Positions 1-64,000 of a stretch of 64,000 nucleotides of DNA are shown here, piece by piece. The stretch comes from Hydnum rufescens UP504 (Eukaryota; Basidiomycota; Agaricomycetes; Cantharellales; Hydnaceae): NCBI GenBank assembly GCA_014904985.1, contig MU129065.1, positions 9,859-73,858 of the forward strand, given 5' to 3'. A program made the position numbers and the translations under genes. The notes below the pieces were generated by a model. The model was not told the origin of the DNA. It saw nothing but the letters and a program-made list of their open reading frames with translations, and did no database searches. The stretch's first letter is position 1. Each line of letters opens with the position of its first letter.

Positions 1-750
1 CGCAAGAATATCTCCTGAGGGCCCTTCAGCAATAATTTCCTCAGAAGGGAACTTCGCCCGCAACGCTGATGCTTAGGTGGATGGGTGCTGGAAGAGGATG
101 GTGGACCCAAGTCATCGTCATCATGTTTCAGGTGCACAATGCCCATACGTTCCTGTTGCGACCCGACTAAAGGCGCTTAAGTACAGCTTTGCTCATATTC
201 TGTGTTACAAATGATATTAGGACTGACTGCTATGGCACTGGAAGTTTAACTTGCGGAGGAGGGGGACAGTAGGACTTCAAGATGAAATAAAACAAGGCAA
301 GAACACTTGGTGATGATGCCTTGGTGTAGCGAGATCACAATAGAAACTACTTTGGACCTCTTAGGCTGGCTTCCACTACGCAGGAAGGGACCTAAGAGTC
401 TCAGACTGCTAAGTAACCACCAATGCCAACAGAGGCTGCTCACAGGGTCCTAACCCTAGGGTCAGCTCATGGAGCTCATTTTATTGTCCATTGGAGACTC
501 CTGGCTTCATGCATAGAAGCTCCTTGCAGTGCAGCAATCTGTTTATTCAGCTGCTTTAAGGCAGTATTGGAGCGCTCACATGCTGTATATAATATTGTAG
601 CTGCCCTGGAACTCCATCCTCATAGAGAATCAGAGCTGCTCATCTTCCTGTAGCTGCTGTTAATGGCCCAAGGAGCAGCTCCTCTCCCAGCAGCTACTAT
701 TATTGATATCTTGAGTTGCTCATTTCTCCATTCAGGAGCTGCTCAACTCA
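1..750. other. No supported gene
   Basis: I see no coding region here that I can support. Open frames are short, overlap on both strands and carry no recognisable motif. The 3' half contains scattered AGCAGCTGCT-like palindromic words that lead into the minisatellite that follows. It may include the 5' part of the KDZ-1 element, whose left end I could not find. Confidence 0.4.
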
Positions 751-855
751 CAGCAGCTGTCTATTTCACAGCAGCTGCTTGTCTCCCAGCAGCTGCTTGT
801 CTCCCAGCAGCCTGCTTGTCTCCCAGCAGCTGCTTGTTTCCCAGCAGCTGCTTGT
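751..855. repeat. 18-bp minisatellite (AGCAGCTGCT core)
   Basis: About five direct copies of an 18-bp unit of the form CAGCAGCTGCTTGTCTCC, with one 1-bp insertion in the third copy. The unit core AGCAGCTG is self-complementary. Short open frames through it (CWETSS or LPAAAC type) are low complexity and are not taken as genes. Confidence 0.85.
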
Positions 856-860
856 TGAGG

Positions 861-1165
861 TTGGGGACTGTTTGGGGGGTTAGGTTTAGGGTGATTGGGG
901 TTGTTGGGGGTTGGAGTTGACATGGTACAGGTCGGAACGTCCCCCCACAGCAGCTACATGTGAGGGTTGGGGACTGTTGGGGGTTAGGGTTAGGGTTAGG
1001 TTGGGTTGGTTGTTGGTTGGGGCTGTTGAGGTTGGAGTTCACAATGGTACAGGTTGGAACGTCTACCCCCATGCCTAGTAGTATAGTTGATGGTTGGGGA
1101 CTGTTAGGGTTGGGGTTTAGGGTTATGGAATTGGCTGGGTGTATGTCTACCCCTGGTTGGGGTTG
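861..1165. repeat. G-rich ~100-bp tandem repeat with telomere-like TTAGGG core
   Basis: Three diverged copies of a ~100-115-bp unit start with GGTTGGGGACTGTT (about 861, 965 and 1,091). Each runs into TTAGGG-like words and two end in a stretch reading GGTACAGGT.GGAACGT. The second copy has three consecutive TTAGGG units at about 984-1,000. TTAGGG is the usual fungal telomere repeat, but here it lies inside a minisatellite, so this is interstitial telomere-like DNA and not a chromosome end. Confidence 0.7.
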
Positions 1166-1220
1166 CTGACTAATCACCCTTACATGTGCTGCTGTAAGTA
1201 TGATTAGTCACCAGAAATGT

Positions 1221-1298
1221 TCCAATGGCAGGATTTGAACCTGTGACCCTCATTGTAGGGCTGGGATTTTGGCATTTAGACCACTGGACCTTCAACCC
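1221..1298 (-). tRNA. tRNA-like relic (Leu/Ser-type D arm), possibly a SINE head
   Basis: On the minus strand there is a perfect B box (GGTTCAAATCC) about 50 bp downstream of an A-box-like stretch (GGTCCAGTGGTC). The D arm resembles tRNA-Leu or tRNA-Ser. The T stem has one mismatch, and I cannot fold a clean 5+7+5 anticodon arm or assign an anticodon. It is therefore a decayed tRNA or a tRNA-derived retroelement head that may keep RNA polymerase III promoter boxes. I do not claim a functional tRNA. Confidence 0.4.
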
Positions 1299-1448
1299 CC
1301 TCCCACCCACCCATGATTTTTTGTACTACAAGTAGGCGCATTCAAGCCTAAGGTATATCAGCTAGTTATGCAGTAGATTGGAGCTGCTATGGAATGGGAA
1401 AGGAGCTTGCTGGCACTAAATGTCAGTAGCTGCATCCTGATATAGCAG

Positions 1449-4400
1449 TTGATTATTGGTCATTATAGGAGCTGCTGGGCTCTTTCCAGAGGGTTGCTTG
1501 GAAGCATAGCCACAATATTGGCCTCCACAGAAATCTCCTCTCCTTTAATTGATCTCCCATATCGTTCCCCTTCTCCCAACACAGGAGGTCCTTCAGAGCC
1601 AGAGGCATCGTTTGTCCCTCTAGTTCTTGATGACACAGCAGAGCCTTTGCATTCATCCAGAATTCATATTGCAACCGACACTCGCTCTCGCCATGCTCGT
1701 GGCAAGGCAGCAGCAGCTATCCGGTGGAATCATGTTGTTATCCCATCCCTCATTCAGCCTTTCATGTTGTTTGAGCGAGAGCGATTATTGCACCAGGAGG
1801 AACATATGGTTCAGGTTGAGGAGGCTTGCAGATGTGGGAAACAATGGAGACTCCTCAAAGTTCTTTGCATGTACTTTGAACGCTTGGAAACCATTGAATT
1901 CCATGTGTGCAGTTGTCCATCCTGGACTGCTGCAAGACAATTGGTACTGCGCGGTTTGTTCCCATGTGCCCCACTTCACCCTTCGTTGGCCGTCAGCATT
2001 GACATGTTAGAATTCGTGGCCGAACTCTTTGTTCAACAAGCTCCAAATGAACGAGCATGGGCAGCCACCTTGGAAACTTTCCTCAAGCGTCGAGGGTTCA
2101 AAATTTGGGGGAAATGATTCCTTACGTCGCCGCTTTGCTACTGCTCTTGCCCATACCAGGTGCTTGTCCGGGTGATCAACCAAGAGATGTCAGCTGTAGT
2201 TGAGAGTTGTCGAGGGCAGGTGCTGTCCACTAAGGGTGATGGTAGTGCAGGGTCCCAGGCAGTGTGTGAGGACAGTTTGAATCCTGAAAATTCCGCCATT
2301 GGGGGTAGTGAAAGCAATATCCACAAGCTTGATGTTGATATGCCTATTCCAGAGCGACAGTACAACAATGCCCATAGCGCGCTGGTCCATATCACTGTGG
2401 CGATGATGAACTCCCCAGTCTCTACCTCCAGTCTTGCTGTCCGTTGTGCTTTGGGGGCTCGCAGACTATTGGTCTCCCCCTTCAGGCTATCATGTGCATT
2501 GATGCAATTTTCAACTCAAGCGGAACCGAGACAAGGATCTGAGGAAGGATCACAAGGGGGAAACCGGATCTCGAGATCCTCTGATAGTTTCCCCACAAAC
2601 CATTTTGCTTGAGCAAAGCCAGGTTGACATCATGGAAGCAAGGGTCAATGAATTGTGGCCACCCCGATCAAAAGGGAGAGCAGAGCGGAAGTGGAAGGCT
2701 GATGAAGTGGATGATGACACTTCTAGTCCATTGGAAGATGACAAAGTAGAGGCAGGGCTTGATGTACCAAATTCTGTATTGGACAGATGCGAAAAATTGT
2801 TCATTGCTGCTGATGGGGACAGAGTCAAGGCATCAACACAATATTTTGATGACACTGGAGTGATGGCATGCTTGTGCTGCCATGACATACCCCTTTTTCT
2901 TGCAAACATGCGCACTGCAGGCGAGAAACAATTCTATGCCATTGCCCTGTTGGATGCACTGCTTTCTGAGCTTCCGAGACGTTGGCATATTGGCCTTTTG
3001 TATGATATCACATGCCAAATTCATCATAGTCTCCTCAAATGGGACTTTATTCCAGAGTGGGAGGGGCGCATTGAATTTGGAGTTTCTGTCTTCCATGCTT
3101 ATGGCCACCAGTGGACTTGTCAGCTTTGGTATCACCCTCGTAAATCTGAAAAGTGGGGACTGTCAGATGGTGAAGGATGTGAAAGGTTCTGGAGCCAGTT
3201 AAAGAGGCTCATTCCTGGTCTCCGGGTCACTGGTTATCACCGTCACTTGTTCATCCTTGATATCCAAGCTGAACATATCATGAAGTCCAAACTAGTTACA
3301 GTTGGTCGATGGCTGAAGGACAGGGTGAATACAGCGAGGGGACAGATAGCTGAGGGTGAAGAAGTCCTCGATGAGCGGTCAGTTCATGGCTTATTAAAAC
3401 AATTTGAGGACCAGAGGGCATTTCAAAGCAAACCAGTTGTCCGTCGGTCCAAGAACAGTGGGGCAGCATTGATAGATCGCATCCTTGTACTCCGAAACAC
3501 TGAGGCTTCGCTGAAGGAACGATTGAAAGAGTTGAGTGCTGAGTTGGAGGGTCTAGTTCAGAATCCAGATACCTGGTCTCTACAAGATGAGATAAATGGT
3601 TTGGTTTTGCAGACCAGGTGCAGTCTTACACGAGTAGAGGGGGATATCAAGAAAAAGACTGAAGACCTCCAACTCACTGACTTTAAGTCATTCAAGGACT
3701 TTCAGCGACTTAAAAAGAGTGCATGGCTCAACAAACAGCTCAATATCCACGTTGTCCTTGATCAATTACTTGTCAAACTCTGTGCATGTAAATTTGAGCT
3801 GGCCAATCTAGACCGTGGCCACACAAGCAGGGAACTTGACAACCAGCATCAGGATCATATAGAGAAGGCCACGAAAGGCGCGAACATGGGATTCAGGCAA
3901 CAATCAGGGCTTATGAACGTCTTCAGAGGGATATGATGATGATGAGGGGGAAGGATGGAGTTGCTAAAGATGCATATATCCCACCTGAAATCATGACCTC
4001 GGTGTACAAGTTGGATGTGGATGAGGACATCTGGCTGGCTCAAAGTATGGAGGGGTTGGCTCAGTTTCCAGGCGGGGTAGTGCCAGCATGGCTCTCGGAT
4101 GCTTCTGTGGGATTAGGGCGGCACAGGAGGTTGTGAATTGCAAGGAAGAATTGAAGCGCTGTGCAGCTGAGCACTCAAATCTTCGCCAATGGCTGGAGAC
4201 AGAGTACCTTGCCACACAATTCGTCTTTAATCATTCCACTAATGTGTGTGTCCAACATTTTGCACTCCAGAGACTTCACCAGTTCTTTGACCTTGTCTCT
4301 ATCTGGCAAAAGGATCTAGATGGTGTCCCATCTAATGCTAGCAGTGGTGGCATTTCCACATTTCTTCCTGAGATACCTCCCCCAATTCCTGGTATGGATG

Positions 4401-4564
4401 CTTGGGATCATGAAGTACCACACCTTATGGGCCTGGATGAAGAAGGGTACAGTAGAAGTGATGCCAGTGAGCGTGATATCGAGAGTGATGCTGGGGGAAG
4501 TTTATTGTCAGATGAAGAACAACTAGACTTTAGTTTTGATGTAGATATAATGTCTAAGTCATGA
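1449..4564 (+). pseudogene. KDZ transposase with CxC cysteine cluster (KDZ-1), frameshifted
   Basis: Cut-and-paste DNA transposase of the Kyakuja-Dileera-Zisupton superfamily. The N-terminal cysteine-cluster domain (about 1,720-2,117) contains CRCG, then CSCP, then FPCAPLHPSLAVSIDML. A CPLCFGG cluster lies near 2,440, followed by CIDANF-like residues (2,500) that probably hold the first catalytic Asp. The KDZ core (2,780-3,290) shows DDTGVMACLCCHD, GEKQFYA, LLYDITCQIHH, FHAYGHQWTCQLWYHPRK, and DGEGCERFWS with the expected catalytic Glu. The coiled-coil C-terminal part has DAYIPP and LDVDEDIW. It runs in one orientation but changes frame: a +1/-1 pair at 2,100-2,150, a lost base near 2,510, and shifts near 3,878 and 4,110. 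An open frame begins at 1,449 but not with ATG, so the true start is unknown. Compared with KDZ-2, the homologous blocks are all present. Confidence 0.9.
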
Positions 4565-4861
4565 AATTCTGAAATCCTTTAAGTTATGTTATGGCCAAGT
4601 TTCAGGCAACAGTACACCAGCAATACAGTAGGTGCCCCTCTTAAGTAACCCAAATTGGCCAAAAATGACCAGCTGTTGCCTGAAAAATGACCAGAAGGTG
4701 CCCAAAATTGCCCAAAATTGCCCAAAATATGTGGGCACCCTCTATTCAAAACACACTTTCTGGCCATACAACGGCTGAAAGCCATAGGCCACCTATTAGG
4801 TACCATTTCATGCCCCAAAAGTGGTACCTAACTTAGGTAGGGTATATAACTGACCAGCCTG
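4565..4861 (+). repeat. KDZ-1 3' region and right terminus with subterminal palindrome
   Basis: This is non-coding sequence after the transposase stop. It has tandem TGCCCAAAAT-like words (4,690-4,730) and a perfect palindrome with 10-nt arms, TTAGGTACCA (4,796-4,805) and TGGTACCTAA (4,822-4,831). It ends in ACTGACCAGCCTG at 4,861. That end matches, in reverse complement, the start of the inner KDZ element at 38,597 (CAGGCTGGTCAG). The next eight bases (TAGCAACT) are the expected target duplication. The left copy was not found and probably lies outside the window. Confidence 0.65.
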
Positions 4862-7800
4862 TAGCAACTCCACTTTGTTATGGGACATGATGGCATTGAC
4901 CCATTGGAGGCATCATATGAGATCAGAGCTAGTACTAAGGGCGTGCTTGATGAAGCCTCTTTCGAGCACATGCAGGGAGGGGTCCTGTCCCCTTGCTTGT
5001 ACGACATGTGAACATAGGTCAAACTTGAAAATGGAAGTGTTGAAAGTGATAAAGGCTCTATGGAGAGGGAAGTTTGTGTCCGTGGGGAGCAGTTGGGTGT
5101 GTCTGGTCCACTCGAATTTTCCTAAGGTGCCCCATTCATCGAGATGCTGCCACTGGTAACTGTATGGGTCTGAATGGAATGAGGGGATACCCTGAACTCT
5201 GGGAAGTGGCCCAGCTAGATTCAGGGTTTCGATACAGTATTCGAAACAGCGAGCCAGCTGGTACAGAAGGGATCCATAAGATGCTCGTCTTTCCAGATCA
5301 TCGACGTGGTCACCGTATTGGATGTGGCTTCTCAAGCCGTAGTCGGCTGGGGATCGGTCAGTGGCGTAATTGGTTCCTACGTGGAAACCTCTGTGAGGGG
5401 GGGCCAGAGGAGGAGGCAACGTGTCTTCTCTATAGGGCATATCAATTGGTTGCAGGGGTACAGAGAGTTCTTTCAACTTGGGGGAAAAAGGAGGAGTAGG
5501 CAAGGGTGACACACGGTTTAGTGGCATTAGCCTCGTGGTGTCAAAGGGGCTGTGTCACGGATGATGTCTATAGTTCTGCCAACTCCGAAAACAGGGGCAG
5601 AAATTTCGAGGGGGGCCTGAGTGTGGTCATAAGCTCACATTCCGGCTGCCTGTGGGGGCAGAGAGAACTTCTTCAGCGGCTGGGTGAAGGGCAGCTTTAT
5701 ACTCCCTGAGTTTCGAGAACGCATTACGCAGGCCAGCTTCTGGCTTGAACGTATCATGTTCTGGGCCAAAGCCTTTCCACCGAATGAGGTATTCCTGGTG
5801 TCACTGGGATTTATTAAAGCAGTGGCCCAGAAGCCATTCCACTTCATATTCCTCCATCTTTCTTAGTTCCCTCAGTTTGGGGAGCGAGGTTCTTGAGTCT
5901 TGCTTGCTATGGTGGTAACACTGCAGATGTTGGATGTTGACAATAGGGTGCATTTTGTATTCCCAAGGAATAGCTAGGTGGTATACTATGGGATTGATCT
6001 TTTCCATGATGCTGAAAGGACCTATGCGCCTTTGCACCAACTTCTTGCCAGTACCCTTGATGTCCACTAACTCCAGTGAGTGAGGATTCATGAGGACCTC
6101 ATCTCCCTCCTCAAACTCTTCTGGCCTCCTGTATTTGTCGTAAGTGGCAGCTTGCTTGGACTGAGCCTTTGTGAGAGCGTCTCAAGCCCTTGCTTGGTGG
6201 ACTTCCAGCTCTTCGATGAAGCTGGTTGTGAGACCATCTACTTCCCTGAACCGAGCAACTCCACACTCCATAGGGTCCATGGTCGAGGCAGGGGAATGGG
6301 GCATGTAGCCATGTAGCAGGAAGAATGGGGAGTATCCTGTGGCCGAATGGGGAGTGGAGTTGTAGGCAAAGGCGAGAGGCTTCAGCCATTTGGCCCAGGA
6401 TCGTCTATTACCTGCTGTGTATGCTCTCAAGGCCACTTCCAACATAGTGTTAGCTCGCTCAGTCTGACTGTCTGTTTGGGGGTGGTGAGAGGTGGATAGC
6501 ATTAATCCCAGACCTAGGTGCCTAGTGATAGCATCCCAGAATCCTTTAGACCACCGCGCATTGTGATCGGCGATCATTTTCTTGGGTATTCCTCTGCTGC
6601 AGACAATCTCATCTGTGAACAGCTTCGCAAAGCCCTCTTGATCCAGGTTGGAATGAGTGGGCAAGTAGTGAACGTATTTAGTGAGTTTGTCCACTATTAC
6701 TAGGACGGCATCGAAACCATCAGATTTCAGCAGACCTGTAATGAGATCCAGGGAGACCACATCGTAAGGCAGTAGAGGAATGGAATGGGGAAGAAGCTTC
6801 CCCTGGGGGCCTCGAGTATCAGGCTTTATTTTCTGGCAGACATCACAAGTTTTTGTAAAGCAGACAATTTCAGCCCACATTCATGGCCAGTAGAATCAGG
6901 CACTCAGCTTGAGGAAGAGCCTAGCCGCTCCAGCGTGGGCTGTTTCCCAAGGGGAGTCATGCGTCTCCTGTAGGAGGCGAAGGGTTTCAGAACTGGGGAT
7001 GCAGAGTCTAGCTACCCAGTCCGCGTCTCTGAAAATGAGCAGACCATCTTTACTCTTGTAGAATTGTTGTGCTACTTTCAGCTCCATAGAATCAGTATCG
7101 GCCGAACTCCAGATTCTCTTGAACTTTGGGTCCTCCCTGTATCCCTTGATAAAGGACTCGAGGTGAGCGGGGCTGATGGAGATTGAAAGCGACGCAGGTT
7201 GGAAATCCTCACTCGGAGGGTTTGACGTCTTGCCCCTGATTATTGCAGCCTTGGACATCTCTTCTTCTGTGGACAGGGAGGCCATGGGCCTGTCTTGGGG
7301 ATTAATGGCGTTGGGGAATTTCAGGGATTTGTGTGACCTTGTAGCGATAAAGGCAGCTTTCTCTGCCGGTATCTTATCCACTTGGGAAGTCCAAGCCATT
7401 AAGGGCTGATCTGGGGGCTGTTCTGGGAGAGAGAGTGTATCGTCTTTAACTGGAGACTGATGCGGCGGAATTCTTTTTAGTCTAGACAACAGATCTACAT
7501 TTGAGTGCACTACTCTGGCTCTGTGCACTATCTCAAGACCTGGGTAAGCCCCGAATACTGCCCCCCATGCCACTAGACGATGGTTGGCATTTTCGTAAGT
7601 TTGGGCCCATTGCAAGGCTGCATGGTCCGTGATCATGATGTTCTGTTCACCCTCAATGAATGGTTGGAAGTGTACGAGGGCTTCCTTCACTCCTAAGGCT
7701 TCTCTCTCTGTGGCTGAGTAGTTCCTTTCAGCCTTCTTGAGAGAGCGACTCCAGTAGGCGATCACTTGCTCGGTGAAAACTACCATATCTTCTGGGTCGT

Positions 7801-10348
7801 TACCCCATCCATTCGCAGCTGGTACGTCATCCGTTCGCTTCGATGCTCAGTGAACCAGCTGGGGGATGGGGTCGCCTGATTTGTATGCAGCCATAATACG
7901 ATCGTATGACTTTGTGCCTCATAGGTCCCTAAGCTTAATCGGCTGGACTTGCTGGAGGCTGGCACCAATGGCTACGTCTGAAGTGTCTGAATAAACCCTG
8001 TATGGGAGGCCGGCTATCGGATGTCCCAGCACTGGGGCTTCTGTGAGGCTTTGTTTAAGTTCCCTGAAGGCTGATTCATGCTCGGCTGCCCAGGACCAAT
8101 GCGAGTCCTTATGTAGTAACTCAAAAAGAGGAGCGGCCCAACCTGTGAAGAATGGGATGAAGTGCGCGAAGTACACTACCATACCTAGAAAGGTTTGGAG
8201 GGTTGAACGGTTCTTGGGGTGTGCTAGTTCTGTAACTGCTTGCACCTTCAGTTCATGGGTAGACAGCCCCAGTCTTGACACCTTTTGCCCTAGTAAGAGT
8301 ATTGAGGTGTACATAAAGTGGCACTTCTTAGGGGCTAGGGTCAGATTCACATCTTCGCAGGCTTGCAGGACTAGGTCCAAATGTGTGAGGTGTTTGCTGT
8401 ATGATTTCGAGTAAATTACTATGTCGTTGATGTACACTAGGGCGAACATCCATAAGTATGGCGCTAGAATCGACTGCATTATCCTTTGGAAGCTCGAGGG
8501 GCCGTTACGTAAACCGAATGGAAGGCGCTTGAACTGCCAAAGGCCTCTGTGTGTACGAAACGCCGTCTTTTCCACATCCTCTTTGCGCATGGCCATTTGG
8601 TGGAACCCACTTAGGGCATCAACAGCAGACATTACTTGTGCACCTGATAGAGCTTGGAGAATCTCTTGTTGTCAAGGAATGGGGAATTCATTGGGTATAG
8701 TTGCTGCATTGAGTTTCTGGTAGTCTACACAGAAGCAAGGTTTACTGTACCGATACACTATCACTACAGGGGCTGCCCAAGGGCTGGAGGAAGGTTCAAT
8801 GACTTCTTGCTGGATCCATTTGTCCATCTGCTCGTCAATGAATTGGTGCTTTGCTGGAGAGGCTCCATACATCGGTACAGAAATTGGGTGTGTGTCCTCT
8901 TTCAAATGAATGGAAGCCTTGGTGTCGAGCATTCCCAGGTGATTGTCGAATCCAAAGGCTTTAACATGCTTCTTTAACAGCTCTATTGTTTGTTTGCGAA
9001 TCTCCACTGGTGCATCAGCTGCGATGTCTACCAGCGATTCCAGTTCTTTAGATGAATGTGTCAAAGGATCTGGAGGCTCAGAGGTCTTGGGTCCCCAAAG
9101 ATCTTCTGGGCCCTCTGGTTCTATGGGGAAGTCATTTTCCTTGGAACGACAAGTGGGCCCCTCAGCTAAATCCTGTTCTCCTAAGGGACCTTGCGCAATT
9201 TTCTGCACTACTGATGTGACTGCTTGAGCCCTTTTCGAGAGTTCCTCTGAGTTCGCATCGAGGTAGGTGTCAGGTTCATGAAGGATTCCTAGGACATCTC
9301 CTTGACGAATCCATTTCCAGGATGGGGAGGGGTTCGCAACATCGAGGATAGGGCAGCTCGAGAGAACAAGACTAGAAGGGGCTGCCAGGAAGTAGCCATC
9401 CTTCATCTGCAGGGTGATCCTTTCCATGAACCAGTCCGGTTGGCCTTGGAACACCCCCTGTAAGGGAACTCACACTGAGTGGGCCAGCCTAATATGTACG
9501 TCCTTTAAGGCCCTGACGAAGGAGTCCTTAGGTGCCTGGTCAGCTCCCGTAGAGAGGTCCCTTTGCGCTGAGGTGGAGGGTTCCCGTGACACAGCAAGAT
9601 ATGCTGTATGGTCACATACTTTCTTGTTCTGTGCGGGCTTTACAGAGAAACCTGTGTCTGTACGTGGAGTGGAGCTGGCTGGAACTGCATAGGTCTCAGT
9701 AGGTTGTAGGACCAATACAGACATTTCCTGCGTGGTTTGGTGTACTGAGACTTGGTAGTTGACTTGGAAGTCTTCCCCTAGTAGTATTGGGACATTCATG
9801 CCCGGAATGACATACAGTTCCTCTCTGAATTCGAGGGTCCTGCCATCAATCGTCAGTACGAATATCAGCAAGTTGACATAGCCCAGGATCCTTGCTTTAT
9901 TCATCAGCTTGAAGAGCTTGAGCTTCATGCCCTTTTGTAACTTCGGGCGTGAACCCAAGGATTTATAGCACTCCTCGGAAATAAGGGAGATGTCTGCCCC
10001 AGAATCAAGTCGTAATTGAACAGGAGGTTCCATGAGGGACCCTAAATGTCCACCATAGATGCTCAAGGCAGTGATTCCCAATGCTGACTTCCTGGGAGGG
10101 GTTGTCCTAGCCTTCACGCAACGAATGATGCCCTCACTTCCCAGAGGCAGGCTGGGAGGAGTGCGATGGGTGGCTTGTTTCGTTCTGCTAGCCGTGAGCG
10201 CAGCTTTGACATGGAGTGCATCTTCAGGCTTGAATTCACTGGGGAAGAATTCTAGTTTGCTAGGCGATTCCCCTTTGACAGCCATGGACTCAAGGGGGAG
10301 AGCTTCTGATGGAGGGAAGTGGTCAGGAGGTTCTTTATCAGGAGCCAA
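4862..10348 (-). pseudogene. pol: Gypsy pol: protease, RT, RNase H, integrase, chromodomain, C-terminal extension
   Basis: Retroviral-type polyprotein in one minus-strand frame of about 1,830 codons. The aspartic protease has LDSGADISL (about 10,010). The RT spans about 8,900-8,000 with VDYQKLNAAT, LPFGLRNGP and the active-site box YINDIVIYS, where the usual first Asp is Asn. RNase H has ATEREAL and ITDHAALQW (7,700-7,600). The integrase has an HHCC-like finger (THDSP..AHAG..CDVC), then SLDL, IADHNARW and TERAN as the D,D,E core (6,800-6,400). The chromodomain (5,870-5,700) has EEYEVEWLL and YLIRWKGFGPEHDT. A ~200-residue extension without a recognised domain follows to 4,862. The frame has eleven stops, all TGA (low coordinates 4,913, 5,555, 5,627, 5,801, 6,182, 6,881, 6,896, 7,847, 7,919, 8,672, 9,470), and no frameshift. 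It is dead as read with the standard code. Confidence 0.92.
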
Positions 10349-10635
10349 TTCAGGTTGACATAATAATAAATTTTCATTCTGCGCTCAAGCTAGATTTACA
10401 TTGTGCAGTAGATCGGGGAGAGATTCTATATAGGTGGGCTTCTGACCATATACAATGGAGTCAGGCAGCGAAGCTGTGTTCACCTGCTCTGTTCTTGAAA
10501 ACCCGACTCCTCGTCTCGGGCGTCAACAGCTGCAGCATACGTGGCTTTGTAGTGCAGGGACTCGTAACATTGGTGCTCCTTATGTAGGGTCTTTCTATCT
10601 AGTCGACTGGAATATGCTCCATAGTGGGAGCATTC

Positions 10636-13619
10636 TCATACCCAATGGTTTTCACTTCCACAAGTGAAGCATTTCTGGCTGGGCTTGTGGTGGCTCACTA
10701 TGGAGTCATCCTTCGGATAAGGATAGGTTTTTTCCACTGAATCCATGGTGCGTGATTTAGAGGTATAACAGCCCCGTGTATCCGTTCTGCAGTTTCTAGG
10801 GTGATTCTGTACGCTAAAGGCATCCTTGCTCACAGCATTCTGCTCATTGCTAGAGTAGTGGAATGCATCTTCCGGATTGTCTTCCTATGGGGAGTGGACT
10901 GAGCCGGCTTCAGCCTGTGGGTCGTCATCCACTGAAGCATGATGCACATGCTTGGGCTGCGCGAGCTTGTGAGAACGGAAGTGACATGAAGATTTCCACA
11001 TGGCTATCAGCGTATCCTCATACTGCTTGTATAGCATGAGGATGGACTCAATGGGAGGGCTTTCGCTCCAACGAAGCATGACATTCCATTCCAAGGGAGT
11101 GTTAAGCATGATAGCTGCAGTCTCTTCAGCACTATGAGGGGTGAAGCGATAGAATACCCGGGCATGCAGAATGCACCTCTGTATGTATTCTGTGGGCTTG
11201 TCACGGGGGTGTTTAGGTCCTCTGAAGACTTCGTTGTTGAAGTCAAGGTGCTGTTGAGTACTCCAGGCCACACCTAGAAAGGTGTTGAGAGCCCAATCAC
11301 TCAAGGAGCTCCAGCTGTACAGGATATCGTCCTTGAACGATTGAGAATGGGCTCTCCATGTAGCTGCTAAAGGGCCCTTAAATCTCATAGAGGCAATTAA
11401 AGGGAGGTGCTGGGCAACTTGAGGGCTGAGACAAGCTAGATCGTCCCTTTCATGGTCCACACTATAGCTTCTTCTGGGTTGCCATCCCACTCGGGCATCT
11501 CGATCCATTTAAGGCGAGTATCCCAAACGAATCCTGAAGATGTTGGCTGAATGGCTGGGTTTGAGCTAACATCTCCGGAGGCCCAGGGGGTCCTGGCGGG
11601 CCAGGAGGTCCGGGACATCCGTGGTGGCCTCTCTGTGGGTCTGGCCCTTCAGAGGAGGAAGGCGACCCTGGAGGACCATCAGGAGGCATCCCTGGGGGCC
11701 TAGGCAGTGGGGTGATTGGATTGTTCCCAAGATCATTCTGCGGTTCGCCTGAAGGGCCCAGATTGGGAGGCATGGCCTCTGGGGGTTTGTTCCTGGATTC
11801 TCCATCTTCGACTCGAACTCCTGAAGCTATGGGCCCCACTGCTGGATCAGCTAATGTGCAAAGGGGCAGAGCTGTGGGACGGGAGCATTTGTAGTGGTCG
11901 TGAATGCTGGGGAGCTCAGCTAATTTCGTTTCTGAAGGTAAGTTTGCCGAGCCCCAGGCAGCGTTGTGAGGAATGGTTCTCAGCAAGCCTGCGTCAGCTA
12001 AGTTAGATCTGGCTATTAACTGGTCCATTGTGGGTGAGCAAGTTCCTATGGGCTCCCAGGACGGTTTGGCGGAAAAGGCTCTGCTAGGAGTGAACTCTTC
12101 CCAATTCTCCTGTCTGATGGTCAGGTCTTCCATAGGCTGAAAGACTGCAGATGTCATTTCAAAGGCTCATATGGCTTCGGACTTGGCGAAACAAGCCTCC
12201 AAGTTCTGCGTGGCCTTAAAGGCATTTCTGAGATTCTCACCTAAGGACGAGACACTTCTTGAAAGAGCTTGCAGCCCTGGGGACCTTCCAACCGAGGGCC
12301 AGGAGCGACCAGAGTGTTGCCCCAAAGGGTCTGCAGGCCTAGGGGTTTCGTTTTCTAGGGAGATTTCCCTCCAAGCATTAGGGGACACGTCAAGATCCAC
12401 TGAAGTGGCTCAGAATTCAGCCACTGATATGGTAGCGCAGTGCTCTACTGGTGGAGTGGGCAAAGGAGTAAAGTCTCAATGGGGGTCCTCCAGTCCCTTG
12501 GGGCTGTGGGATGCTGAGACAGGAAGCTCGATCGATGGAATTATTACGGAGTAAGGGTCCTCAGATGTGAATAGACCTAGGTGGTGGGGCCCCTCCGATG
12601 TCCTCGGTAGGGGTTTGACTCCCAGGGCAGATTCAACCAGGACCTCGTGGTGATCGAATTTATGCGCATAATTCCCATGAAGGGGTGGTGTGTGGTTCGC
12701 AAAATCATGGCTTGTCCAGAGATGTCTTTCATAGCGTGTCCCAACCTAGATCGGTGGCTCTATGGCTAATCTTATGGTGGGGCTGGTGGGGGTCCATCCA
12801 AGCTTGGTGTAGTCGCTTCAACAAATCGGGCATAGGAGGGAGTGATGATAGGGATCCCATGGGTGATTTACCCGATAGTTCGACGCCATCGTGCAAAGCT
12901 TTCAACTTTACTAGGCAAGCTAGAGTAAGCTCCACTCGCAGCTTCAAAAGTTTGTCTGCGATCTTAATTTCTTCTATCGAGCCAGCGCTTCTCAGCTTAA
13001 GTTGGTACTGCAAATCCACGTCGACAACAAAATGCTGTTTTTCTCCTCCCATTAAAGCAACAGCATCCTTAATGACCAACTCCAAAGTGGATACAGAAAG
13101 CTGTATATTATGCATTAGATCTTCTTGTAACATCCAACTACTTGTATCTATGCTTTCTTCGAAGTAGTAGGTGTAATACTCAGATGGGGAGAACTTCATC
13201 CAGGTTGATAGGAACTGGTATACAGAGATGGGGAGGGTGGTCTGTGGGTCCTGGTAGCCTTCTAGGGCTAAATCCAGGCATGAGGTAATTTCCTGGAATC
13301 AGATTAGGTTTCGCATTTGGGGAGGCAGGTATAAACATTCTGTGGTAGCTGGATGAAACCTGGCACCTGCTTGTGTGAAAGGGGCCTGCATATGTGGTGG
13401 GATGTCTCTTGACAGCGACAAGAGGATTCACCAGCTCGACAACGCTGCTGGCTGGGTGAGCAAATGCTCAGACAGCGCTGGGGATGGGCCTGGGGCAAGG
13501 GGCGATAAAGGAGCGCTGGAGGGTCTAATTATAATAGGAGGGCGTCCTAGGTCACTGCTGAGCGTCAAAGGGTCTGTAGGGAGGTCGGGGAGGCAAGGCA
13601 TTGAGAAGAAATAGGTCAC
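10636..13619 (-). pseudogene. gag: Gypsy gag (capsid/nucleocapsid), broken
   Basis: Gag forms the particle shell and packages the RNA. The capsid-like part (about 11,520-10,900) shows MPEWDGNPEEAIVW, a pattern typical of basidiomycete gypsy gags, then TWRAHSQSFKDDILYSW and a Pro/Ser linker. The nucleocapsid CCHC knuckle lies at 10,620-10,670 (CFTCGSENH..EC) with a TGA at 10,636 inside it where Arg is common. Upstream is a Gly/Pro-rich stretch (11,560-11,700) and an N-terminal part with YYTYYFEE (12,730-13,199). TGA at 12,167 and at least two frame changes (about 11,480-11,520 and around 13,200) disrupt it. The start codon is not clear. 10,349-10,635 is the gag-pol linker with no motif. Confidence 0.75.
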
Positions 13620-13622
13620 CTC

Positions 13623-13640
13623 ATCGGCTAGAGGGAACCA
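13623..13640 (-). other. Putative primer binding site
   Basis: One base inside the LTR end, the minus strand reads TGGTTCCCTCTAGCCGATG. It begins with TGG, the complement of a tRNA CCA end, at the position expected for a minus-strand primer site. I could not match it to a particular tRNA. Confidence 0.5.
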
Positions 13641-13641
13641 A

Positions 13642-14235
13642 TGTAACGAGTGTGCTGAGTTAGGGTGCGTGGGTTGAGGTCGAGAGGTGTATGAGGTGAA
13701 ACCTGATGGCAGCAGTCAACTCTACATGATCGACGCTCGCCTACCATGTAGAGGGTAACGGAAGAAGAGAGAGTAGCCTGGAGTATGAGAGTAAGTGGGT
13801 CCTATGGAAGCAAGAGCAAAAGCAGTATGATCGGTGCTGGCCTCTCATACTGTCCTTGTATGCATGTTGGGTGCTAGCCTTCCCGTGTTTGGAGACAGAA
13901 AGGAAGGGGAAGGGAGGATGGTGGGGGAGGTGATGCTTAAGGGATAGTAGTCGCGACGAGCCGTGTAACAAGCCAACGAATAGACACTACTGCATAGGCT
14001 TACCTCTTGATCATCTATGGTACAGCCCAAGAGAGTTGGAAGATGAGAGTGAGAGCGCAAGATGATGCAGCTAGGTCATATTGTTTGTGTGAATGGCTAC
14101 TAGGACGAAACAGTGATCTTAGCTAAGAGCGAGTAGAGCATGAAAGAGAAGATGCATTCTCTGCAGTGAACACCACGGCTTACGAAGATGAGAACTAATT
14201 ACATAAGACTTAGCGCACCGAGCCTAAGTGTTACA
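13642..14235 (-). repeat. 5' LTR of the gypsy element
   Basis: A 594-bp segment bounded by TGTAAC and GTTACA, an inverted 6-bp terminal pair of the TG..CA type. It abuts the primer site on one side and unrelated sequence on the other. No second copy lies in the window, so the boundaries rest on the terminal pair and the position of the primer site. It carries several short open frames that I take as chance. Confidence 0.75.
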
Positions 14236-15172
14236 TGCACATTGAGGTCCCATTTTGCTTCAGCAAATTCCTTCACCTAAGTTATATTGTACTTGTGTCA
14301 AGCAGATCTATTGCTGTGGCTTCATGGCTGGTCTATGCTCTGCCACAAGTGGGGGGTCCTGAGTACATGGCCAGTCTAATTTCATTCACACATCATAAAA
14401 CCATTCCTCACATGACAGCAGATGTCAACAAGAATTGATGGCACTGTGAGGGAAACAGCAATAACCCAGTGGCAGCAACGGACCCAGTAAGGAATAGTAT
14501 GTGAAAAGGTCATATTAAAAGATGGCACCTCTAGCCATTCTTCAGCCCTATTGGAGCAGAGGAATGTGATTAAACACTTTTAAATTATGGAAAGGGGTAA
14601 TTCAGTAGTCTCATCAGACCTGGTTGCCAGACACCTAGAAGTTGGACACTTGGCCATAACTTCTTTAATTCTTGGAATTTTTGCATAAAATCAGGGCCAG
14701 CAGCATTGTCTCAATTAGACACATTGGTCAGTCAATGATGAAGAAAATTCATGAAGAAATGGCTGTAAAATCCTCCCAAGAAGGCAATATTAATATTTTA
14801 ATTGCTCAATTTCTATGCTCCTTGCATCACATAGTCATTCCTCAATTGATAGTTGATCCTCTGAGCACTCTAAGTAATCTACTTGCTTCTTGTGGCCATA
14901 GAATTCCCAATATGGGAAGTTGGGATTTCTTGGTACATATTCTGGAGATTGGGCAAGACCTTGTCACCCAGTTGACATGGATTCCTCACAATTCTTCAGA
15001 ATCCTCACCAATCATGTAAATATTTTGGAATATCAGAGCCATGATTCCAACCTACCAGTATGTGAAAAGTGCAGTCTGGAGTATGGCTGGTGCTACAGTT
15101 CAATTAAGCAAAAGTGTCCATCCATAATTTTTTTTTCAATCAGTCTAACCAAATGAATAGTATGACAATGAA
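14236..15172. other. No recognised gene
   Basis: An open frame at 14,672-15,019 (+) encodes about 115 residues without a motif I know, and a shorter one lies at 14,235-14,438. The sequence is AT-richer than the gypsy element. It may be the flank of the KDZ-type element that ends at 25,946. Confidence 0.35.
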
Positions 15173-15819
15173 TCACAGTGTTTCTAAGATCTGTTTAAGA
15201 TGGTCCTTCACGTCTTCAAGTTTTGTTTCAGCCTCATTCTTCCACTGTAGAGCCACCTGAAGTTCCTCATCCTTTTCTGCCAATCATCTTTCAAGTACCA
15301 CAACATAATCCTCAAGTTCTTGATGTCCCAGGCAGTGACTCTGCATGGGAGTTGATACTGAGACTGTGTCCTGCCTAGATAATCCCGATCCCACAGATAG
15401 ATGCTGAGCAGAGGATTGCTGTAGGGTGGGTGTGTGTGGATGAATGACAGGGGATTCCTGGTTTTGAGGAGGTGGGGTCCTTGGAATGAAGAGGTGAAGA
15501 TCCTCATCTGACCATCCTGGTTGACATGAATGTAAATACAACTAGATGTAAAAACAATGGATTCTTTACTCCAAAATTTGCATGATCGTTTAGGCACTCC
15601 ACAAAAATAAAACCCCTTGCCCTGCGATTGCTCTTGAGTTGAGTAGCAATGAAGAGCTAATAGTAAAATTAGTACTTTGGAAGACAAAGTACAACAGTGA
15701 TAACAGGTGCACCCAAAAGACTTATGGGTACACAGCTGATCCACACAATGGCAGACTAGTCTGCCTTCAACATAGTGTAATTCATCAGATCTCCACATTG
15801 ATGGCATAGTGTTCCTCAT
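15173..15819 (-). pseudogene. GRF zinc-finger / coiled-coil protein (G1)
   Basis: The first exon holds a GRF-type zinc-finger signature, GKGFYFCGVPKRSCKFW (about 15,630-15,570). GRF fingers bind single-stranded or structured nucleic acid in several DNA-processing proteins. After a probable intron, a second frame (15,541-15,173) has a Pro/Ser/Gln-rich linker and ends in a charged coiled coil (LAEKDEELQVALQ...ETKLEDVKDHL). An in-frame TGA at 15,284-15,286 splits the coiled coil where the context suggests Arg. Gene G2 at 60.2-59.2 kb has the same order (GRF, linker, coiled coil), which supports this model. The role is unknown, and the gene may be KDZ element cargo. Confidence 0.6.
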
Positions 15820-16282
15820 TCACAGAATCAAATTTGGTGAAAACGAAATGAAGGCTTCCACCAACATGATGATTGTGGGCCTTGCCAAAAGCACAGCCAG
15901 CAGTCTTGCTGCCTCCAATGCAGACATGTCCCATGCAAGGACTGCCAATCCTATTGATGCAAGTAGGAGTGGCAGTCTTGCTGCCTCAAGTTCAACATCA
16001 GAGATGCTGGCAATGACTTCTCACTCTGTCACTAGCAGAGAGGGAAATCTTGCCTCATCAAGCTCTGTGAATGGCATCTTGGCGTCTGACTCCACTCCTC
16101 ATGCTGGCAGAGAGGGATGTCTGCCTATGGAAGATAAGATACCTTTGACTTGGGATGAAAAAGGAGAGGTTGTCCAGTACCCTGTTGGTCATCACAACAC
16201 AGTTGCACCATTCCCTCATTGTGTAGTCTGGGGTCTTTCGCACAACACTGTGGCTCAGAAGTTCAGTGAGTTTTATCTCTGA
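15809..16282 (+). CDS. Hypothetical Ser/Ala-rich protein
   Basis: A 157-codon plus-strand frame diverges from G1 and slightly overlaps its 5' end. It is rich in Ser, Ala and Thr (SGSLAASSSTSEMLAM, REGNLASSSSVNGILA) with an internal repeat of about 30 residues built on S(R/H)..G(S/N)LA.SSS. The frame opens with GTG, so the real start is unknown or upstream splicing is involved. It could be a 5' exon of A1, which resumes at 20 kb. Open frame continues in the 16,300-16,590 flank (SAPWYAYIP). Confidence 0.35.
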   Translation: MFLIHRIKFGENEMKASTNMMIVGLAKSTASSLAASNADMSHARTANPIDASRSGSLAASSSTSEMLAMTSHSVTSREGNLASSSSVNGILASDSTPHAGREGCLPMEDKIPLTWDEKGEVVQYPVGHHNTVAPFPHCVVWGLSHNTVAQKFSEFYL

Positions 16283-16618
16283 TTATTAAAATATCAAGTA
16301 TTGATCCCAATGTCTCATATGTACATTTTGTAGAAGCACCATTGAAGGCAACCCGTATCTACAATATATCAGAATGGTCACTGGTGTACACCAATTCGCT
16401 GTGGCATTTTCAGTTTTTGGGAGATTGGCATGGCACCCAAGACATTTACAGTGAGGCAGGCAATGCTCCTCAGCCTAGTACCTGACCCAGCCCCCTCATT
16501 TCTCCCACTGACTTCACAACCATCCCCCATATGTTGAACAAATCAGCCCCATGGTATGCATATATCCCATGTTCCCACTTCAATCTGCCTATGTTCAACT
16601 CAGTCAGCCACAAATGTA

Positions 16619-16667
16619 GGTCTAGTTAGATATTATGAGCCTTGCATTTATATAGTCTAACTAGAGG
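16619..16667. repeat. E3 left subterminal palindrome
   Basis: Arms TCTAGTTAGA (16,621-16,630) and TCTAACTAGA (16,656-16,665) are perfect reverse complements with a 25-nt loop, 25 bp from the element end. The loop word TTGCATTTAT is shared, inverted, with the right end. Confidence 0.8.
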
Positions 16668-16959
16668 TTTTGATGCTGGGGCCCCTGGGGCTGGCTAACC
16701 TGATTTCTGTGGTTCAGGCAGGGGCCCCTGGGGGCCCCTGTATGGGACTTCATGCATCAAACCAAGCTCCAACTTATAGATCTCAGCCGGGGCTCTCTCC
16801 AGTACCACAGTAGTATTATTCTTACATATCCCTCTGGGGTGGTATGTTTTATTTATAATCATTTATTTATTATTATTATTATTACTATACATATCCTCTG
16901 CACCTGACTCCCAATTGGGAATCAGACCGCCACCCAGCCCGTCTCTGGCATAATTTTCT

Positions 16960-18120
16960 GGAGGGGACCTAGAACAACAAATAATAATACATTAGTAAAA
17001 AAGAAAACTAGGGGGCCAAAAGAGCAGCAGAAGCTGCTCTTTGGCCCCCTTGTACATCCTGTAATTAAACACTTACTGGGTGCTTTGCCTGTCATCTCAC
17101 CAGTTGTGGGTGTTTGAGGGCTGGGCCCTCAGGTGCTGTTGTCAGTGGCTGAGCCTCTGTATTTTGTGTGGGGGGTGTTCACACAGGGAGGGAGAAGGTG
17201 CCTAGATCAATACATTAATTAAACAAAAAAAGAGGCAGCACCAAAAGAGCAGCAGAAGCTGCTCTTTTGGTGCCATCATACCTCCTGTAATTGAGAACTT
17301 ACCAGGTATTACCACACACTGACTGTGGCAGGTGTGTGGTACCGTATTTCCCCCATTGTTGTGTTCAGGCATTGGGTTCTTGGATCGGGTTGCAGGTGGC
17401 TGCACATGTCCATTTTTGGTCTTGGACCTTGGCTGTGTTCTTGTCAGGTGGGGTTTTGTGCATCGAGGGGAGACCTAGAATAATCAATAATACATTAGTT
17501 TAAAAAAAAGAAAAAAACAGAAGCAGTGCCCAAAGAGCAGCAGCAGCAGCTCTTTGGGCATCATTGTACATGCTGGGAGAAACTAACTACACCCGCCACA
17601 GCAGGTGTGGTCCTGTATTTAGTTCGTTGTCGTGCAGATTCGGGGTCTGGGTGGCTGCACACATTTGTATTCATCTCAAACCTCACTGGGTGGGGTATCA
17701 TGCAGTGGAGGTACCTAGATAATAAGACAATAGTAAAGAAAAAAAAAATGGAAGACAACACCAAAAGAGCAGCTGGTGCTGCTCTCTTGGCGCTGTCATA
17801 CACACCATACCTAATATTACCACACACCTGCTTTGGCAAGTGTGTGGCATCGTTGTATTGTGGATAGTCGAGCATCAAGGTCTTGTGTGGCTGTGCATGG
17901 GCCCATATGTCACCATGGGCCTTGTCTATGTATTCTTCGGGTGGGTGGGGTTTCGTGGTAGGAGAAAAGACCTAGAGAAATGAGCATGTTAATAATAATA
18001 ATAAAATCCAAGCAATGCCAAAAGAGCAGCTGATGCTGCTCTTTTGGTGCCATCGTGCAGACCTTAATTGACTTACAAGGCATCACTACACCCACCATGG
18101 TGGGTGTGGTCCTGTTGTAC
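16960..18120 (+). repeat. E3 left arm: five hairpin-pair units
   Basis: Each ~235-290-bp unit has hairpin H1 (AAAGAGCAGC..GCTGCTCTTT, 10-16-nt arms), then, ~60-75 bp later, hairpin H2 (ACACACC..GGTGTGT, 7-13-nt arms), then a CCTAGA word and an AT-rich spacer. H1 copies start near 17,025, 17,240, 17,525, 17,760 and 18,012. H2 copies start near 17,080 (weak), 17,305, 17,585, 17,818 and 18,087. Arms stay paired while the flanking sequence diverges. Confidence 0.8.
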
Positions 18121-18202
18121 TTCCCTTCATGTCTGTGTTGAGTAGATCTCAAGGATGCTACTCAATGCTGGCACTTTCTGGGATCAAAAGAGTGCCCAAT
18201 TG

Positions 18203-18345
18203 CATTTGGGATCTTGCATCTGGAGAACTGAAACTTTCCTTGACAGGACATATATCCACTGTATGCAGTCAGCCTGCAACATCCATATCTATTCTCTGCT
18301 GGAGAGGGGGACTTGGTGTTTTGATCGATTACTATAATGGCCTTG
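18203..18345 (+). pseudogene. Captured fragment of a PRP46/PLRG1-like WD40 gene
   Basis: At the centre of E3 the plus strand encodes IWDLASGELKLSLTGHIST, then, after a frame change, HPYLFSAGEGD. PRP46 (PLRG1), a WD40 protein of the spliceosomal NineTeen complex, has nearly the same run: a WD repeat ending in IWDLASG.LKLSLTGHISTV, followed by HPYLFSCGEDK. The fragment covers about one WD blade, lacks the rest of the gene and has a frameshift and a stop, so it is not a working gene. Its place at the axis of an inverted-repeat element suggests host-gene capture. Confidence 0.7.
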
Positions 18346-18431
18346 ACAAACATTCTTGGACCACTAGATTCATGTGAGATACATAGTATTTATTATTTGT
18401 TGCCCATCTAGGTATTTATTACCTATCTAGG

Positions 18432-19830
18432 TTTGTGCAGCCTGTAATTGGGCACTCTTTTGATCCTGGAAAGTGCCAGCATTGAGTGGTTTGTTTTGAG
18501 GCTTACCTAAGCCACATCTCTCATATATAGGACTCAACGCACAAAGACTGAGGGGGAAAACAGGATCACACACCCACTGCAGCAGGTGTGTGATCATATA
18601 AGGTGAGTGTCCATCCCAGTAGACACAACCATGCAAAAAGGGCAGCAAAAGCTGCCCTGCTCCTTTCACTAACTGACATCTTATTTCTATTCTAGGTTAT
18701 CATCTCCCACCTGAATGATGACCCATGTGAAACCTGTGGTGACCCCGGGAAGATTAACACGAACCAGACCCCATGCGAGAATCCGCATGTGTGCACAGCC
18801 CCCAAATGCACATGATGATGGATGAAATATGGTACCACACACCCGCTGTGGCAGGTGTGTGGTAATATATGATGAGTCATTTATTACAAACTGTACCATG
18901 GCGCCAAAAGAGCAGCATGAGCTGCTCTTTTGGTGCTGCCTGTTGTTTTTTAATACTAACATATTATTCATTATTCTAGATCCTCCTTCCTGTGCCAAAC
19001 CTGCCCTATGAGACCACAGATGAGGCCCCTGATGAAAATGCCAACATGCGCACCCACCCAAGACTGCACCCAAGGGCCCTGCCCCCAAACTTCGGTAATA
19101 TATGCGACAAGGGGTAAACCACAATACCAGACACCCACTGGTGTCTGGTACTCCAAGATATGTTTTTTTTTTATTTTTATTTTTGTGGTGCAAGAAGAGC
19201 AGCATAAGCTGCTCTTCTTATGATGCTTTACTAACACCCTTATTTTTCTAGATCTTGAACCCCGCACAAACCCCCAACACCAAACCCACGACCTGAAACC
19301 CCGCAAACTGAAACCCCATGAACTGAAACCCCACAAACCGAAACCCTGCAAACTGAAACCCATGACCCACAGCCCCACAACCCCAAACCCACCGAGTGAA
19401 ACCAAACCCCATGAATGAAACCACGAATGTTCGAGTACCACCCACCCACTGCGGCAGGTGTGTGGTACTCTCAAGGTAAGTTTTTTTTCCTAGAGCTACA
19501 ATTGCTTATATCTAACTAACACATCTTTTACTTTAGGTGACAAAATAGCCTCTCCCTGGACAGGAACCCACATGAACCTCCGAATCAGCCCCTGTGAGAT
19601 GTGTGCTCTGGGCCCCGGGCCACAACAAACATGTCAGCCAGGCCTGCCCCATGAGAATGAGCAATCGAGGCCATGCACAAACACGTGAACCAGACCCCAC
19701 ACAAACACGCAAACAAACCTTGCGTGTGCACCCCTGCTGTGGTGGGGGTGATCATTTAAGGTAAGTATTTTCATTTTGCTACAAGTGCACAAGAAGAGCA
19801 GCCACAGGCTGCTCTTCTTGCATGGGTGAG
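18432..19830 (-). repeat. E3 right arm: five inverted hairpin-pair units
   Basis: The same units run in the opposite direction, now H2 first and then H1. H2 copies start near 18,562, 18,835, 19,120, 19,437 and 19,726. H1 copies start near 18,637, 18,900, 19,188 and 19,785, and the copy after 19,470 has lost H1. The arm begins at 18,432-18,486, an inverted copy of 18,157-18,204 (AATGCTGGCACTTTC in the left arm, GAAAGTGCCAGCATT in the right). One unit has an internal AACTGAAACCCCATG-like 15-bp repeat (19,270-19,375). Confidence 0.8.
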
Positions 19831-19963
19831 CCTAGTGTATATAATAATAATGAATAAATAAATAAATAAATAATTGTAATGGCTAGGGGCCCCAGGGGCC
19901 CCTGGGCTGCTTGACCAGCCCCCTCAACTGAATTGCAGGGGCCCCTGGGGGCCCCCTGGGTCT

Positions 19964-20016
19964 GGTATCTAGTTAGAGCACATAAATGCAACCTTTGAAA
20001 TATCTAATTAGATACC
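19964..20016. repeat. E3 right subterminal palindrome
   Basis: Arms GGTATCTAGTTAGA (19,964-19,977) and TCTAATTAGATACC (20,003-20,016) pair over 14 nt with one mismatch, 21 bp from the element end at 20,037. Confidence 0.8.
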
Positions 20017-20021
20017 AATAA

Positions 20022-20813
20022 TTGGCTGACCAGGCTGAATTTGACTGGGATGTAGAGTGGGTACTCTGGTTTCATCAATGGGAGGTTCTTGCTGCTTGCA
20101 AGAGCAAGCCCACTCAGCACAGGGGTGCTCCCTATCACATCTTCCTGATGTTCAAGGCAGAGGGCAGGCACAATGCCTGTCAGGAGTACCTCAGGAATGA
20201 GTGGAGCTGATATTTGCTGACAGGTGTGGAGGATTACATCTGGGAGAAACCACTTCAAAATTTTGTTGGTGTTGTGGACATCTTTTACATCAATTGTGTG
20301 TATGCCCATGCCTCCTCAGAGGAAGAAGTCTCTCAACTCCTTGCTGTTGGCTCCCCCACTTTGAACAGAGAAAGTTCACTAGGTCAGATCATACTGGACT
20401 ATGAATGGTATCCCCCTATTCCTGTCAATAAAAATGCCCTGGTCCCTCAGAAGATGGATGTCACTGATATTTCAGCATCCTGGTATAGTGCTCATCTCAC
20501 TGCAGCACCTGCTGGTTCTGTAACCTGTTGGATGTGTTGTCTGGAGATGATGATTCTGGCTCACACTGATGGAATGGCTATTGGCAACCCAGTGAAGTCA
20601 CACTTCCAGGAGCCAATCTGGTGGACTACCAGCAGCATGATGGTGGCTGACCTTTGTTGGATTGCCAAGTGGAAACAGGCAGACATTCATAAGGAGGGGT
20701 TGCAACTCAAGACGCAAGACACAAGTGAGGAGACATTTGGGCAAATGAAAGGGAATGCAATTTGGAGAGTGATACTAGACTTGACCTTGGAGCAGCCATG
20801 GTATCCTAGCTAA
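20022..20813 (+). pseudogene. Unknown family A, copy A1 (3' part)
   Basis: I do not recognise this family. It shares with A2 (48.7-50.6 kb) the blocks W..HQ..(V/L)LAA, K.....AMYHMYLLFK (here APYHIFLMFK), a later VDIFYINCVYAHAS..E(I/V)..LLAVG block and a WYP..(N/L)....P block, in the same order. E3 has replaced or split the upstream part, so coding resumes right at the E3 border. A TGA at 20,208-20,210 interrupts it where the context suggests Arg, and a frame step follows. It lies upstream of B1 in the same order as A2-B2, so A and B are probably co-transmitted cargo. Confidence 0.6.
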
Positions 20814-21330
20814 AGCATAGTGTTCTCCATTGGTACTTGCTTTCCCTCCTACTCATTCTCACAGTGTTACTTATTGTTATCGTGATTCTTATCAGCTTTG
20901 TCCCTGTCATCCACATCAGTTCCAATCTCATGATCCACACACTCGCTGTCTGTGACCTCGTGGTGCATCCTCATCATCCCCATCCCTTTCATCTTTGTCT
21001 TTGTTGTCTCATTTCTCACCATACTCTCCACCATCATTCCTCCTTATATTCGCTCTCTGTTTTGTATTTCTTTTTGTATTCTCATGAATGTAATGCATTT
21101 ATGATACGATATTTGTTGACTCTAAACTTGGAGTGTTGAATGTCAAACTCCAAACTCCAAACTCCAAACTCTGAACTCCAAATGTTGAACTTCGAACTTT
21201 AACTCCAGGTTTTGAGGAGGCAACACACTCTGTTGCGTTGAATCTTCATGCCCATGCTTACCAACTGCTGCCTGATGATGACTGCACTTAGCACTCACAC
21301 CATGTTCACTTCTGTTTTTTTTCAAGCAAC
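20814..21330. other. A1-B1 intergenic region
   Basis: This stretch is non-coding as far as I can see, with a pyrimidine-rich block at 20,830-21,080. At 21,143-21,200 there is a short run of AACTCCAA units that decays into related words. Confidence 0.5.
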
Positions 21331-23480
21331 AAGAATGCAAGTTGATGGTCCAGGGAATTTGCTCTGTTGCGTTCCCTACCCTCACTCTACTTGCTTAAGA
21401 ATGACCAGTAAGAGAACTTGAGGATCTGGGCTCAACAATCCAAAATCTTATGATGTTCAATGCCTAGGTGCGTTCTTGGCTCTGTTACAATCAACATGAC
21501 AAGAGTTGACTGTCTGGGACACAGTTTCTTGTGTCTCCACTTTTGCTCTATCTCAAGTAACAAGATCGCAAGTTGGGCATCCAAGGAACTTGCTCTGTTG
21601 CATTCCCTGCACTCACTCCACTCACTTAACCATGACAAGTGAGCACACTTACAAGAAATCCAGGTCCAATGACAATGTTCAATGCCTATTTGAGTCCACA
21701 CCATGCCCATTTACATTCTTCACACCAACTGGTATCATATTAGACTCCGATGATGGTATCTCCCATGGCCATCCCTATCTACAAGGGTTTGCAACTTGGT
21801 GACATTGTATGGCCTTTTTCTCAGTTGCACCAATGGATTGTGGTTCTGCAGGGATGGCAGGACACATTGAAGTAGAAGAGGCCTTTTGGATGTCAATGCA
21901 AAGAAAGGTTGTGACAGCATTGGCCAGTATCTTATGTTGCTACCCACACCTTCCCATTTATGAGCTTCACACTGACTGGTATCAAATTGGACTCTGATGA
22001 TGGTGTTACCCACAGCTGTCCCAATCTATGAGGGTTTCACAGCTTGGTGACATTGGATGGCCTTTTTCTCGGTTGCACTGATGGACTGTGGTTCTGAAAG
22101 GATGGTAGGACACATTGAAGTAGAAGAGGCCTTTTTGGACATCGACACAAAGAAAGGTTGTGACAGCATCAGCCAGTATCTTATGCTACACCTTCCTTAT
22201 TTACAAACTTTGCCTCAACTGGTATCATATTGGGGTCCAATGACTCACCCCCTCTATTTATGAACTTCACCCCAGCAGGGATCATGCTAGACTCTGATGA
22301 TGATGCTACCCACACCTTCCCTATTTACAAACTTCACCTCAACTGGAGAGTTAATTGTCTGGGGCACAGTTTCTTGTGTCTCTGTGCTTTTACTCTGTCT
22401 CAAGTAACAAGAATGGGAGTTGGGCATCCAGGGAACTCGCTTTGTTGGGTTCCCTACACTCACTCTGCTTGCTTAAGAGTGGCCTGTGAGAACACTTATG
22501 AGACCCAGAAGACCCAGTTCTAACAACGATTTCGATGCCTGTTTGAGCCCACAGAGTGTGGAGATTTTGCACTGATTGGTGTCGTGCTGAACTCCAATGA
22601 TAGAATCACCCATGCTATCCCTATTTACGAACTTTACACTGATGGATATTGATCTGGACTCATGCCCACACCATCCTTATGTATGACGGCTTTGCATGCA
22701 CTAGTGCCATTCTGACTCTGCTGATGGTGTCACCCTCACCCTCACTATCTCTATCTATGAAGGTATTCTGTGGCTTGATATATGTTTTGGCTCTGCCAGT
22801 GGAACAATGACCTTCAAGTGAGAGGAGAGTGTTGAGCTGGGACTCAAAATGTGTAATCTAGAAGGGCAACTTTTTCCCCTCATTCTCACTATCTCACAAG
22901 CACCCCTTTCCTCTGCATGGCTACTTACCTGTGATGTGAAAAATAATTGTAACAGCTCAACTGTTCATTATGTATCTGTCTTTACTTCAACATACACCTA
23001 ATGAATTACTTGTTTAGACTGATGTGTTGGTGTTGAGTCATTTTTGCTTCTATAGTCAGCAGTTTCCTCACTGAACTGCAACCACACCATGACCAGCTGA
23101 CTTTGAGACAGCAAACATGCACTGTTGCATTTGTTTTTCATACCTGCTTTGGAGAGGGCTTTTCAGTTGGCCTGCATTGCATTCTCAAATCTGCTTTCTT
23201 AATAAGCAGGGAGTTGATTGCCTAGGAACATGCTCTGGTGTGTTCTCAGCTTTTACTCCATTACAAGTACAAGGAACAAAATGAGAGTTGATTGTCTGGG
23301 GCACACTTCTGCATTGCTCACTTTCACTCTATCTCAAGCACCAGGACTATGAGTTGATTGTCCAGAACATACTTTTTAGTGTTCTTTGCTTTCACTCCCC
23401 CTCAAGTAATAAGAACACAGGTTGATTGTTCAGGGAACTTGCTTAGTCAGCCTCCCTACCCTTGCTCTGTTTTCCTAAGC
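21331..23480 (+). repeat. Tandem duplications of the B1 leader and first codons
   Basis: A ~170-bp block (GTTGA.TGTC..GG, a stretch ending in CTCAAGTAACAAGA, a GG.AACTTGCT word, then TCCCTAC.CTC.CTC) recurs before positions ~21,402, 21,631, 22,476 and 23,481. Each copy runs into a start-like stretch encoding (M)xSxTYKK or a variant, and only the last continues into the long B1 frame. The first two keep an ATG and the third reads GTG. Between the copies, 21,797-22,230 is itself a ~245-bp direct duplication encoding GHIEVEEAF in both copies. Confidence 0.65.
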
Positions 23481-25696
23481 ATGGGAAACTCAAAAACTTA
23501 CAAGAAACCTAGAGGCCCTGGGTCCAATACTCCAAAATCTCAACACATAGCCAACTCGTCAGAGCAGCTGCCCCTTCCACCCCATGTTAACTGTGCCATT
23601 GTCAAGCTAGAACTAAGGTCTCACCCTCACCAAGCTGCCTTCAAGGAGCATACTGGCCCCCCTCATGGCACAAAGCATCTAGATGAAGTTACACAACAAG
23701 GCATGAAAAGCCAAGCTTCTTGTCATCCTTCACCTCTGGTCCCTATTCCACTATCATCTCATGCTTCCAGTCTCCCACCACCCATGTTTTCTCGCACTCT
23801 CACACAAACTAAATCACCCTCCCCAATCATTGCAACATCTTCATCCCTGGCTCATTTTCCCATGGTCAATGACAGAGCTCTGGAGGATGAAATAAATGCC
23901 CCTGAGCATCCATTGTTTTTGTTGGATGATGGGTATGAGTCCAACAGTGATGATCCTGTGGCAGATCAAGACTATGCAGATGATCTTGTCGATGCATCTG
24001 CGGCAGATCAAGAGGATGTCAATAATCTCATTAATGGTGATAATGATGATGATGATGATGACCTGAATGAGGGGGTTGTGTCCTCCATGATGACAGGGGG
24101 TTGCTTCACCTGGGAACAAGTGCTAGAGGTCAAGGGTCTCACCAATGACCTGATGGTGGGTCTTAGGCATTGCGCAAAGGCCTGGGGATGTCCTCTTGAT
24201 GCCATGATGTGGATTGTGAATTTGGTCATTGCCACTAAGGAGCAGCAGGCTGGTGGCAATGCATGGAATGCATACCAGAATGCATTTCCTGAAGATCCTG
24301 AGAAGGCAACTCATAAGTAATACATTATCTCTCTTCACTCCAGACATCTATTCTAACATTCACAGCCTTTCCAGGACCATGTCATGAATATGTGGCAGAG
24401 GTGATCAAGCCAACATATCTTGCCCTCATTTCAGAACATGGGGGGTCACAATCTGAGGCATGGAAACGAAAGGTGAAGGAGCTGGTAGCAGAGCACATGA
24501 AACACAAAGTTGTGACTGCCCAGAAGATCTCATTGAATGCAGCTGAGTTAGGGAGCCAGATGAAGAGCCTGAACAAGAGATGGTCTGATGGTGTTAAATG
24601 GGGTGCCAAGCTCAATATGCATATTATGTACATCATCATATCTGGGAATCCTGACATTGCTGCATCCAAACATAACACAATGGTGTGTGGGATGAGTGCC
24701 ATGCAAAAATGGTGTAAAGTGGAATTACCAGTCCAAACATCGCTTCTACTGAAAATTCATTCATACATCATTGCCACAGAGGGGCTAATGGGAATACGGC
24801 CAACACAAGCCCCAAAGTGGATGCCCCCTGACATGCATGCCAAGCAGACCCCATGTACAGCTGAGCTCACACAGCTTTTTGAGGAATGTAGTGGAGCAAC
24901 TGTTGGATCAAAGTTTCCTTGGGGCACAATCCCTGCATTCCTTATACAACATCACCTATGGATCAAAAACTGGCCTGTGACCTGAGAGTTTCCTGATATG
25001 CTTGGATTTACTGTCTCTTCTGTACAAATGGAGCCCTGGACCAACCTGTGGAACTGACTGTTCACTGCGGATGATAACAAATGTCTCACTGTGAAATGGC
25101 TTGAACCACTAGAAGATCAGGCTCTACAGCCAACAATGATGCTTGTCCATAATAGTGATGACTTGACATTATGTGTTGCAGATTGGGAGGGCAAGGTTGC
25201 TAAGAAGAAACCATCAGCTAAAGATGGGTCTGTTCCATCTGAGCAAGGTGGAACTTTGGGGGATCCAAATACAGATGATGGGGCTGATGGGACTACTAGG
25301 CCAAACCCCAAGAGGAGGAAAAATGAGGTCACAGATGGGAGTGGAACTAGAAGGGGGGCAAAGAGGAAGAAGGTGGTCTCAAATCCAATCATAGAAGATG
25401 AAGATGAGGGCCCTCAGGCCATGTCCACTCACTCAATAGGCCCAGCATTGTCATCTACCTCTACTCCACCATCCCCATTGCCCATGTTTGGAGTTGGCAC
25501 TATGGGCCCCCCAATGGTTGATGTTGATGTGACCTTGGTGGCATCATCTACATATCATTCAACCTTTGAATTTATGCCTATGGACATAAATGACTTTCCA
25601 ATGTCCAATGTTGACATTGATTTCTCACAGTTCCCAGGCCTGGATATTTTCGAGAATCAGGATCTACTACTGGGCACTCCTGCTGGGCTCTTATGA
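23481..25696 (+). pseudogene. Unknown family B, copy B1
   Basis: The family is not recognised. The start is the ATG at 23,481 (MGNSKTYKKPRGPG), which resembles the B2 start MPPKTYQ. A Ser/Pro-rich region and an acidic run (23,930-24,070, poly-Asp) precede the conserved core: AKAWG, then GNAWNAYQ (24,170-24,280). After an apparent intron (~24,321-24,380) comes VIKPTYLALISEHGG..EAWKRK and KRWSDGVKWGAKLN. The C-terminus has basic clusters (RRKNE, RRGAKRKK), likely nuclear signals, and an acidic/hydrophobic tail. TGA stops at 24,983 and near 25,055 break it, and the intron junction does not read cleanly. The layout (basic patches plus acidic tail) would suit a nuclear DNA-associated protein, but that is inference. 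Confidence 0.6.
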
Positions 25697-25895
25697 GCAT
25701 GTTGCTCTCTTTGTTAAGTACATGATTAGAGCAGCCTTAATAAATAATCATTAACTATGGCCTTATAATCCACACTGTAATTTAGAGATAAGGTATTGCT
25801 CTATGTAATATTGATTTTGGACAAATCACTAAGGTCAAATTTGATGATTGTCAATTGACATCAAAGAAAATTAGCCCTCATTAGGCCAGCAAAAT

Positions 25896-25946
25896 GACCT
25901 CAAATGGTACTCCTTTTGAGGTCAGCCCAAGTGGCTGACCAAGGTG
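25896..25946 (+). repeat. Right terminus of a KDZ-type element carrying G1, A1 and B1
   Basis: The sequence ends TGGCTGACCAAGGTG at 25,946, close to the inner element's right end TGGCTGACTGAGGTG. A palindrome GACCTCAAA (25,896-25,904) / TTTGAGGTC (25,915-25,923) lies 23 bp inside. The expected 8-bp duplication would be GATTTAGA (25,947-25,954). I did not find its partner or the left end in the window. Confidence 0.6.
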
Positions 25947-25954
25947 GATTTAGA

Positions 25955-26586
25955 CAGGCTGGTAGGCTGATGATGGTTCAGATTTGGATGAGGCAATTGA
26001 GCTTCACCATGAACTCTGTTGGCGACCTGCTTCATGGCCAGACTGATTGAGGTCACTCAAAAGCCTAGCTACTGTGCCCCACATGCAATTTGAACAGGCT
26101 GGATCTTGATGAGGTCATTGTGTTGCACCATGAAGTGTTCAGTTTGCAACCTGCTGCATATCCAGACCAACCAACATTGCTCAGCCAATGATCACTATCA
26201 CAGCAGAGCAGAGCAAAGCCACCCAACAAGCAATTCAAGGTGACTAACTTCATTGCCACCACATCTTGCCTCATCTCTTTCTGGGACCCACTGAGTGGTT
26301 GGATGCATGTAAAACATAATACTTCATTGTAATTTACCTTACTCTCCATGTGATGAAAAGTTTTGACTCAGCTACCCCCATATCTCAACAGGATCTGAGG
26401 ACATAGAAGGAAATTTAAGAATGTCTATGCCCTGTTTTGATCTTCAGCTGAAGTGAATGTATTTGCCAAAGGATGGTCTGTGCTGAATGAGGTTGTCTGG
26501 GAATACGATTGCTAAGGTGTGCAGAATTAGAATTCACTGCATCATATGAAAGCTATAGTGGGTAAACCAAACACACCCATATTGAA
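25955..26586. other. No recognised gene
   Basis: A minus-strand frame at 26,065-26,349 has no motif I know. The stretch separates the KDZ terminus from the decayed DUF3712 gene. Confidence 0.35.
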
Positions 26587-28020
26587 TCACATTGCCATGA
26601 ATACAAGGGACAATAGTGCTGTAATATTCACAGAGCCAGTAAGCTGGAACATCTCAGTCTTAGCCATTGTCATATCTGCAAGGAACTGCATGAAATTCAT
26701 ATACTTGTCACCATAGACATCAAATGGTATATATTTGAGCTCTAGGTGGATGATACATGCTGCAACATTGGTGGTGGCAGGAACAGGAGCTAGGCAATGC
26801 ACTGCCCCTGGTACTGGATCACCATCAGGTGGGGAGCACAAATGGGAGCCGGAAAGCTGCTGCTTGGATTGCTCCTATGCCATGTTCTGTGTGAAGGCAA
26901 GTGAAAGGCCATCAATTGCAATAAAGCTGATCACTTTGAGATCCAACAGAGCAGGCAGCTTCACATCAACACTGGTAAGGTGACAAATAAGTTGTGTTCA
27001 GGTTGGCTTCATGTAGGTTCAAACAAATATCAGAATGTCATGTATGAGAGGGACTTTGTCCCACACTTGAGCTACATAGGCCCATTGGTTCCACCAGCAC
27101 TCATGAAGTCATCTGTGAGATGAGATGCCCACAAAAGGCAGGCAGATGGCTGAAGCAAGTGCCAACACAAATGCACCCACTGAGAGGACAGGACCAGTAT
27201 ATGCTGTCTGGTACTAATTGTGAAATCCAATACTGCTGAGGACAATGCCTACTTGCAAGGGACTCATTGCTGTCATGTTTAACATGAGATGAACACCACC
27301 AGCAGGGATATTTTCAGGGAGGTTGAAAGAGTCAATAATAACACCATTCTGTAGCTTGCTTGTCCCTTTCAAAGTGACAGTCTTATAAAATGAGGTATTC
27401 CCAACCATGATTCCTATTAAAATCAGCAATGGTGACATCACAAGTCAGCATCTGGGTCTCAGAGACTTCCAGGGCTCTGAGTTGTATAACCTTCCTTTGC
27501 TCTCAAAGTCTCAAAGGCTTGGCTCTCTGTATACAATTCAGAATGGCCCATAGCATGCAGAGGGAGTATGAATGTACTACCAATGCACCCAAGTCTGGCA
27601 CAGAGATTGTCCAGTTGAAAGATTGCTGCCTAAGTAGGACCTTGGTGAAATTGGTCAAATGCATGACATTGGTGGCCTTGAATGTGCTGCTCAGATTCTG
27701 CTTCACCCTGGTGTCTCCAGCTGCAGTGGATGATACAATTAGGAGAATAATCAAGAAAGAAAACACTCATCCAACAGATGTACCAAGGCTAATGTTTGGG
27801 ATCACAATGGTGCCAATGGGAATGCCATTCCATGCCACTCAGAGTCCCAATGGAAATTAATTAGTGTCTACTGGATACTGGAGTGTCAACTGAAATTGAT
27901 GACATGTAGATCAATGCAGCACATACAGGAAAAAACAGGGTGAAATAACCCACAAGGGCCAGCAGAAGCAAGCACCAAGCTGCCCATCTGCTCCATCAGG
28001 TTCATAATTAACACGGTATT
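26587..28020 (-). pseudogene. DUF3712-type membrane protein, decayed
   Basis: Read on the minus strand, this starts with a hydrophobic membrane span (LLLLALVGYFTLFFPVCAAL, about 28,000-27,930). It continues with LNCIQ, FTKVLLRQQSFNWTISVPDL, VTLKGTSKLQNGVIIDSF, NIPAGGVHLMLNMTAMSP.QVGI (27,440-27,215) and a C-terminal segment ending at 26,587. The TM-plus-beta-rich layout with NP.(Q/P).G and (P/S)AGG motifs fits the DUF3712 (LEA/WHy-like) family of fungal vacuolar or plasma-membrane proteins. Blocks fall in different frames with stops between them, so it is a relic. The function of the family is not known. Confidence 0.6.
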
Positions 28021-28201
28021 AAGACCTGGCACCAATCTGTCAACAATCTTCTGCACACTAGGGTGCCATTCACCTCAAGTTCTCATGTCAATGTGACACC
28101 ACCTGGTGGAAGACATGAAGCAAGCATGCCAAGCCTTGTGCTTGACTCTGATCACAAGAGAGAACTATTGCATCAAGTTTGAATAACAAACCTCAGGTCT
28201 T

Positions 28202-30822
28202 CTAGCCATTTGGTTGTAGGTCTTGCTCTAGTTGGTACAAACAGTTAAGGATTCCAAAGGGAGAAGGTACACCATACATTTGTTCCTGAATGACATGTAG
28301 GCTACCAGTCTTTGGGGTTGTTCCCCCTCTGTGATGAAAATAATCCATGTCAATCCTTGCACAAAACTGCCTCAAAGGTATCCAACCAAGTAAACCCCTC
28401 ATTGAGGAACTCTTTATAGCTTACCAAGCAACACTCCTTGGATGCAGACCAGCCAGAATCAAATTTATCTGCATTCACCTTTCTCCATAGAAGCCCCAGG
28501 CACTTGGCTACAAATCCATATAATGTGTGAATTCGCAGTGGCAGGAATAGCATCCACTCACTGCCCAACTTGTGAATTATGATTTTGCTCCTAATATGAC
28601 TCCAGAGAGAAGATTAAAAAGATATAAATTCTCCTGGTTACTGGCAGTGTACTTGGCAGATTGCTGAGGTCTACAGACTGTCCCCACCCAGGCCCCAGAT
28701 TCAGGATCATCATTGGGATCCTGGTAAATCGGATTTTTGGCCATCCATCAGGTCAGGAGATTGATTGACATGTATGGGAGGGTGCCCTGAAAGCAATGCC
28801 ACTGTGACAAGTGAGTAGCTGAAGCAGGGCAGACATCCAACTCACAGAAATTGACTCTCCTGGATTCAATGGCTTCCAATCACCAACAGGTCCCTGTCCA
28901 TCAGGTTCCTGTGGCATTTTTCACAAAGGTGCTTACAGTGTGGTCCTAATGTGTAAATTCTGTAAGGATACTTCATGACAATGCTGAAGGTGAGATATAC
29001 CTCTGATTCATGGAACACTTTGATGCCAGTGACCACCTCATCCACAGTCAATATATTCCCTTCACTGACATCATGATGTAAAGCCTTCAACTTTGTGAGC
29101 ACATTGTAATGCCCTAGACAGCTTGCTGATAAGAGCACAAACAGAGCAAGCATATTGAAATGTCCACATACCAATTGTTGCATGAAGAATACACCTGAGC
29201 AGCTTGTATGGCATCTGGCAATTGTCAAGTGGGTTTCTGATGGTCAAATAATATATGTGCATGTGGATTTGTAATTCAGGTGTTCATTGCATAACTCCTA
29301 TCTGAAAGGGTCCCAAGGCATCATGCCAATCACAAAGAGTGAGTTGTTGCCAAGTTGTTGGGACCCCCTGATGGTACTAAAGTCAGACATATGTTCATTG
29401 AGATTCAGTTCATCTTACCAAAGCCTCAGGATGCCAAATTCATCATAGATGGGGCATACATATCAGTCTTGATCTCAGCACCCCTCATGAGAGGCCATGA
29501 GTCTTTGTAGACTAGCCAAAAAGGAATTCCCCTATCACCCAAATTATTCAGGCACTTCAGATTCCCATAGTCAAAGACCACACAAGTGTCCACCAAGGCT
29601 TCTTTGGAGTTGGGGTGGGCATCATTTTGCAAGCCTATCTTCCCAGTTGTAGTTCCTGTGTTGCTTTTTGGAATAGACATATCCTTCATACAGCTGCCTT
29701 GGCCTTGGCAGGAGGGTGTTGCTGAGTTGTCAATGGTAGTGTGGGCCAGACTTGGTGTGCAGACTGTTTTTCAATGCAGGCAGATCTTTGAGGTTCTGAA
29801 TTGTTTCCCTGGGGTGGGGGTGCTTCCGGGTGTTCCACTTCCACATTCTCCTTGTACAATACAACTGCAACTTGATTTGCACACCCTCATATACAAGTAT
29901 GGCCTGAGAGTAGGGTAACATCTCCAAACAGGCCATCCTGAGGGCCTGTTGAAAAAAAAAAAGCCACATACTTGGGCTTATTGCAACTGAAAACCATGTT
30001 CAGCATCTGGATGGATTCAGAGAACCGAGATTCATTACCATTCATCATAAGTTCTTGTGTCGATGCAAGGCCATCTCAGTGGAAGAATGTGAAGTGAGCA
30101 GGCCAAGACTTATGGTTGACTCTGATTACAAGGGGGAATCATTGTGTCAAGGTCAAATAGAATGGCATGCAAGCATACATTGCTGCTTGTTTGATGAGAT
30201 CCAGCCAATCCTTCTTTACCTCTATTACAATGTTCATGTCCTGCCATCACACACCTTCATTGGCCACAAACTCAGTGCACCATGCAAGAATAAGATTGGG
30301 CTTGACAGCATGTGCACCTTCTATGGTTGCATGCTCTGCATACACAAATAGCCAGAACCATCATATACAGCCTTGGGAGCCTCTGCATTTTTTTAGCACA
30401 TTATGCATGGCATTAATGGTTTTCAACATGGGTTCATAGTGCACCAGCTCACCCTCTGACAGCCAAATTGGGAGGTGCATCTTGATTTTGTTGACAGTCT
30501 CAGCCAATGCCTAGTTTGTTGAGACATGACACAGCACCAAGAACCAATCCAGTACATGCCAGAACAGAGCTTCAGCTTCTTCCCTCAGTTGTCCTTCCCA
30601 TTTTGGGTGACACTGAGTATGCCTCATTATAGTTCCCAATAGAAAGACTGTCAGATCATACATAGCCCCTGAGAGTTTGAATTGGAGTGCCTCTTGGAGA
30701 TCCTTCTGAGACACAGGGGTGGAATGGTGGAAGGAGTGTTGAGGGGATCCAGCCCATGAGTAGTGATGAACCCACACTATGGTCACACCAGGTAGATTGA
30801 CAAGCATCCAGACCAATACCAA
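28202..30822 (-). pseudogene. FunK1-type fungal protein kinase, decayed
   Basis: FunK1 kinases are a mushroom-specific Ser/Thr kinase-like group. On the minus strand I see, in order, an N-terminal helical part (30,822-30,300), a segment with IRVNHKSW and FFH (about 30,110), VQIKLQLY (29,860), the N-lobe-like VYKDSWPLMRG (29,500) and the catalytic loop LHHDVSEGNIL (about 29,070). The usual HRD is HHD here. Further C-terminal pieces continue to 28,202. The pieces sit in several frames with stops, and no start is defined. It is a degraded host gene or gene copy. Confidence 0.6.
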
Positions 30823-31569
30823 ATAGGGGGGGGATGTGATATCCTAACTGTGTACTAAGTTTAGGACATGCTACTGGTGTTCCCCAGTTTTAGTTCATTT
30901 CCTTCTCCCATTGTCTGGTGAGGAACTCAATGATGGCTTCACAACCATTGAAGAATGAGTCCTGGTTTTGCTGTGTTGACTCTAGTCATCTAGGAAGATT
31001 GGAGTGAGTGAGGGGTGTGTGATGGGCAAACCTTGAGCATAACCTGGTGCAATGTTCTTGTGAAGTGTCCCTTGACACTGCCCCTGGGACTGTCAGTATG
31101 ATGATGAGAGCAATAAGGGTTCAGGGGATTATGGGGATGAAGAAAGCAAGCTGGGGGTGTCACAGTGGCTGACAGATATCAGATTGCTAGATGACACCCA
31201 AGCCTCATCAGTAAGGATTGCAATACTCATCAGGAACAAAATTACCATGGGCCACCAAGTCAACTAGCAAGTTGACTAGTCCAAAGTTTATGATAGCTAC
31301 ATGGTTGTAAATATAAAGGCCACAAAATTGTCAGTTGTATAGTGTCCATAAGCAAAGGGTTTGAGCATGTGTGAGGCAAACCACAGATTGATGGGGTTGG
31401 GATCACTACCCATGATGCATGAAGCACTATTGTATGTTCCTGGTGCCAAGAGATCATGCTGACATATAGAGTGGGGTACCAAGTAGGTGCTAATGGTTGA
31501 CATTGCAGAGCATGAGGGGTCTTTTGGTGGCTTCCAAATGACACAGCCATAATGAACTTTTGAAGTGAC
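30823..31569 (-). other. Remnant minus-strand coding sequence cut by the outer element
   Basis: Minus-strand frames at 31,297-31,589 (for example CIMGSDPNPINLWFASHM) look like protein but match no family I know. They begin next to the outer element's target duplication. The frame on the other side (61,024-60,810, minus) may be the upstream part of the same broken gene. Confidence 0.35.
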
Positions 31570-31577
31570 CATGCATT
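31570..31577. repeat. 8-bp target duplication, outer element, left
   Basis: CATGCATT, identical to 60,801-60,808. Confidence 0.9.
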
Positions 31578-32168
31578 CACCTCAGGCAATCAACCTGAGG
31601 CACCTAGTTAGCTAGGATATTCCCTATAGGCATATCTTAGCTAACTAGGTCTAATATATATGAGTTTACCTTGGATCACCATCCTTCCTTGCTTGAAAAA
31701 TAGGGCTTGCTAGGCCATATTTTTTAGCCCTGGGTCCACATAGAAAAAGGTGGGGGTTCGGGGGCAGTAGCCCCAAGAAGCCCCAGGGTAGCTAGGTCGG
31801 GTCAGCCCAATTTAGCCCTGGGAAGCCATCAATTTTAGCTTGGGTAAGCTGAAATTAGCTTCAGGCAAGCTCTGCTAGCCCTTGGATAGCCCACATTGGA
31901 ATCAAATCAGGTCAACATGAACCTTGGCTCACTCGCACCTGGGGGTAGATCACCTCCCCCTTAATTCTGCCTTCCCCTGTCCTTCCTAGGTGCCCCCACC
32001 CCAGTTAAGGAATCCTACCATTTGGTTCACTGTACTAATATTTCTCTTATAAGTAACTAGCCTTGCTATGGGCACATATCTGGCCATGTTCATCTCTTTT
32101 TTTGTCCAGTGCATGAATATTGGACAGATACTGCTTTGCATTGAGATTCTTTTGATTGTGAGTCCATT
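31578..32168 (+). repeat. Outer element left terminal inverted repeat with palindrome
   Basis: Its reverse complement is 60,210-60,800. The first 360 bp are nearly identical and the inner ~230 bp more diverged. Twenty-four bp from the end is a palindrome with perfect 13-nt arms, ACCTAGTTAGCTA (31,602-31,614) and TAGCTAACTAGGT (31,638-31,650). Further in are many TAGC/GCTA-rich words such as TTTAGCCCTGGG. Confidence 0.92.
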
Positions 32169-32323
32169 ATTATAAGGGATGGAGGTATCTAATGATTCTG
32201 AGGTAATATGAATTATTATTTCGACACTAGGTACCTTGTGCCCTTCTAGAACCCCCCTCCCCTCCCCTCCTTGTGTATTTGGGAATAGCTGATGTCACTT
32301 CTTGCTGCTTGGTTTCAACCATC

Positions 32324-33549
32324 ATGTCTGGTGATTCTGGTCAAGTAGACTCATCGGCAAGTAATAGTAAGAAGTGACCAAGAGCCCTGGTGAGCAGTGT
32401 CCAGGGATCTATTCATCCCTGGCTCATTACTTTTGCCTCCTAGGGTAGATCTCCACCTCAGACCCCTGAAGGTAGTGCTGCAGAGAATGAAACTGGCAAG
32501 GAAAGTACTTTTCTACACCCTCTTTTCTTCATCTTTTTGAGAAGAAACAATTTTTTTTTGTTTTATAGCATACCTGCATGCCGCAAAAAATCTGAAGGAC
32601 ACAGAAAGCAGTTGAAAGCCAAGTGTACATTGATGCTGAGGCCTCTGAGGGACGAGGCAGAGGTGTGAAGGGCAAGGGAAAATCAACTGCTGCGAGGACT
32701 CTGTCGATTCAGAAGCAGGGGCATGGGTGCGACCATACACATGGACATGGGCATGGAAACTGCACCACCTGTTCAAATGATGATATGACCAACAACCTGC
32801 TGCTCTCTCATGAAACCTCTATTTCTTTGCGATGATGATAGGGCAGGATCTGTGAGTTTCTCATCAATTTTCATCTAGGCTCTACTTTAATATTCCATTA
32901 TTGTATGCAGGACCCCCCCAGTCATGGTGTTGCCCAGCCCCCTACTAGTTGACACACTCCAGATCTTGATGCCCACCACATGCATGTTGCTTTTGGCAAT
33001 TCAGTTGGCCAAACTAATGACCAACTCCTTGCATATGAGACATATGATGGTGGCAAACCCCACAGTGATGAATGGTGTGGGTCACGGTTGCTCTACCTTC
33101 AAACTCTCCTCCAACATCTCCCGGATGTTGGTGTCACTGCATCACAACACGATTATCTTGGAAGCACTGTCTTCACCTCATCTCAAGACTGGTGACAAGC
33201 ATTCAGTACAGATAGCATTGGTGAGTTTTGTGTCAATGATGTAGGATTTGGCCCAGCATTTAAGGATTTTGCCAAGGATGGGTTTGGCGACCAACATGCT
33301 GCCAAAACCGCAATCGAAAACTACTCTGTCAAGGCTTTTGAGGACATGTGTTGGGTTGCCCAATCACTATCAATTAGGGATGCCCAGCACAAGGATGGAT
33401 TGGTCTTCTGGGGGACCGGTGGTTCCATTACAAAGATCCCTGACATTGTTCGATCAGCCTTTGCCCATTGCCCCATAGACCAAAACCCTGGTCTTATTGA
33501 TAAATGTCTCATTGACATCATGAATATGGCTAAACGAACATATGAGTGA
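32324..33549 (+). pseudogene. Unknown gene C of the outer element
   Basis: A probable multi-exon gene starts at ATG 32,324 (MSGDSGQVDSSASNSKK). A later exon has GRGRGVKGKGKS and a His-rich HTHGHGHGNCTTC patch (32,620-32,790). Downstream exons encode DEWCGSRLLYLQTLLQHLPD (33,070-33,130) and a longer clean frame with FGPAFKDFAKDGFGDQHAAK and GLVFWGTGGSITKIPDIVRS, ending at 33,549. Intron-like gaps with GT..AG lie between them. I recognise no domain. One in-frame TGA (33,193) follows TSSQDW. The position next to B3 parallels A upstream of B in the other elements, but the sequence does not look like family A. Confidence 0.45.
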
Positions 33550-33659
33550 AATGGGAAACTGGTATGTTTCATCACATTCCCCCATAAAAAACAAAGATGA
33601 AGGATGTTCTATAGATTCCACCCCCATCCACCAGTCTCACCAATTCTGCATCTCTATCA

Positions 33660-36600
33660 ATGGTGAGTCCTATTGTGCAGTTGGGCATTACATCATCCAG
33701 TTCTATCGAAACTGGGCTCCCACTCATACACACTTCCAGCTCCACTTCCCAACCTCCTCCAACCGCCCTAATTACACATCAGGATGTCGGGGTCAGTCAA
33801 CCCCATATGATATCAGATATGAACTTACTGGGCAAGCTTACCCAAGCATCTCTTGCCAATTATGGGTGGCTTAATGACAACAATCCCCATGATGCTTTTG
33901 CTGGGATTGATGATGGCAATAACTCTAGTGGGTCGGAATTCCAAGAATCTAATCTCAGATTCATGGATGATGAGGATTCCAACAACGTCAGTAATGAAGG
34001 AAGCAATGATGCTGGTGGGCATGGAAAGAAGGCCCAATGAATGCACTCTCAGGTAGTGAAGAAGCAAGTACAGTGTGCTGGATGTGCTAAGTCAGGTGGG
34101 AGCAATGGCATTGCTGTTGATGTCTCAGCGATCAAAGAACAACTCCGAAATTTACAAGCCCAAGACACCGACATTGACCCTGGCTTGCAAGATGACACCA
34201 TCAACCATGATGAAAATCTCCAAGACGGACCTCTAAGTCTTGACCAAAAGAAAGTTTCTCAAGCTCTGTGCGGCCAATACATGATGGCAGTGAACTGGCT
34301 GGCAAAGGACTGGGGCATAAGACGCACTCGGATTCTCATTGAAGGAGGTGCTGTGATGCCAGTCTTACCTACTCAGAGTGAGAATGCTTGGAATGCTTTC
34401 TTGCATACCCAATGGGAGAACTGACAGCCTGATGGTGTGGAACCAATGGTTTATAATGCCTATTTTTTGAAATCCAGTACTAACATGAACTACTTGTTTT
34501 AACAGAGACTTTGAAAGATTGGAATACTCGAATGAAGGCAGAATATGCTGCTTTATTTGAGGGCCTAGATGACAATGAAGCTGCCGCCAAAAAGGAATCT
34601 CTCCATGCAGCTCTACACAAGAAGTGAGGCATTCAGGGCTTTGAATGAGTTGAGGCTGGTTGGCAAGCCACAATAATGAAGCACCACACTGATGCAATAA
34701 AAAAGCAGGTACGCAAAGCTACGCATCGTTTCATATTCTATTACTACTGATATGCCCATCAGGCACTGCATTTACATACATTCTCCAATATCACTCTTGT
34801 CATGTTTCTTTTTAATGAAGATCTTGAAGACGGATTTGCAACAGAACAAAACTGTACCATTACTGGATCACCTGAATTAACAGGGGCTCTCAACCCTTTC
34901 AAGCATGACATTCTTAACTCACTTTTTGAGGTTGTGTGAACCACAAAGTATATATCTTTATATTTCAGCATTCGACTAGAGACTGATATAACTTTAATCA
35001 AGCCATGCAAATAACCCTTCTGAGATGAACAGAACCATCCAGGATGTTGAGGAAAAAAGGTGCGAGGCATCAGCAAACCAGGACAAAGCCAATGCCACCT
35101 TAGCATCTTTCATGAAACCCATATTAGGTATGTAGCATTCTTTGTTTCAATAATCAAGATTACTTTCTTTACCATTGTGCTATCTATAGAACCGTATGGT
35201 ATTGGTACCAAGAAGACCAAAGCAGGCTCTGGGTGGGCATTTCCAGGGAAGCAATTGGGTCTTAAACTGCACGCAAAGAAATATACACTAGTGGGCTGGC
35301 CTGACAAATTACCCATTCCCATGCCCAACAGGTCAAAGTACTCAAGGGAGGACTTGTTGCCATTCATCAATAATTGTGCCTTTGGTTCAATGTCCCATAT
35401 GCACCTTCGCAGATGGGATACTTGTGAGTATCTTGAATCCTAGTATGCTGTACATCCATTGACATATAATATATTATCAGCTGGGAAACATGTGGGTGAC
35501 TTCATAGATTACTCGCTGATCGAAAATACTCAAGGCAATATCCTCCTTCAAGTCCACAATATCCAGAAATGGCTCCCCAAGAAATCAGGAGCACCCAGAC
35601 AAGATCATAGGGTGAGCAGTTCAAGCAACGATTCTGATCCCCGACGATCATGTTCATACTCAAAATCTCACCAACAGGCACATACACATTCTTGCTCACG
35701 CTCTCAGCACCATGTCCATCATAGCACCAATAGGCATTCTCGTTCTCATTCCTGCACCTATTCATATTCTCAATCCCACTCTCGACATCAATCTCATAGG
35801 CAATCACGCTCTCACTCTCATTCCCAAGGCTCCGGTGTGACCAGAGCTCCTCGTCAACAGTCACAACCACAATAAAGGGGTGCCATGATGAACAGCAGCC
35901 TGGTTTCAGGCAGTATGAACCCATCCATTAAATCTTTCATGGTGCCAAGTCAGCAATCAAGTGCCTTATCCATCAATGCCAGTAGTACCACAGGAAGCTC
36001 TAGGATGTGCAGTTGGGACATGAAGTCGACAACAGGTACTGCATCATCAAACTCAGGCCAGTCACATGCCATGCCTGGCTCCTCTCATGGTTTACCCTCA
36101 ATTATTGAGGATGACAAGAGCAACTCATCCCATGCCCTAGATGATCGTGTCCCGCTGCTCCCACCACAATCTCAATTGCAATATTCATTAAGTCATTCAC
36201 CACCTGTCCCTTCTCATTTGAAGAGATCTTCCCCATGGCCATCCTTATATCATTCGCAACATTTGTCTTCAAGGGCAAGGTATAGCAACAATCACGATTT
36301 CCCATCTGAGGGTGATGAGCTGCCCCAGACTGAAGATGAATACTGCCATCCAGTGAATTCAGAGGGTAGAGATCCATCATATTATGAGAAGGATGGTGCC
36401 AAAGTTTCTCAGTATGTTGAGGCTGAGGACACAGTTGCTCATGGGAGATCAGCCCCCCAGCCACCTCATCATAACTCTCACAAGCCAACTCATCATAACT
36501 CCCATGAGCCAACCCATCATAACTCCTGTGAGCCAACTCATCATAACTCCCATGAGCTAACTTGTCATAACTCCTGTGAGCCAACTCATCATAACTCTCA

Positions 36601-37381
36601 TGAGCTGTCTCATTTTGGCTCTCGCAGACTGCCTCATTTTGGCTCTCACAAACCACCTCGCTCTTGCTCTTGCTCACTGTCTCCTGGCTATCACCAACCA
36701 CCTCCTTCTGGCTCTTGTGAATTGTCTCCTGGTTCTCATGAATTGCCTCCTGGTTCTCATGAACTGCCTCCTGGTTCTTGTGAACTGCCTCCTGGCTCTT
36801 GTGAACCATCTCGTTTTGTCTCTCACAAGTCGCCTTGTTACAGTTCTCATGAGCCTTCTCATGGGACTCATGCACCTTCCAGTTCTGGCACCCACAATTC
36901 CAGTAAAGTCCCTTTTTGCAGTCCTGAGAAACCATCTGGCTATGATCAGGGCGAGCCTTCTGACCATTATGATGGTGAGTGCTCTAGCCATGACCGCTGC
37001 AAGCTATCTTCCCTTCACTCTCACAAACCCTCAGGCTCTGGCTATGCTCATAATCCTAGTGAATATGGACCGTCATATAATGAGCTTTCGAGCATTGATC
37101 CCTCTGGCCATGATCATGAATGCTCTACCCACAATCATCACCACCCTTCTAGCCATGACCACAAATGCAAACATCCTGACCGTGGCCATGATCCCAAACA
37201 TTCCAACCACAACTGTGACCACGACCATGAGTGTGAACACTCTGGCCATGAGTGTGAACATTCTGACCATGAGCATGAATGCTCTGACCGCCACCACAAG
37301 TGGGAACATCTTGATTGTGATCATGGACATTTTGACTGCACCCACGAACATTCTGACATTGACTGTGACCATTCTAACTGA
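33660..37381 (+). pseudogene. Unknown family B, copy B3, with long His/Cys/Ser-rich tail
   Basis: The core matches B1 and B2: NWLAKDWG, then SENAWNAFLHTQW (34,290-34,410), then after an intron LKDWNTRMKAEYAALFEG (34,510-34,580), GSGWAFPGKQLGLKLHAKKY and LPFINNCAFG (35,230-35,390). Unlike B1 and B2, it continues into a large last exon (35,459-37,381) with an SR/SH-rich stretch, octapeptide repeats (HNSHEPTH) and a His/Cys/Asp-rich end (HECEHSDHEHECSD). TGA at 34,038 and TAA at 35,873 interrupt frames that otherwise continue, and the middle exons also contain stops. Metal binding by the tail is possible but unproven. Confidence 0.55.
36467..36840 (+). repeat. 24-bp and 15-18-bp coding tandem repeats in B3
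   Basis: Six copies of a 24-bp unit (CATCATAACTCC(C/T)(A/G)TGAGC type) encode HHNS(H/C)E(P/L)T. They are followed by units encoding HFGSHKP and then PPGS(H/C)EL, about seven copies. They form one open frame in B3, and the long minus-strand frames opposite are shadows. Confidence 0.75.
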
Positions 37382-38109
37382 AAGCGAACATCCTAGACAA
37401 TTCTCATGAATGTGAGTGCCCCAGCCACAATTCTCATGGATGCTGATCATATATTCTTGTGAACACCCTAGCCATGATCTTTCTAAATCTTTGCATTGCA
37501 GGCCTTTCAATTGTAGACTTGCCAAAACTACATGTAAATCATGTATCAACTTTCCCATTTCTTCCACTGTCTATAGATACCTCATTGTGCCATTGTATTT
37601 AGCATTCTACTGTACATACTTTAATTATCTACCAAATTACAGCTGATTTTTGTTTGCCCGCCTGCCGAGAACCCAAAAACATGATGAATGTGTGAGTGTT
37701 GCTGTTCCCTGTCCCATGTTAGAAGGACATCGCCTGAGCAGTGGCTGTTGTGGAGAGCCATATGAGAATTACTTAGAAAAAACATGAGCAGTGAAGGACC
37801 CATAGCATTGGGCACAATGAATCATGTATAAGAAGCAAAGCAATAATAATGCTACTAAGACTTTAGTGATGCAACAACTCCCAAGTCGAAAAACAAAAAA
37901 AATTCTTCACAGCAATCTTATGACCCAACCTGCCACCAAAATTTTAATGGCTTCTACATTTTTTTTGGTATCAGAGTGAAGTAAAAAGTATTGCTGTGGT
38001 AGGCAAGAAGAATCACTGACTTGACTATTCAATTGAGCTGAGTCACGACTAGACTTAATTCAATTGAGCCATGCCATGGCAACAGTGATATACAAAGGAA
38101 CAAAATATA
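37382..38109. other. Intergenic, B3 to KDZ-3 3' end
   Basis: This is AT-rich sequence between two convergent genes, with no supported coding region. Both 3' ends should terminate here. Confidence 0.5.
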
Positions 38110-38588
38110 TTATTTGTCCTCAGAGGCATATGTAGAGTCATGAAAGATCAGTCTACTTTCACTACATTCCTCATCCTCATCTATCTTCTTGACTACCTCT
38201 GAGACAGCAACAGTTACACCGCGATCCTCCATACAGTCCTCACTATCCAAATCAAGCTCATGTGCTGGTGTAGATAGAGAATGAATGGGAATGGCTTCCA
38301 CTGGCACACTACTACTCGTTGCAAAATGGACAACAGATTGTAGGTCAGTAGGGTAAGGAAGTTGATGCAGTGAATAATCCCATGTTATTCCAAGTTGTTT
38401 AAAGACAGAGAATTTACAGGAAAGATGAAATTGGAGAGTCGAGTCTGTCTCTATAAGGAGATTAGTTGAAGCTTAAAAACATGTATTTAGCACGTACTTG
38501 TATCCTGAATTGTGGTCCAAAGGGCATGGTGTTCTTCTGCATACCAGATGTGCATATTTGTCACTTCATGCTTGATAATTTCAAGCTC
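38110..38588 (-). pseudogene. KDZ-3 transposase, C-terminal exons (separated by the inner element)
   Basis: The first part, read leftward from 38,588, encodes ELEIIKHEVTNMHIWYAEEH. This aligns with the same place in KDZ-1 (EELKRCAAEHSNLRQW) and KDZ-2 (QELERCKGEHANLRAW). After a short intron (~38,500-38,455) comes LQFHLSCKFSVFKQLGITWDY and an acidic C-terminus ending at 38,110. It is the continuation of the frame that stops at 54,266, 15.7 kb away, with one copy of the 8-bp duplication providing the shared bases. Confidence 0.85.
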
Positions 38589-38596
38589 AACTCGAC
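38589..38596. repeat. 8-bp target duplication, inner element, left
   Basis: AACTCGAC, identical to 54,258-54,265. Confidence 0.92.
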
Positions 38597-38690
38597 CAGG
38601 CTGGTCAGACAGTCTTAGGGGCCTTAAAAGGTATGTCATTTTGATATCTGTATAGTGCCTGATAGGCTTGTATTATGTTTGATATCAAAA
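38597..38690 (+). repeat. Inner element left terminal inverted repeat and subterminal palindrome
   Basis: The repeat (38,597-38,638) shares about 30 of 42 positions with the inverted right end, including GGGGCCTTAA.AGGTATGTCA without mismatch outside one base. Next comes a palindrome with perfect 10-nt arms, TTTTGATATC (38,639-38,648) and GATATCAAAA (38,681-38,690), enclosing a small GCCT..AGGC hairpin. Confidence 0.9.
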
Positions 38691-38838
38691 AGTGATCAAA
38701 AGAGTATTTGATAGCAAAAGAGTTGGGTTTGAGATCAATTTGAGATCAACTTTGGAACTTGTAGAATTCTGCAATGCTTTACTGTAGTGCAGACGAGACA
38801 TTTTATTATGCAAAGCATTTACATGGTTAAAGGAAATA

Positions 38839-41800
38839 TTATTCTGAATCCAAATCTAGTTCTACAATTGCTTGGTCCACTGCAGCTATCAAACCAGCTT
38901 CCTCCAGCTCAAAGAACTCCTCCAGCTCACCACCCTCCAAGTCATCATCTGAACTTGCATCAAAATCATCAAGATTCCTTCTACTTTGAGAATTATGGTC
39001 CGGGCATGGTGGGGTTGTAGTGGCAACTAAAGATTCTTGTTCCAATTGCACTCGGACATTAGACCAAACACCATCATGTTGATGTAGCGCCAAAGGCATT
39101 CAAACCAAGTCCCAACTTGGAGCACCAGGAGCAATGGGCACTTGGACTATGTCCTTTTTCCAAGCTGTCATCCAGTCATACAGTTGGCGTGCCCACAGAA
39201 GCCCAAAATACGAGACATCTTCATCCTTGGATCCCATGAAGAGGTCCATTGCAGCTGAATACTCTTCATGGAACCACGCCCGAAGGTTGGCATGCTCACC
39301 CTTGCACCTCTCAAGCTCCTGCTGGCAGCTGGCCACCTCCTGTGAGATCCAGATACCTTCTTTGACTGAGGGATCTGCCAACCAAGGGGGCACAACTCCA
39401 TCTGGGAAATCCACAATATCGCCTTGAGAATCTTCCCATATATCTTGATCCACATCCAGCTTGTACAGGCCATCCATTGTGAGCATTGGCGGAATGTATG
39501 CATCTCTCCGAATACCTCCCCTTCCCCTAAGTGCAACCAGTTCCTTTAGCCTTGCATTGTATTTCTTTACAGTGGCCTCAATCTCGCTGGATCGGTTTTT
39601 CACAGCTTTCTCAACATGGCCTTTGTCTTCTGGTCCAAGATGCAACTCAAGTTCATGTGGTCCAATGTGGCAAGCTCGAACTTCCTAGCCCTCAGCTTCT
39701 TCAGAAGTTGCTCACGAAGTGCATGGAGGTTCAGCTGAATATTGACCCATTTATCCTTCTTGAGCCTATTTAACTCAGATGCAGATGCATGGTCAGTTAG
39801 CCGCAGCTCATCAGTCTTCTTGTTGATCGTGGTCTCCAATCACCAGATGGCCTCCTTCAGCAGCCTGACTTTTTCCTGCCACTCCACCTGCACTTCATTG
39901 CTTTTGTGTCATCTTGGACCAAATCATTCCCCTCAGCAATCAAATCCTTGAGATTCCCTTGCTGAGCCTCAAGGGTTGCCGTCAGAGATATGATCCGTTC
40001 CACAGCTCAGGCACCTTTCATCTGAGACTGGCATGAAACAGGTTGGCTGTGATATTCTCGTTGGGCTTTGAACTGCTCCATTAAGTAACTGGGAGAGCGG
40101 TCACCGAGCTTCATCTCTGCCTCTTCTAGGCGGTGCTGCAACTGATCAATTTGACCTTGGAGCCACTTTCCCATTCCCATGTGCTTCCCATCATCAATGT
40201 GCTCCACCTGGAGGTCAAGAATGAAGAGACGCGGGTGATAGCCTGTCACCCACAACCCAGGGATAAGCCTGTGAAGCTCACTCCAAAACTGCTCACACCC
40301 TTCGCCATCTGAGAGTCCCCAGAGCTCTGATTTGCGAGGATGATACCAGAGCTGGCATGCCCATTGATGACTGTATGCATGGAAAATCAAAACCCCCCAC
40401 TCCAAGCGAGGCAGCCATTCCGGCATGAATCTCCACTTTTTCAGAGTCTGGTCCATCTGACAGCCAATGTCATACAGGGCCCCAACTCTCCAGTGACTCA
40501 GTACATGCTTCAGGACAGTCTCCAACAGCACAAAGACATAGAACTGCTTCTCTCCTGCAGTCCACATGCTTGCAACAGCAAGTGGTATGTCATGACGGCA
40601 CAGTAGAGCTATTACCCCAGTATCTTCAAAATACTGGGTTGACACCTTGATGTGATCTTCATCTGCAGCAATAAATGGCTGCTGACATGCATCATAGGTC
40701 GAGTTTGGTGCATGGAGGCCTGGTTCCACCGATATCATCCTCCAGGTGATCTGCATAATAATCGGTGCCCTCATTGGCTGTGTGTTTTGGTCCCATGCAT
40801 GCTGGCCTTGCAGGATGAGTCTCCAGGATTTTCCTTTCCCAGGACTCCAAATAGTCCCTTGACAACACAATTGTCTTGGGTGAAGTGACTGGGGGATCGC
40901 ATGCCCCTGTCTCTCCCTCATGACCATGTCGTCAGTCTTCATTGCGGATCCAGCTTAAGTTGGAAATTTGCATCAATGCAAACTATGAGCTGGACTCTAC
41001 AAGTTTCATTGCAGTCAGAATGACTATTATCCCAGCTTGTCACAGATAATAGCCTACTCACGGCATATTACATGTGTCTGTATGATTTCCTCCAAAACAA
41101 AGTGGGCATCGCGACCTCAAGTATTCACTGGGGCAGGTATGGTCGGCAGGAATGAAATTTGAGCAGACGTCAGGAGGCAGATTGGCAGACACATGAGTGA
41201 GAATGGTGGCAGGAGCATTAACTGAAGCATTTGCTAGGAGTTGAGTTTGCAAACAGCTTCAGATCGCTCTGAACATTGACATATCCCCACTCATGTACTG
41301 GTGTTCTCTCGTCCAACTCTGAGATCAACCCTCTCTTATCATCCTGCACAATTCGAGTAATCTCTGCCCTGACCAACCAAACAAGCACCTGATAGTGCAC
41401 AAGTGCATTCGCAAAGCGTCGCCGAAATGAATCTCCTGTTGCAAACTCATACCCATGAGCTTTGAGGTACTTGACCAGAGTTGCGGCCCATGCTCTTTCA
41501 TTGGGTGCCATATGAAGAAATAGGGAGGCCACAAATTCGAGCATGTCGAGACTGACTGCCAATGTGGGGAAAAGAGGTGCACATGGGAAGAAACCACACT
41601 TCGACAAGCTGGATGGCAGCCAGACGGCATGGACAGACCATCAGCACAACCTCTTCCAGTTGCTCCATGGAAATGCAGAGAACCCGAAGGGGTCGAGGTG
41701 CCCCACATCTACATACTGCAGGACTATGGGGCTCTTCTGCCGAGAGGTCTGAGAAGCACCCCCAAGCGACCTTCATGTAGGGATGGATAAGGCTGGGTAA

Positions 41801-41860
41801 CACCTCTCTGTTCCATGTATCTGCTTGAGCAAGTTTACGAAGTGCATGCTGAGATCATTT
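38839..41860 (-). pseudogene. KDZ transposase of the inner element (KDZ-2)
   Basis: This is the transposase expected to move the inner element. The N-terminal CxC domain (41,803-41,218) has CRCG, CPC, FFPCAPLFPTLAVSLDML and DSFRRRFANALVHYQVL, then CPLCFGG (about 41,100). After an intron comes VCIDANFQLK (about 41,000), probably with the first catalytic Asp. The KDZ core frame (40,942-40,007) has FEDTGVIALLCRHD, GEKQFYV, ALYDIGCQMDQ, FHAYSHQWACQLWYHPRK and DGEGCEQFWSELH with the catalytic Glu. The C-terminal coiled-coil part reaches 38,839 with DAYIPP and LDVDQDIW. Damage is a frame step near 41,600, another near 40,940, one near 39,650, stops in 39,840-40,020 and TGA at 39,100. Its own copy is probably inactive now. 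Confidence 0.9.
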
Positions 41861-42239
41861 GTCCTTCATTACTTGTATTTTACTCTGGCTCGTTTCAGCT
41901 GCATATTGCACATCCACATGATCCCAGCTGAAGTACTCGGAACCTGTAAGGGGAGGATCAGGAGGGAATCGAGGCGAGACCAATGTTTCGAGGGAGGGCA
42001 AAGGCAAATTGGCAATGTCTCAGGCAGATGCAGATATAGAAGGGGCCATCATGTGCCTAGGCCTTTTGGATGGAGGGGGCTCATGCTCACTACCTCGATT
42101 TGGAGGTAGTTTTTGTTTTTGGTGTGTTTGTTTCTCCCTCCTCTTCTTGGCAGCCACAGACTGCAGCCAACATTATGTGAAAGCAGAGCAAGAAACTCGG
42201 AAATGGTATTGATGAGGCCATACAATAGGAACGAATGAT

Positions 42240-43690
42240 AGGCGAGGTGGCATGTGGGTGAGAAAAAACTTGACAATGGATGGATGGCCGATTCACGCAA
42301 GAGACTGCACTGCATGACTGGCAAGAATAATGGTGACTGCAGGTGAAACTGCGGTGTGACACTACCTGATGCTTTGAGATGGTGACAGGGTAGTGAGAAA
42401 AAACTCGAAAAAAGAGCTGGTTCACGCAAGAGATGCACAGATAATGGCAACTGCAGATGAAACTGCAGTGTGACACTACCCGATGCTTTGAGGGAGGGTG
42501 ACAGGATGATGTACAGGTGAGGTAACGCTTGAAAAAAGAGCTAGTTCACACAAGAGATGGCACAGATAGTGGCAACTGCAGACAGAACTGCAGTGTGACA
42601 CTACCCAATGCTTTGAGAGAGGGTGATGAGATGATGTATGGGTGAGATAAAAAAGAGCTGGTTCACACAAGAGGTGGCACAGATAGTGGCGACTGCAGAT
42701 GGAACTGTGGTGTGACACTACCCGATGCTTTGAGAGAGGGTGATGAGATGGTGTATGGGCGAGATAACAGTCGAAAAAAAGAGCTGGTTCACTCAAGAGA
42801 TGGCACAGATAGTGGTGACTGCAGACAAAACTGTGGTGTGACACTACCCAATGCTTTGAGAGAGGGTGATGAGATGATGTATGGGTGAGATAAAAAAGAG
42901 CCGGTTCGCAGCAAGAGGTGGCACGGATAGTGGCGACTGTGGACAAAACTGTGGTGTGACACTACCTGATGCTTTGAGGGAGGGTGACGAGATGATGTAT
43001 GGGCAAGATAACAGTTGAAAAAAAGAGCTGGTTCGCTCGAGAGATGGCACGGATAGTGGCAACTGCAGACAAAACCGCGGTGTGACACTACCCAATGCTT
43101 TGAGAGAGGGTGACGAGATGATGTATGGGTGAGATATAAAAGAGCTGGTTCGCACAAGAAGTGGCATGGATAGTGGCAACTGCGGACAAAACCGCGGTGA
43201 CACTACCCAGTGCCTTGAGAGAGGGCGATGAGGTGACGTGTGAGCGAGATAATGCTCAGAAAAAAGAGCTGGTTTGTGTAATAAATAGCATGGATAGTGG
43301 TGACTGCAGTTGAAACTGCAGTGTGACACTACCCGGTGCCTTGAGGAGGGTGATGAGGTGATGTGTGAGTGAGATAATGCTTGAACAAACAGAGGATCCA
43401 TGCAAGAGATGGCACGGATAGTGGTGACTGCAAAACTGTGGTGTGACACTACCCAGTGCCTTGAGAGAGGGCGACGAGGTGACGGGTGAGTGAGATAATG
43501 TTCAAAAACAACAGAGGATCTGTGCAAGAACACAAATAGTGGTGACTGCAGTCAAAACTGCAGTGTGACACTACCCAGTGCCTTGAGTGAGATAACACTG
43601 GAAAAAAACAGGGGATCTGCACAAGAGAAGGCACAACTCAGTCAAAACTGTAGTGTGACACTACCCGGTGCCTTGAGAGAGAGCAGCAAT
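42240..43690. repeat. ~120-bp satellite array, ~12 copies
   Basis: The marker word GTGTGACACTACCC recurs near 42,354, 42,468, 42,593, 42,710, 42,836, 42,955, 43,079, 43,320, 43,440, 43,562 and 43,652, with a shortened variant near 43,196. That gives a 114-126-bp period with one short unit at the end. Each unit also has an A-run, AAGAGCTGGTTC, GGCACGGATAGTGG and GACTGCAG. It lies 0.4 kb upstream of the KDZ-2 start. Long minus-strand frames across it are repeat artefacts. Confidence 0.9.
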
Positions 43691-43897
43691 GTCACATCGA
43701 CATTACTATTAATAATATTGCACATCGTGACAAATCTGTATGCTACATTTTTGTGCGGGAATGAGTGGAATGATAGCACCAGGACATCATGCAGGTGGGG
43801 AAGTGGCGAAGGTGGGAAAAGAAAGGCCATTAAAAGAAAGGGGGTACAGTAGAAAGGGGTGGAAAGAAGGGGCCATGGATTTGAAAAGGGCCGTAGC

Positions 43898-46032
43898 TCA
43901 AGGAATAAAATACTGTTGGGGTAGACAATGTATGCAGACACCATCAATCGTGCCCTTCACACTTGCATCACTGCCCCCATTGGACCAAACCAGAACCATG
44001 GGGTCCTGGTGTTTCTTCTGAAACTTCGGAAACCTCAATTGCATTGTTGCAGAAGCTAAATCAGTTGAGCTAGATTCAGCACTCGAAGCCACATTGGTGG
44101 CAGGTGATTTCCCCTCGCTCCATACATGCTTTGCAGTAGAGTCCTTTTCCACAGACTTGGTCACCTTCTGCTTCGAGTTCAACGTCTCGATTGGGCGAAC
44201 ACGGGGCGGCTCCTTTCTGTCATCCACAAGCTCCACTTGGGGAATGCCACTGGATTACTTGCCAAAGATGAAGGCCTTTGATACACCCCGGAGTGCAGCC
44301 ATCCCATGTCTTGACAAAGGCACTCTCGGTCCTTAGGGTCTCTGGCGATGGCTGCCAATGACTTGGTAGAGTTGCCCCTCCTCGTCATCGTCAAAAACCA
44401 CTTGATTTGATTGTCCTTGAGGCATTCAAACCCCCACAATCAAAGTTGTTTTTCTGAATTAGGCATACATTCCGACACCATGATTGGTATGTTGGGTTTG
44501 CCTTTGAGAATGGTTGAATACGGATGTACACCAATGAATGACATTTTCGCATGTTCGACAGAATCAGAAGACACCTCAAGAACAAGGGCTGATAACTGGA
44601 TGTGTTTTCGAGAATGAGAATTGAAACCAAAAGAGAGCGCAGTGCAGAACGTACTGAATATTGGCCCCAAACTGATACCAGTTGGACCTCAGCTATTATG
44701 CACCATCCTACCAGCATACCTAATCCCTTCAAAAACAGCTTCTCTTTGCGGTCGATCCAATGGTTGGGTTGAAATCCACTGTCCATAAGGGGGACACCCA
44801 TGCAAACGAAGAGATTGGATAACTCGACCATCACGAGAAACAAGGGGCTAATGCGAAGCAGTGAATTTTGCACTGAGCCTGGGCTCATGGTAGATTCTCA
44901 GACTTCAAGGAGAGTACTGTATGGTAGAGTGTAGATGGCCTGAAGTCAAGAAAGAATTTTGAATCCGAACTGATCCAAAACAGAAAACCAGACTGAGCTA
45001 GGTTGATGAAATAATGTACATACCATACAGCTCGCAAACAATTTTGGAATCCAATACACCCATTCTGCTCAAATTCTACTGAAGAAAAAGCTGTGGAAGC
45101 CATACCAGAATCCAGTCCACCCACATAGGAACCAGAACCACCATCTCTGCTCATTGTAAAGAATGAAGCAGAAATCCTCAAATTAGGGGTCTCCTCAAGG
45201 TAAACACACATTACTGAATATTCAATTTCCTCTTTTATTTAAAAAAAAGATAACAACAAAATTAGAATTGGTTGCTACAGTATATACTTGACTGTGGACT
45301 TCCAAATCCTCAGTGGATAGTGGAGCGCAAAAAAACAACAGGTGAACATCCACCATTTGCCACTGACTTGCTCGTGACTGTTAATGTCTTGGGGTTTGCT
45401 GTTCCCTCGGACCTACACTCAGACCCCAGCATGGAACAGTGGATGAAGCCACAAAACTGGAGAATGATCAATCGATGACAAAGGTGAAGCTGGGGGATAA
45501 CTGCAAGTGTGGGAGGGGAAATACAGGTGATCACTTGTTCCATGGTCTCTGAATGGTGGGGCATCTGGGTCAGGGTGTTTCTTCGGCATCCGATTCCCAT
45601 AGGGGGATGGGTGAGAGGTTGTCCTGGACGTCGAATGAAAAGTTCAAGAGGGAGTTGGGTATATGTTCATACTGAGTAGTCATAGAAAGCCTGGATGGCT
45701 ACAGGGTCCTGTGGAGGCTTGAATGCTACAGGGCAGATTTAAGAATCATGTACACCCAAATATGTTCATGAGCACCTACAAGAAGTTGGTATCCACCCCT
45801 GCTTGCTTTGTTGAATGATATCCAATGCCTCTTTCCAAAGAGCATAATACCTGCGCATGACCTCCCTGCCAGCATCCTCCTCCCAGTCAGCGATGTACAC
45901 TTGTGGTTCATGAGCTTGTGAGAACTCAAAGTGTGTAGAAGGGACAGTGGACACGATACCAGAGAGGCTACTTCCCAAGGAATATGGTGATGAGTAGAGT
46001 CCAGGGACTTCTTCTGCAATCATCTCGACCAT
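43898..46032 (-). pseudogene. Unassigned minus-strand exons
   Basis: Several protein-like stretches lie on the minus strand: YIADWEEDAGREVMRRYYAL (about 45,900), LNFSFDVQDNLSPIPLWESD (about 45,620), a Ser-rich piece with KKHQDPMVLVWSN (44,020) and others. Splice-like gaps lie between them, but I cannot chain them into one reading frame and recognise no domain. It diverges from gene D, sharing the 46.0-46.4 kb interval. Treat it as a tentative gene region. Confidence 0.3.
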
Positions 46033-46437
46033 AGAAGATCAAGAGACAGATGTCCCCATGATCTAACGTGGGTAGAACTTGTGCTTAGAGGCCGAAATGT
46101 GTCCCCTGCACTAAGAATTGTAACATCGATGCTTGGCTGAGACCCTGACTTGTTACAATCCGTCGCCAGGGGGGTATCGGGAGACATGAAGATAACTGTC
46201 GCCGAATGGGATGCAGTATGGTTTGAGGTGATGCTCTGAGTAAATGTTTGGTTGAATTGCAGCTGACAGAGGCCGGGTATACTCAGAAGAAGACCCTGAT
46301 GGGGTGAGTGTAGGTTGACAATTAGGGTGTGTGGTACAAAATGGCTCGAAAGGGTTGACACTTCAATCCAAATCGACATGATGCAATGTTTGACCAGAAG
46401 CAGAATTTGGTCGGAAGCAAAATAACTTACTGCTACT

Positions 46438-48395
46438 ATGGAACCTACGTCAACCTCAGGTACCCATGCACAGCCTTCCACCCTTGCAGCAAATTGCAGC
46501 AAGCTCAGTCAGCTGTCTGGGCCTGACACAGTTCCATGTCAGCACTCTCAGGATGGGGCTCCAGATTCTGAGCCTGCTTCTGACCTCACTCTCCAGAGTG
46601 GGCAAAGTTGCACCTCTAATCAAGAATATTCTGGATCAAGCCCTATGACCTGGTCCAAGGATGGAGATGCTGAGGCAGTGCCAGTCGATGCTGCTTGGAG
46701 TGATCTGTTTGACAATCGGGAGAAGCTCGAAATGTATTCAAGAAGCCGACAGTTGCTGTTGAAACATAAGTCATACCATTGGTTCTCAAGTTTTTTTTAA
46801 ATTTGTTAGCTGAATATGAATCATTTGGTGGATGCAGCATCGGCATGCTGTTACTTGCAGAAGGAGTGGTCATTGGTGTTCACAAGTAGCCAAAGGCACT
46901 TCCAATATTTCGGTGTCTCCTCAACACTCCACCCCCCTGTTCATCAAGCAGGGGTCCTGGATTCAGGTGATTATACTCTCAGGCCAACATTATTGGATGC
47001 AAATGCCCCCTATCATGCATTCATAACCTGTACTCAGTTGGACCCACCTTCCTATACCCTGTGATGAATGTGCAGAACAACGGAGTCAAGATGATTTTGC
47101 CTTACTATCAATCGTTATTCACCAAATTTTTCTCATTGTGTTGTTGTGCTCTTGAACACTGGTCTTCTGTCACGAGGTACCTTAAAGTGCTGGATGTCCC
47201 CCTTCCCCCTACAAAACCAACTAGTCTTGGTCGCTCCACCTCACTCGAATTCATACCCGACTCCGTTTGGGCAAGTGGGGATGTTCACTTGAATGTACTC
47301 ACGAGGTTTGCTTATGACTGCCGAGGGTATGCTGAATACGTGATGCATCTTGCCATCGACCACATTGCCTGCACCTACAACCTGGACCTTCCTGTCTTTG
47401 GGATAGATGATCAACAAGTAGGGGCTGTATATCGCTTACCTCTTACTCCTGCAGATTGTCAAGCAGTAGATGATCTTGTGTGAATGGGTACACCAGTCTT
47501 TGGTGTCATGGAGTATCCACATCGCAACCGTCGTGATACTGTGCCCAATTGTTGTCCTGACTCTCCCGAGGCAGCCACAGCTGCAGCAGCCGAATATTTT
47601 GCTGCAATGAAGAAGTGGGACGAGCAGAATGTCGATGTCACTGAGTATATCGTACACATCGAGGTTCCACTGGTTCATGTGCAGCACCCAGTCAATTGGT
47701 TCATCAGGCTGCATTTGGGATATCCTGGTGAACTTGATCACAATGATCGTCCTCTCTGTGAAGCTGCATCACACATTTTGCCTGCTGGCGAAATTTGCGA
47801 GACTGATGTGGTTGCTTTATGGGACTTCCTTGGTTGTGGCCCATGGCCTGCTGCCCAGGCATACAAGGTGCCAAAGTTCTATTACAAATACGAATTCAGG
47901 GAGGTGATAAAAATCTATGTCAATGAGGACGACGGTCCAATGGCTTCTTCATCGAAGGTGGTGGGTGATAACATGGAGGATCATTGTTTCAATATCTACA
48001 ATGACATCATGGGGAACCCCTATGACGAGGATGACAATAATTGGGAGAATGAGGGGGACTACAATCTCAATCCTACTCCTCACTTGGATGCAAAACAGGA
48101 GGCTGAAGCAAAGGCCCTAGTACTCACCGCCAAAAGTGGAGATGGTACTGCAAAGTCTCAAATTACTAAAGTTCTTCAAGGTGCCCAGGGCAAGAAGAGG
48201 GGGAAATGGCACAATGGGAAGCCTCCCCAAACTGACTTTGAGACTGCAGTTATGCAATTGTGGAGATCCTCCGATGGCCCCTCAAAGGTGAAAAAAAAGC
48301 AGGCGAAAAAACTTGCCCAGGAGAGATGGTGTGCTGAGGCAGACACAGCAGCAGCCCCCCCAGATCAGAGTGCTGGAGGAGGCTCAAAGGCTTGA
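46438..48395 (+). pseudogene. Unknown gene D of the inner element
   Basis: The first frame is Ser/Thr/Gln-rich, then acidic, ending KHKSYHWFSSFF (46,438-46,797). Later frames encode EWSLVFTSSQRHFQYFGVSS (about 46,870) and then one continuous frame, 47,061-48,395, of about 445 codons. It includes YRLPLTPADCQAVDDLV, VFGVMEYPHRNRRDTVPNCC, DVTEYIVHIEVPLVHVQHPV, LHLGYPGELDHND, ALWDFLGCGPWP and a Lys-rich end (VKKKQAKKLAQERW). A TGA at 47,481-47,483 sits inside this frame with clear coding on both sides. No domain is recognised. The Lys-rich end suggests a nuclear or DNA-associated role, weakly. Confidence 0.5.
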
Positions 48396-48449
48396 AGCAG
48401 AAAGACTGAAATGGGAAGCAGAAGAGCATGTGCACCTTCAACAGGGTGG

Positions 48450-48640
48450 ACATGCCTCTGTTGCACCTGCTCCCTCTTCTGTTCCTGCCCTCCAGTTCCT
48501 GCTCCTCCAGTTCCTGCCCTCCAGTTCCTGCCCCTCCAGTTCCTGCCCTTCCTGCCCTCCAGTTCCTGCCCTCCAGTTCCTGCCCTCCGGTTCCTGCCCT
48601 TCCTGTTCCTTCTGCCCTGCTTCTGTGCTGAATCCTGCTT
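48450..48640 (+). repeat. 12-15-bp CCAGTTCCTGCCCT repeat
   Basis: About eight to ten direct copies of (C)CTCCAGTTCCTGCC, and a few with CCGG in place of CCAG, span the end of D and the approach to A2. Frames through it are Pro/Val/Ser- or Gly/Arg/Thr-rich and low complexity. Confidence 0.8.
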
Positions 48641-48724
48641 GGCCACGCACTCCGACCCCGACCCCTACTTCTCTTGAGCCTGGTTCTCCTCGCACTCCCA
48701 CGTATTCTCCTGTCACTCCAGTGA

Positions 48725-50650
48725 GTGACCCATTTCCACCTTGTGCACCATCTCCCCATCGTTTGTCCCCGCCTCCTCATCAAGCATGATCCCCTCATCA
48801 TTCGCGATCCCCTCATCATTCACGAACCCCTCATCATTTGCGATCCCCTCATCATGCATGATCCCCTCGTCATGCATGATCCCCTCATCGTGTATGATCC
48901 CCTCGTCGTGCACGATCCCCTCATCGTGCATGATCCCCTCGTCATGCACAATCCCCTCATCGTGCATGATCCCCTTGTCGTGCACAATCCCCTCGTCGTG
49001 CATGATCCCCTCGTCGTGCACAATCCCCTCGTCGTGCACAATCCCCTCGTCGTGCATGATCCCCTCATCGTGCATGATCCCCTTGTCATGTGCCATCTCC
49101 TCTTCATCGTGTGCCATCTCCCCTCATGTGTCATTCCCTCCCTGCCATGCACCATTTTGCTGCTGGTCCCTGTCTCCCCCCAGCCATGCCTGGTCCCACC
49201 ATCACTGGGCACCTTCTCCCTGCCCTGCTCCATCTTCTTTTTGTCAGTCCCCTCTCCTCCTCATCGAGCCTGGTCTCCTGCTCATCAAGGTCCGTCCTTC
49301 CACTCTGGCCACCCCAAAGGAAGGCCAAGATCACCCCTGGAGCCACCAAGGGGGCCACAAGCAGTGCAACAAGAACTGCCAAGGGGACAACCTGGGGAGT
49401 TGGGAAGGCAATGGGAGCCATCAAGCTCCCAAGTGTCCCAAGAGCTTGAGCGCCGGAGCCATGGCTGCTTCAGGGATGATCATGATGGGCAGATGCGGGA
49501 TGGACCTTGGCAGAGTGCCTCGTCTTCAAAGGCACCAACCCATCAGCCCCTGCCACAGCCAGCATGGAGGCCATCCCTCTCTCCATCCCAAGAGTATGCA
49601 CATCCAGGCCCATCCTCACTGCATCGCCGCAGTCAGACACTGCCGCTGTCCTCTGGACTGCCGCCCAGTTGTCAGGATCCTCCATCACCACCCCAACCTG
49701 AGGCTACACCTCTCCTGAGTCACTTAGGGCCTGCACCAACACCGTTTCCTCAAGGCTCTGTGGCACCTATTGCCAGTGTTGCACCAAGTGTTTCAGATGT
49801 GAGCACACCGTGGCCTCCACCAGAATGCCTGAGGCTAGCCCAATGGTATGCATTGGATATTGCAGGTGTCGATGGCCAAGAGGACCCCTTGACCTGGGTG
49901 CACCAGAACTCTCATCTGGGTGTGCTGGCAGCATGGAGGGTGAAACCCATTTGGAAGAAGGGCGCGATGTACCACATGTACCTCCTCTTCAAGGACGTGG
50001 CCAAATGAGATTCGTGTTGGAGTGTCTTGGCATCTTTGTGTGGTGGCAAGACACTTCTCCCTTTCCTGTACACGGATACACTGGTGAATTGTTTTGGAGT
50101 CACTGAAGTAAGGTACATGCAGGAGGTGTACATCAATGCAATCTCAACTGCTGAGATCCAGGAGCTCCTGGCTGTTGGACCACACCCTTACATGACACCT
50201 GGTGATGCTATCCCTGAGATGCTCAACTATATTTGGTATCCTGCATTACTCAACCCTTGTCCTGCTCCTCCCAAGCATGAGCAAACTCGTGCCATGATTA
50301 GTGTTGAGTTTGACACTGAATGGCTCAGCAGACGACTCCATCATGCATGAAAGGAAGACCCAGGCTCTGTGACAGTCAGTATGCGATGCATGGAGATGCA
50401 GATGATCATGCACAGGGCTCTGGCAAAGGGTACTGCTTTGGCTTTCTGTGAGAACATTTGGCCAGTGCCTGGGGGCACAATGATATCTGACATACGCCAG
50501 ATCTCCAGATGGGCATATGCTGATCTTGGAGGGAGCGAGGTTCATTCGAGCATGGAGAATTTTGGATGAACAAGGATCCGGCTGGCATGGCGTATTGTCT
50601 TGGAGTTAAATAGGGACCAGCCTCGATTCCACAAGTGGATTGATGAGTAG
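48725..50650 (+). pseudogene. Unknown family A, copy A2, with hexapeptide repeat N-terminus
   Basis: A 427-codon frame (48,725-50,008) begins with about 17 copies of a six-residue repeat (HDPLVV/I type). It passes a Pro/Ser/Gln-rich linker and reaches the conserved block LAQWYALDIAG..DPLTWVHQNSH (49,840-49,920), KPIWKKGAMYHMYLLFK (49,950-50,000). After a one-base frame step the family continues as EVRYMQEVYINAIS.AEIQELLAVGP and MLNYIWYPAL, then TGA at 50,348 and GSVTVSMRCMEMQMIMHRAL up to about 50,650. A1 shares these blocks in order. The frame opens with GTG, so the start is uncertain. No known domain. Confidence 0.6.
48783..49095 (+). repeat. 18-bp tandem repeat coding HDPLVV units
   Basis: About 17 direct copies of an 18-bp unit, CCCCTCGTCGTGCATGAT with A/G and C/T variants. 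All three plus frames and two minus frames stay open. The frame that continues into the A family core reads (H/R)DPL(I/V)(I/V/M). Confidence 0.9.
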
Positions 50651-51417
50651 GTATATCTCTAGCCTTACTCTTGTTCATATGCTATTTGACCATCCCCTTC
50701 GCCACCAGCCCATTTCCCCACACTGCCAGCTCATTGCTGCCTTCCCTCTGCCATTTCCTGCATCCCGTCATTGCCTTCGACCTCCCGCATTTTCCTCTCT
50801 ATCCTCCATTCCTTGACATTAATATTATCATCTTACATATATCGCACATGTACTCATTCATACAATAATATATACATCCATCTGTACTGAAGAATCGTTT
50901 ACTGGCAATGTCCGGGAATATTGTTCACTCACACAACATTAACAGTCTCTGGTGGAGTCTGGTTTTGGACAGTGTGACCATACACTCCCTATTTCCTGCT
51001 CCACTGAAGACTTTCCATCCACTACACTCCTTCTACTGGCTTTTGGTCATCTTCCAACAAACCTGCGAAGTCCCAGGGCTACACCTTCCACTCCTACCTC
51101 TTGCCAGCCTTTGGGGGTTCTTGGAGAGTCTGGTCAAAGACAGTGCACACTGCACCCCTATTGCCTGCTTTCCATCTGCTTTTTTTGGCATCTCATTCAC
51201 TCCTGCTGCACTTGCTGTCTTCCAACTACCCTACACTTTCAATCCCTCAAAGCCTGGTTTAGGACAGCACAGTTTTTTGCGCTCTCCCTATTCCTACTTT
51301 GCACCATGTGATATCTTGCCATCCGTTCCCTCAATGTTGTAGCCTGAAGTTGTGAGGGTGCACTTTCTGTACCCCCACTTCTACTACTTTTTTTCATGAG
51401 CTGACTCCTAGCCTGAT
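50651..51417. other. A2-B2 intergenic region
   Basis: A pyrimidine-rich tract (50,690-50,830) and then duplicated words (GGAGTCTGGT.TTGGACAGTG.., at 50,950-50,985 and 51,125-51,160) lie here. No supported coding region. The layout matches the A1-B1 interval, where leader blocks are also duplicated. Confidence 0.5.
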
Positions 51418-53832
51418 ATGCCACCTAAGACATATCAAGCCTGAAAAAGGACCACAAGGCCTGCTGCCACCCCGGCAGGTTGAATGGCCCAGTCCTCTAC
51501 AATAACCAATGACACCACAGTCCCTTCAACGAGCAGTGAATCTGCTAGTGGGCCCCAGACAAGAGAGTCTTCTGACACAACTGGCTGAAGCTTCCAGCAC
51601 CCCCATTACGCGCCCTGTCCCTCAGCATAATGAGTGGTTTATTGACATTCTGTTGTTGCGATCACACCAACAAATGGTTCAGCTTGCTCCACCTCGATCT
51701 AGAAACCATCCCAGTGTACCTACAGTGCGTTTCCTATCCATTTTATTTCCTAGATTGCTTTAAATTGACTTCCACTACAGTCCATTCCTTATTCTTCGAA
51801 TCCTGCTGGTCACTCCCCATCTCCTGCTGGTTCTCCTGCTCCATTTCCTGGTCTTTCTCATGCTCAATCACCCCATATTCCTTGTGCTCAATCGCCCCAT
51901 ATTCCTTGTGCTCAATCACCCCGTATTCCTCATGCTCAATCACCCCATATTCCTCGTGCTCAATCACCCCGTATTCCTCATGCTCAATCGCCCTGTATTC
52001 CTCACACTCAATCGCCCCATATTCATCGTGCTCAATCTCACAATTGCTCTTGTGGTTGTCCTCACACTCAGTCTCCTGCTCAGTCCCCTGCTCAGGCCGC
52101 CACTTGGTCTCCCCAGCCCCCAAGTCATACCTCATCTCACACATTTGGCAATTCTCCATTTGTTGGGGATTTTGATCATGAGGTCGAGCCTTCTGGTCTA
52201 TATCATCAGCATGAAAATTCAGTCATTTTGGATCCACCAAATCCAAATGATGGGAATCCAGATGTTGAGGATGACGACTTGGTTGCTGAGGAGGGTGACA
52301 CTGCACAAATCAAATCACAGGGTGGACCATTTATGGACGAACAAGTCACTGAGATCAGAGGCATTGTTGAATCCATGAACCGTGAGCTTGAGCACAAGGC
52401 AAAAGAGTGGGACAGGCCTCTTGAGTCTGTGATGCGGATCAGGAACCTTGCAATAAGCATGAGAGAATGGCAAAGTGCTGGGAATCCATGGAATGCATAT
52501 CAGGCCTCATATGAGAAGGACCCCAAGCCAGACCATCCCCATCACAAGGATGTGGAAAAAGTCATACAGCCAGCCTATCATGAGCTCATTGCTGCACATG
52601 GTGGTGAAGACTCCAATGCATGGAAAAAGAAATCGAAGGAGCTTGTGGATCAGCACAATGCCTCAAAGGCAGCCCAAGCTTTTGATATTGCCCTCTCACT
52701 GGCTGCGATGGGCAAAGTCATTAAGCAGACTACGAAACGCTGGAAGGATGACTTGAAATGGATGGCCACTATGAACATCCACAGGTTCTGTGGAATCGTC
52801 AGTGGCATTCCTGATGAGGTGGCTTCAAAACAGAATGCTCTATTCACTGGCTCACCAGTGATGAAGGACTGGCTAAATTTGTCTTTCCCAAAAGACAGTA
52901 CATCATTGAAGATGATTCATTCCCACATCCTGGTCTATCAGGGGCAACATCTTTTACGCCAAAATCAGAAGCAAAAGATTCCAAAGTCTATGCATCTGAT
53001 GCAGAAGGAGATTTCGGAGGAGCTCAATAACCTTCTAACTCCTCTGATTGGTCAGGTACTGCGTATACCTTGGGCAAGTCTCCCCCGATTCCTTGTCAAC
53101 AACAAGTTGAAGATTGAGAATTGGGTTACGGAATCCGAATTTCCAAGTCTCTTGTCCCTTGATGTCACTGTAGTCCAAATGGAGAGTTGGAAGAAACTTT
53201 GGCATACCTTTTTCCAGCCATCGGCCAATTCAACAAAGGTCTGAGTTACTCAGCTCAAGCATATCGCCCAGGAGAATAATGGGAGGCTTCCCAGTGACAC
53301 TGTAATCATCTCTGATCAATTCAATAACCCACTCCTGACTGTTGCTCAAGTGGATGGACCGGGGGAGCCAAAAGAGTCCAATGCCAACACTGCCAATGGG
53401 ACTCCCATCGCAGGCGGTGCTTCTGGGCCCAGGAAGCGGGCCTCTCAAGGTGATGGCCACTCACAGAAGAAAAAGAGGATGGGCCCTAAGCATCCAATGT
53501 CTGCTGAATTCATCGATGAGCCCAGTGACGATGATGGCCCTGCAACAGATACTTTTGAAAATCCAGGTGGAGCAAGTTCCATTGGTGGTCAATCTAGTGG
53601 AACTACTTGGGGTGGTGCTGGGTCTTCTGTTGATGGTGTTGTCAATGATAAATTTAGTGGGAATGCTTCAAGTGGTGTCATCAATGGTCCAATGGACTGG
53701 GCCAGGGGATATGGTCAAAACCAGCAAGAATACAACCCACATGATGATCCCTTGATGGCATCCCTGTTTGGGAGGTACCCTGATTTGAACCTTGGCTTGA
53801 ATCAAGGGTTTGATGATGGATTTCCTCTCTAA
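51418..53832 (+). pseudogene. Unknown family B, copy B2
   Basis: It starts at ATG 51,418 (MPPKTYQA). TGA at 51,442, 51,481 and 51,586 sit in the N-terminal frame, and the first two have an Arg-friendly context. An intron fits 51,729-51,778 (GTGCGT..CTACAG). The main exon begins with an octapeptide repeat (AQSPHIPC). It then has an acidic PDVEDDD patch and the core KAKEWDRPLESVMRIRNLA..GNPWNAYQASYEKD (52,400-52,520), VIQPAYHELIAAHGGEDSNAWKKKSKEL, KRWKDDLKWMATMNIHRFCG and LPRFLVNNKLKIENWV. TGA at 53,242 precedes a Gly/Ser/Asn-rich C-terminal part with RKRASQ and KKKRMG basic clusters, ending at 53,832. It is the best preserved B copy. Confidence 0.65.
51857..52045 (+). repeat. 24-bp coding repeat in B2
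   Basis: Seven to eight copies of a 24-bp unit (GCTCAATC(A/G)CCC(C/T)(A/G)TATTCC type) encode AQSP(H/R)IP(C/H/R) in the frame that continues into the B2 core. Other open frames here are shadows. Confidence 0.85.
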
Positions 53833-54215
53833 ATTCTTCCACCTGATCTCTGCTTGTGGATGTCTTGGATGTGTGCTTTGCATGCTTTTGCATGCTTCAT
53901 GCACTTTGAGTACCTCTGCCTTCCCTTGGCCTTTTTTAAGACAAATGTTTTCCCTTCATTTGACATACTACACCTATTTCTTGGATTTAATTTCTTAATC
54001 TCTGAAGAACTCGACTTCTTGTTAATTGCTCTATGCATATATAACACATTAATTGACTTGATATCTGCTGCTGTACCATGAGAAACCTTAAAGGTTGTGA
54101 GTTTGATATCAAAATCCCCAAGGGCAGACTTATGGATTGACCTAAGGTCACCCTCCTGAAATTATTTGATATCAAAGGATTCTGATGCCTGCTAGGCTTT
54201 TGATTTGACACAGTT
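53833..54215. other. Inner element 3' non-coding region
   Basis: The stretch from the B2 stop to the right inverted repeat is AT-rich, with TGATATCAAA palindromes at about 54,103 and 54,168 that echo the left-end palindrome. No gene. Confidence 0.6.
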
Positions 54216-54257
54216 TGACATACCTATTAAGGCCCCTCTAAGTGGCTGACTGAGGTG
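54216..54257 (-). repeat. Inner element right terminal inverted repeat
   Basis: Reads TGACATACCTATTAAGGCCC at its inner side and ends CTGACTGAGGTG. It is the inverted partner of 38,597-38,638. Confidence 0.92.
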
Positions 54258-54265
54258 AACTCGAC
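54258..54265. repeat. 8-bp target duplication, inner element, right
   Basis: AACTCGAC, identical to 38,589-38,596. It lies in the coding sequence of KDZ-3. Confidence 0.92.
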
Positions 54266-57200
54266 ATCCTTCTGAATCCAGATACGCAATAATGGCTACA
54301 TGCATATTTTCATCTGCCAGCCATTGGGGTGGTGGACAATCATCTCCTAGTCCCACCTCAAGAATATGCAAGCCTTTCCATATTATGCCATCAATGTCCA
54401 ATGAGAACAACCCCTTGCAGTCGAGTTTTTCTGGTTGAATTGCACCATGCAGTGCTTCTTCCCAGGCATCCAGCATATGCTGGATTTCCTTATTGAGTTC
54501 GTTAAGGCAGCACAGGACTGCCAGTTGTCGCTTCTTGTCTGATTGTGCCTTGTGAACCCAAGCTTTGTGATCTAGAGGCAATTTAGGAATCAGATCAAGT
54601 TTCATACACTTTAAGAGTTATGCTCACCAAGTATATGGCTTTGGTAGTCCTCGATACACTGCGTAATTGTGAATTTATGACCAACCAAGGCCGAAACTAG
54701 CTGTTGATAGTGAGCATGAGCACAAATTAGTGCATCATACCATTGGGAACTCTTGATCTTGTCCAAATCATGTCTCATCACCCTGTCTTGAAGTAGTAAT
54801 TTGGCCTCCCACTTGGTAAGCTGTAATTCAACTTTCTCTAATGATGACCGCAATTGATCAAGGCGATCAAGGAGTTTGCCACAATGTAGAGACGAGGGAT
54901 CATGAAGAACGGCAGTGGCTTGGCGATTTGTAATTGATGTGATCTGTCACCGAAGTGATGTTCGAGTCCAAACCAGATTCAGTATTCATTCAATTGCTTT
55001 TGCCCCAGCATCCTTTTCTGGGACTTGGATTAACTCGTGTCAGCAAATACAAGTTGAATAGGCACAGGAAATGCATGAGGTGGCTGAGCTTGCTGAGTAG
55101 ACAATTGCTCTGCCCATGCTTCTTTGATTTCATTGAGTGGGATCTGCAAATGGTCGAGCACTGCTTCTGCTTCCTCTAGTTTGGCCATGGCATCTTCAAA
55201 CTGGCACTTCTGCCAGCTCGCAAGTTTGAGAAGATTCTGCTTGTTGATATATGCTTGTTTGGTGTTGATTACGAATAAACGGCAATGAAACTGGTACAAG
55301 ACAGGTAATCCCAGGGATGTGAGAGGAGTGCAATGAACACTTACTCCAGAGATTCAACAAGTCGGAATAATCCCGTTGAGGAGATTCCATTCTCTCTCAC
55401 ATCCTTCACCATCCGTACATCCAAATTCCAGATTCTTATAAGGATGGTATGACAGCTGGCAAGGCCACTGATGGCCATATGCATGGAAAACCAGAGTTGC
55501 AAATTTGAGCCATGGGAGGCATTTCAGCAAAAGCTGCCACTACCACAGATCCCCAGTCAGCATAGGAAATAGAAAAATAGCCATAACATACACATTCCAT
55601 TTCATGATGCATAGTGCAGATGACATCATAAAAAAACCCCATGGTGAATGACTCTGGAAGCTCTCCGAGGAGCTTCTGCATCATAGCAAGCATAAAGTAC
55701 TGTTTTTCACCATTGGGACCCATATTGATGAACCAGATTACATTGTCATGTTGACAGACCATGACAATGAGCCCTTTATCTGAATAGTCCTTAGATATTC
55801 TGATATGGTAGTCCTTAGCAGTGAGGTAAGAGTCCTTGCATTGATCGATAACATCATTCATGACTGCCATTCCTTTTTCATGAACATTCAGAGAGGGTTT
55901 CCTACCAGCCAACTTCACAGCAGCCTTAGTCTCAGTATAGTAGTCGCTCATTGCAGATGTCTCCGACATTGACACAAACAGGTCCTGTGGGACTGGTGAC
56001 CCAAAAGGGTAATCTTGCTCACCATGCCTATCTTGTTGCTGTTGGGTTGCACACCCATCACCTGAAACAAATGCACAGGGCCTAACTATGTATTAGAGAC
56101 TTCATGGCATGGATATTGTAAAAGGACATACTGGCCATCCTTTGGATACTCAATTCCTCCAAAGCACGCAGGGCAGTGGTATTGGAGGTAGATGCTGGGG
56201 TGGGTATTGTCCATAGTTGGCTTGTGGTCCTCGGGATTTGTGTGATATGAACAAGTATATGGATTTGCTGCAAGGCTTTCCAAGGTGGGCACTGTTGATT
56301 TGAGAGACAACGACTTAAGTAGGGATGATTTGAGCAGAGACGAACAGAGTGGGGAGGAATTGAGTGATGACGAATCAAGTGGCAATGAATCAAGCAACAA
56401 TGAATCAGGCAGCAATGAATCAAGCAGTGATGAATCAAGTGGCGACGAATCAGGCAGCGATGAATCAGGCAGTGACAAATCAAGCAGTGACAAATCAAGT
56501 GGTGACAAATCAAGCAATGACAAATCAAGTGGCGATGAATCAAGCAGTGACAAATCAAGTGGCGATGAATCAAGCAGTGACAAATCAAGTGGCGATGAAT
56601 CAAGCAGCGACAAATCAAGTGGCGATGAATCAAGCAGTGACAAATCAAGTGGCGATGAATCAAGCAGTGACAAATCAAGTGGCGATGAATCAAGCAGTGA
56701 CAAATCAAGTGGCGATGAATCAAGCAGTGACAAATCAAGTGGCGATGAATCAAGCAGTGACAAATCAAGTGGCGACAAATCAAGTGGCGACAAATCAAGT
56801 GGCAACAAATCAAGTGGCAACAAATCAAGTGGCGACAAATCAAGTGGCGACAAATCAAGTGGCGACAAATCAAGTGGCGACAAATCAAGTGGCGACAAAT
56901 CAAGTGGTGACAAATCAAGTGGCGACAAATCAAGTGGCAACAAATCAAGTGGTGATGAATCAAGTGGCAACAAATCAAGTGGCAACAAATCAAGTGGCAA
57001 CAAATCAAGTGGCAACAAATCAAGTGGCAACAAATCAAGCGGTGACAAGTCAAGTGGCAATGAATCAAGTGACGATGAATCAAGTGGTGACCATTCCAGG
57101 GATCATAATCCATACTCTTACTCCTGCTTTCTGGCCAATACAACTGCACTATTCACAACTTCCTCTGCAGAACTGACCAAGACCTCATACAATTGCAGTG

Positions 57201-58850
57201 CTCTCCCAAAGCAATGCCATAGTGTATCCTAAGAAAAGCATGTAAATTGCAGTAGACCTTAGAAAATTAAAATGCACTACATACATCACCACCCAAGACA
57301 TATCCTCACTTGTGCAAAAATATTTGTAAGGAGTCCATCCATCCCTGGATATCTGGTTGCTGTACCTGGAAGACCGTTGATGTGAAATCAAGAAGATCCA
57401 GATCGACTGTGAGTGTTGGATATACTGGGGCAGATGGGAAAAGACCGAGTTCGAGTAGAAGGAATGCTGCAGGGCAACAGTTGCAAACAGTTAAAGTCAT
57501 CTCATGAATACCTACAAAAAAAAGACATGAGATAAGGGCATGAACTACGAATTTACGTGTCGACCCATACTTTTGACACAAATGCAAGTAATACTTAGTG
57601 TCCTGGCAGAACATTGAGCACTGCCATCACACACTGGTAAATGGACATCAAATGTGTCAGCAGCATCCCAATTTGTAGCTGCAACTTGTCTCAATAATGG
57701 GACAATAAGATGAGGAATGAGTTCATTCCACCGCTGAGCTAGGGCTGCATGCGATGTTGACACACACAACTTGTGTTGCTTTACAGGTGCTGGAGCATTA
57801 GCCATGAATGGCTGATTTAGTCCGTCATCTTCGAATGTCATAATAGGGTCCCAGGAAGTAGAATTGGCATGGGGCAATGAAGAATCAGTGGGAGTGGGGT
57901 TGGCATTACTGAAGGGTGCCAAAACTGGATCCTTGGCCTGGTCTGACAACGAAGTCAGGTGGGGAGATAAACATGCAGCATCCTTGATCTGATATAGCCA
58001 CGTCTCGCCAAAATTAACATCCCATTGTAGTTGACTGTGTCTTTCATGAAGCCTTGGTTTTCAAGGTAATATAGGTGGAATGCAGATTTTATCAGCTGGG
58101 ATGGTATTGGGAGGGATTATAGGATTGGGGGACTCAATAGGGATGCCCATTGTCTTGAAAAATGTTGAGCTGAAGCCAAGTCATTTGAGTTCCAAGTTCG
58201 CATTGATACCATTGGAGCGTCATGGATGTTTTTGGCTCTGACAAGAACGAGCTGTGTCTGTCAATGGAGGGGCCTCTTGCAGATAATCGGTAGACAGTGA
58301 GTGGCATGCATTACGAACTAAGTCAGGAACCAATGGGTCATTAGACCCAGCACTCCCAAGGTCATGCCTTCTCTTTTGAGATCGATACAATGAAGGCTGC
58401 ATTGCAGGATGGGATAGCAAGGCTGCGATAGCCTGAGTTTCCTGGTAGTGGGGGCAGTGTGTGGATTAGACAAGCCACTGGCTGAAGGTTGGATTGTCAA
58501 AGTGCAAGGGTTTGATATGTGAAGGATATGGTTTCCATCCTCTGGAATACATGGGTGCTTGGCGATTTCCCTATGCTGACAAGATGACTTCTGTAGCTTT
58601 GATGAGGCAGCAGCAGCAGGTGGTAGTGTCTCGGATGTAGATGAATTTGAGATGGGGAGGTTATGGCTTCCATTATGTTGCGTGTGCAGATTCTTGTTGA
58701 TGGGTACCCATTCGAAGGGAGTTCGAGCTTCCTACATGATGCCACTGGCCACCCCCTCATTGTGGATGACTGCTCATAGACATAGTTAAGGTTGATGCTG
58801 ATACTCATGCACGTGAGTCCAACAATACAGAACTCAACTATGAGCAAAGC
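54266..58850 (-). pseudogene. KDZ-3 transposase of the outer element, N-terminal to central part
   Basis: Read leftward: a Ser/Pro-rich start region (58,420-58,220), a CxC domain (57,949-57,306) with RWNELIPHLIVPLL, CICVK, CNCCPAA and LFPSAPVYPTLTVDLDLLDF, then a PLDLS repeat (57,100-56,285), CPACFGG (about 56,160) and the KDZ core. The core has DKGLIVMVCQHD, GEKQYFML and FFYDVICTMHHEME (55,800-55,600). After a frame step come FHAYGHQWPCQLSYHP and DGEGCER with the catalytic Glu (about 55,410). An intron follows (GTAAGT..ACCAG, ~55,340-55,290), then CRLFVINTKQAYI and the coiled-coil C-terminal region with LDIDGIIW and PQWLADEN. It is cut at 54,265 by the inner element and resumes at 38,588. 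Frame steps and the insertion make it inactive. Confidence 0.88.
56285..57100 (-). repeat. 15-bp tandem repeat (PLDLS units) inside KDZ-3
   Basis: About 50 copies of a 15-bp unit, AAATCAAGTGGCGAC on the plus strand, with 30-bp higher-order pairs (GATGAATCAAGCAGT alternating with the basic unit) at 56,535-56,760. On the minus strand, in the frame that leads to CPACFGG, it encodes (P/L)LD(L/S)(S/L) pentamers. In the plus direction it gives a SSGDK frame. It lies between the CxC domain and the KDZ core. Confidence 0.9.
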
Positions 58851-59179
58851 CAGTGCATTTCACAGCAGCTCTCGATAAGGTGGACTGAATGGGGTACAAC
58901 CACCCATTGTAATAAGGATGCTTGTGAATCAGTGACGCAGTGGGCAAAACAAGATCGCATGAAAATGAGAATGCGAGGCAGGTACAGAACACATGAGAAG
59001 ACATAGAGGAATGCAAGAGAGATTTGAGCAGTATTTAGGTGCCAGAGCACCAAGGAGTTAAGAAAATGGTACGCAGACTGCGATTGATCAAGGCAATGAG
59101 GCAAACACAACATTGCACAACTGATTCCGCTGGATTTTGCCCTCACCAAACAATGCACTACTCATCATAGGAACCCGAG

Positions 59180-60200
59180 AGGATATCATGGATCTCTCCA
59201 ACATCGACTCCACAACACAGATATATCCCGGTGTACCCTAGAGACCTCATGACGAAGTGTGGATAACTCCAACCGCACAGAAGTGAGCTCAAGTCTTAAT
59301 TGTTCCAGCGCCATTAGCACCTATGTATCATAGAAATAGTGAAAAATGACTGATAGAAATTATCAATGATAAGAAATTCACACCTTAGACATGTTTGTGT
59401 CCATTTCCATCATAGCAGAAGGCAACGGTAATGGCATACTAGAGGTAAACCTGACCGCAGACTTGACAGGGGATGACGACTTCAGGGTTGGGTGGGATGG
59501 TAACGATGGCATGAAGGACCGGGCAATGTGCCTCGAGGGGGAATCTATATGGCAATAAAGAGATCCTTGTTTAGTCGAAACTTCAAAATGACGATGACGA
59601 ATGTATACATACTGGGTGTAGAAGGTCCCAGATCACACCTGGCTCCATCATGACTGCCATCACCTGTAGCCAACCTCCTGGCTTCTGATGGATTATCATC
59701 AGATGGTTGGTGAGCCTAGTTGGTGGGGGATTGATCATTGAACATGGCGAGTGTCATGCAATGGCACAAACCCAGACTGAGCGCATGAAATATTAGCAGA
59801 TGTGAGAGGTGTAAAAATAGTGGCAACATACATAAGAATCCGCATGGATTACTTTTACCACAGGCATAGAAGCCTTTTCCCTTATTCTTGCCCTTTGCAA
59901 TTAAGCAGAACTTTGCTGTTGCATGAGCTTGAATCAGGATCAAGGTCTCAGAAAATCCGTGATAAGATACTTGCCAAGAACATCACAATGGCACAGCGGC
60001 TCATTGTTCATAAATTTGACATTGTGCTTCGGTACCCAAGTTCCCATGGTCAGAAGGACTGTGTTGAGGGAAAAAGAACATACAACATTTCTAATTTTGC
60101 ATCCACTTGAATGGATTTCAAATGGAGGGGGTTCAGCAGGCAGCTCTAGAATAGTATACAGTGGCTGGAGTGAAAGTAATGGTTCATATTGCCTCAAAAT
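59180..60200 (-). CDS. GRF zinc-finger / coiled-coil protein (G2)
   Basis: On the minus strand, a 5' exon ends near NNEPLCHC (about 59,990). After an intron come KFCLIAKGKNKGKGFYACGKSNPCGF (59,920-59,840), which together form a GRF-type finger (CxC, GKGFYxC, C). Further exons give a linker (DDNPSEARRLATGDGSHDG, then SPSRHIARSFMPSLPSHP) and a last exon with a regular coiled coil (LEQLRLELTSVRLELSTLRHEV), ending near 59,186. GRF domains bind nucleic acid. The layout is the same as G1. It sits just inside the outer element's right repeat. I saw no clear internal stop, so it may be intact if the introns are as drawn. Confidence 0.6.
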
Positions 60201-60209
60201 GGGGCCTAG

Positions 60210-60800
60210 GTGATGGACTCACAAGCAAGATGTAAAGCAAGATCAGCAAGATGTGTCCTAGGTTCAGGAACTCAACCAAAAAAACAACGAACATGGGGCA
60301 AGTGGTCCTATAGTGAGGCTAGTTATTCATAAACACGATATTAGTATAGCAAACCAGACAGTAGGATTCTTTTATTGCAAAGGAGCACCCAGACAGGTCA
60401 GGGAAGGTAAAGTTAGGGGGGGGGGTAATCCGCGCGTAGGTGCAAGTGAGCCAAGGTTTGCGTTGACCTGATTTGATTCCGATGTGGGCTATCCAAGGGC
60501 TAGCAGAGCTTGCCTGAAGCTAATTTCAGCTTACCCAAGCTAAAATTGGTGGCTTCCCAGGGCTAAATTGGGCTGGCCCAACCTAGCTACCCTGGGGCTT
60601 CTTGGGGGCTACTGCCCCTGAACCCCCACCTTTTTCTGTGTGGACCCAGGGCTAAAAAATATGGCCTGGCAAGCCTATTTTTCAAGCAAGGAAGGATGGT
60701 GATCCAAGGTAAACTCATATAGATTAGACCTAGTTAGCTAAGATATGCCTATAGGGAATATCCTAGCTAACTAGGTACCTTGGGTTGATTGCCTGAGGTG
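60210..60800 (-). repeat. Outer element right terminal inverted repeat with palindrome
   Basis: Inverted partner of 31,578-32,168. A palindrome (60,728-60,776, arms ACCTAGTTAGCTA and TAGCTAACTAGGT) lies 24 bp from the end. The end reads GATTGCCTGAGGTG at 60,800. Confidence 0.92.
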
Positions 60801-60808
60801 CATGCATT
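60801..60808. repeat. 8-bp target duplication, outer element, right
   Basis: CATGCATT, identical to 31,570-31,577. Confidence 0.9.
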
Positions 60809-60923
60809 TGCATTGTGACCAGTGATTCCTCTGACTTGTGACTTGTTACTGCATGCATGGGAGCCTGGAGGCAGGGCTGATAAAAATATGTCATTCTTCT
60901 CCAAGTTTCTTTGATTCCTCAAG

Positions 60924-61403
60924 ATGTCTGAGCCATTGCCACCTTGTGACTCCATTCCCCTCTTCTTGGTGCTGGGCAATCTAGCCAAGTGGCCCCTAGG
61001 TGTCTGGTACACACAACTAGTCAATCTAACACATGATGAGAGTCCTCCCTACACTGCCTTCAAGCTTGCTACAATCTTCCACTGGGAATGTTTTGAGAAA
61101 TTCAAGCATGAAGGTTTAATGTTGGTCTTTGAGCAAAACCCTCACTCAGTTGTGTACTTGCATATTGATCACATGTTGTTTGAGAATGACCCTTGGCATG
61201 CATCCAAGGAATCTTCTGTTAATCTTGTCCCCAAGTCTTCCAGGGGCTCTCCACAGGCAGTGAAAGATCAGGAGGATGCAGAGCATGAAGGCAGGGCAGC
61301 AGATTGGTGCCAACCACTCGATGGTGACATGATAAAAAGTACTTCATTGCTTCAAAACCAGGATCCTCCAAAAAGAACTCCTTGCTACAAAGCCTTGGCA
61401 TGA
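60924..61403 (+). CDS. Hypothetical protein
   Basis: A 159-codon frame from an ATG at 60,924 (MSEPLPPCDSIPLFLVLGNL). It has protein-like composition with FHWECFEKFKHEGLMLVFEQ and VVYLHIDHMLFENDPWH, no stop and no recognised family. A following frame at 61,547-61,729 (GGEDDDGEIPEGPL, PKILLTYWKFDAIRVCVSSF) may be a further exon. Confidence 0.4.
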   Translation: MSEPLPPCDSIPLFLVLGNLAKWPLGVWYTQLVNLTHDESPPYTAFKLATIFHWECFEKFKHEGLMLVFEQNPHSVVYLHIDHMLFENDPWHASKESSVNLVPKSSRGSPQAVKDQEDAEHEGRAADWCQPLDGDMIKSTSLLQNQDPPKRTPCYKALA

Positions 61404-61752
61404 CACATTTTCAAGTGGTGGATACTTGTCCAAACCTTTTCAATGTCATCCTTGCCATGTATGCCATATCAATGCAGCAATGAGAATATCACTTGTGGAC
61501 TGGGAACTGCTGGTGGCTCACTCAGTCAATCCAGGTTTTCACCTGAATGCAGTGGGGAGGGGAAGATGATGATGGGGAGATTCCTGAAGGACCCCTTGTC
61601 AATATGCATGAAAGGGATCTTGTGGCAGACCAGCCCAAGATTCTCTTGACATATTGGAAGTTTGATGCAATAAGAGTCTGTGTTTCTTCTTTTACAGAAT
61701 GGATCACTTTATCTCTGATATTCAAGTAAATATTCATAGGAAAGAAATCTCA

Positions 61753-62008
61753 ACCTATACACTGCCGAGCTGCATGCTCAGGCAGCAGAGGAGGCCCAGT
61801 GGGTGGCGGAAGAGGCCCAATGGGCAGCATAGGAGTCCCAGCATGCAGTGGAGGAGGCCCAGCAGGCAGCAGAGGAGTCCCAGCAGGCAGCAGAAGAAGT
61901 GGCTGCCCATGAGGCAGAAGGCCAACATGCAGCAGAAGCACAAATGGCTCTTGAGGTGGAAGGTTGGTGTGCAGCAGAGGTCCAGATTGCTAAACTGCAA
62001 GAATGACT
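61753..62008 (+). pseudogene. Ala/Glu-rich coiled-coil fragment
   Basis: One plus frame encodes about ten heptads of the form AAEEAQQ (also VAEEAQW, AAEESQQ, AAEAQMA), ending KLQE and TGA near 62,005. A TAG at about 61,831 interrupts the third heptad where Gln fits. The period is exactly seven residues, a strong coiled-coil pattern. It may be the C-terminal part of the 60.9-kb gene. No family assignment. Confidence 0.45.
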
Positions 62009-62049
62009 CTGACTGCTTGCACCTGATAGTGCATGTACATTGTTAGAGG

Positions 62050-63160
62050 GACAAATCCCTACTACATGCAAACCCCATCTGAGGACAATTTTTCAAATAA
62101 ATGAACCAATTTCCATGTCAATCTGGATGTCAATTCCCATGCCATCATTCATTTGAGAACAAGCCCAAATGCCATCTGTCTAAAACCCACAAATCCATGC
62201 CACTCCTTTACTTGCATACAAGCCAATTTATTGTTCATCTGCAGCACTTCAACAGGCCACCCTAAATTCCACCTTTTTATGCCATACCTCAATGTGGCAA
62301 TAGCAATTCAACTTGCTTGCTTTGTTTGACCTTCAATCAGTCTCCACTTCTGATACATGCTTCCTGTTGCCTCAAGGGCGACTCTGACAAATTGTGATTA
62401 TGTAACACAATGGATTACACACCCAGGCCTTGATTCCGACTTGTGGATCTGTCACATGACAAATAGGGGCTAATGCAGTGCTCTCAAGGAGTAAATGCAG
62501 AATATCTCCCTCATTTTTGATCGGATCGACTCAGAAAAATGGTGCCTAGAAAGCTATGAATCACACCTTTCAGATGATACCAAACACGAGCCGAAGGAAT
62601 TAAAACTACACTTCCCAGGTCAATGTTACTATGTGTTTTATATTTCCCTTCAGTATTTTTCGAATTTCTCCATCAGTTTTGATCCAATTCATTCATGACA
62701 AGCACACCTAGAAAGCTGTCAACAGCCCGCATCCAATGGTACTAAGGGAAAAACGATTTGATAAGAACTCGGCTCTCTACAATTTAACTCCCTCATGTCT
62801 CATTCCATTATTGCCTCCGCTTTTTTGATTATTAATGGCAATTATTCTCTTCCCCTCTTATATCTGACCAAGGGTACGTCTAGTACAACCAGTTCCACCA
62901 TTCCCCAAGGGATTCTGTTCAGTAGGAGAGGAGGAATAGCTTGGTTAAGCCATATTCCCCTATTCTGAATTGATTTTGTAATATCTCCTTCAGTTTTGAA
63001 GCTTTTGACTTGATTTCTTTTTCATAATTTTTGCCTAAACACCACCTTTCTTCCGGTTACCATAGCATTTTTCTGTGAGGTATATTAAGTGCAGGAGATG
63101 CGAATTTCTATAGTTTTCCCCCTCCCCAGTTTTGAGGCACTGATGTATTGCCACTGGTTC
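62050..63160. other. No recognised gene
   Basis: AT-rich sequence with no open frame longer than about 70 codons that I can support and no repeat noticed. Confidence 0.5.
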
Positions 63161-63161
63161 C

Positions 63162-63482
63162 ATGAATTCCACCAAGACTACTACACTTTGTCTAGGGCCT
63201 CAAGAGGAGAGCCTTAGGGTGTGGTTTTGTGACCCATATTCATTCTTTGTTCTATTGCTTGAGCCAGTGTTGCTTACAGCATTAGATTTCTATCCCAAAA
63301 GACCTTCATTCCTTCAAGCCTCAACATTCAGATTGATCCCATGGTCCCCTCTTTTCATTCTTGATTCCATATCATGGACTGTGGCTGGATTCCTCCCTCT
63401 GTTTCCCACTTACAATGTGAGGTATGACTTTGCTGCTTTTCTCATGGTACTGTCACTAACAACCCCACTGTTCTACCAATAA
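63162..63482 (+). CDS. Membrane-protein exon, possibly wax-synthase-like N-terminus
   Basis: A 106-codon frame from ATG 63,162 with several hydrophobic segments (YSFFVLLLEPVLLTAL, LFILDSISWTVAGFLPLF, AAFLMVLSLTTPLF) and QASTFRLIPW, YNVRYDF. The ASTFRL plus YNV(Y/R).F spacing recalls the N-terminus of fungal wax-synthase-like acyltransferases. The catalytic region is not present, and the match is weak. It could be a first exon or a fragment. Confidence 0.35.
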   Translation: MNSTKTTTLCLGPQEESLRVWFCDPYSFFVLLLEPVLLTALDFYPKRPSFLQASTFRLIPWSPLFILDSISWTVAGFLPLFPTYNVRYDFAAFLMVLSLTTPLFYQ

Positions 63483-64000
63483 CAATGCCACAGGTCCCCC
63501 TTTCAAATTGATATACCCACTTCTGGGATGTGTATTTCTGGGATGCATGATCCTCTCCCCCCCCCATCATTCCACATGACAGGATCCATCTAACAACAGT
63601 ACTTTTCTCTGCTTCCATGTCCTTTATGTTCATAATCCTTAGAATTCACACAATCTATTCATTCCCATGGTGTAAAGTATGGCCTAGGCATATCAGTTCA
63701 GATGAGGACATGATATATGATATATTAAGCCATCTAGCTTCTCATACACTTTAAATTATCAAGGTAAAGAATCAATGTGTTTTACCTGCTGACTGAGCCT
63801 TGCACCATTACATGGGTCCTTGAAATCAATGATATTGTTGTGGCTGAGAATCTGCCAGAAACTTGTCCACAGTGGCATCATAGAAGAGTTGATTGGGGGC
63901 AATGATGGGTTCAGGCCCTTGACAAGCAATGGCTCATCTTGTCTAGATAGTTATCCAGAGCCACAATTGCATCACAAAGTTGAGTTGGAATCCATGGTGA
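63483..64000. other. No recognised gene
   Basis: Minus-strand frames near 63,800-64,000 look partly coding (NNIIDFKDPCNGARLSQQ followed by GTAAAA, a splice-donor-like end) but carry no motif I know and run off the window. Confidence 0.3.

Follow-up and report, generated by a model that had tools for sequence, protein, structure and literature searches.

Results

Two KDZ elements in the window

The window, 64,000 nucleotides of Hydnum rufescens UP504, holds two KDZ elements, one inside the other. KDZ stands for the Kyakuja-Dileera-Zisupton DNA transposons, reportedly named by Iyer et al. in 2014. The features of the inner element are as follows:

38597-54257: inner KDZ element, 15,661 bp
38589-38596: left 8-bp target-site duplication AACTCGAC, exact direct repeat
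54258-54265: right 8-bp target-site duplication AACTCGAC, exact direct repeat
38597-38638, plus strand: left terminal inverted repeat (CAGGCTGG...GTATGTCA)
54216-54257, minus strand: right terminal inverted repeat
38842-42016, minus strand: KDZ transposase gene, several exons, from Pfam and exon open frames (outer limits approximate)
39103-39684, minus strand: C-terminal exon of this gene
40010-40954, minus strand: catalytic exon of this gene
about 41221-41851, minus strand: weak CxC1-like N-terminal stretch of this gene, below the Pfam cut-off
42408-43591: tandem-repeat array (unit ~120 bp) between transposase and accessory genes
46810-48392, plus strand: accessory gene A, conserved open frame 47484-48392 (limits approximate)
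50012-50566, plus strand: accessory gene D, conserved part
51509-53829, plus strand: accessory gene B, this copy being annotated as protein P0034 (744 aa)

Those of the outer element and of the gene interrupted in it are:

31578-60800: outer KDZ element, 29,223 bp in total and 13,554 bp once the inner element and one copy of its duplication are taken out
31570-31577: left 8-bp duplication CATGCATT
60801-60808: right 8-bp duplication CATGCATT
54266-58728, minus strand: 5' part of the interrupted KDZ gene (upstream limit approximate)
within 55436-56089, minus strand: KDZ domain of this gene (E 2e-16)
38110-38588, minus strand: 3' part of the interrupted KDZ gene, continuous in relatives (downstream limit approximate)

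The stretch 38597-54257 is confirmed as a complete KDZ-superfamily DNA transposon. The first-pass annotation had described a 15.66-kb KDZ unit with an internal transposase and a perfect 8-bp duplication, and both descriptions hold: the KDZ domain (PF18758) scores 152.4 bits against a Pfam cut-off of 26.6 (E 1.9e-44), and AACTCGAC is exact at both ends. CxC1 reached 13.4-14.3 bits on separate pieces of the gene, against a cut-off of 26.9. The annotation had also claimed 42-bp inverted ends. The termini, CAGG...GGTG, are indeed inverted repeats, but imperfect ones, matching without gaps at 31 of 42 positions and at 21 of 22 in their inner part (AGGGGCCTTAAWAGGTATGTCA). With up to three mismatches, the 21-base core of these ends occurs in the window only at the two ends of the inner element, and shuffled sequences give an expectation of zero. 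A blind scan of the window for 8-bp repeats flanking CA..TG termini with inverted ends (spacing 1.5-45 kb) returned the inner element and one larger element, a third row being an offset artefact within the long ends of the larger one; three single-base shuffles gave no hits.

The larger element is a second complete KDZ element, of a type different from the inner one. Its inverted ends are 84% alike over about 600 bp and 96% over the first 134 bp. The interrupted gene is part of this element and the locus is thus a KDZ element inside a KDZ element. The annotation had recognised the host KDZ gene and, in its entry for this feature, had left unreported the complete outer element with its own duplication.

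Empty sites and the interrupted gene

A base-for-base insertion from which the host KDZ gene rejoins in frame had been proposed, and excision in silico bears this out. When the flanks are joined with a single AACTCGAC, an open frame of 153 aa runs over the junction, whereas the other two frames give 21 and 17 aa. The rejoined frame is 36% identical to the C-terminal exon of the inner transposase over 81 columns, in an alignment that crosses the junction. The search for empty sites in the assembly, also suggested earlier, agrees with this result and found three exact ones (C165, C5 and C463), in which both flanks are matched at 90-95% and the matches overlap by exactly 8 bp. In two more distant relatives (C135 and C53, 67-71%) the flank matches overlap by 7 bp. 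Three others (C104, C150 and C158) are compatible with an empty site only by extrapolation, since their matches end short of it.

Copies of the inner family

The annotation had asked whether other copies share these ends. They do: the genome of H. rufescens UP504 holds 60 left ends (counted with a 30-mer at up to three mismatches) and 67 right ends, against none for a reversed-pattern control, so that the absence of copies, which would have counted against a transposon, is not what we found. Among the best 40 of 340 candidates, the left 3.4 kb is matched almost entirely (to at least 3,346 of 3,404 positions) at 13 or more other places, at 93-96% identity. Where two ends lie on the same contig and both flanks are readable, the duplication matches in C157 and, over 7 bp (8 bp with a one-base shift), in C113; C2, C86, C111 and C33 show no common duplication. 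Four exact 8-mers are common to the left (n=29) and right (n=45) flanks, against about 0.02 expected (29 x 45 / 65536). Three of the four link different contigs (C232/C477, C241/C258 and C26/C39) and may reflect breaks between contigs, contigs that are allelic, or recombination; giant elements extending across contigs were also considered for these pairs. Among 74 end flanks of about 1.4 kb each, six match KDZ exons, one of them being the window's own, and two match the B or D family. From this uncontrolled count we claim no landing preference for KDZ genes. The genome is dense in KDZ genes.

The accessory genes

Besides its transposase the inner element carries A, D and B, and the view of a large KDZ unit with several non-transposase genes was therefore correct. 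None of the three has a Pfam match, and structure searches gave nothing firm, a GTF2I-like resemblance of B around residues 240-370 being a tentative lead. Scanning the inner element against Pfam in six frames, over all but about 0.7 kb at one end per strand, found neither a TET/JBP domain nor a tyrosine recombinase (captain); remote PE-type proteins could escape such a scan. The B protein has basic stretches and an acidic-hydrophobic C-terminus. The copy of B in the inner element has an in-frame stop, absent from 13 of 20 aligned copies, where the public gene model places an intron; because of this stop the inner element may not be fully functional. Hydnum rufescens is the organism named for 60 of 71 relatives of B and 12 of 13 of A, the remainder carrying no name, and a word-filtered search found no relative of A or B named for another organism.

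From left to right, the inner element has the KDZ gene, oriented toward the left end, and then A, D and B, oriented toward the right end. This layout recurs in other copies and partly in far-diverged families, parts of the cassette being present in families that retain 29-39% amino-acid identity. Around the 42 matches to D with at least 49% identity, A lies upstream in 34, B lies downstream on the same strand in 34, and both are in place in 26; a B on the opposite strand within 7 kb was seen once. With all the D matches used (99 of 103) the counts are 38, 53 and 27. Random placements (n=200) around D gave at most 2 for A, 4 for B and 0 for both, in a control that ignores transposon clustering. 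The other 57 matches, at 26-39% identity, are weak when taken singly (E 6e-7 to 8e-4), and have A in place in only 4 cases and B in 19.

The KDZ gene and the family ends follow the same plan. At least 21 pairs of D and KDZ lie within 15 kb of each other for the 99 D matches, a lower bound since the KDZ matches considered are the best 150 of 584 candidates. In 14 of the 21 listed pairs KDZ is upstream of D, on the opposite strand and 8.7-13.1 kb away (binomial p 7e-5, taking related copies as independent). A KDZ gene beside every cassette is not shown. Among the KDZ matches listed, at least 11 of the 60 left ends have KDZ inside on the opposite strand and one has another arrangement. At the other end, 25 of the 33 matches to B at 84% or more, some of which are two pieces of a single gene, have the family right end within 4 kb downstream; none has it upstream or on the other strand. 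The window contains a second A-D-B set, at 16.3-25.7 kb, whose nearest listed KDZ is about 18 kb off on the same strand.

Selection on B and the transposase

Copies of the element decay chiefly through CpG mutation, which distorts measures of selection. With this distortion, dN/dS is 0.44 and 0.41 for two parts of B (shifted frames of the first part give 0.67-0.68) and 0.51 and 0.36 for two transposase exons. The 0.51 of the main transposase exon is barely below the 0.54 of one shifted frame, the other giving 0.70. The share of amino-acid-changing differences is lower among changes common to at least three copies than among singletons, both in B (69:46 versus 48:15, p 0.033) and in the transposase (27:17 versus 37:9, p 0.063), when two stretches are pooled per gene; single stretches give p between 0.07 and 0.21, none significant. 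Judging from these comparisons between copies, B appears to be about as constrained as the transposase.

Discussion

The inner element is very probably a member of a multi-copy, multi-gene KDZ family, inserted in the transposase gene of a second KDZ element, with a recurring layout in which A, D and B are accessory genes. Could the boundaries at 38.6 and 54.3 kb instead be an assembly join or a repeat collapse? Copies of the inner family are mostly 90-96% alike, and several end pairs on the same contig share no duplication, so that the assembly may hold chimeric joins at other places. At this locus, however, the duplication is perfect and lies exactly at the ends, and three close relatives run uninterrupted across the insertion point with a single 8-bp copy. 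This rules against a join, one of the outcomes that the annotation had named as a refutation, and leaves the idea with hardly any credibility.

A second question is what A, D and B are doing there. They might be passengers, host or foreign genes lately captured by one KDZ element: none has a known transposon domain, and fungal KDZ elements are documented to have captured TET/JBP genes (excerpts of PMC12730594). Yet the ordered set recurs outside the inner family, its parts occur in families at 29-39% identity, the word-filtered search showed no host-gene source for A or B, all named relatives come from Hydnum rufescens, and B seems about as constrained as the transposase. We regard recent capture as improbable. 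Since the same order recurs in many related elements, A, D and B look like parts of the element, a conserved accessory cassette and not captured cargo. The suggestion that KDZ elements act as gene carriers thus stands as to the presence of non-transposase genes in a large KDZ unit, and is not supported as to captured cargo. Alternatively, A-D-B might be a mobile unit of its own, adjacent to KDZ only because transposons cluster in a genome rich in KDZ genes; most D matches have no listed KDZ within 15 kb. But where KDZ is present it favours one place and strand, KDZ sits next to the left end of the family and B next to the right end, and here all four genes lie within one 8-bp duplication. We find two adjacent elements more improbable still than recent capture.

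How would an element of this kind work? KDZ elements move by cut-and-paste with DDE-type chemistry. The inner element inserted at one 8-bp site in the transposase gene of the second KDZ element, duplicating the site, and the KDZ protein presumably recognises the CAGG..GGTG ends, cuts and joins. A, D and B may be accessory proteins needed for the spread of the element, and their likeliest roles, more speculatively, would be in expression, in assembly of the transposition complex or in resisting host silencing. B looks nuclear from its basic stretches, and its acidic C-terminus is activator-like. Since the copies decay mainly by CpG mutation, a reasonable candidate role is to withstand silencing by methylation; an anti-silencing role was proposed for the TET/JBP genes of fungal transposons (excerpts of PMC12730594). 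Tentatively, and with somewhat less than even confidence, we propose that a large KDZ branch in hedgehog mushrooms works as a four-gene machine, in which the transposase and the proteins A, D and B, each from an undescribed family, would be kept together over deep divergence for transposition or escape from CpG methylation by the host, and B would be a DNA-binding transcriptional activator encoded by the element.

Accessory genes, 8-bp duplications and nested insertions have all been published before for large KDZ elements, those with extra genes in fungi as well (PMC12730594, PMC12477816; these and the papers below are cited from excerpts). The novel part appears to be the fixed A-D-B cassette. 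A keyword search, which is no proof of absence, found no publication treating KDZ in Hydnum, or a KDZ transposase with accessory genes. The inner element shares with Zisupton/KDZ the transposase domain, the inverted ends and the 8-bp duplication, which the annotation had rightly called established (8 bp in Zisupton, PMC12730594), and differs in adding A, D and B in fixed order. The fungal TET/JBP KDZ elements (Kojima 2025, PMC12730594) likewise carry an extra gene, whereas the inner element yielded no TET/JBP domain in the Pfam scan of most of its length. Kyakuja families of Laccaria have the same CA..TG termini, but 7-bp duplications and no inverted repeats (PMC12730594), in contrast to the 8-bp duplication and inverted ends seen here. 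Since Kyakuja-3_cRei, a Chlamydomonas insertion, has an 8-bp duplication and imperfect inverted ends like those of the inner element (PMC10828217), duplication length and end type do not settle Kyakuja membership. KDZ1 of the basidiomycete Cryptococcus neoformans, of about 11 kb, with 241-bp inverted ends and 8-bp duplications, resembles the outer element more (PMC12810828); the inner one differs from it in having the A-D-B cassette and ends that are short and imperfect. The giant KDZ elements known from Ectocarpus (up to 30.3 kb, PMC12477816) and Chlamydomonas (31.7 kb, PMC10828217) are likewise large, and those of Ectocarpus also have accessory genes and nested insertions, but the hosts differ and the excerpts describe no cassette like A-D-B. 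Starships of Pezizomycotina are also large fungal transposons with extra genes; they are classed by a tyrosine recombinase (PMC12134995), where the scanned part of the inner element yielded none and the transposase is of KDZ type.

KDZ elements are among the largest DNA transposons of eukaryotes. An ordered cassette with parts persisting across families at 29-39% identity, in a genome that visibly mutates its transposons at CpG, offers concrete proteins that can be tested for a transposition or anti-silencing function. With its natural empty sites, this locus is a clean case of a giant element landing inside another.

Boundaries of the two nested KDZ elements

The inner KDZ transposon, which carries the accessory genes A, D and B, is flanked by the 8-bp duplication AACTCGAC at 38589-38596 and 54258-54265, with 15,661 bp between the two copies; the coordinates proposed by the first-pass annotation are right to the base. 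It begins with CAGGCTGG and finishes with ...GAGGTG. The 42-bp inverted ends that had been described are indeed inverted repeats, but imperfect ones, matching at 31 of 42 positions (21/22 in the inner part). Their best local alignment reaches a score of 42, whereas the highest among up to 1,000 random 100-bp pairs was 25, and the 21-base core of the ends has no further occurrence in the window at up to three mismatches. When the whole window was scanned for 8-bp direct repeats adjoining CA..TG inverted ends, the inner element and one other were returned, and three shuffles gave no match.

Features of the nested elements (window coordinates)
31578-60800: outer element, complete KDZ-type, with long inverted ends and an 8-bp duplication of its own, CATGCATT
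~46.8-48.4 kb, plus strand: gene A, inner element
~50.0-50.6 kb, plus strand: gene D, inner element
~51.5-53.8 kb, plus strand: gene B, inner element

The KDZ gene interrupted by the insertion (KDZ domain within 55436-56089, E 2e-16) belongs to the outer element, which measures 13,554 bp once the inner one is subtracted and whose inverted ends are 84% alike over ~600 bp and 96% over the first 134. The two elements have their last eight bases, CTGAGGTG, in common, whereas the orientation of the KDZ gene relative to the ends is opposite. No relatives of A, D or B were found inside the outer element itself. It has extra open frames at 33.6-37.4 kb (plus strand), which show no relation to these genes; a Pfam search with one of them gave no match. 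The inner element has a CpG observed/expected ratio of 0.34 and the outer one a ratio of 0.29; the difference is small, but its sign is the one that a younger inner element would produce.

The interrupted gene and its empty sites

The first-pass annotation held that the host KDZ gene rejoins in frame upon excision, and this is what we observe. With the flanks joined in silico around one AACTCGAC, the minus strand has a 153-residue open frame spanning the junction (117 residues before, 36 after), against 21 and 17 residues in the other two frames. The alignment of the resulting peptide with the C-terminal exon of the inner element's KDZ (36% over 81 columns) runs through the junction. We also carried out the proposed search for empty sites, by querying the genome with each flank, its own duplication copy included, and comparing the resulting alignments. 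Three contigs of the Hydnum rufescens UP504 genome (C165, C5 and C463) are uninterrupted at the insertion point: both flank matches abut, at 90-95% identity, and their overlap is exactly 8 bp, which implies a single target copy, i.e. natural empty sites. In C135 and C53 the matches are 67-71% identical and overlap by 7 bp, and C104, C150 and C158 are compatible with an empty site by extrapolation only. Judging from the alignments to the natural empty sites, we regard an assembly join at 38.6 and 54.3 kb as excluded.

Copies of the inner family

The search for other copies sharing the ends, also suggested beforehand, covered 63.2 Mb of genome and found 60 left ends and 67 right ends when as many as 3 mismatches were allowed in 30 bases; the reversed patterns used as a control had no match. 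Counting the window's copy, 15 of 29 distinct left flanks examined retain 1.5 kb with the transposase's end, and 20 of 45 distinct right flanks retain 1.5 kb with part of B. The remaining flanks break at many points, which indicates that many copies have been deleted or rearranged. Among end pairs on one contig with both flanks read, a duplication common to both ends exists in C157 (the window's contig, of which the window is 9859-73858) and in C113, where its length is 7 bp (8 after a shift of one base); the pairs in C2, C86, C111 and C33 have no common duplication. Three further exact 8-mers join left and right ends across contigs (C232/C477, C241/C258 and C26/C39), and may come from broken contigs, from contigs that are allelic or from copies that have recombined. 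Over the 74 end flanks, the 8-bp sites seem to lean weakly palindromic, with C/G at both ends and T-A in the middle.

The A-D-B cassette

The order of the three genes recurs genome-wide. Among the 42 D matches of at least 49% identity, A is found upstream in 34 and B downstream in 34, in each case on the same strand; 26 matches have both neighbours, and one has an opposite-strand B within 7 kb. The 57 weaker matches (26-39%) have A in place in 4, B in 19 and both in 1, with B never on the opposite strand. This makes 38 (A), 53 (B) and 27 (both) for all 99 matches, when 200 runs of random placement gave at most 2, 4 and 0. The start positions behind these counts covered 99 of the 103 D matches, 108 of the 143 for B, 55 of the 82 for A and, for KDZ, the 150 listed of 154; those dropped are mainly second pieces of one gene and weak secondary matches, and at least one dropped B piece (C65:20581) stands apart.

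The window also contains diverged relatives of A, D and B (29-45% identity), located at 16.3, 20.5 and 24.1-25.1 kb respectively, so that the gene order is the same. This second set (16324-25696) is without recognised ends, and the surrounding 13-31.6 kb are CpG-poor (observed/expected 0.13). The nearest KDZ among the matches listed (1.4-4.5 kb) lies ~18 kb off on the same strand, and the set may therefore belong to another element.

At least 21 D-KDZ pairs lie within 15 kb among the KDZ matches listed. In 14 of the 21, KDZ lies 8.7-13.1 kb upstream, on the opposite strand, the others among these matches being downstream opposite (3), upstream same-strand (3) and downstream same-strand (1); the bias has a binomial p of 7e-5 with related copies treated as independent. 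D is only 29-39% identical in 9 of these 14 listed pairs. As 150 of 584 KDZ candidates were scored, the list gives a minimum, and the absence of KDZ near other D matches can thus be read neither way. For the 33 B matches of at least 84%, some being two pieces of one gene, an inner-family right end follows within 4 kb downstream in 25, and is upstream or on the other strand in none. The full layout, left end, KDZ, A, D, B and right end, recurs in C2 (15.5 kb), whose flanks do not match, and in C232 (15.6 kb), whose right flank is outside the flank set.

Nature and maintenance of A, D and B

Pfam and NCBIfam searches with A, D and B returned nothing of note. Of the 71 relatives of B, 60 are named Hydnum rufescens, and of the 13 relatives of A, 12 are named Hydnum. 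Comparison with the window's translation identifies its two B genes as the annotated proteins P0034 and P0057. B family members bear basic stretches, and their last 70 residues are acidic-hydrophobic (7-11 acidic, 0-3 basic in 14 members examined), a composition that we infer to be typical of nuclear activators. A model of B predicts a confident domain at ~241-360, whose resemblance to a GTF2I domain is no more than weak.

In 20 copies, dN/dS is 0.44 and 0.41 for two parts of B, and 0.67-0.68 for the first part in shifted frames; transposase exons (15 copies) give 0.51 (0.54 and 0.70 when shifted) and 0.36. Comparing singletons with changes common to at least three copies agrees in direction for both genes (p 0.033 for B and 0.063 for the transposase, two stretches pooled each; 0.21, 0.12, 0.22 and 0.07 for the four stretches singly). 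This comparison omitted changes in exactly two copies; 2-3 frameshifted copies were also omitted from each stretch except the main transposase exon, which lost none. B behaves like the transposase and unlike neutral baggage, though the effect is modest.

CpG decay

CpG observed/expected is 0.28 in the window and TpG 1.43. CpG-type changes account for 133 of the 269 variable columns in right ends and for 116 of the 258 in left ends. The stop codons counted in the B frame of 17 copies and in one KDZ exon of 15 copies, 26 in all, are without exception TGA; in wider match tables for KDZ, A, D and B, TGA predominates, and TAG and TAA occur. The window's own B has an in-frame stop of this TGA kind, absent from 13 of 20 aligned copies. 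These patterns fit CpG methylation followed by deamination, and the CpG depletion and TGA stops point to copies of the inner element decaying by CpG deamination rather than by CpA-directed RIP. Such decay would give a motive for a putative anti-silencing function encoded by the element.

Relation to known elements

In published accounts, 8-bp duplications are described for Zisupton and TET/JBP genes for fungal KDZ elements (PMC12730594), Cryptococcus KDZ1 is a ~11 kb element with 8-bp duplications found inserted in a reporter gene (PMC12810828), giant KDZ elements of up to 30.3 kb have both accessory genes and insertions nested in them (PMC12477816), and a Chlamydomonas KDZ insertion with imperfect inverted ends has an 8-bp duplication (PMC10828217). 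The Hydnum genome was reported in PMC7550596, whose main text does not contain 'KDZ'. We found no description of the A-D-B cassette in the open-licence literature searched. The inner element is therefore classed as a KDZ transposon, and no finer than that.

Other features of the window

Near the window's KDZ-1, a retrotransposon occupies 6899-10384 (minus strand). It has domains of reverse transcriptase and RNase H; its gag-type protease match is weak, below the cut-off. A cluster of inverted and hairpin-like repeats (CCAAAAGAGCAGC..GCTGCTCTTTTGG, ACCACACACC..) lies at 16976-19467.
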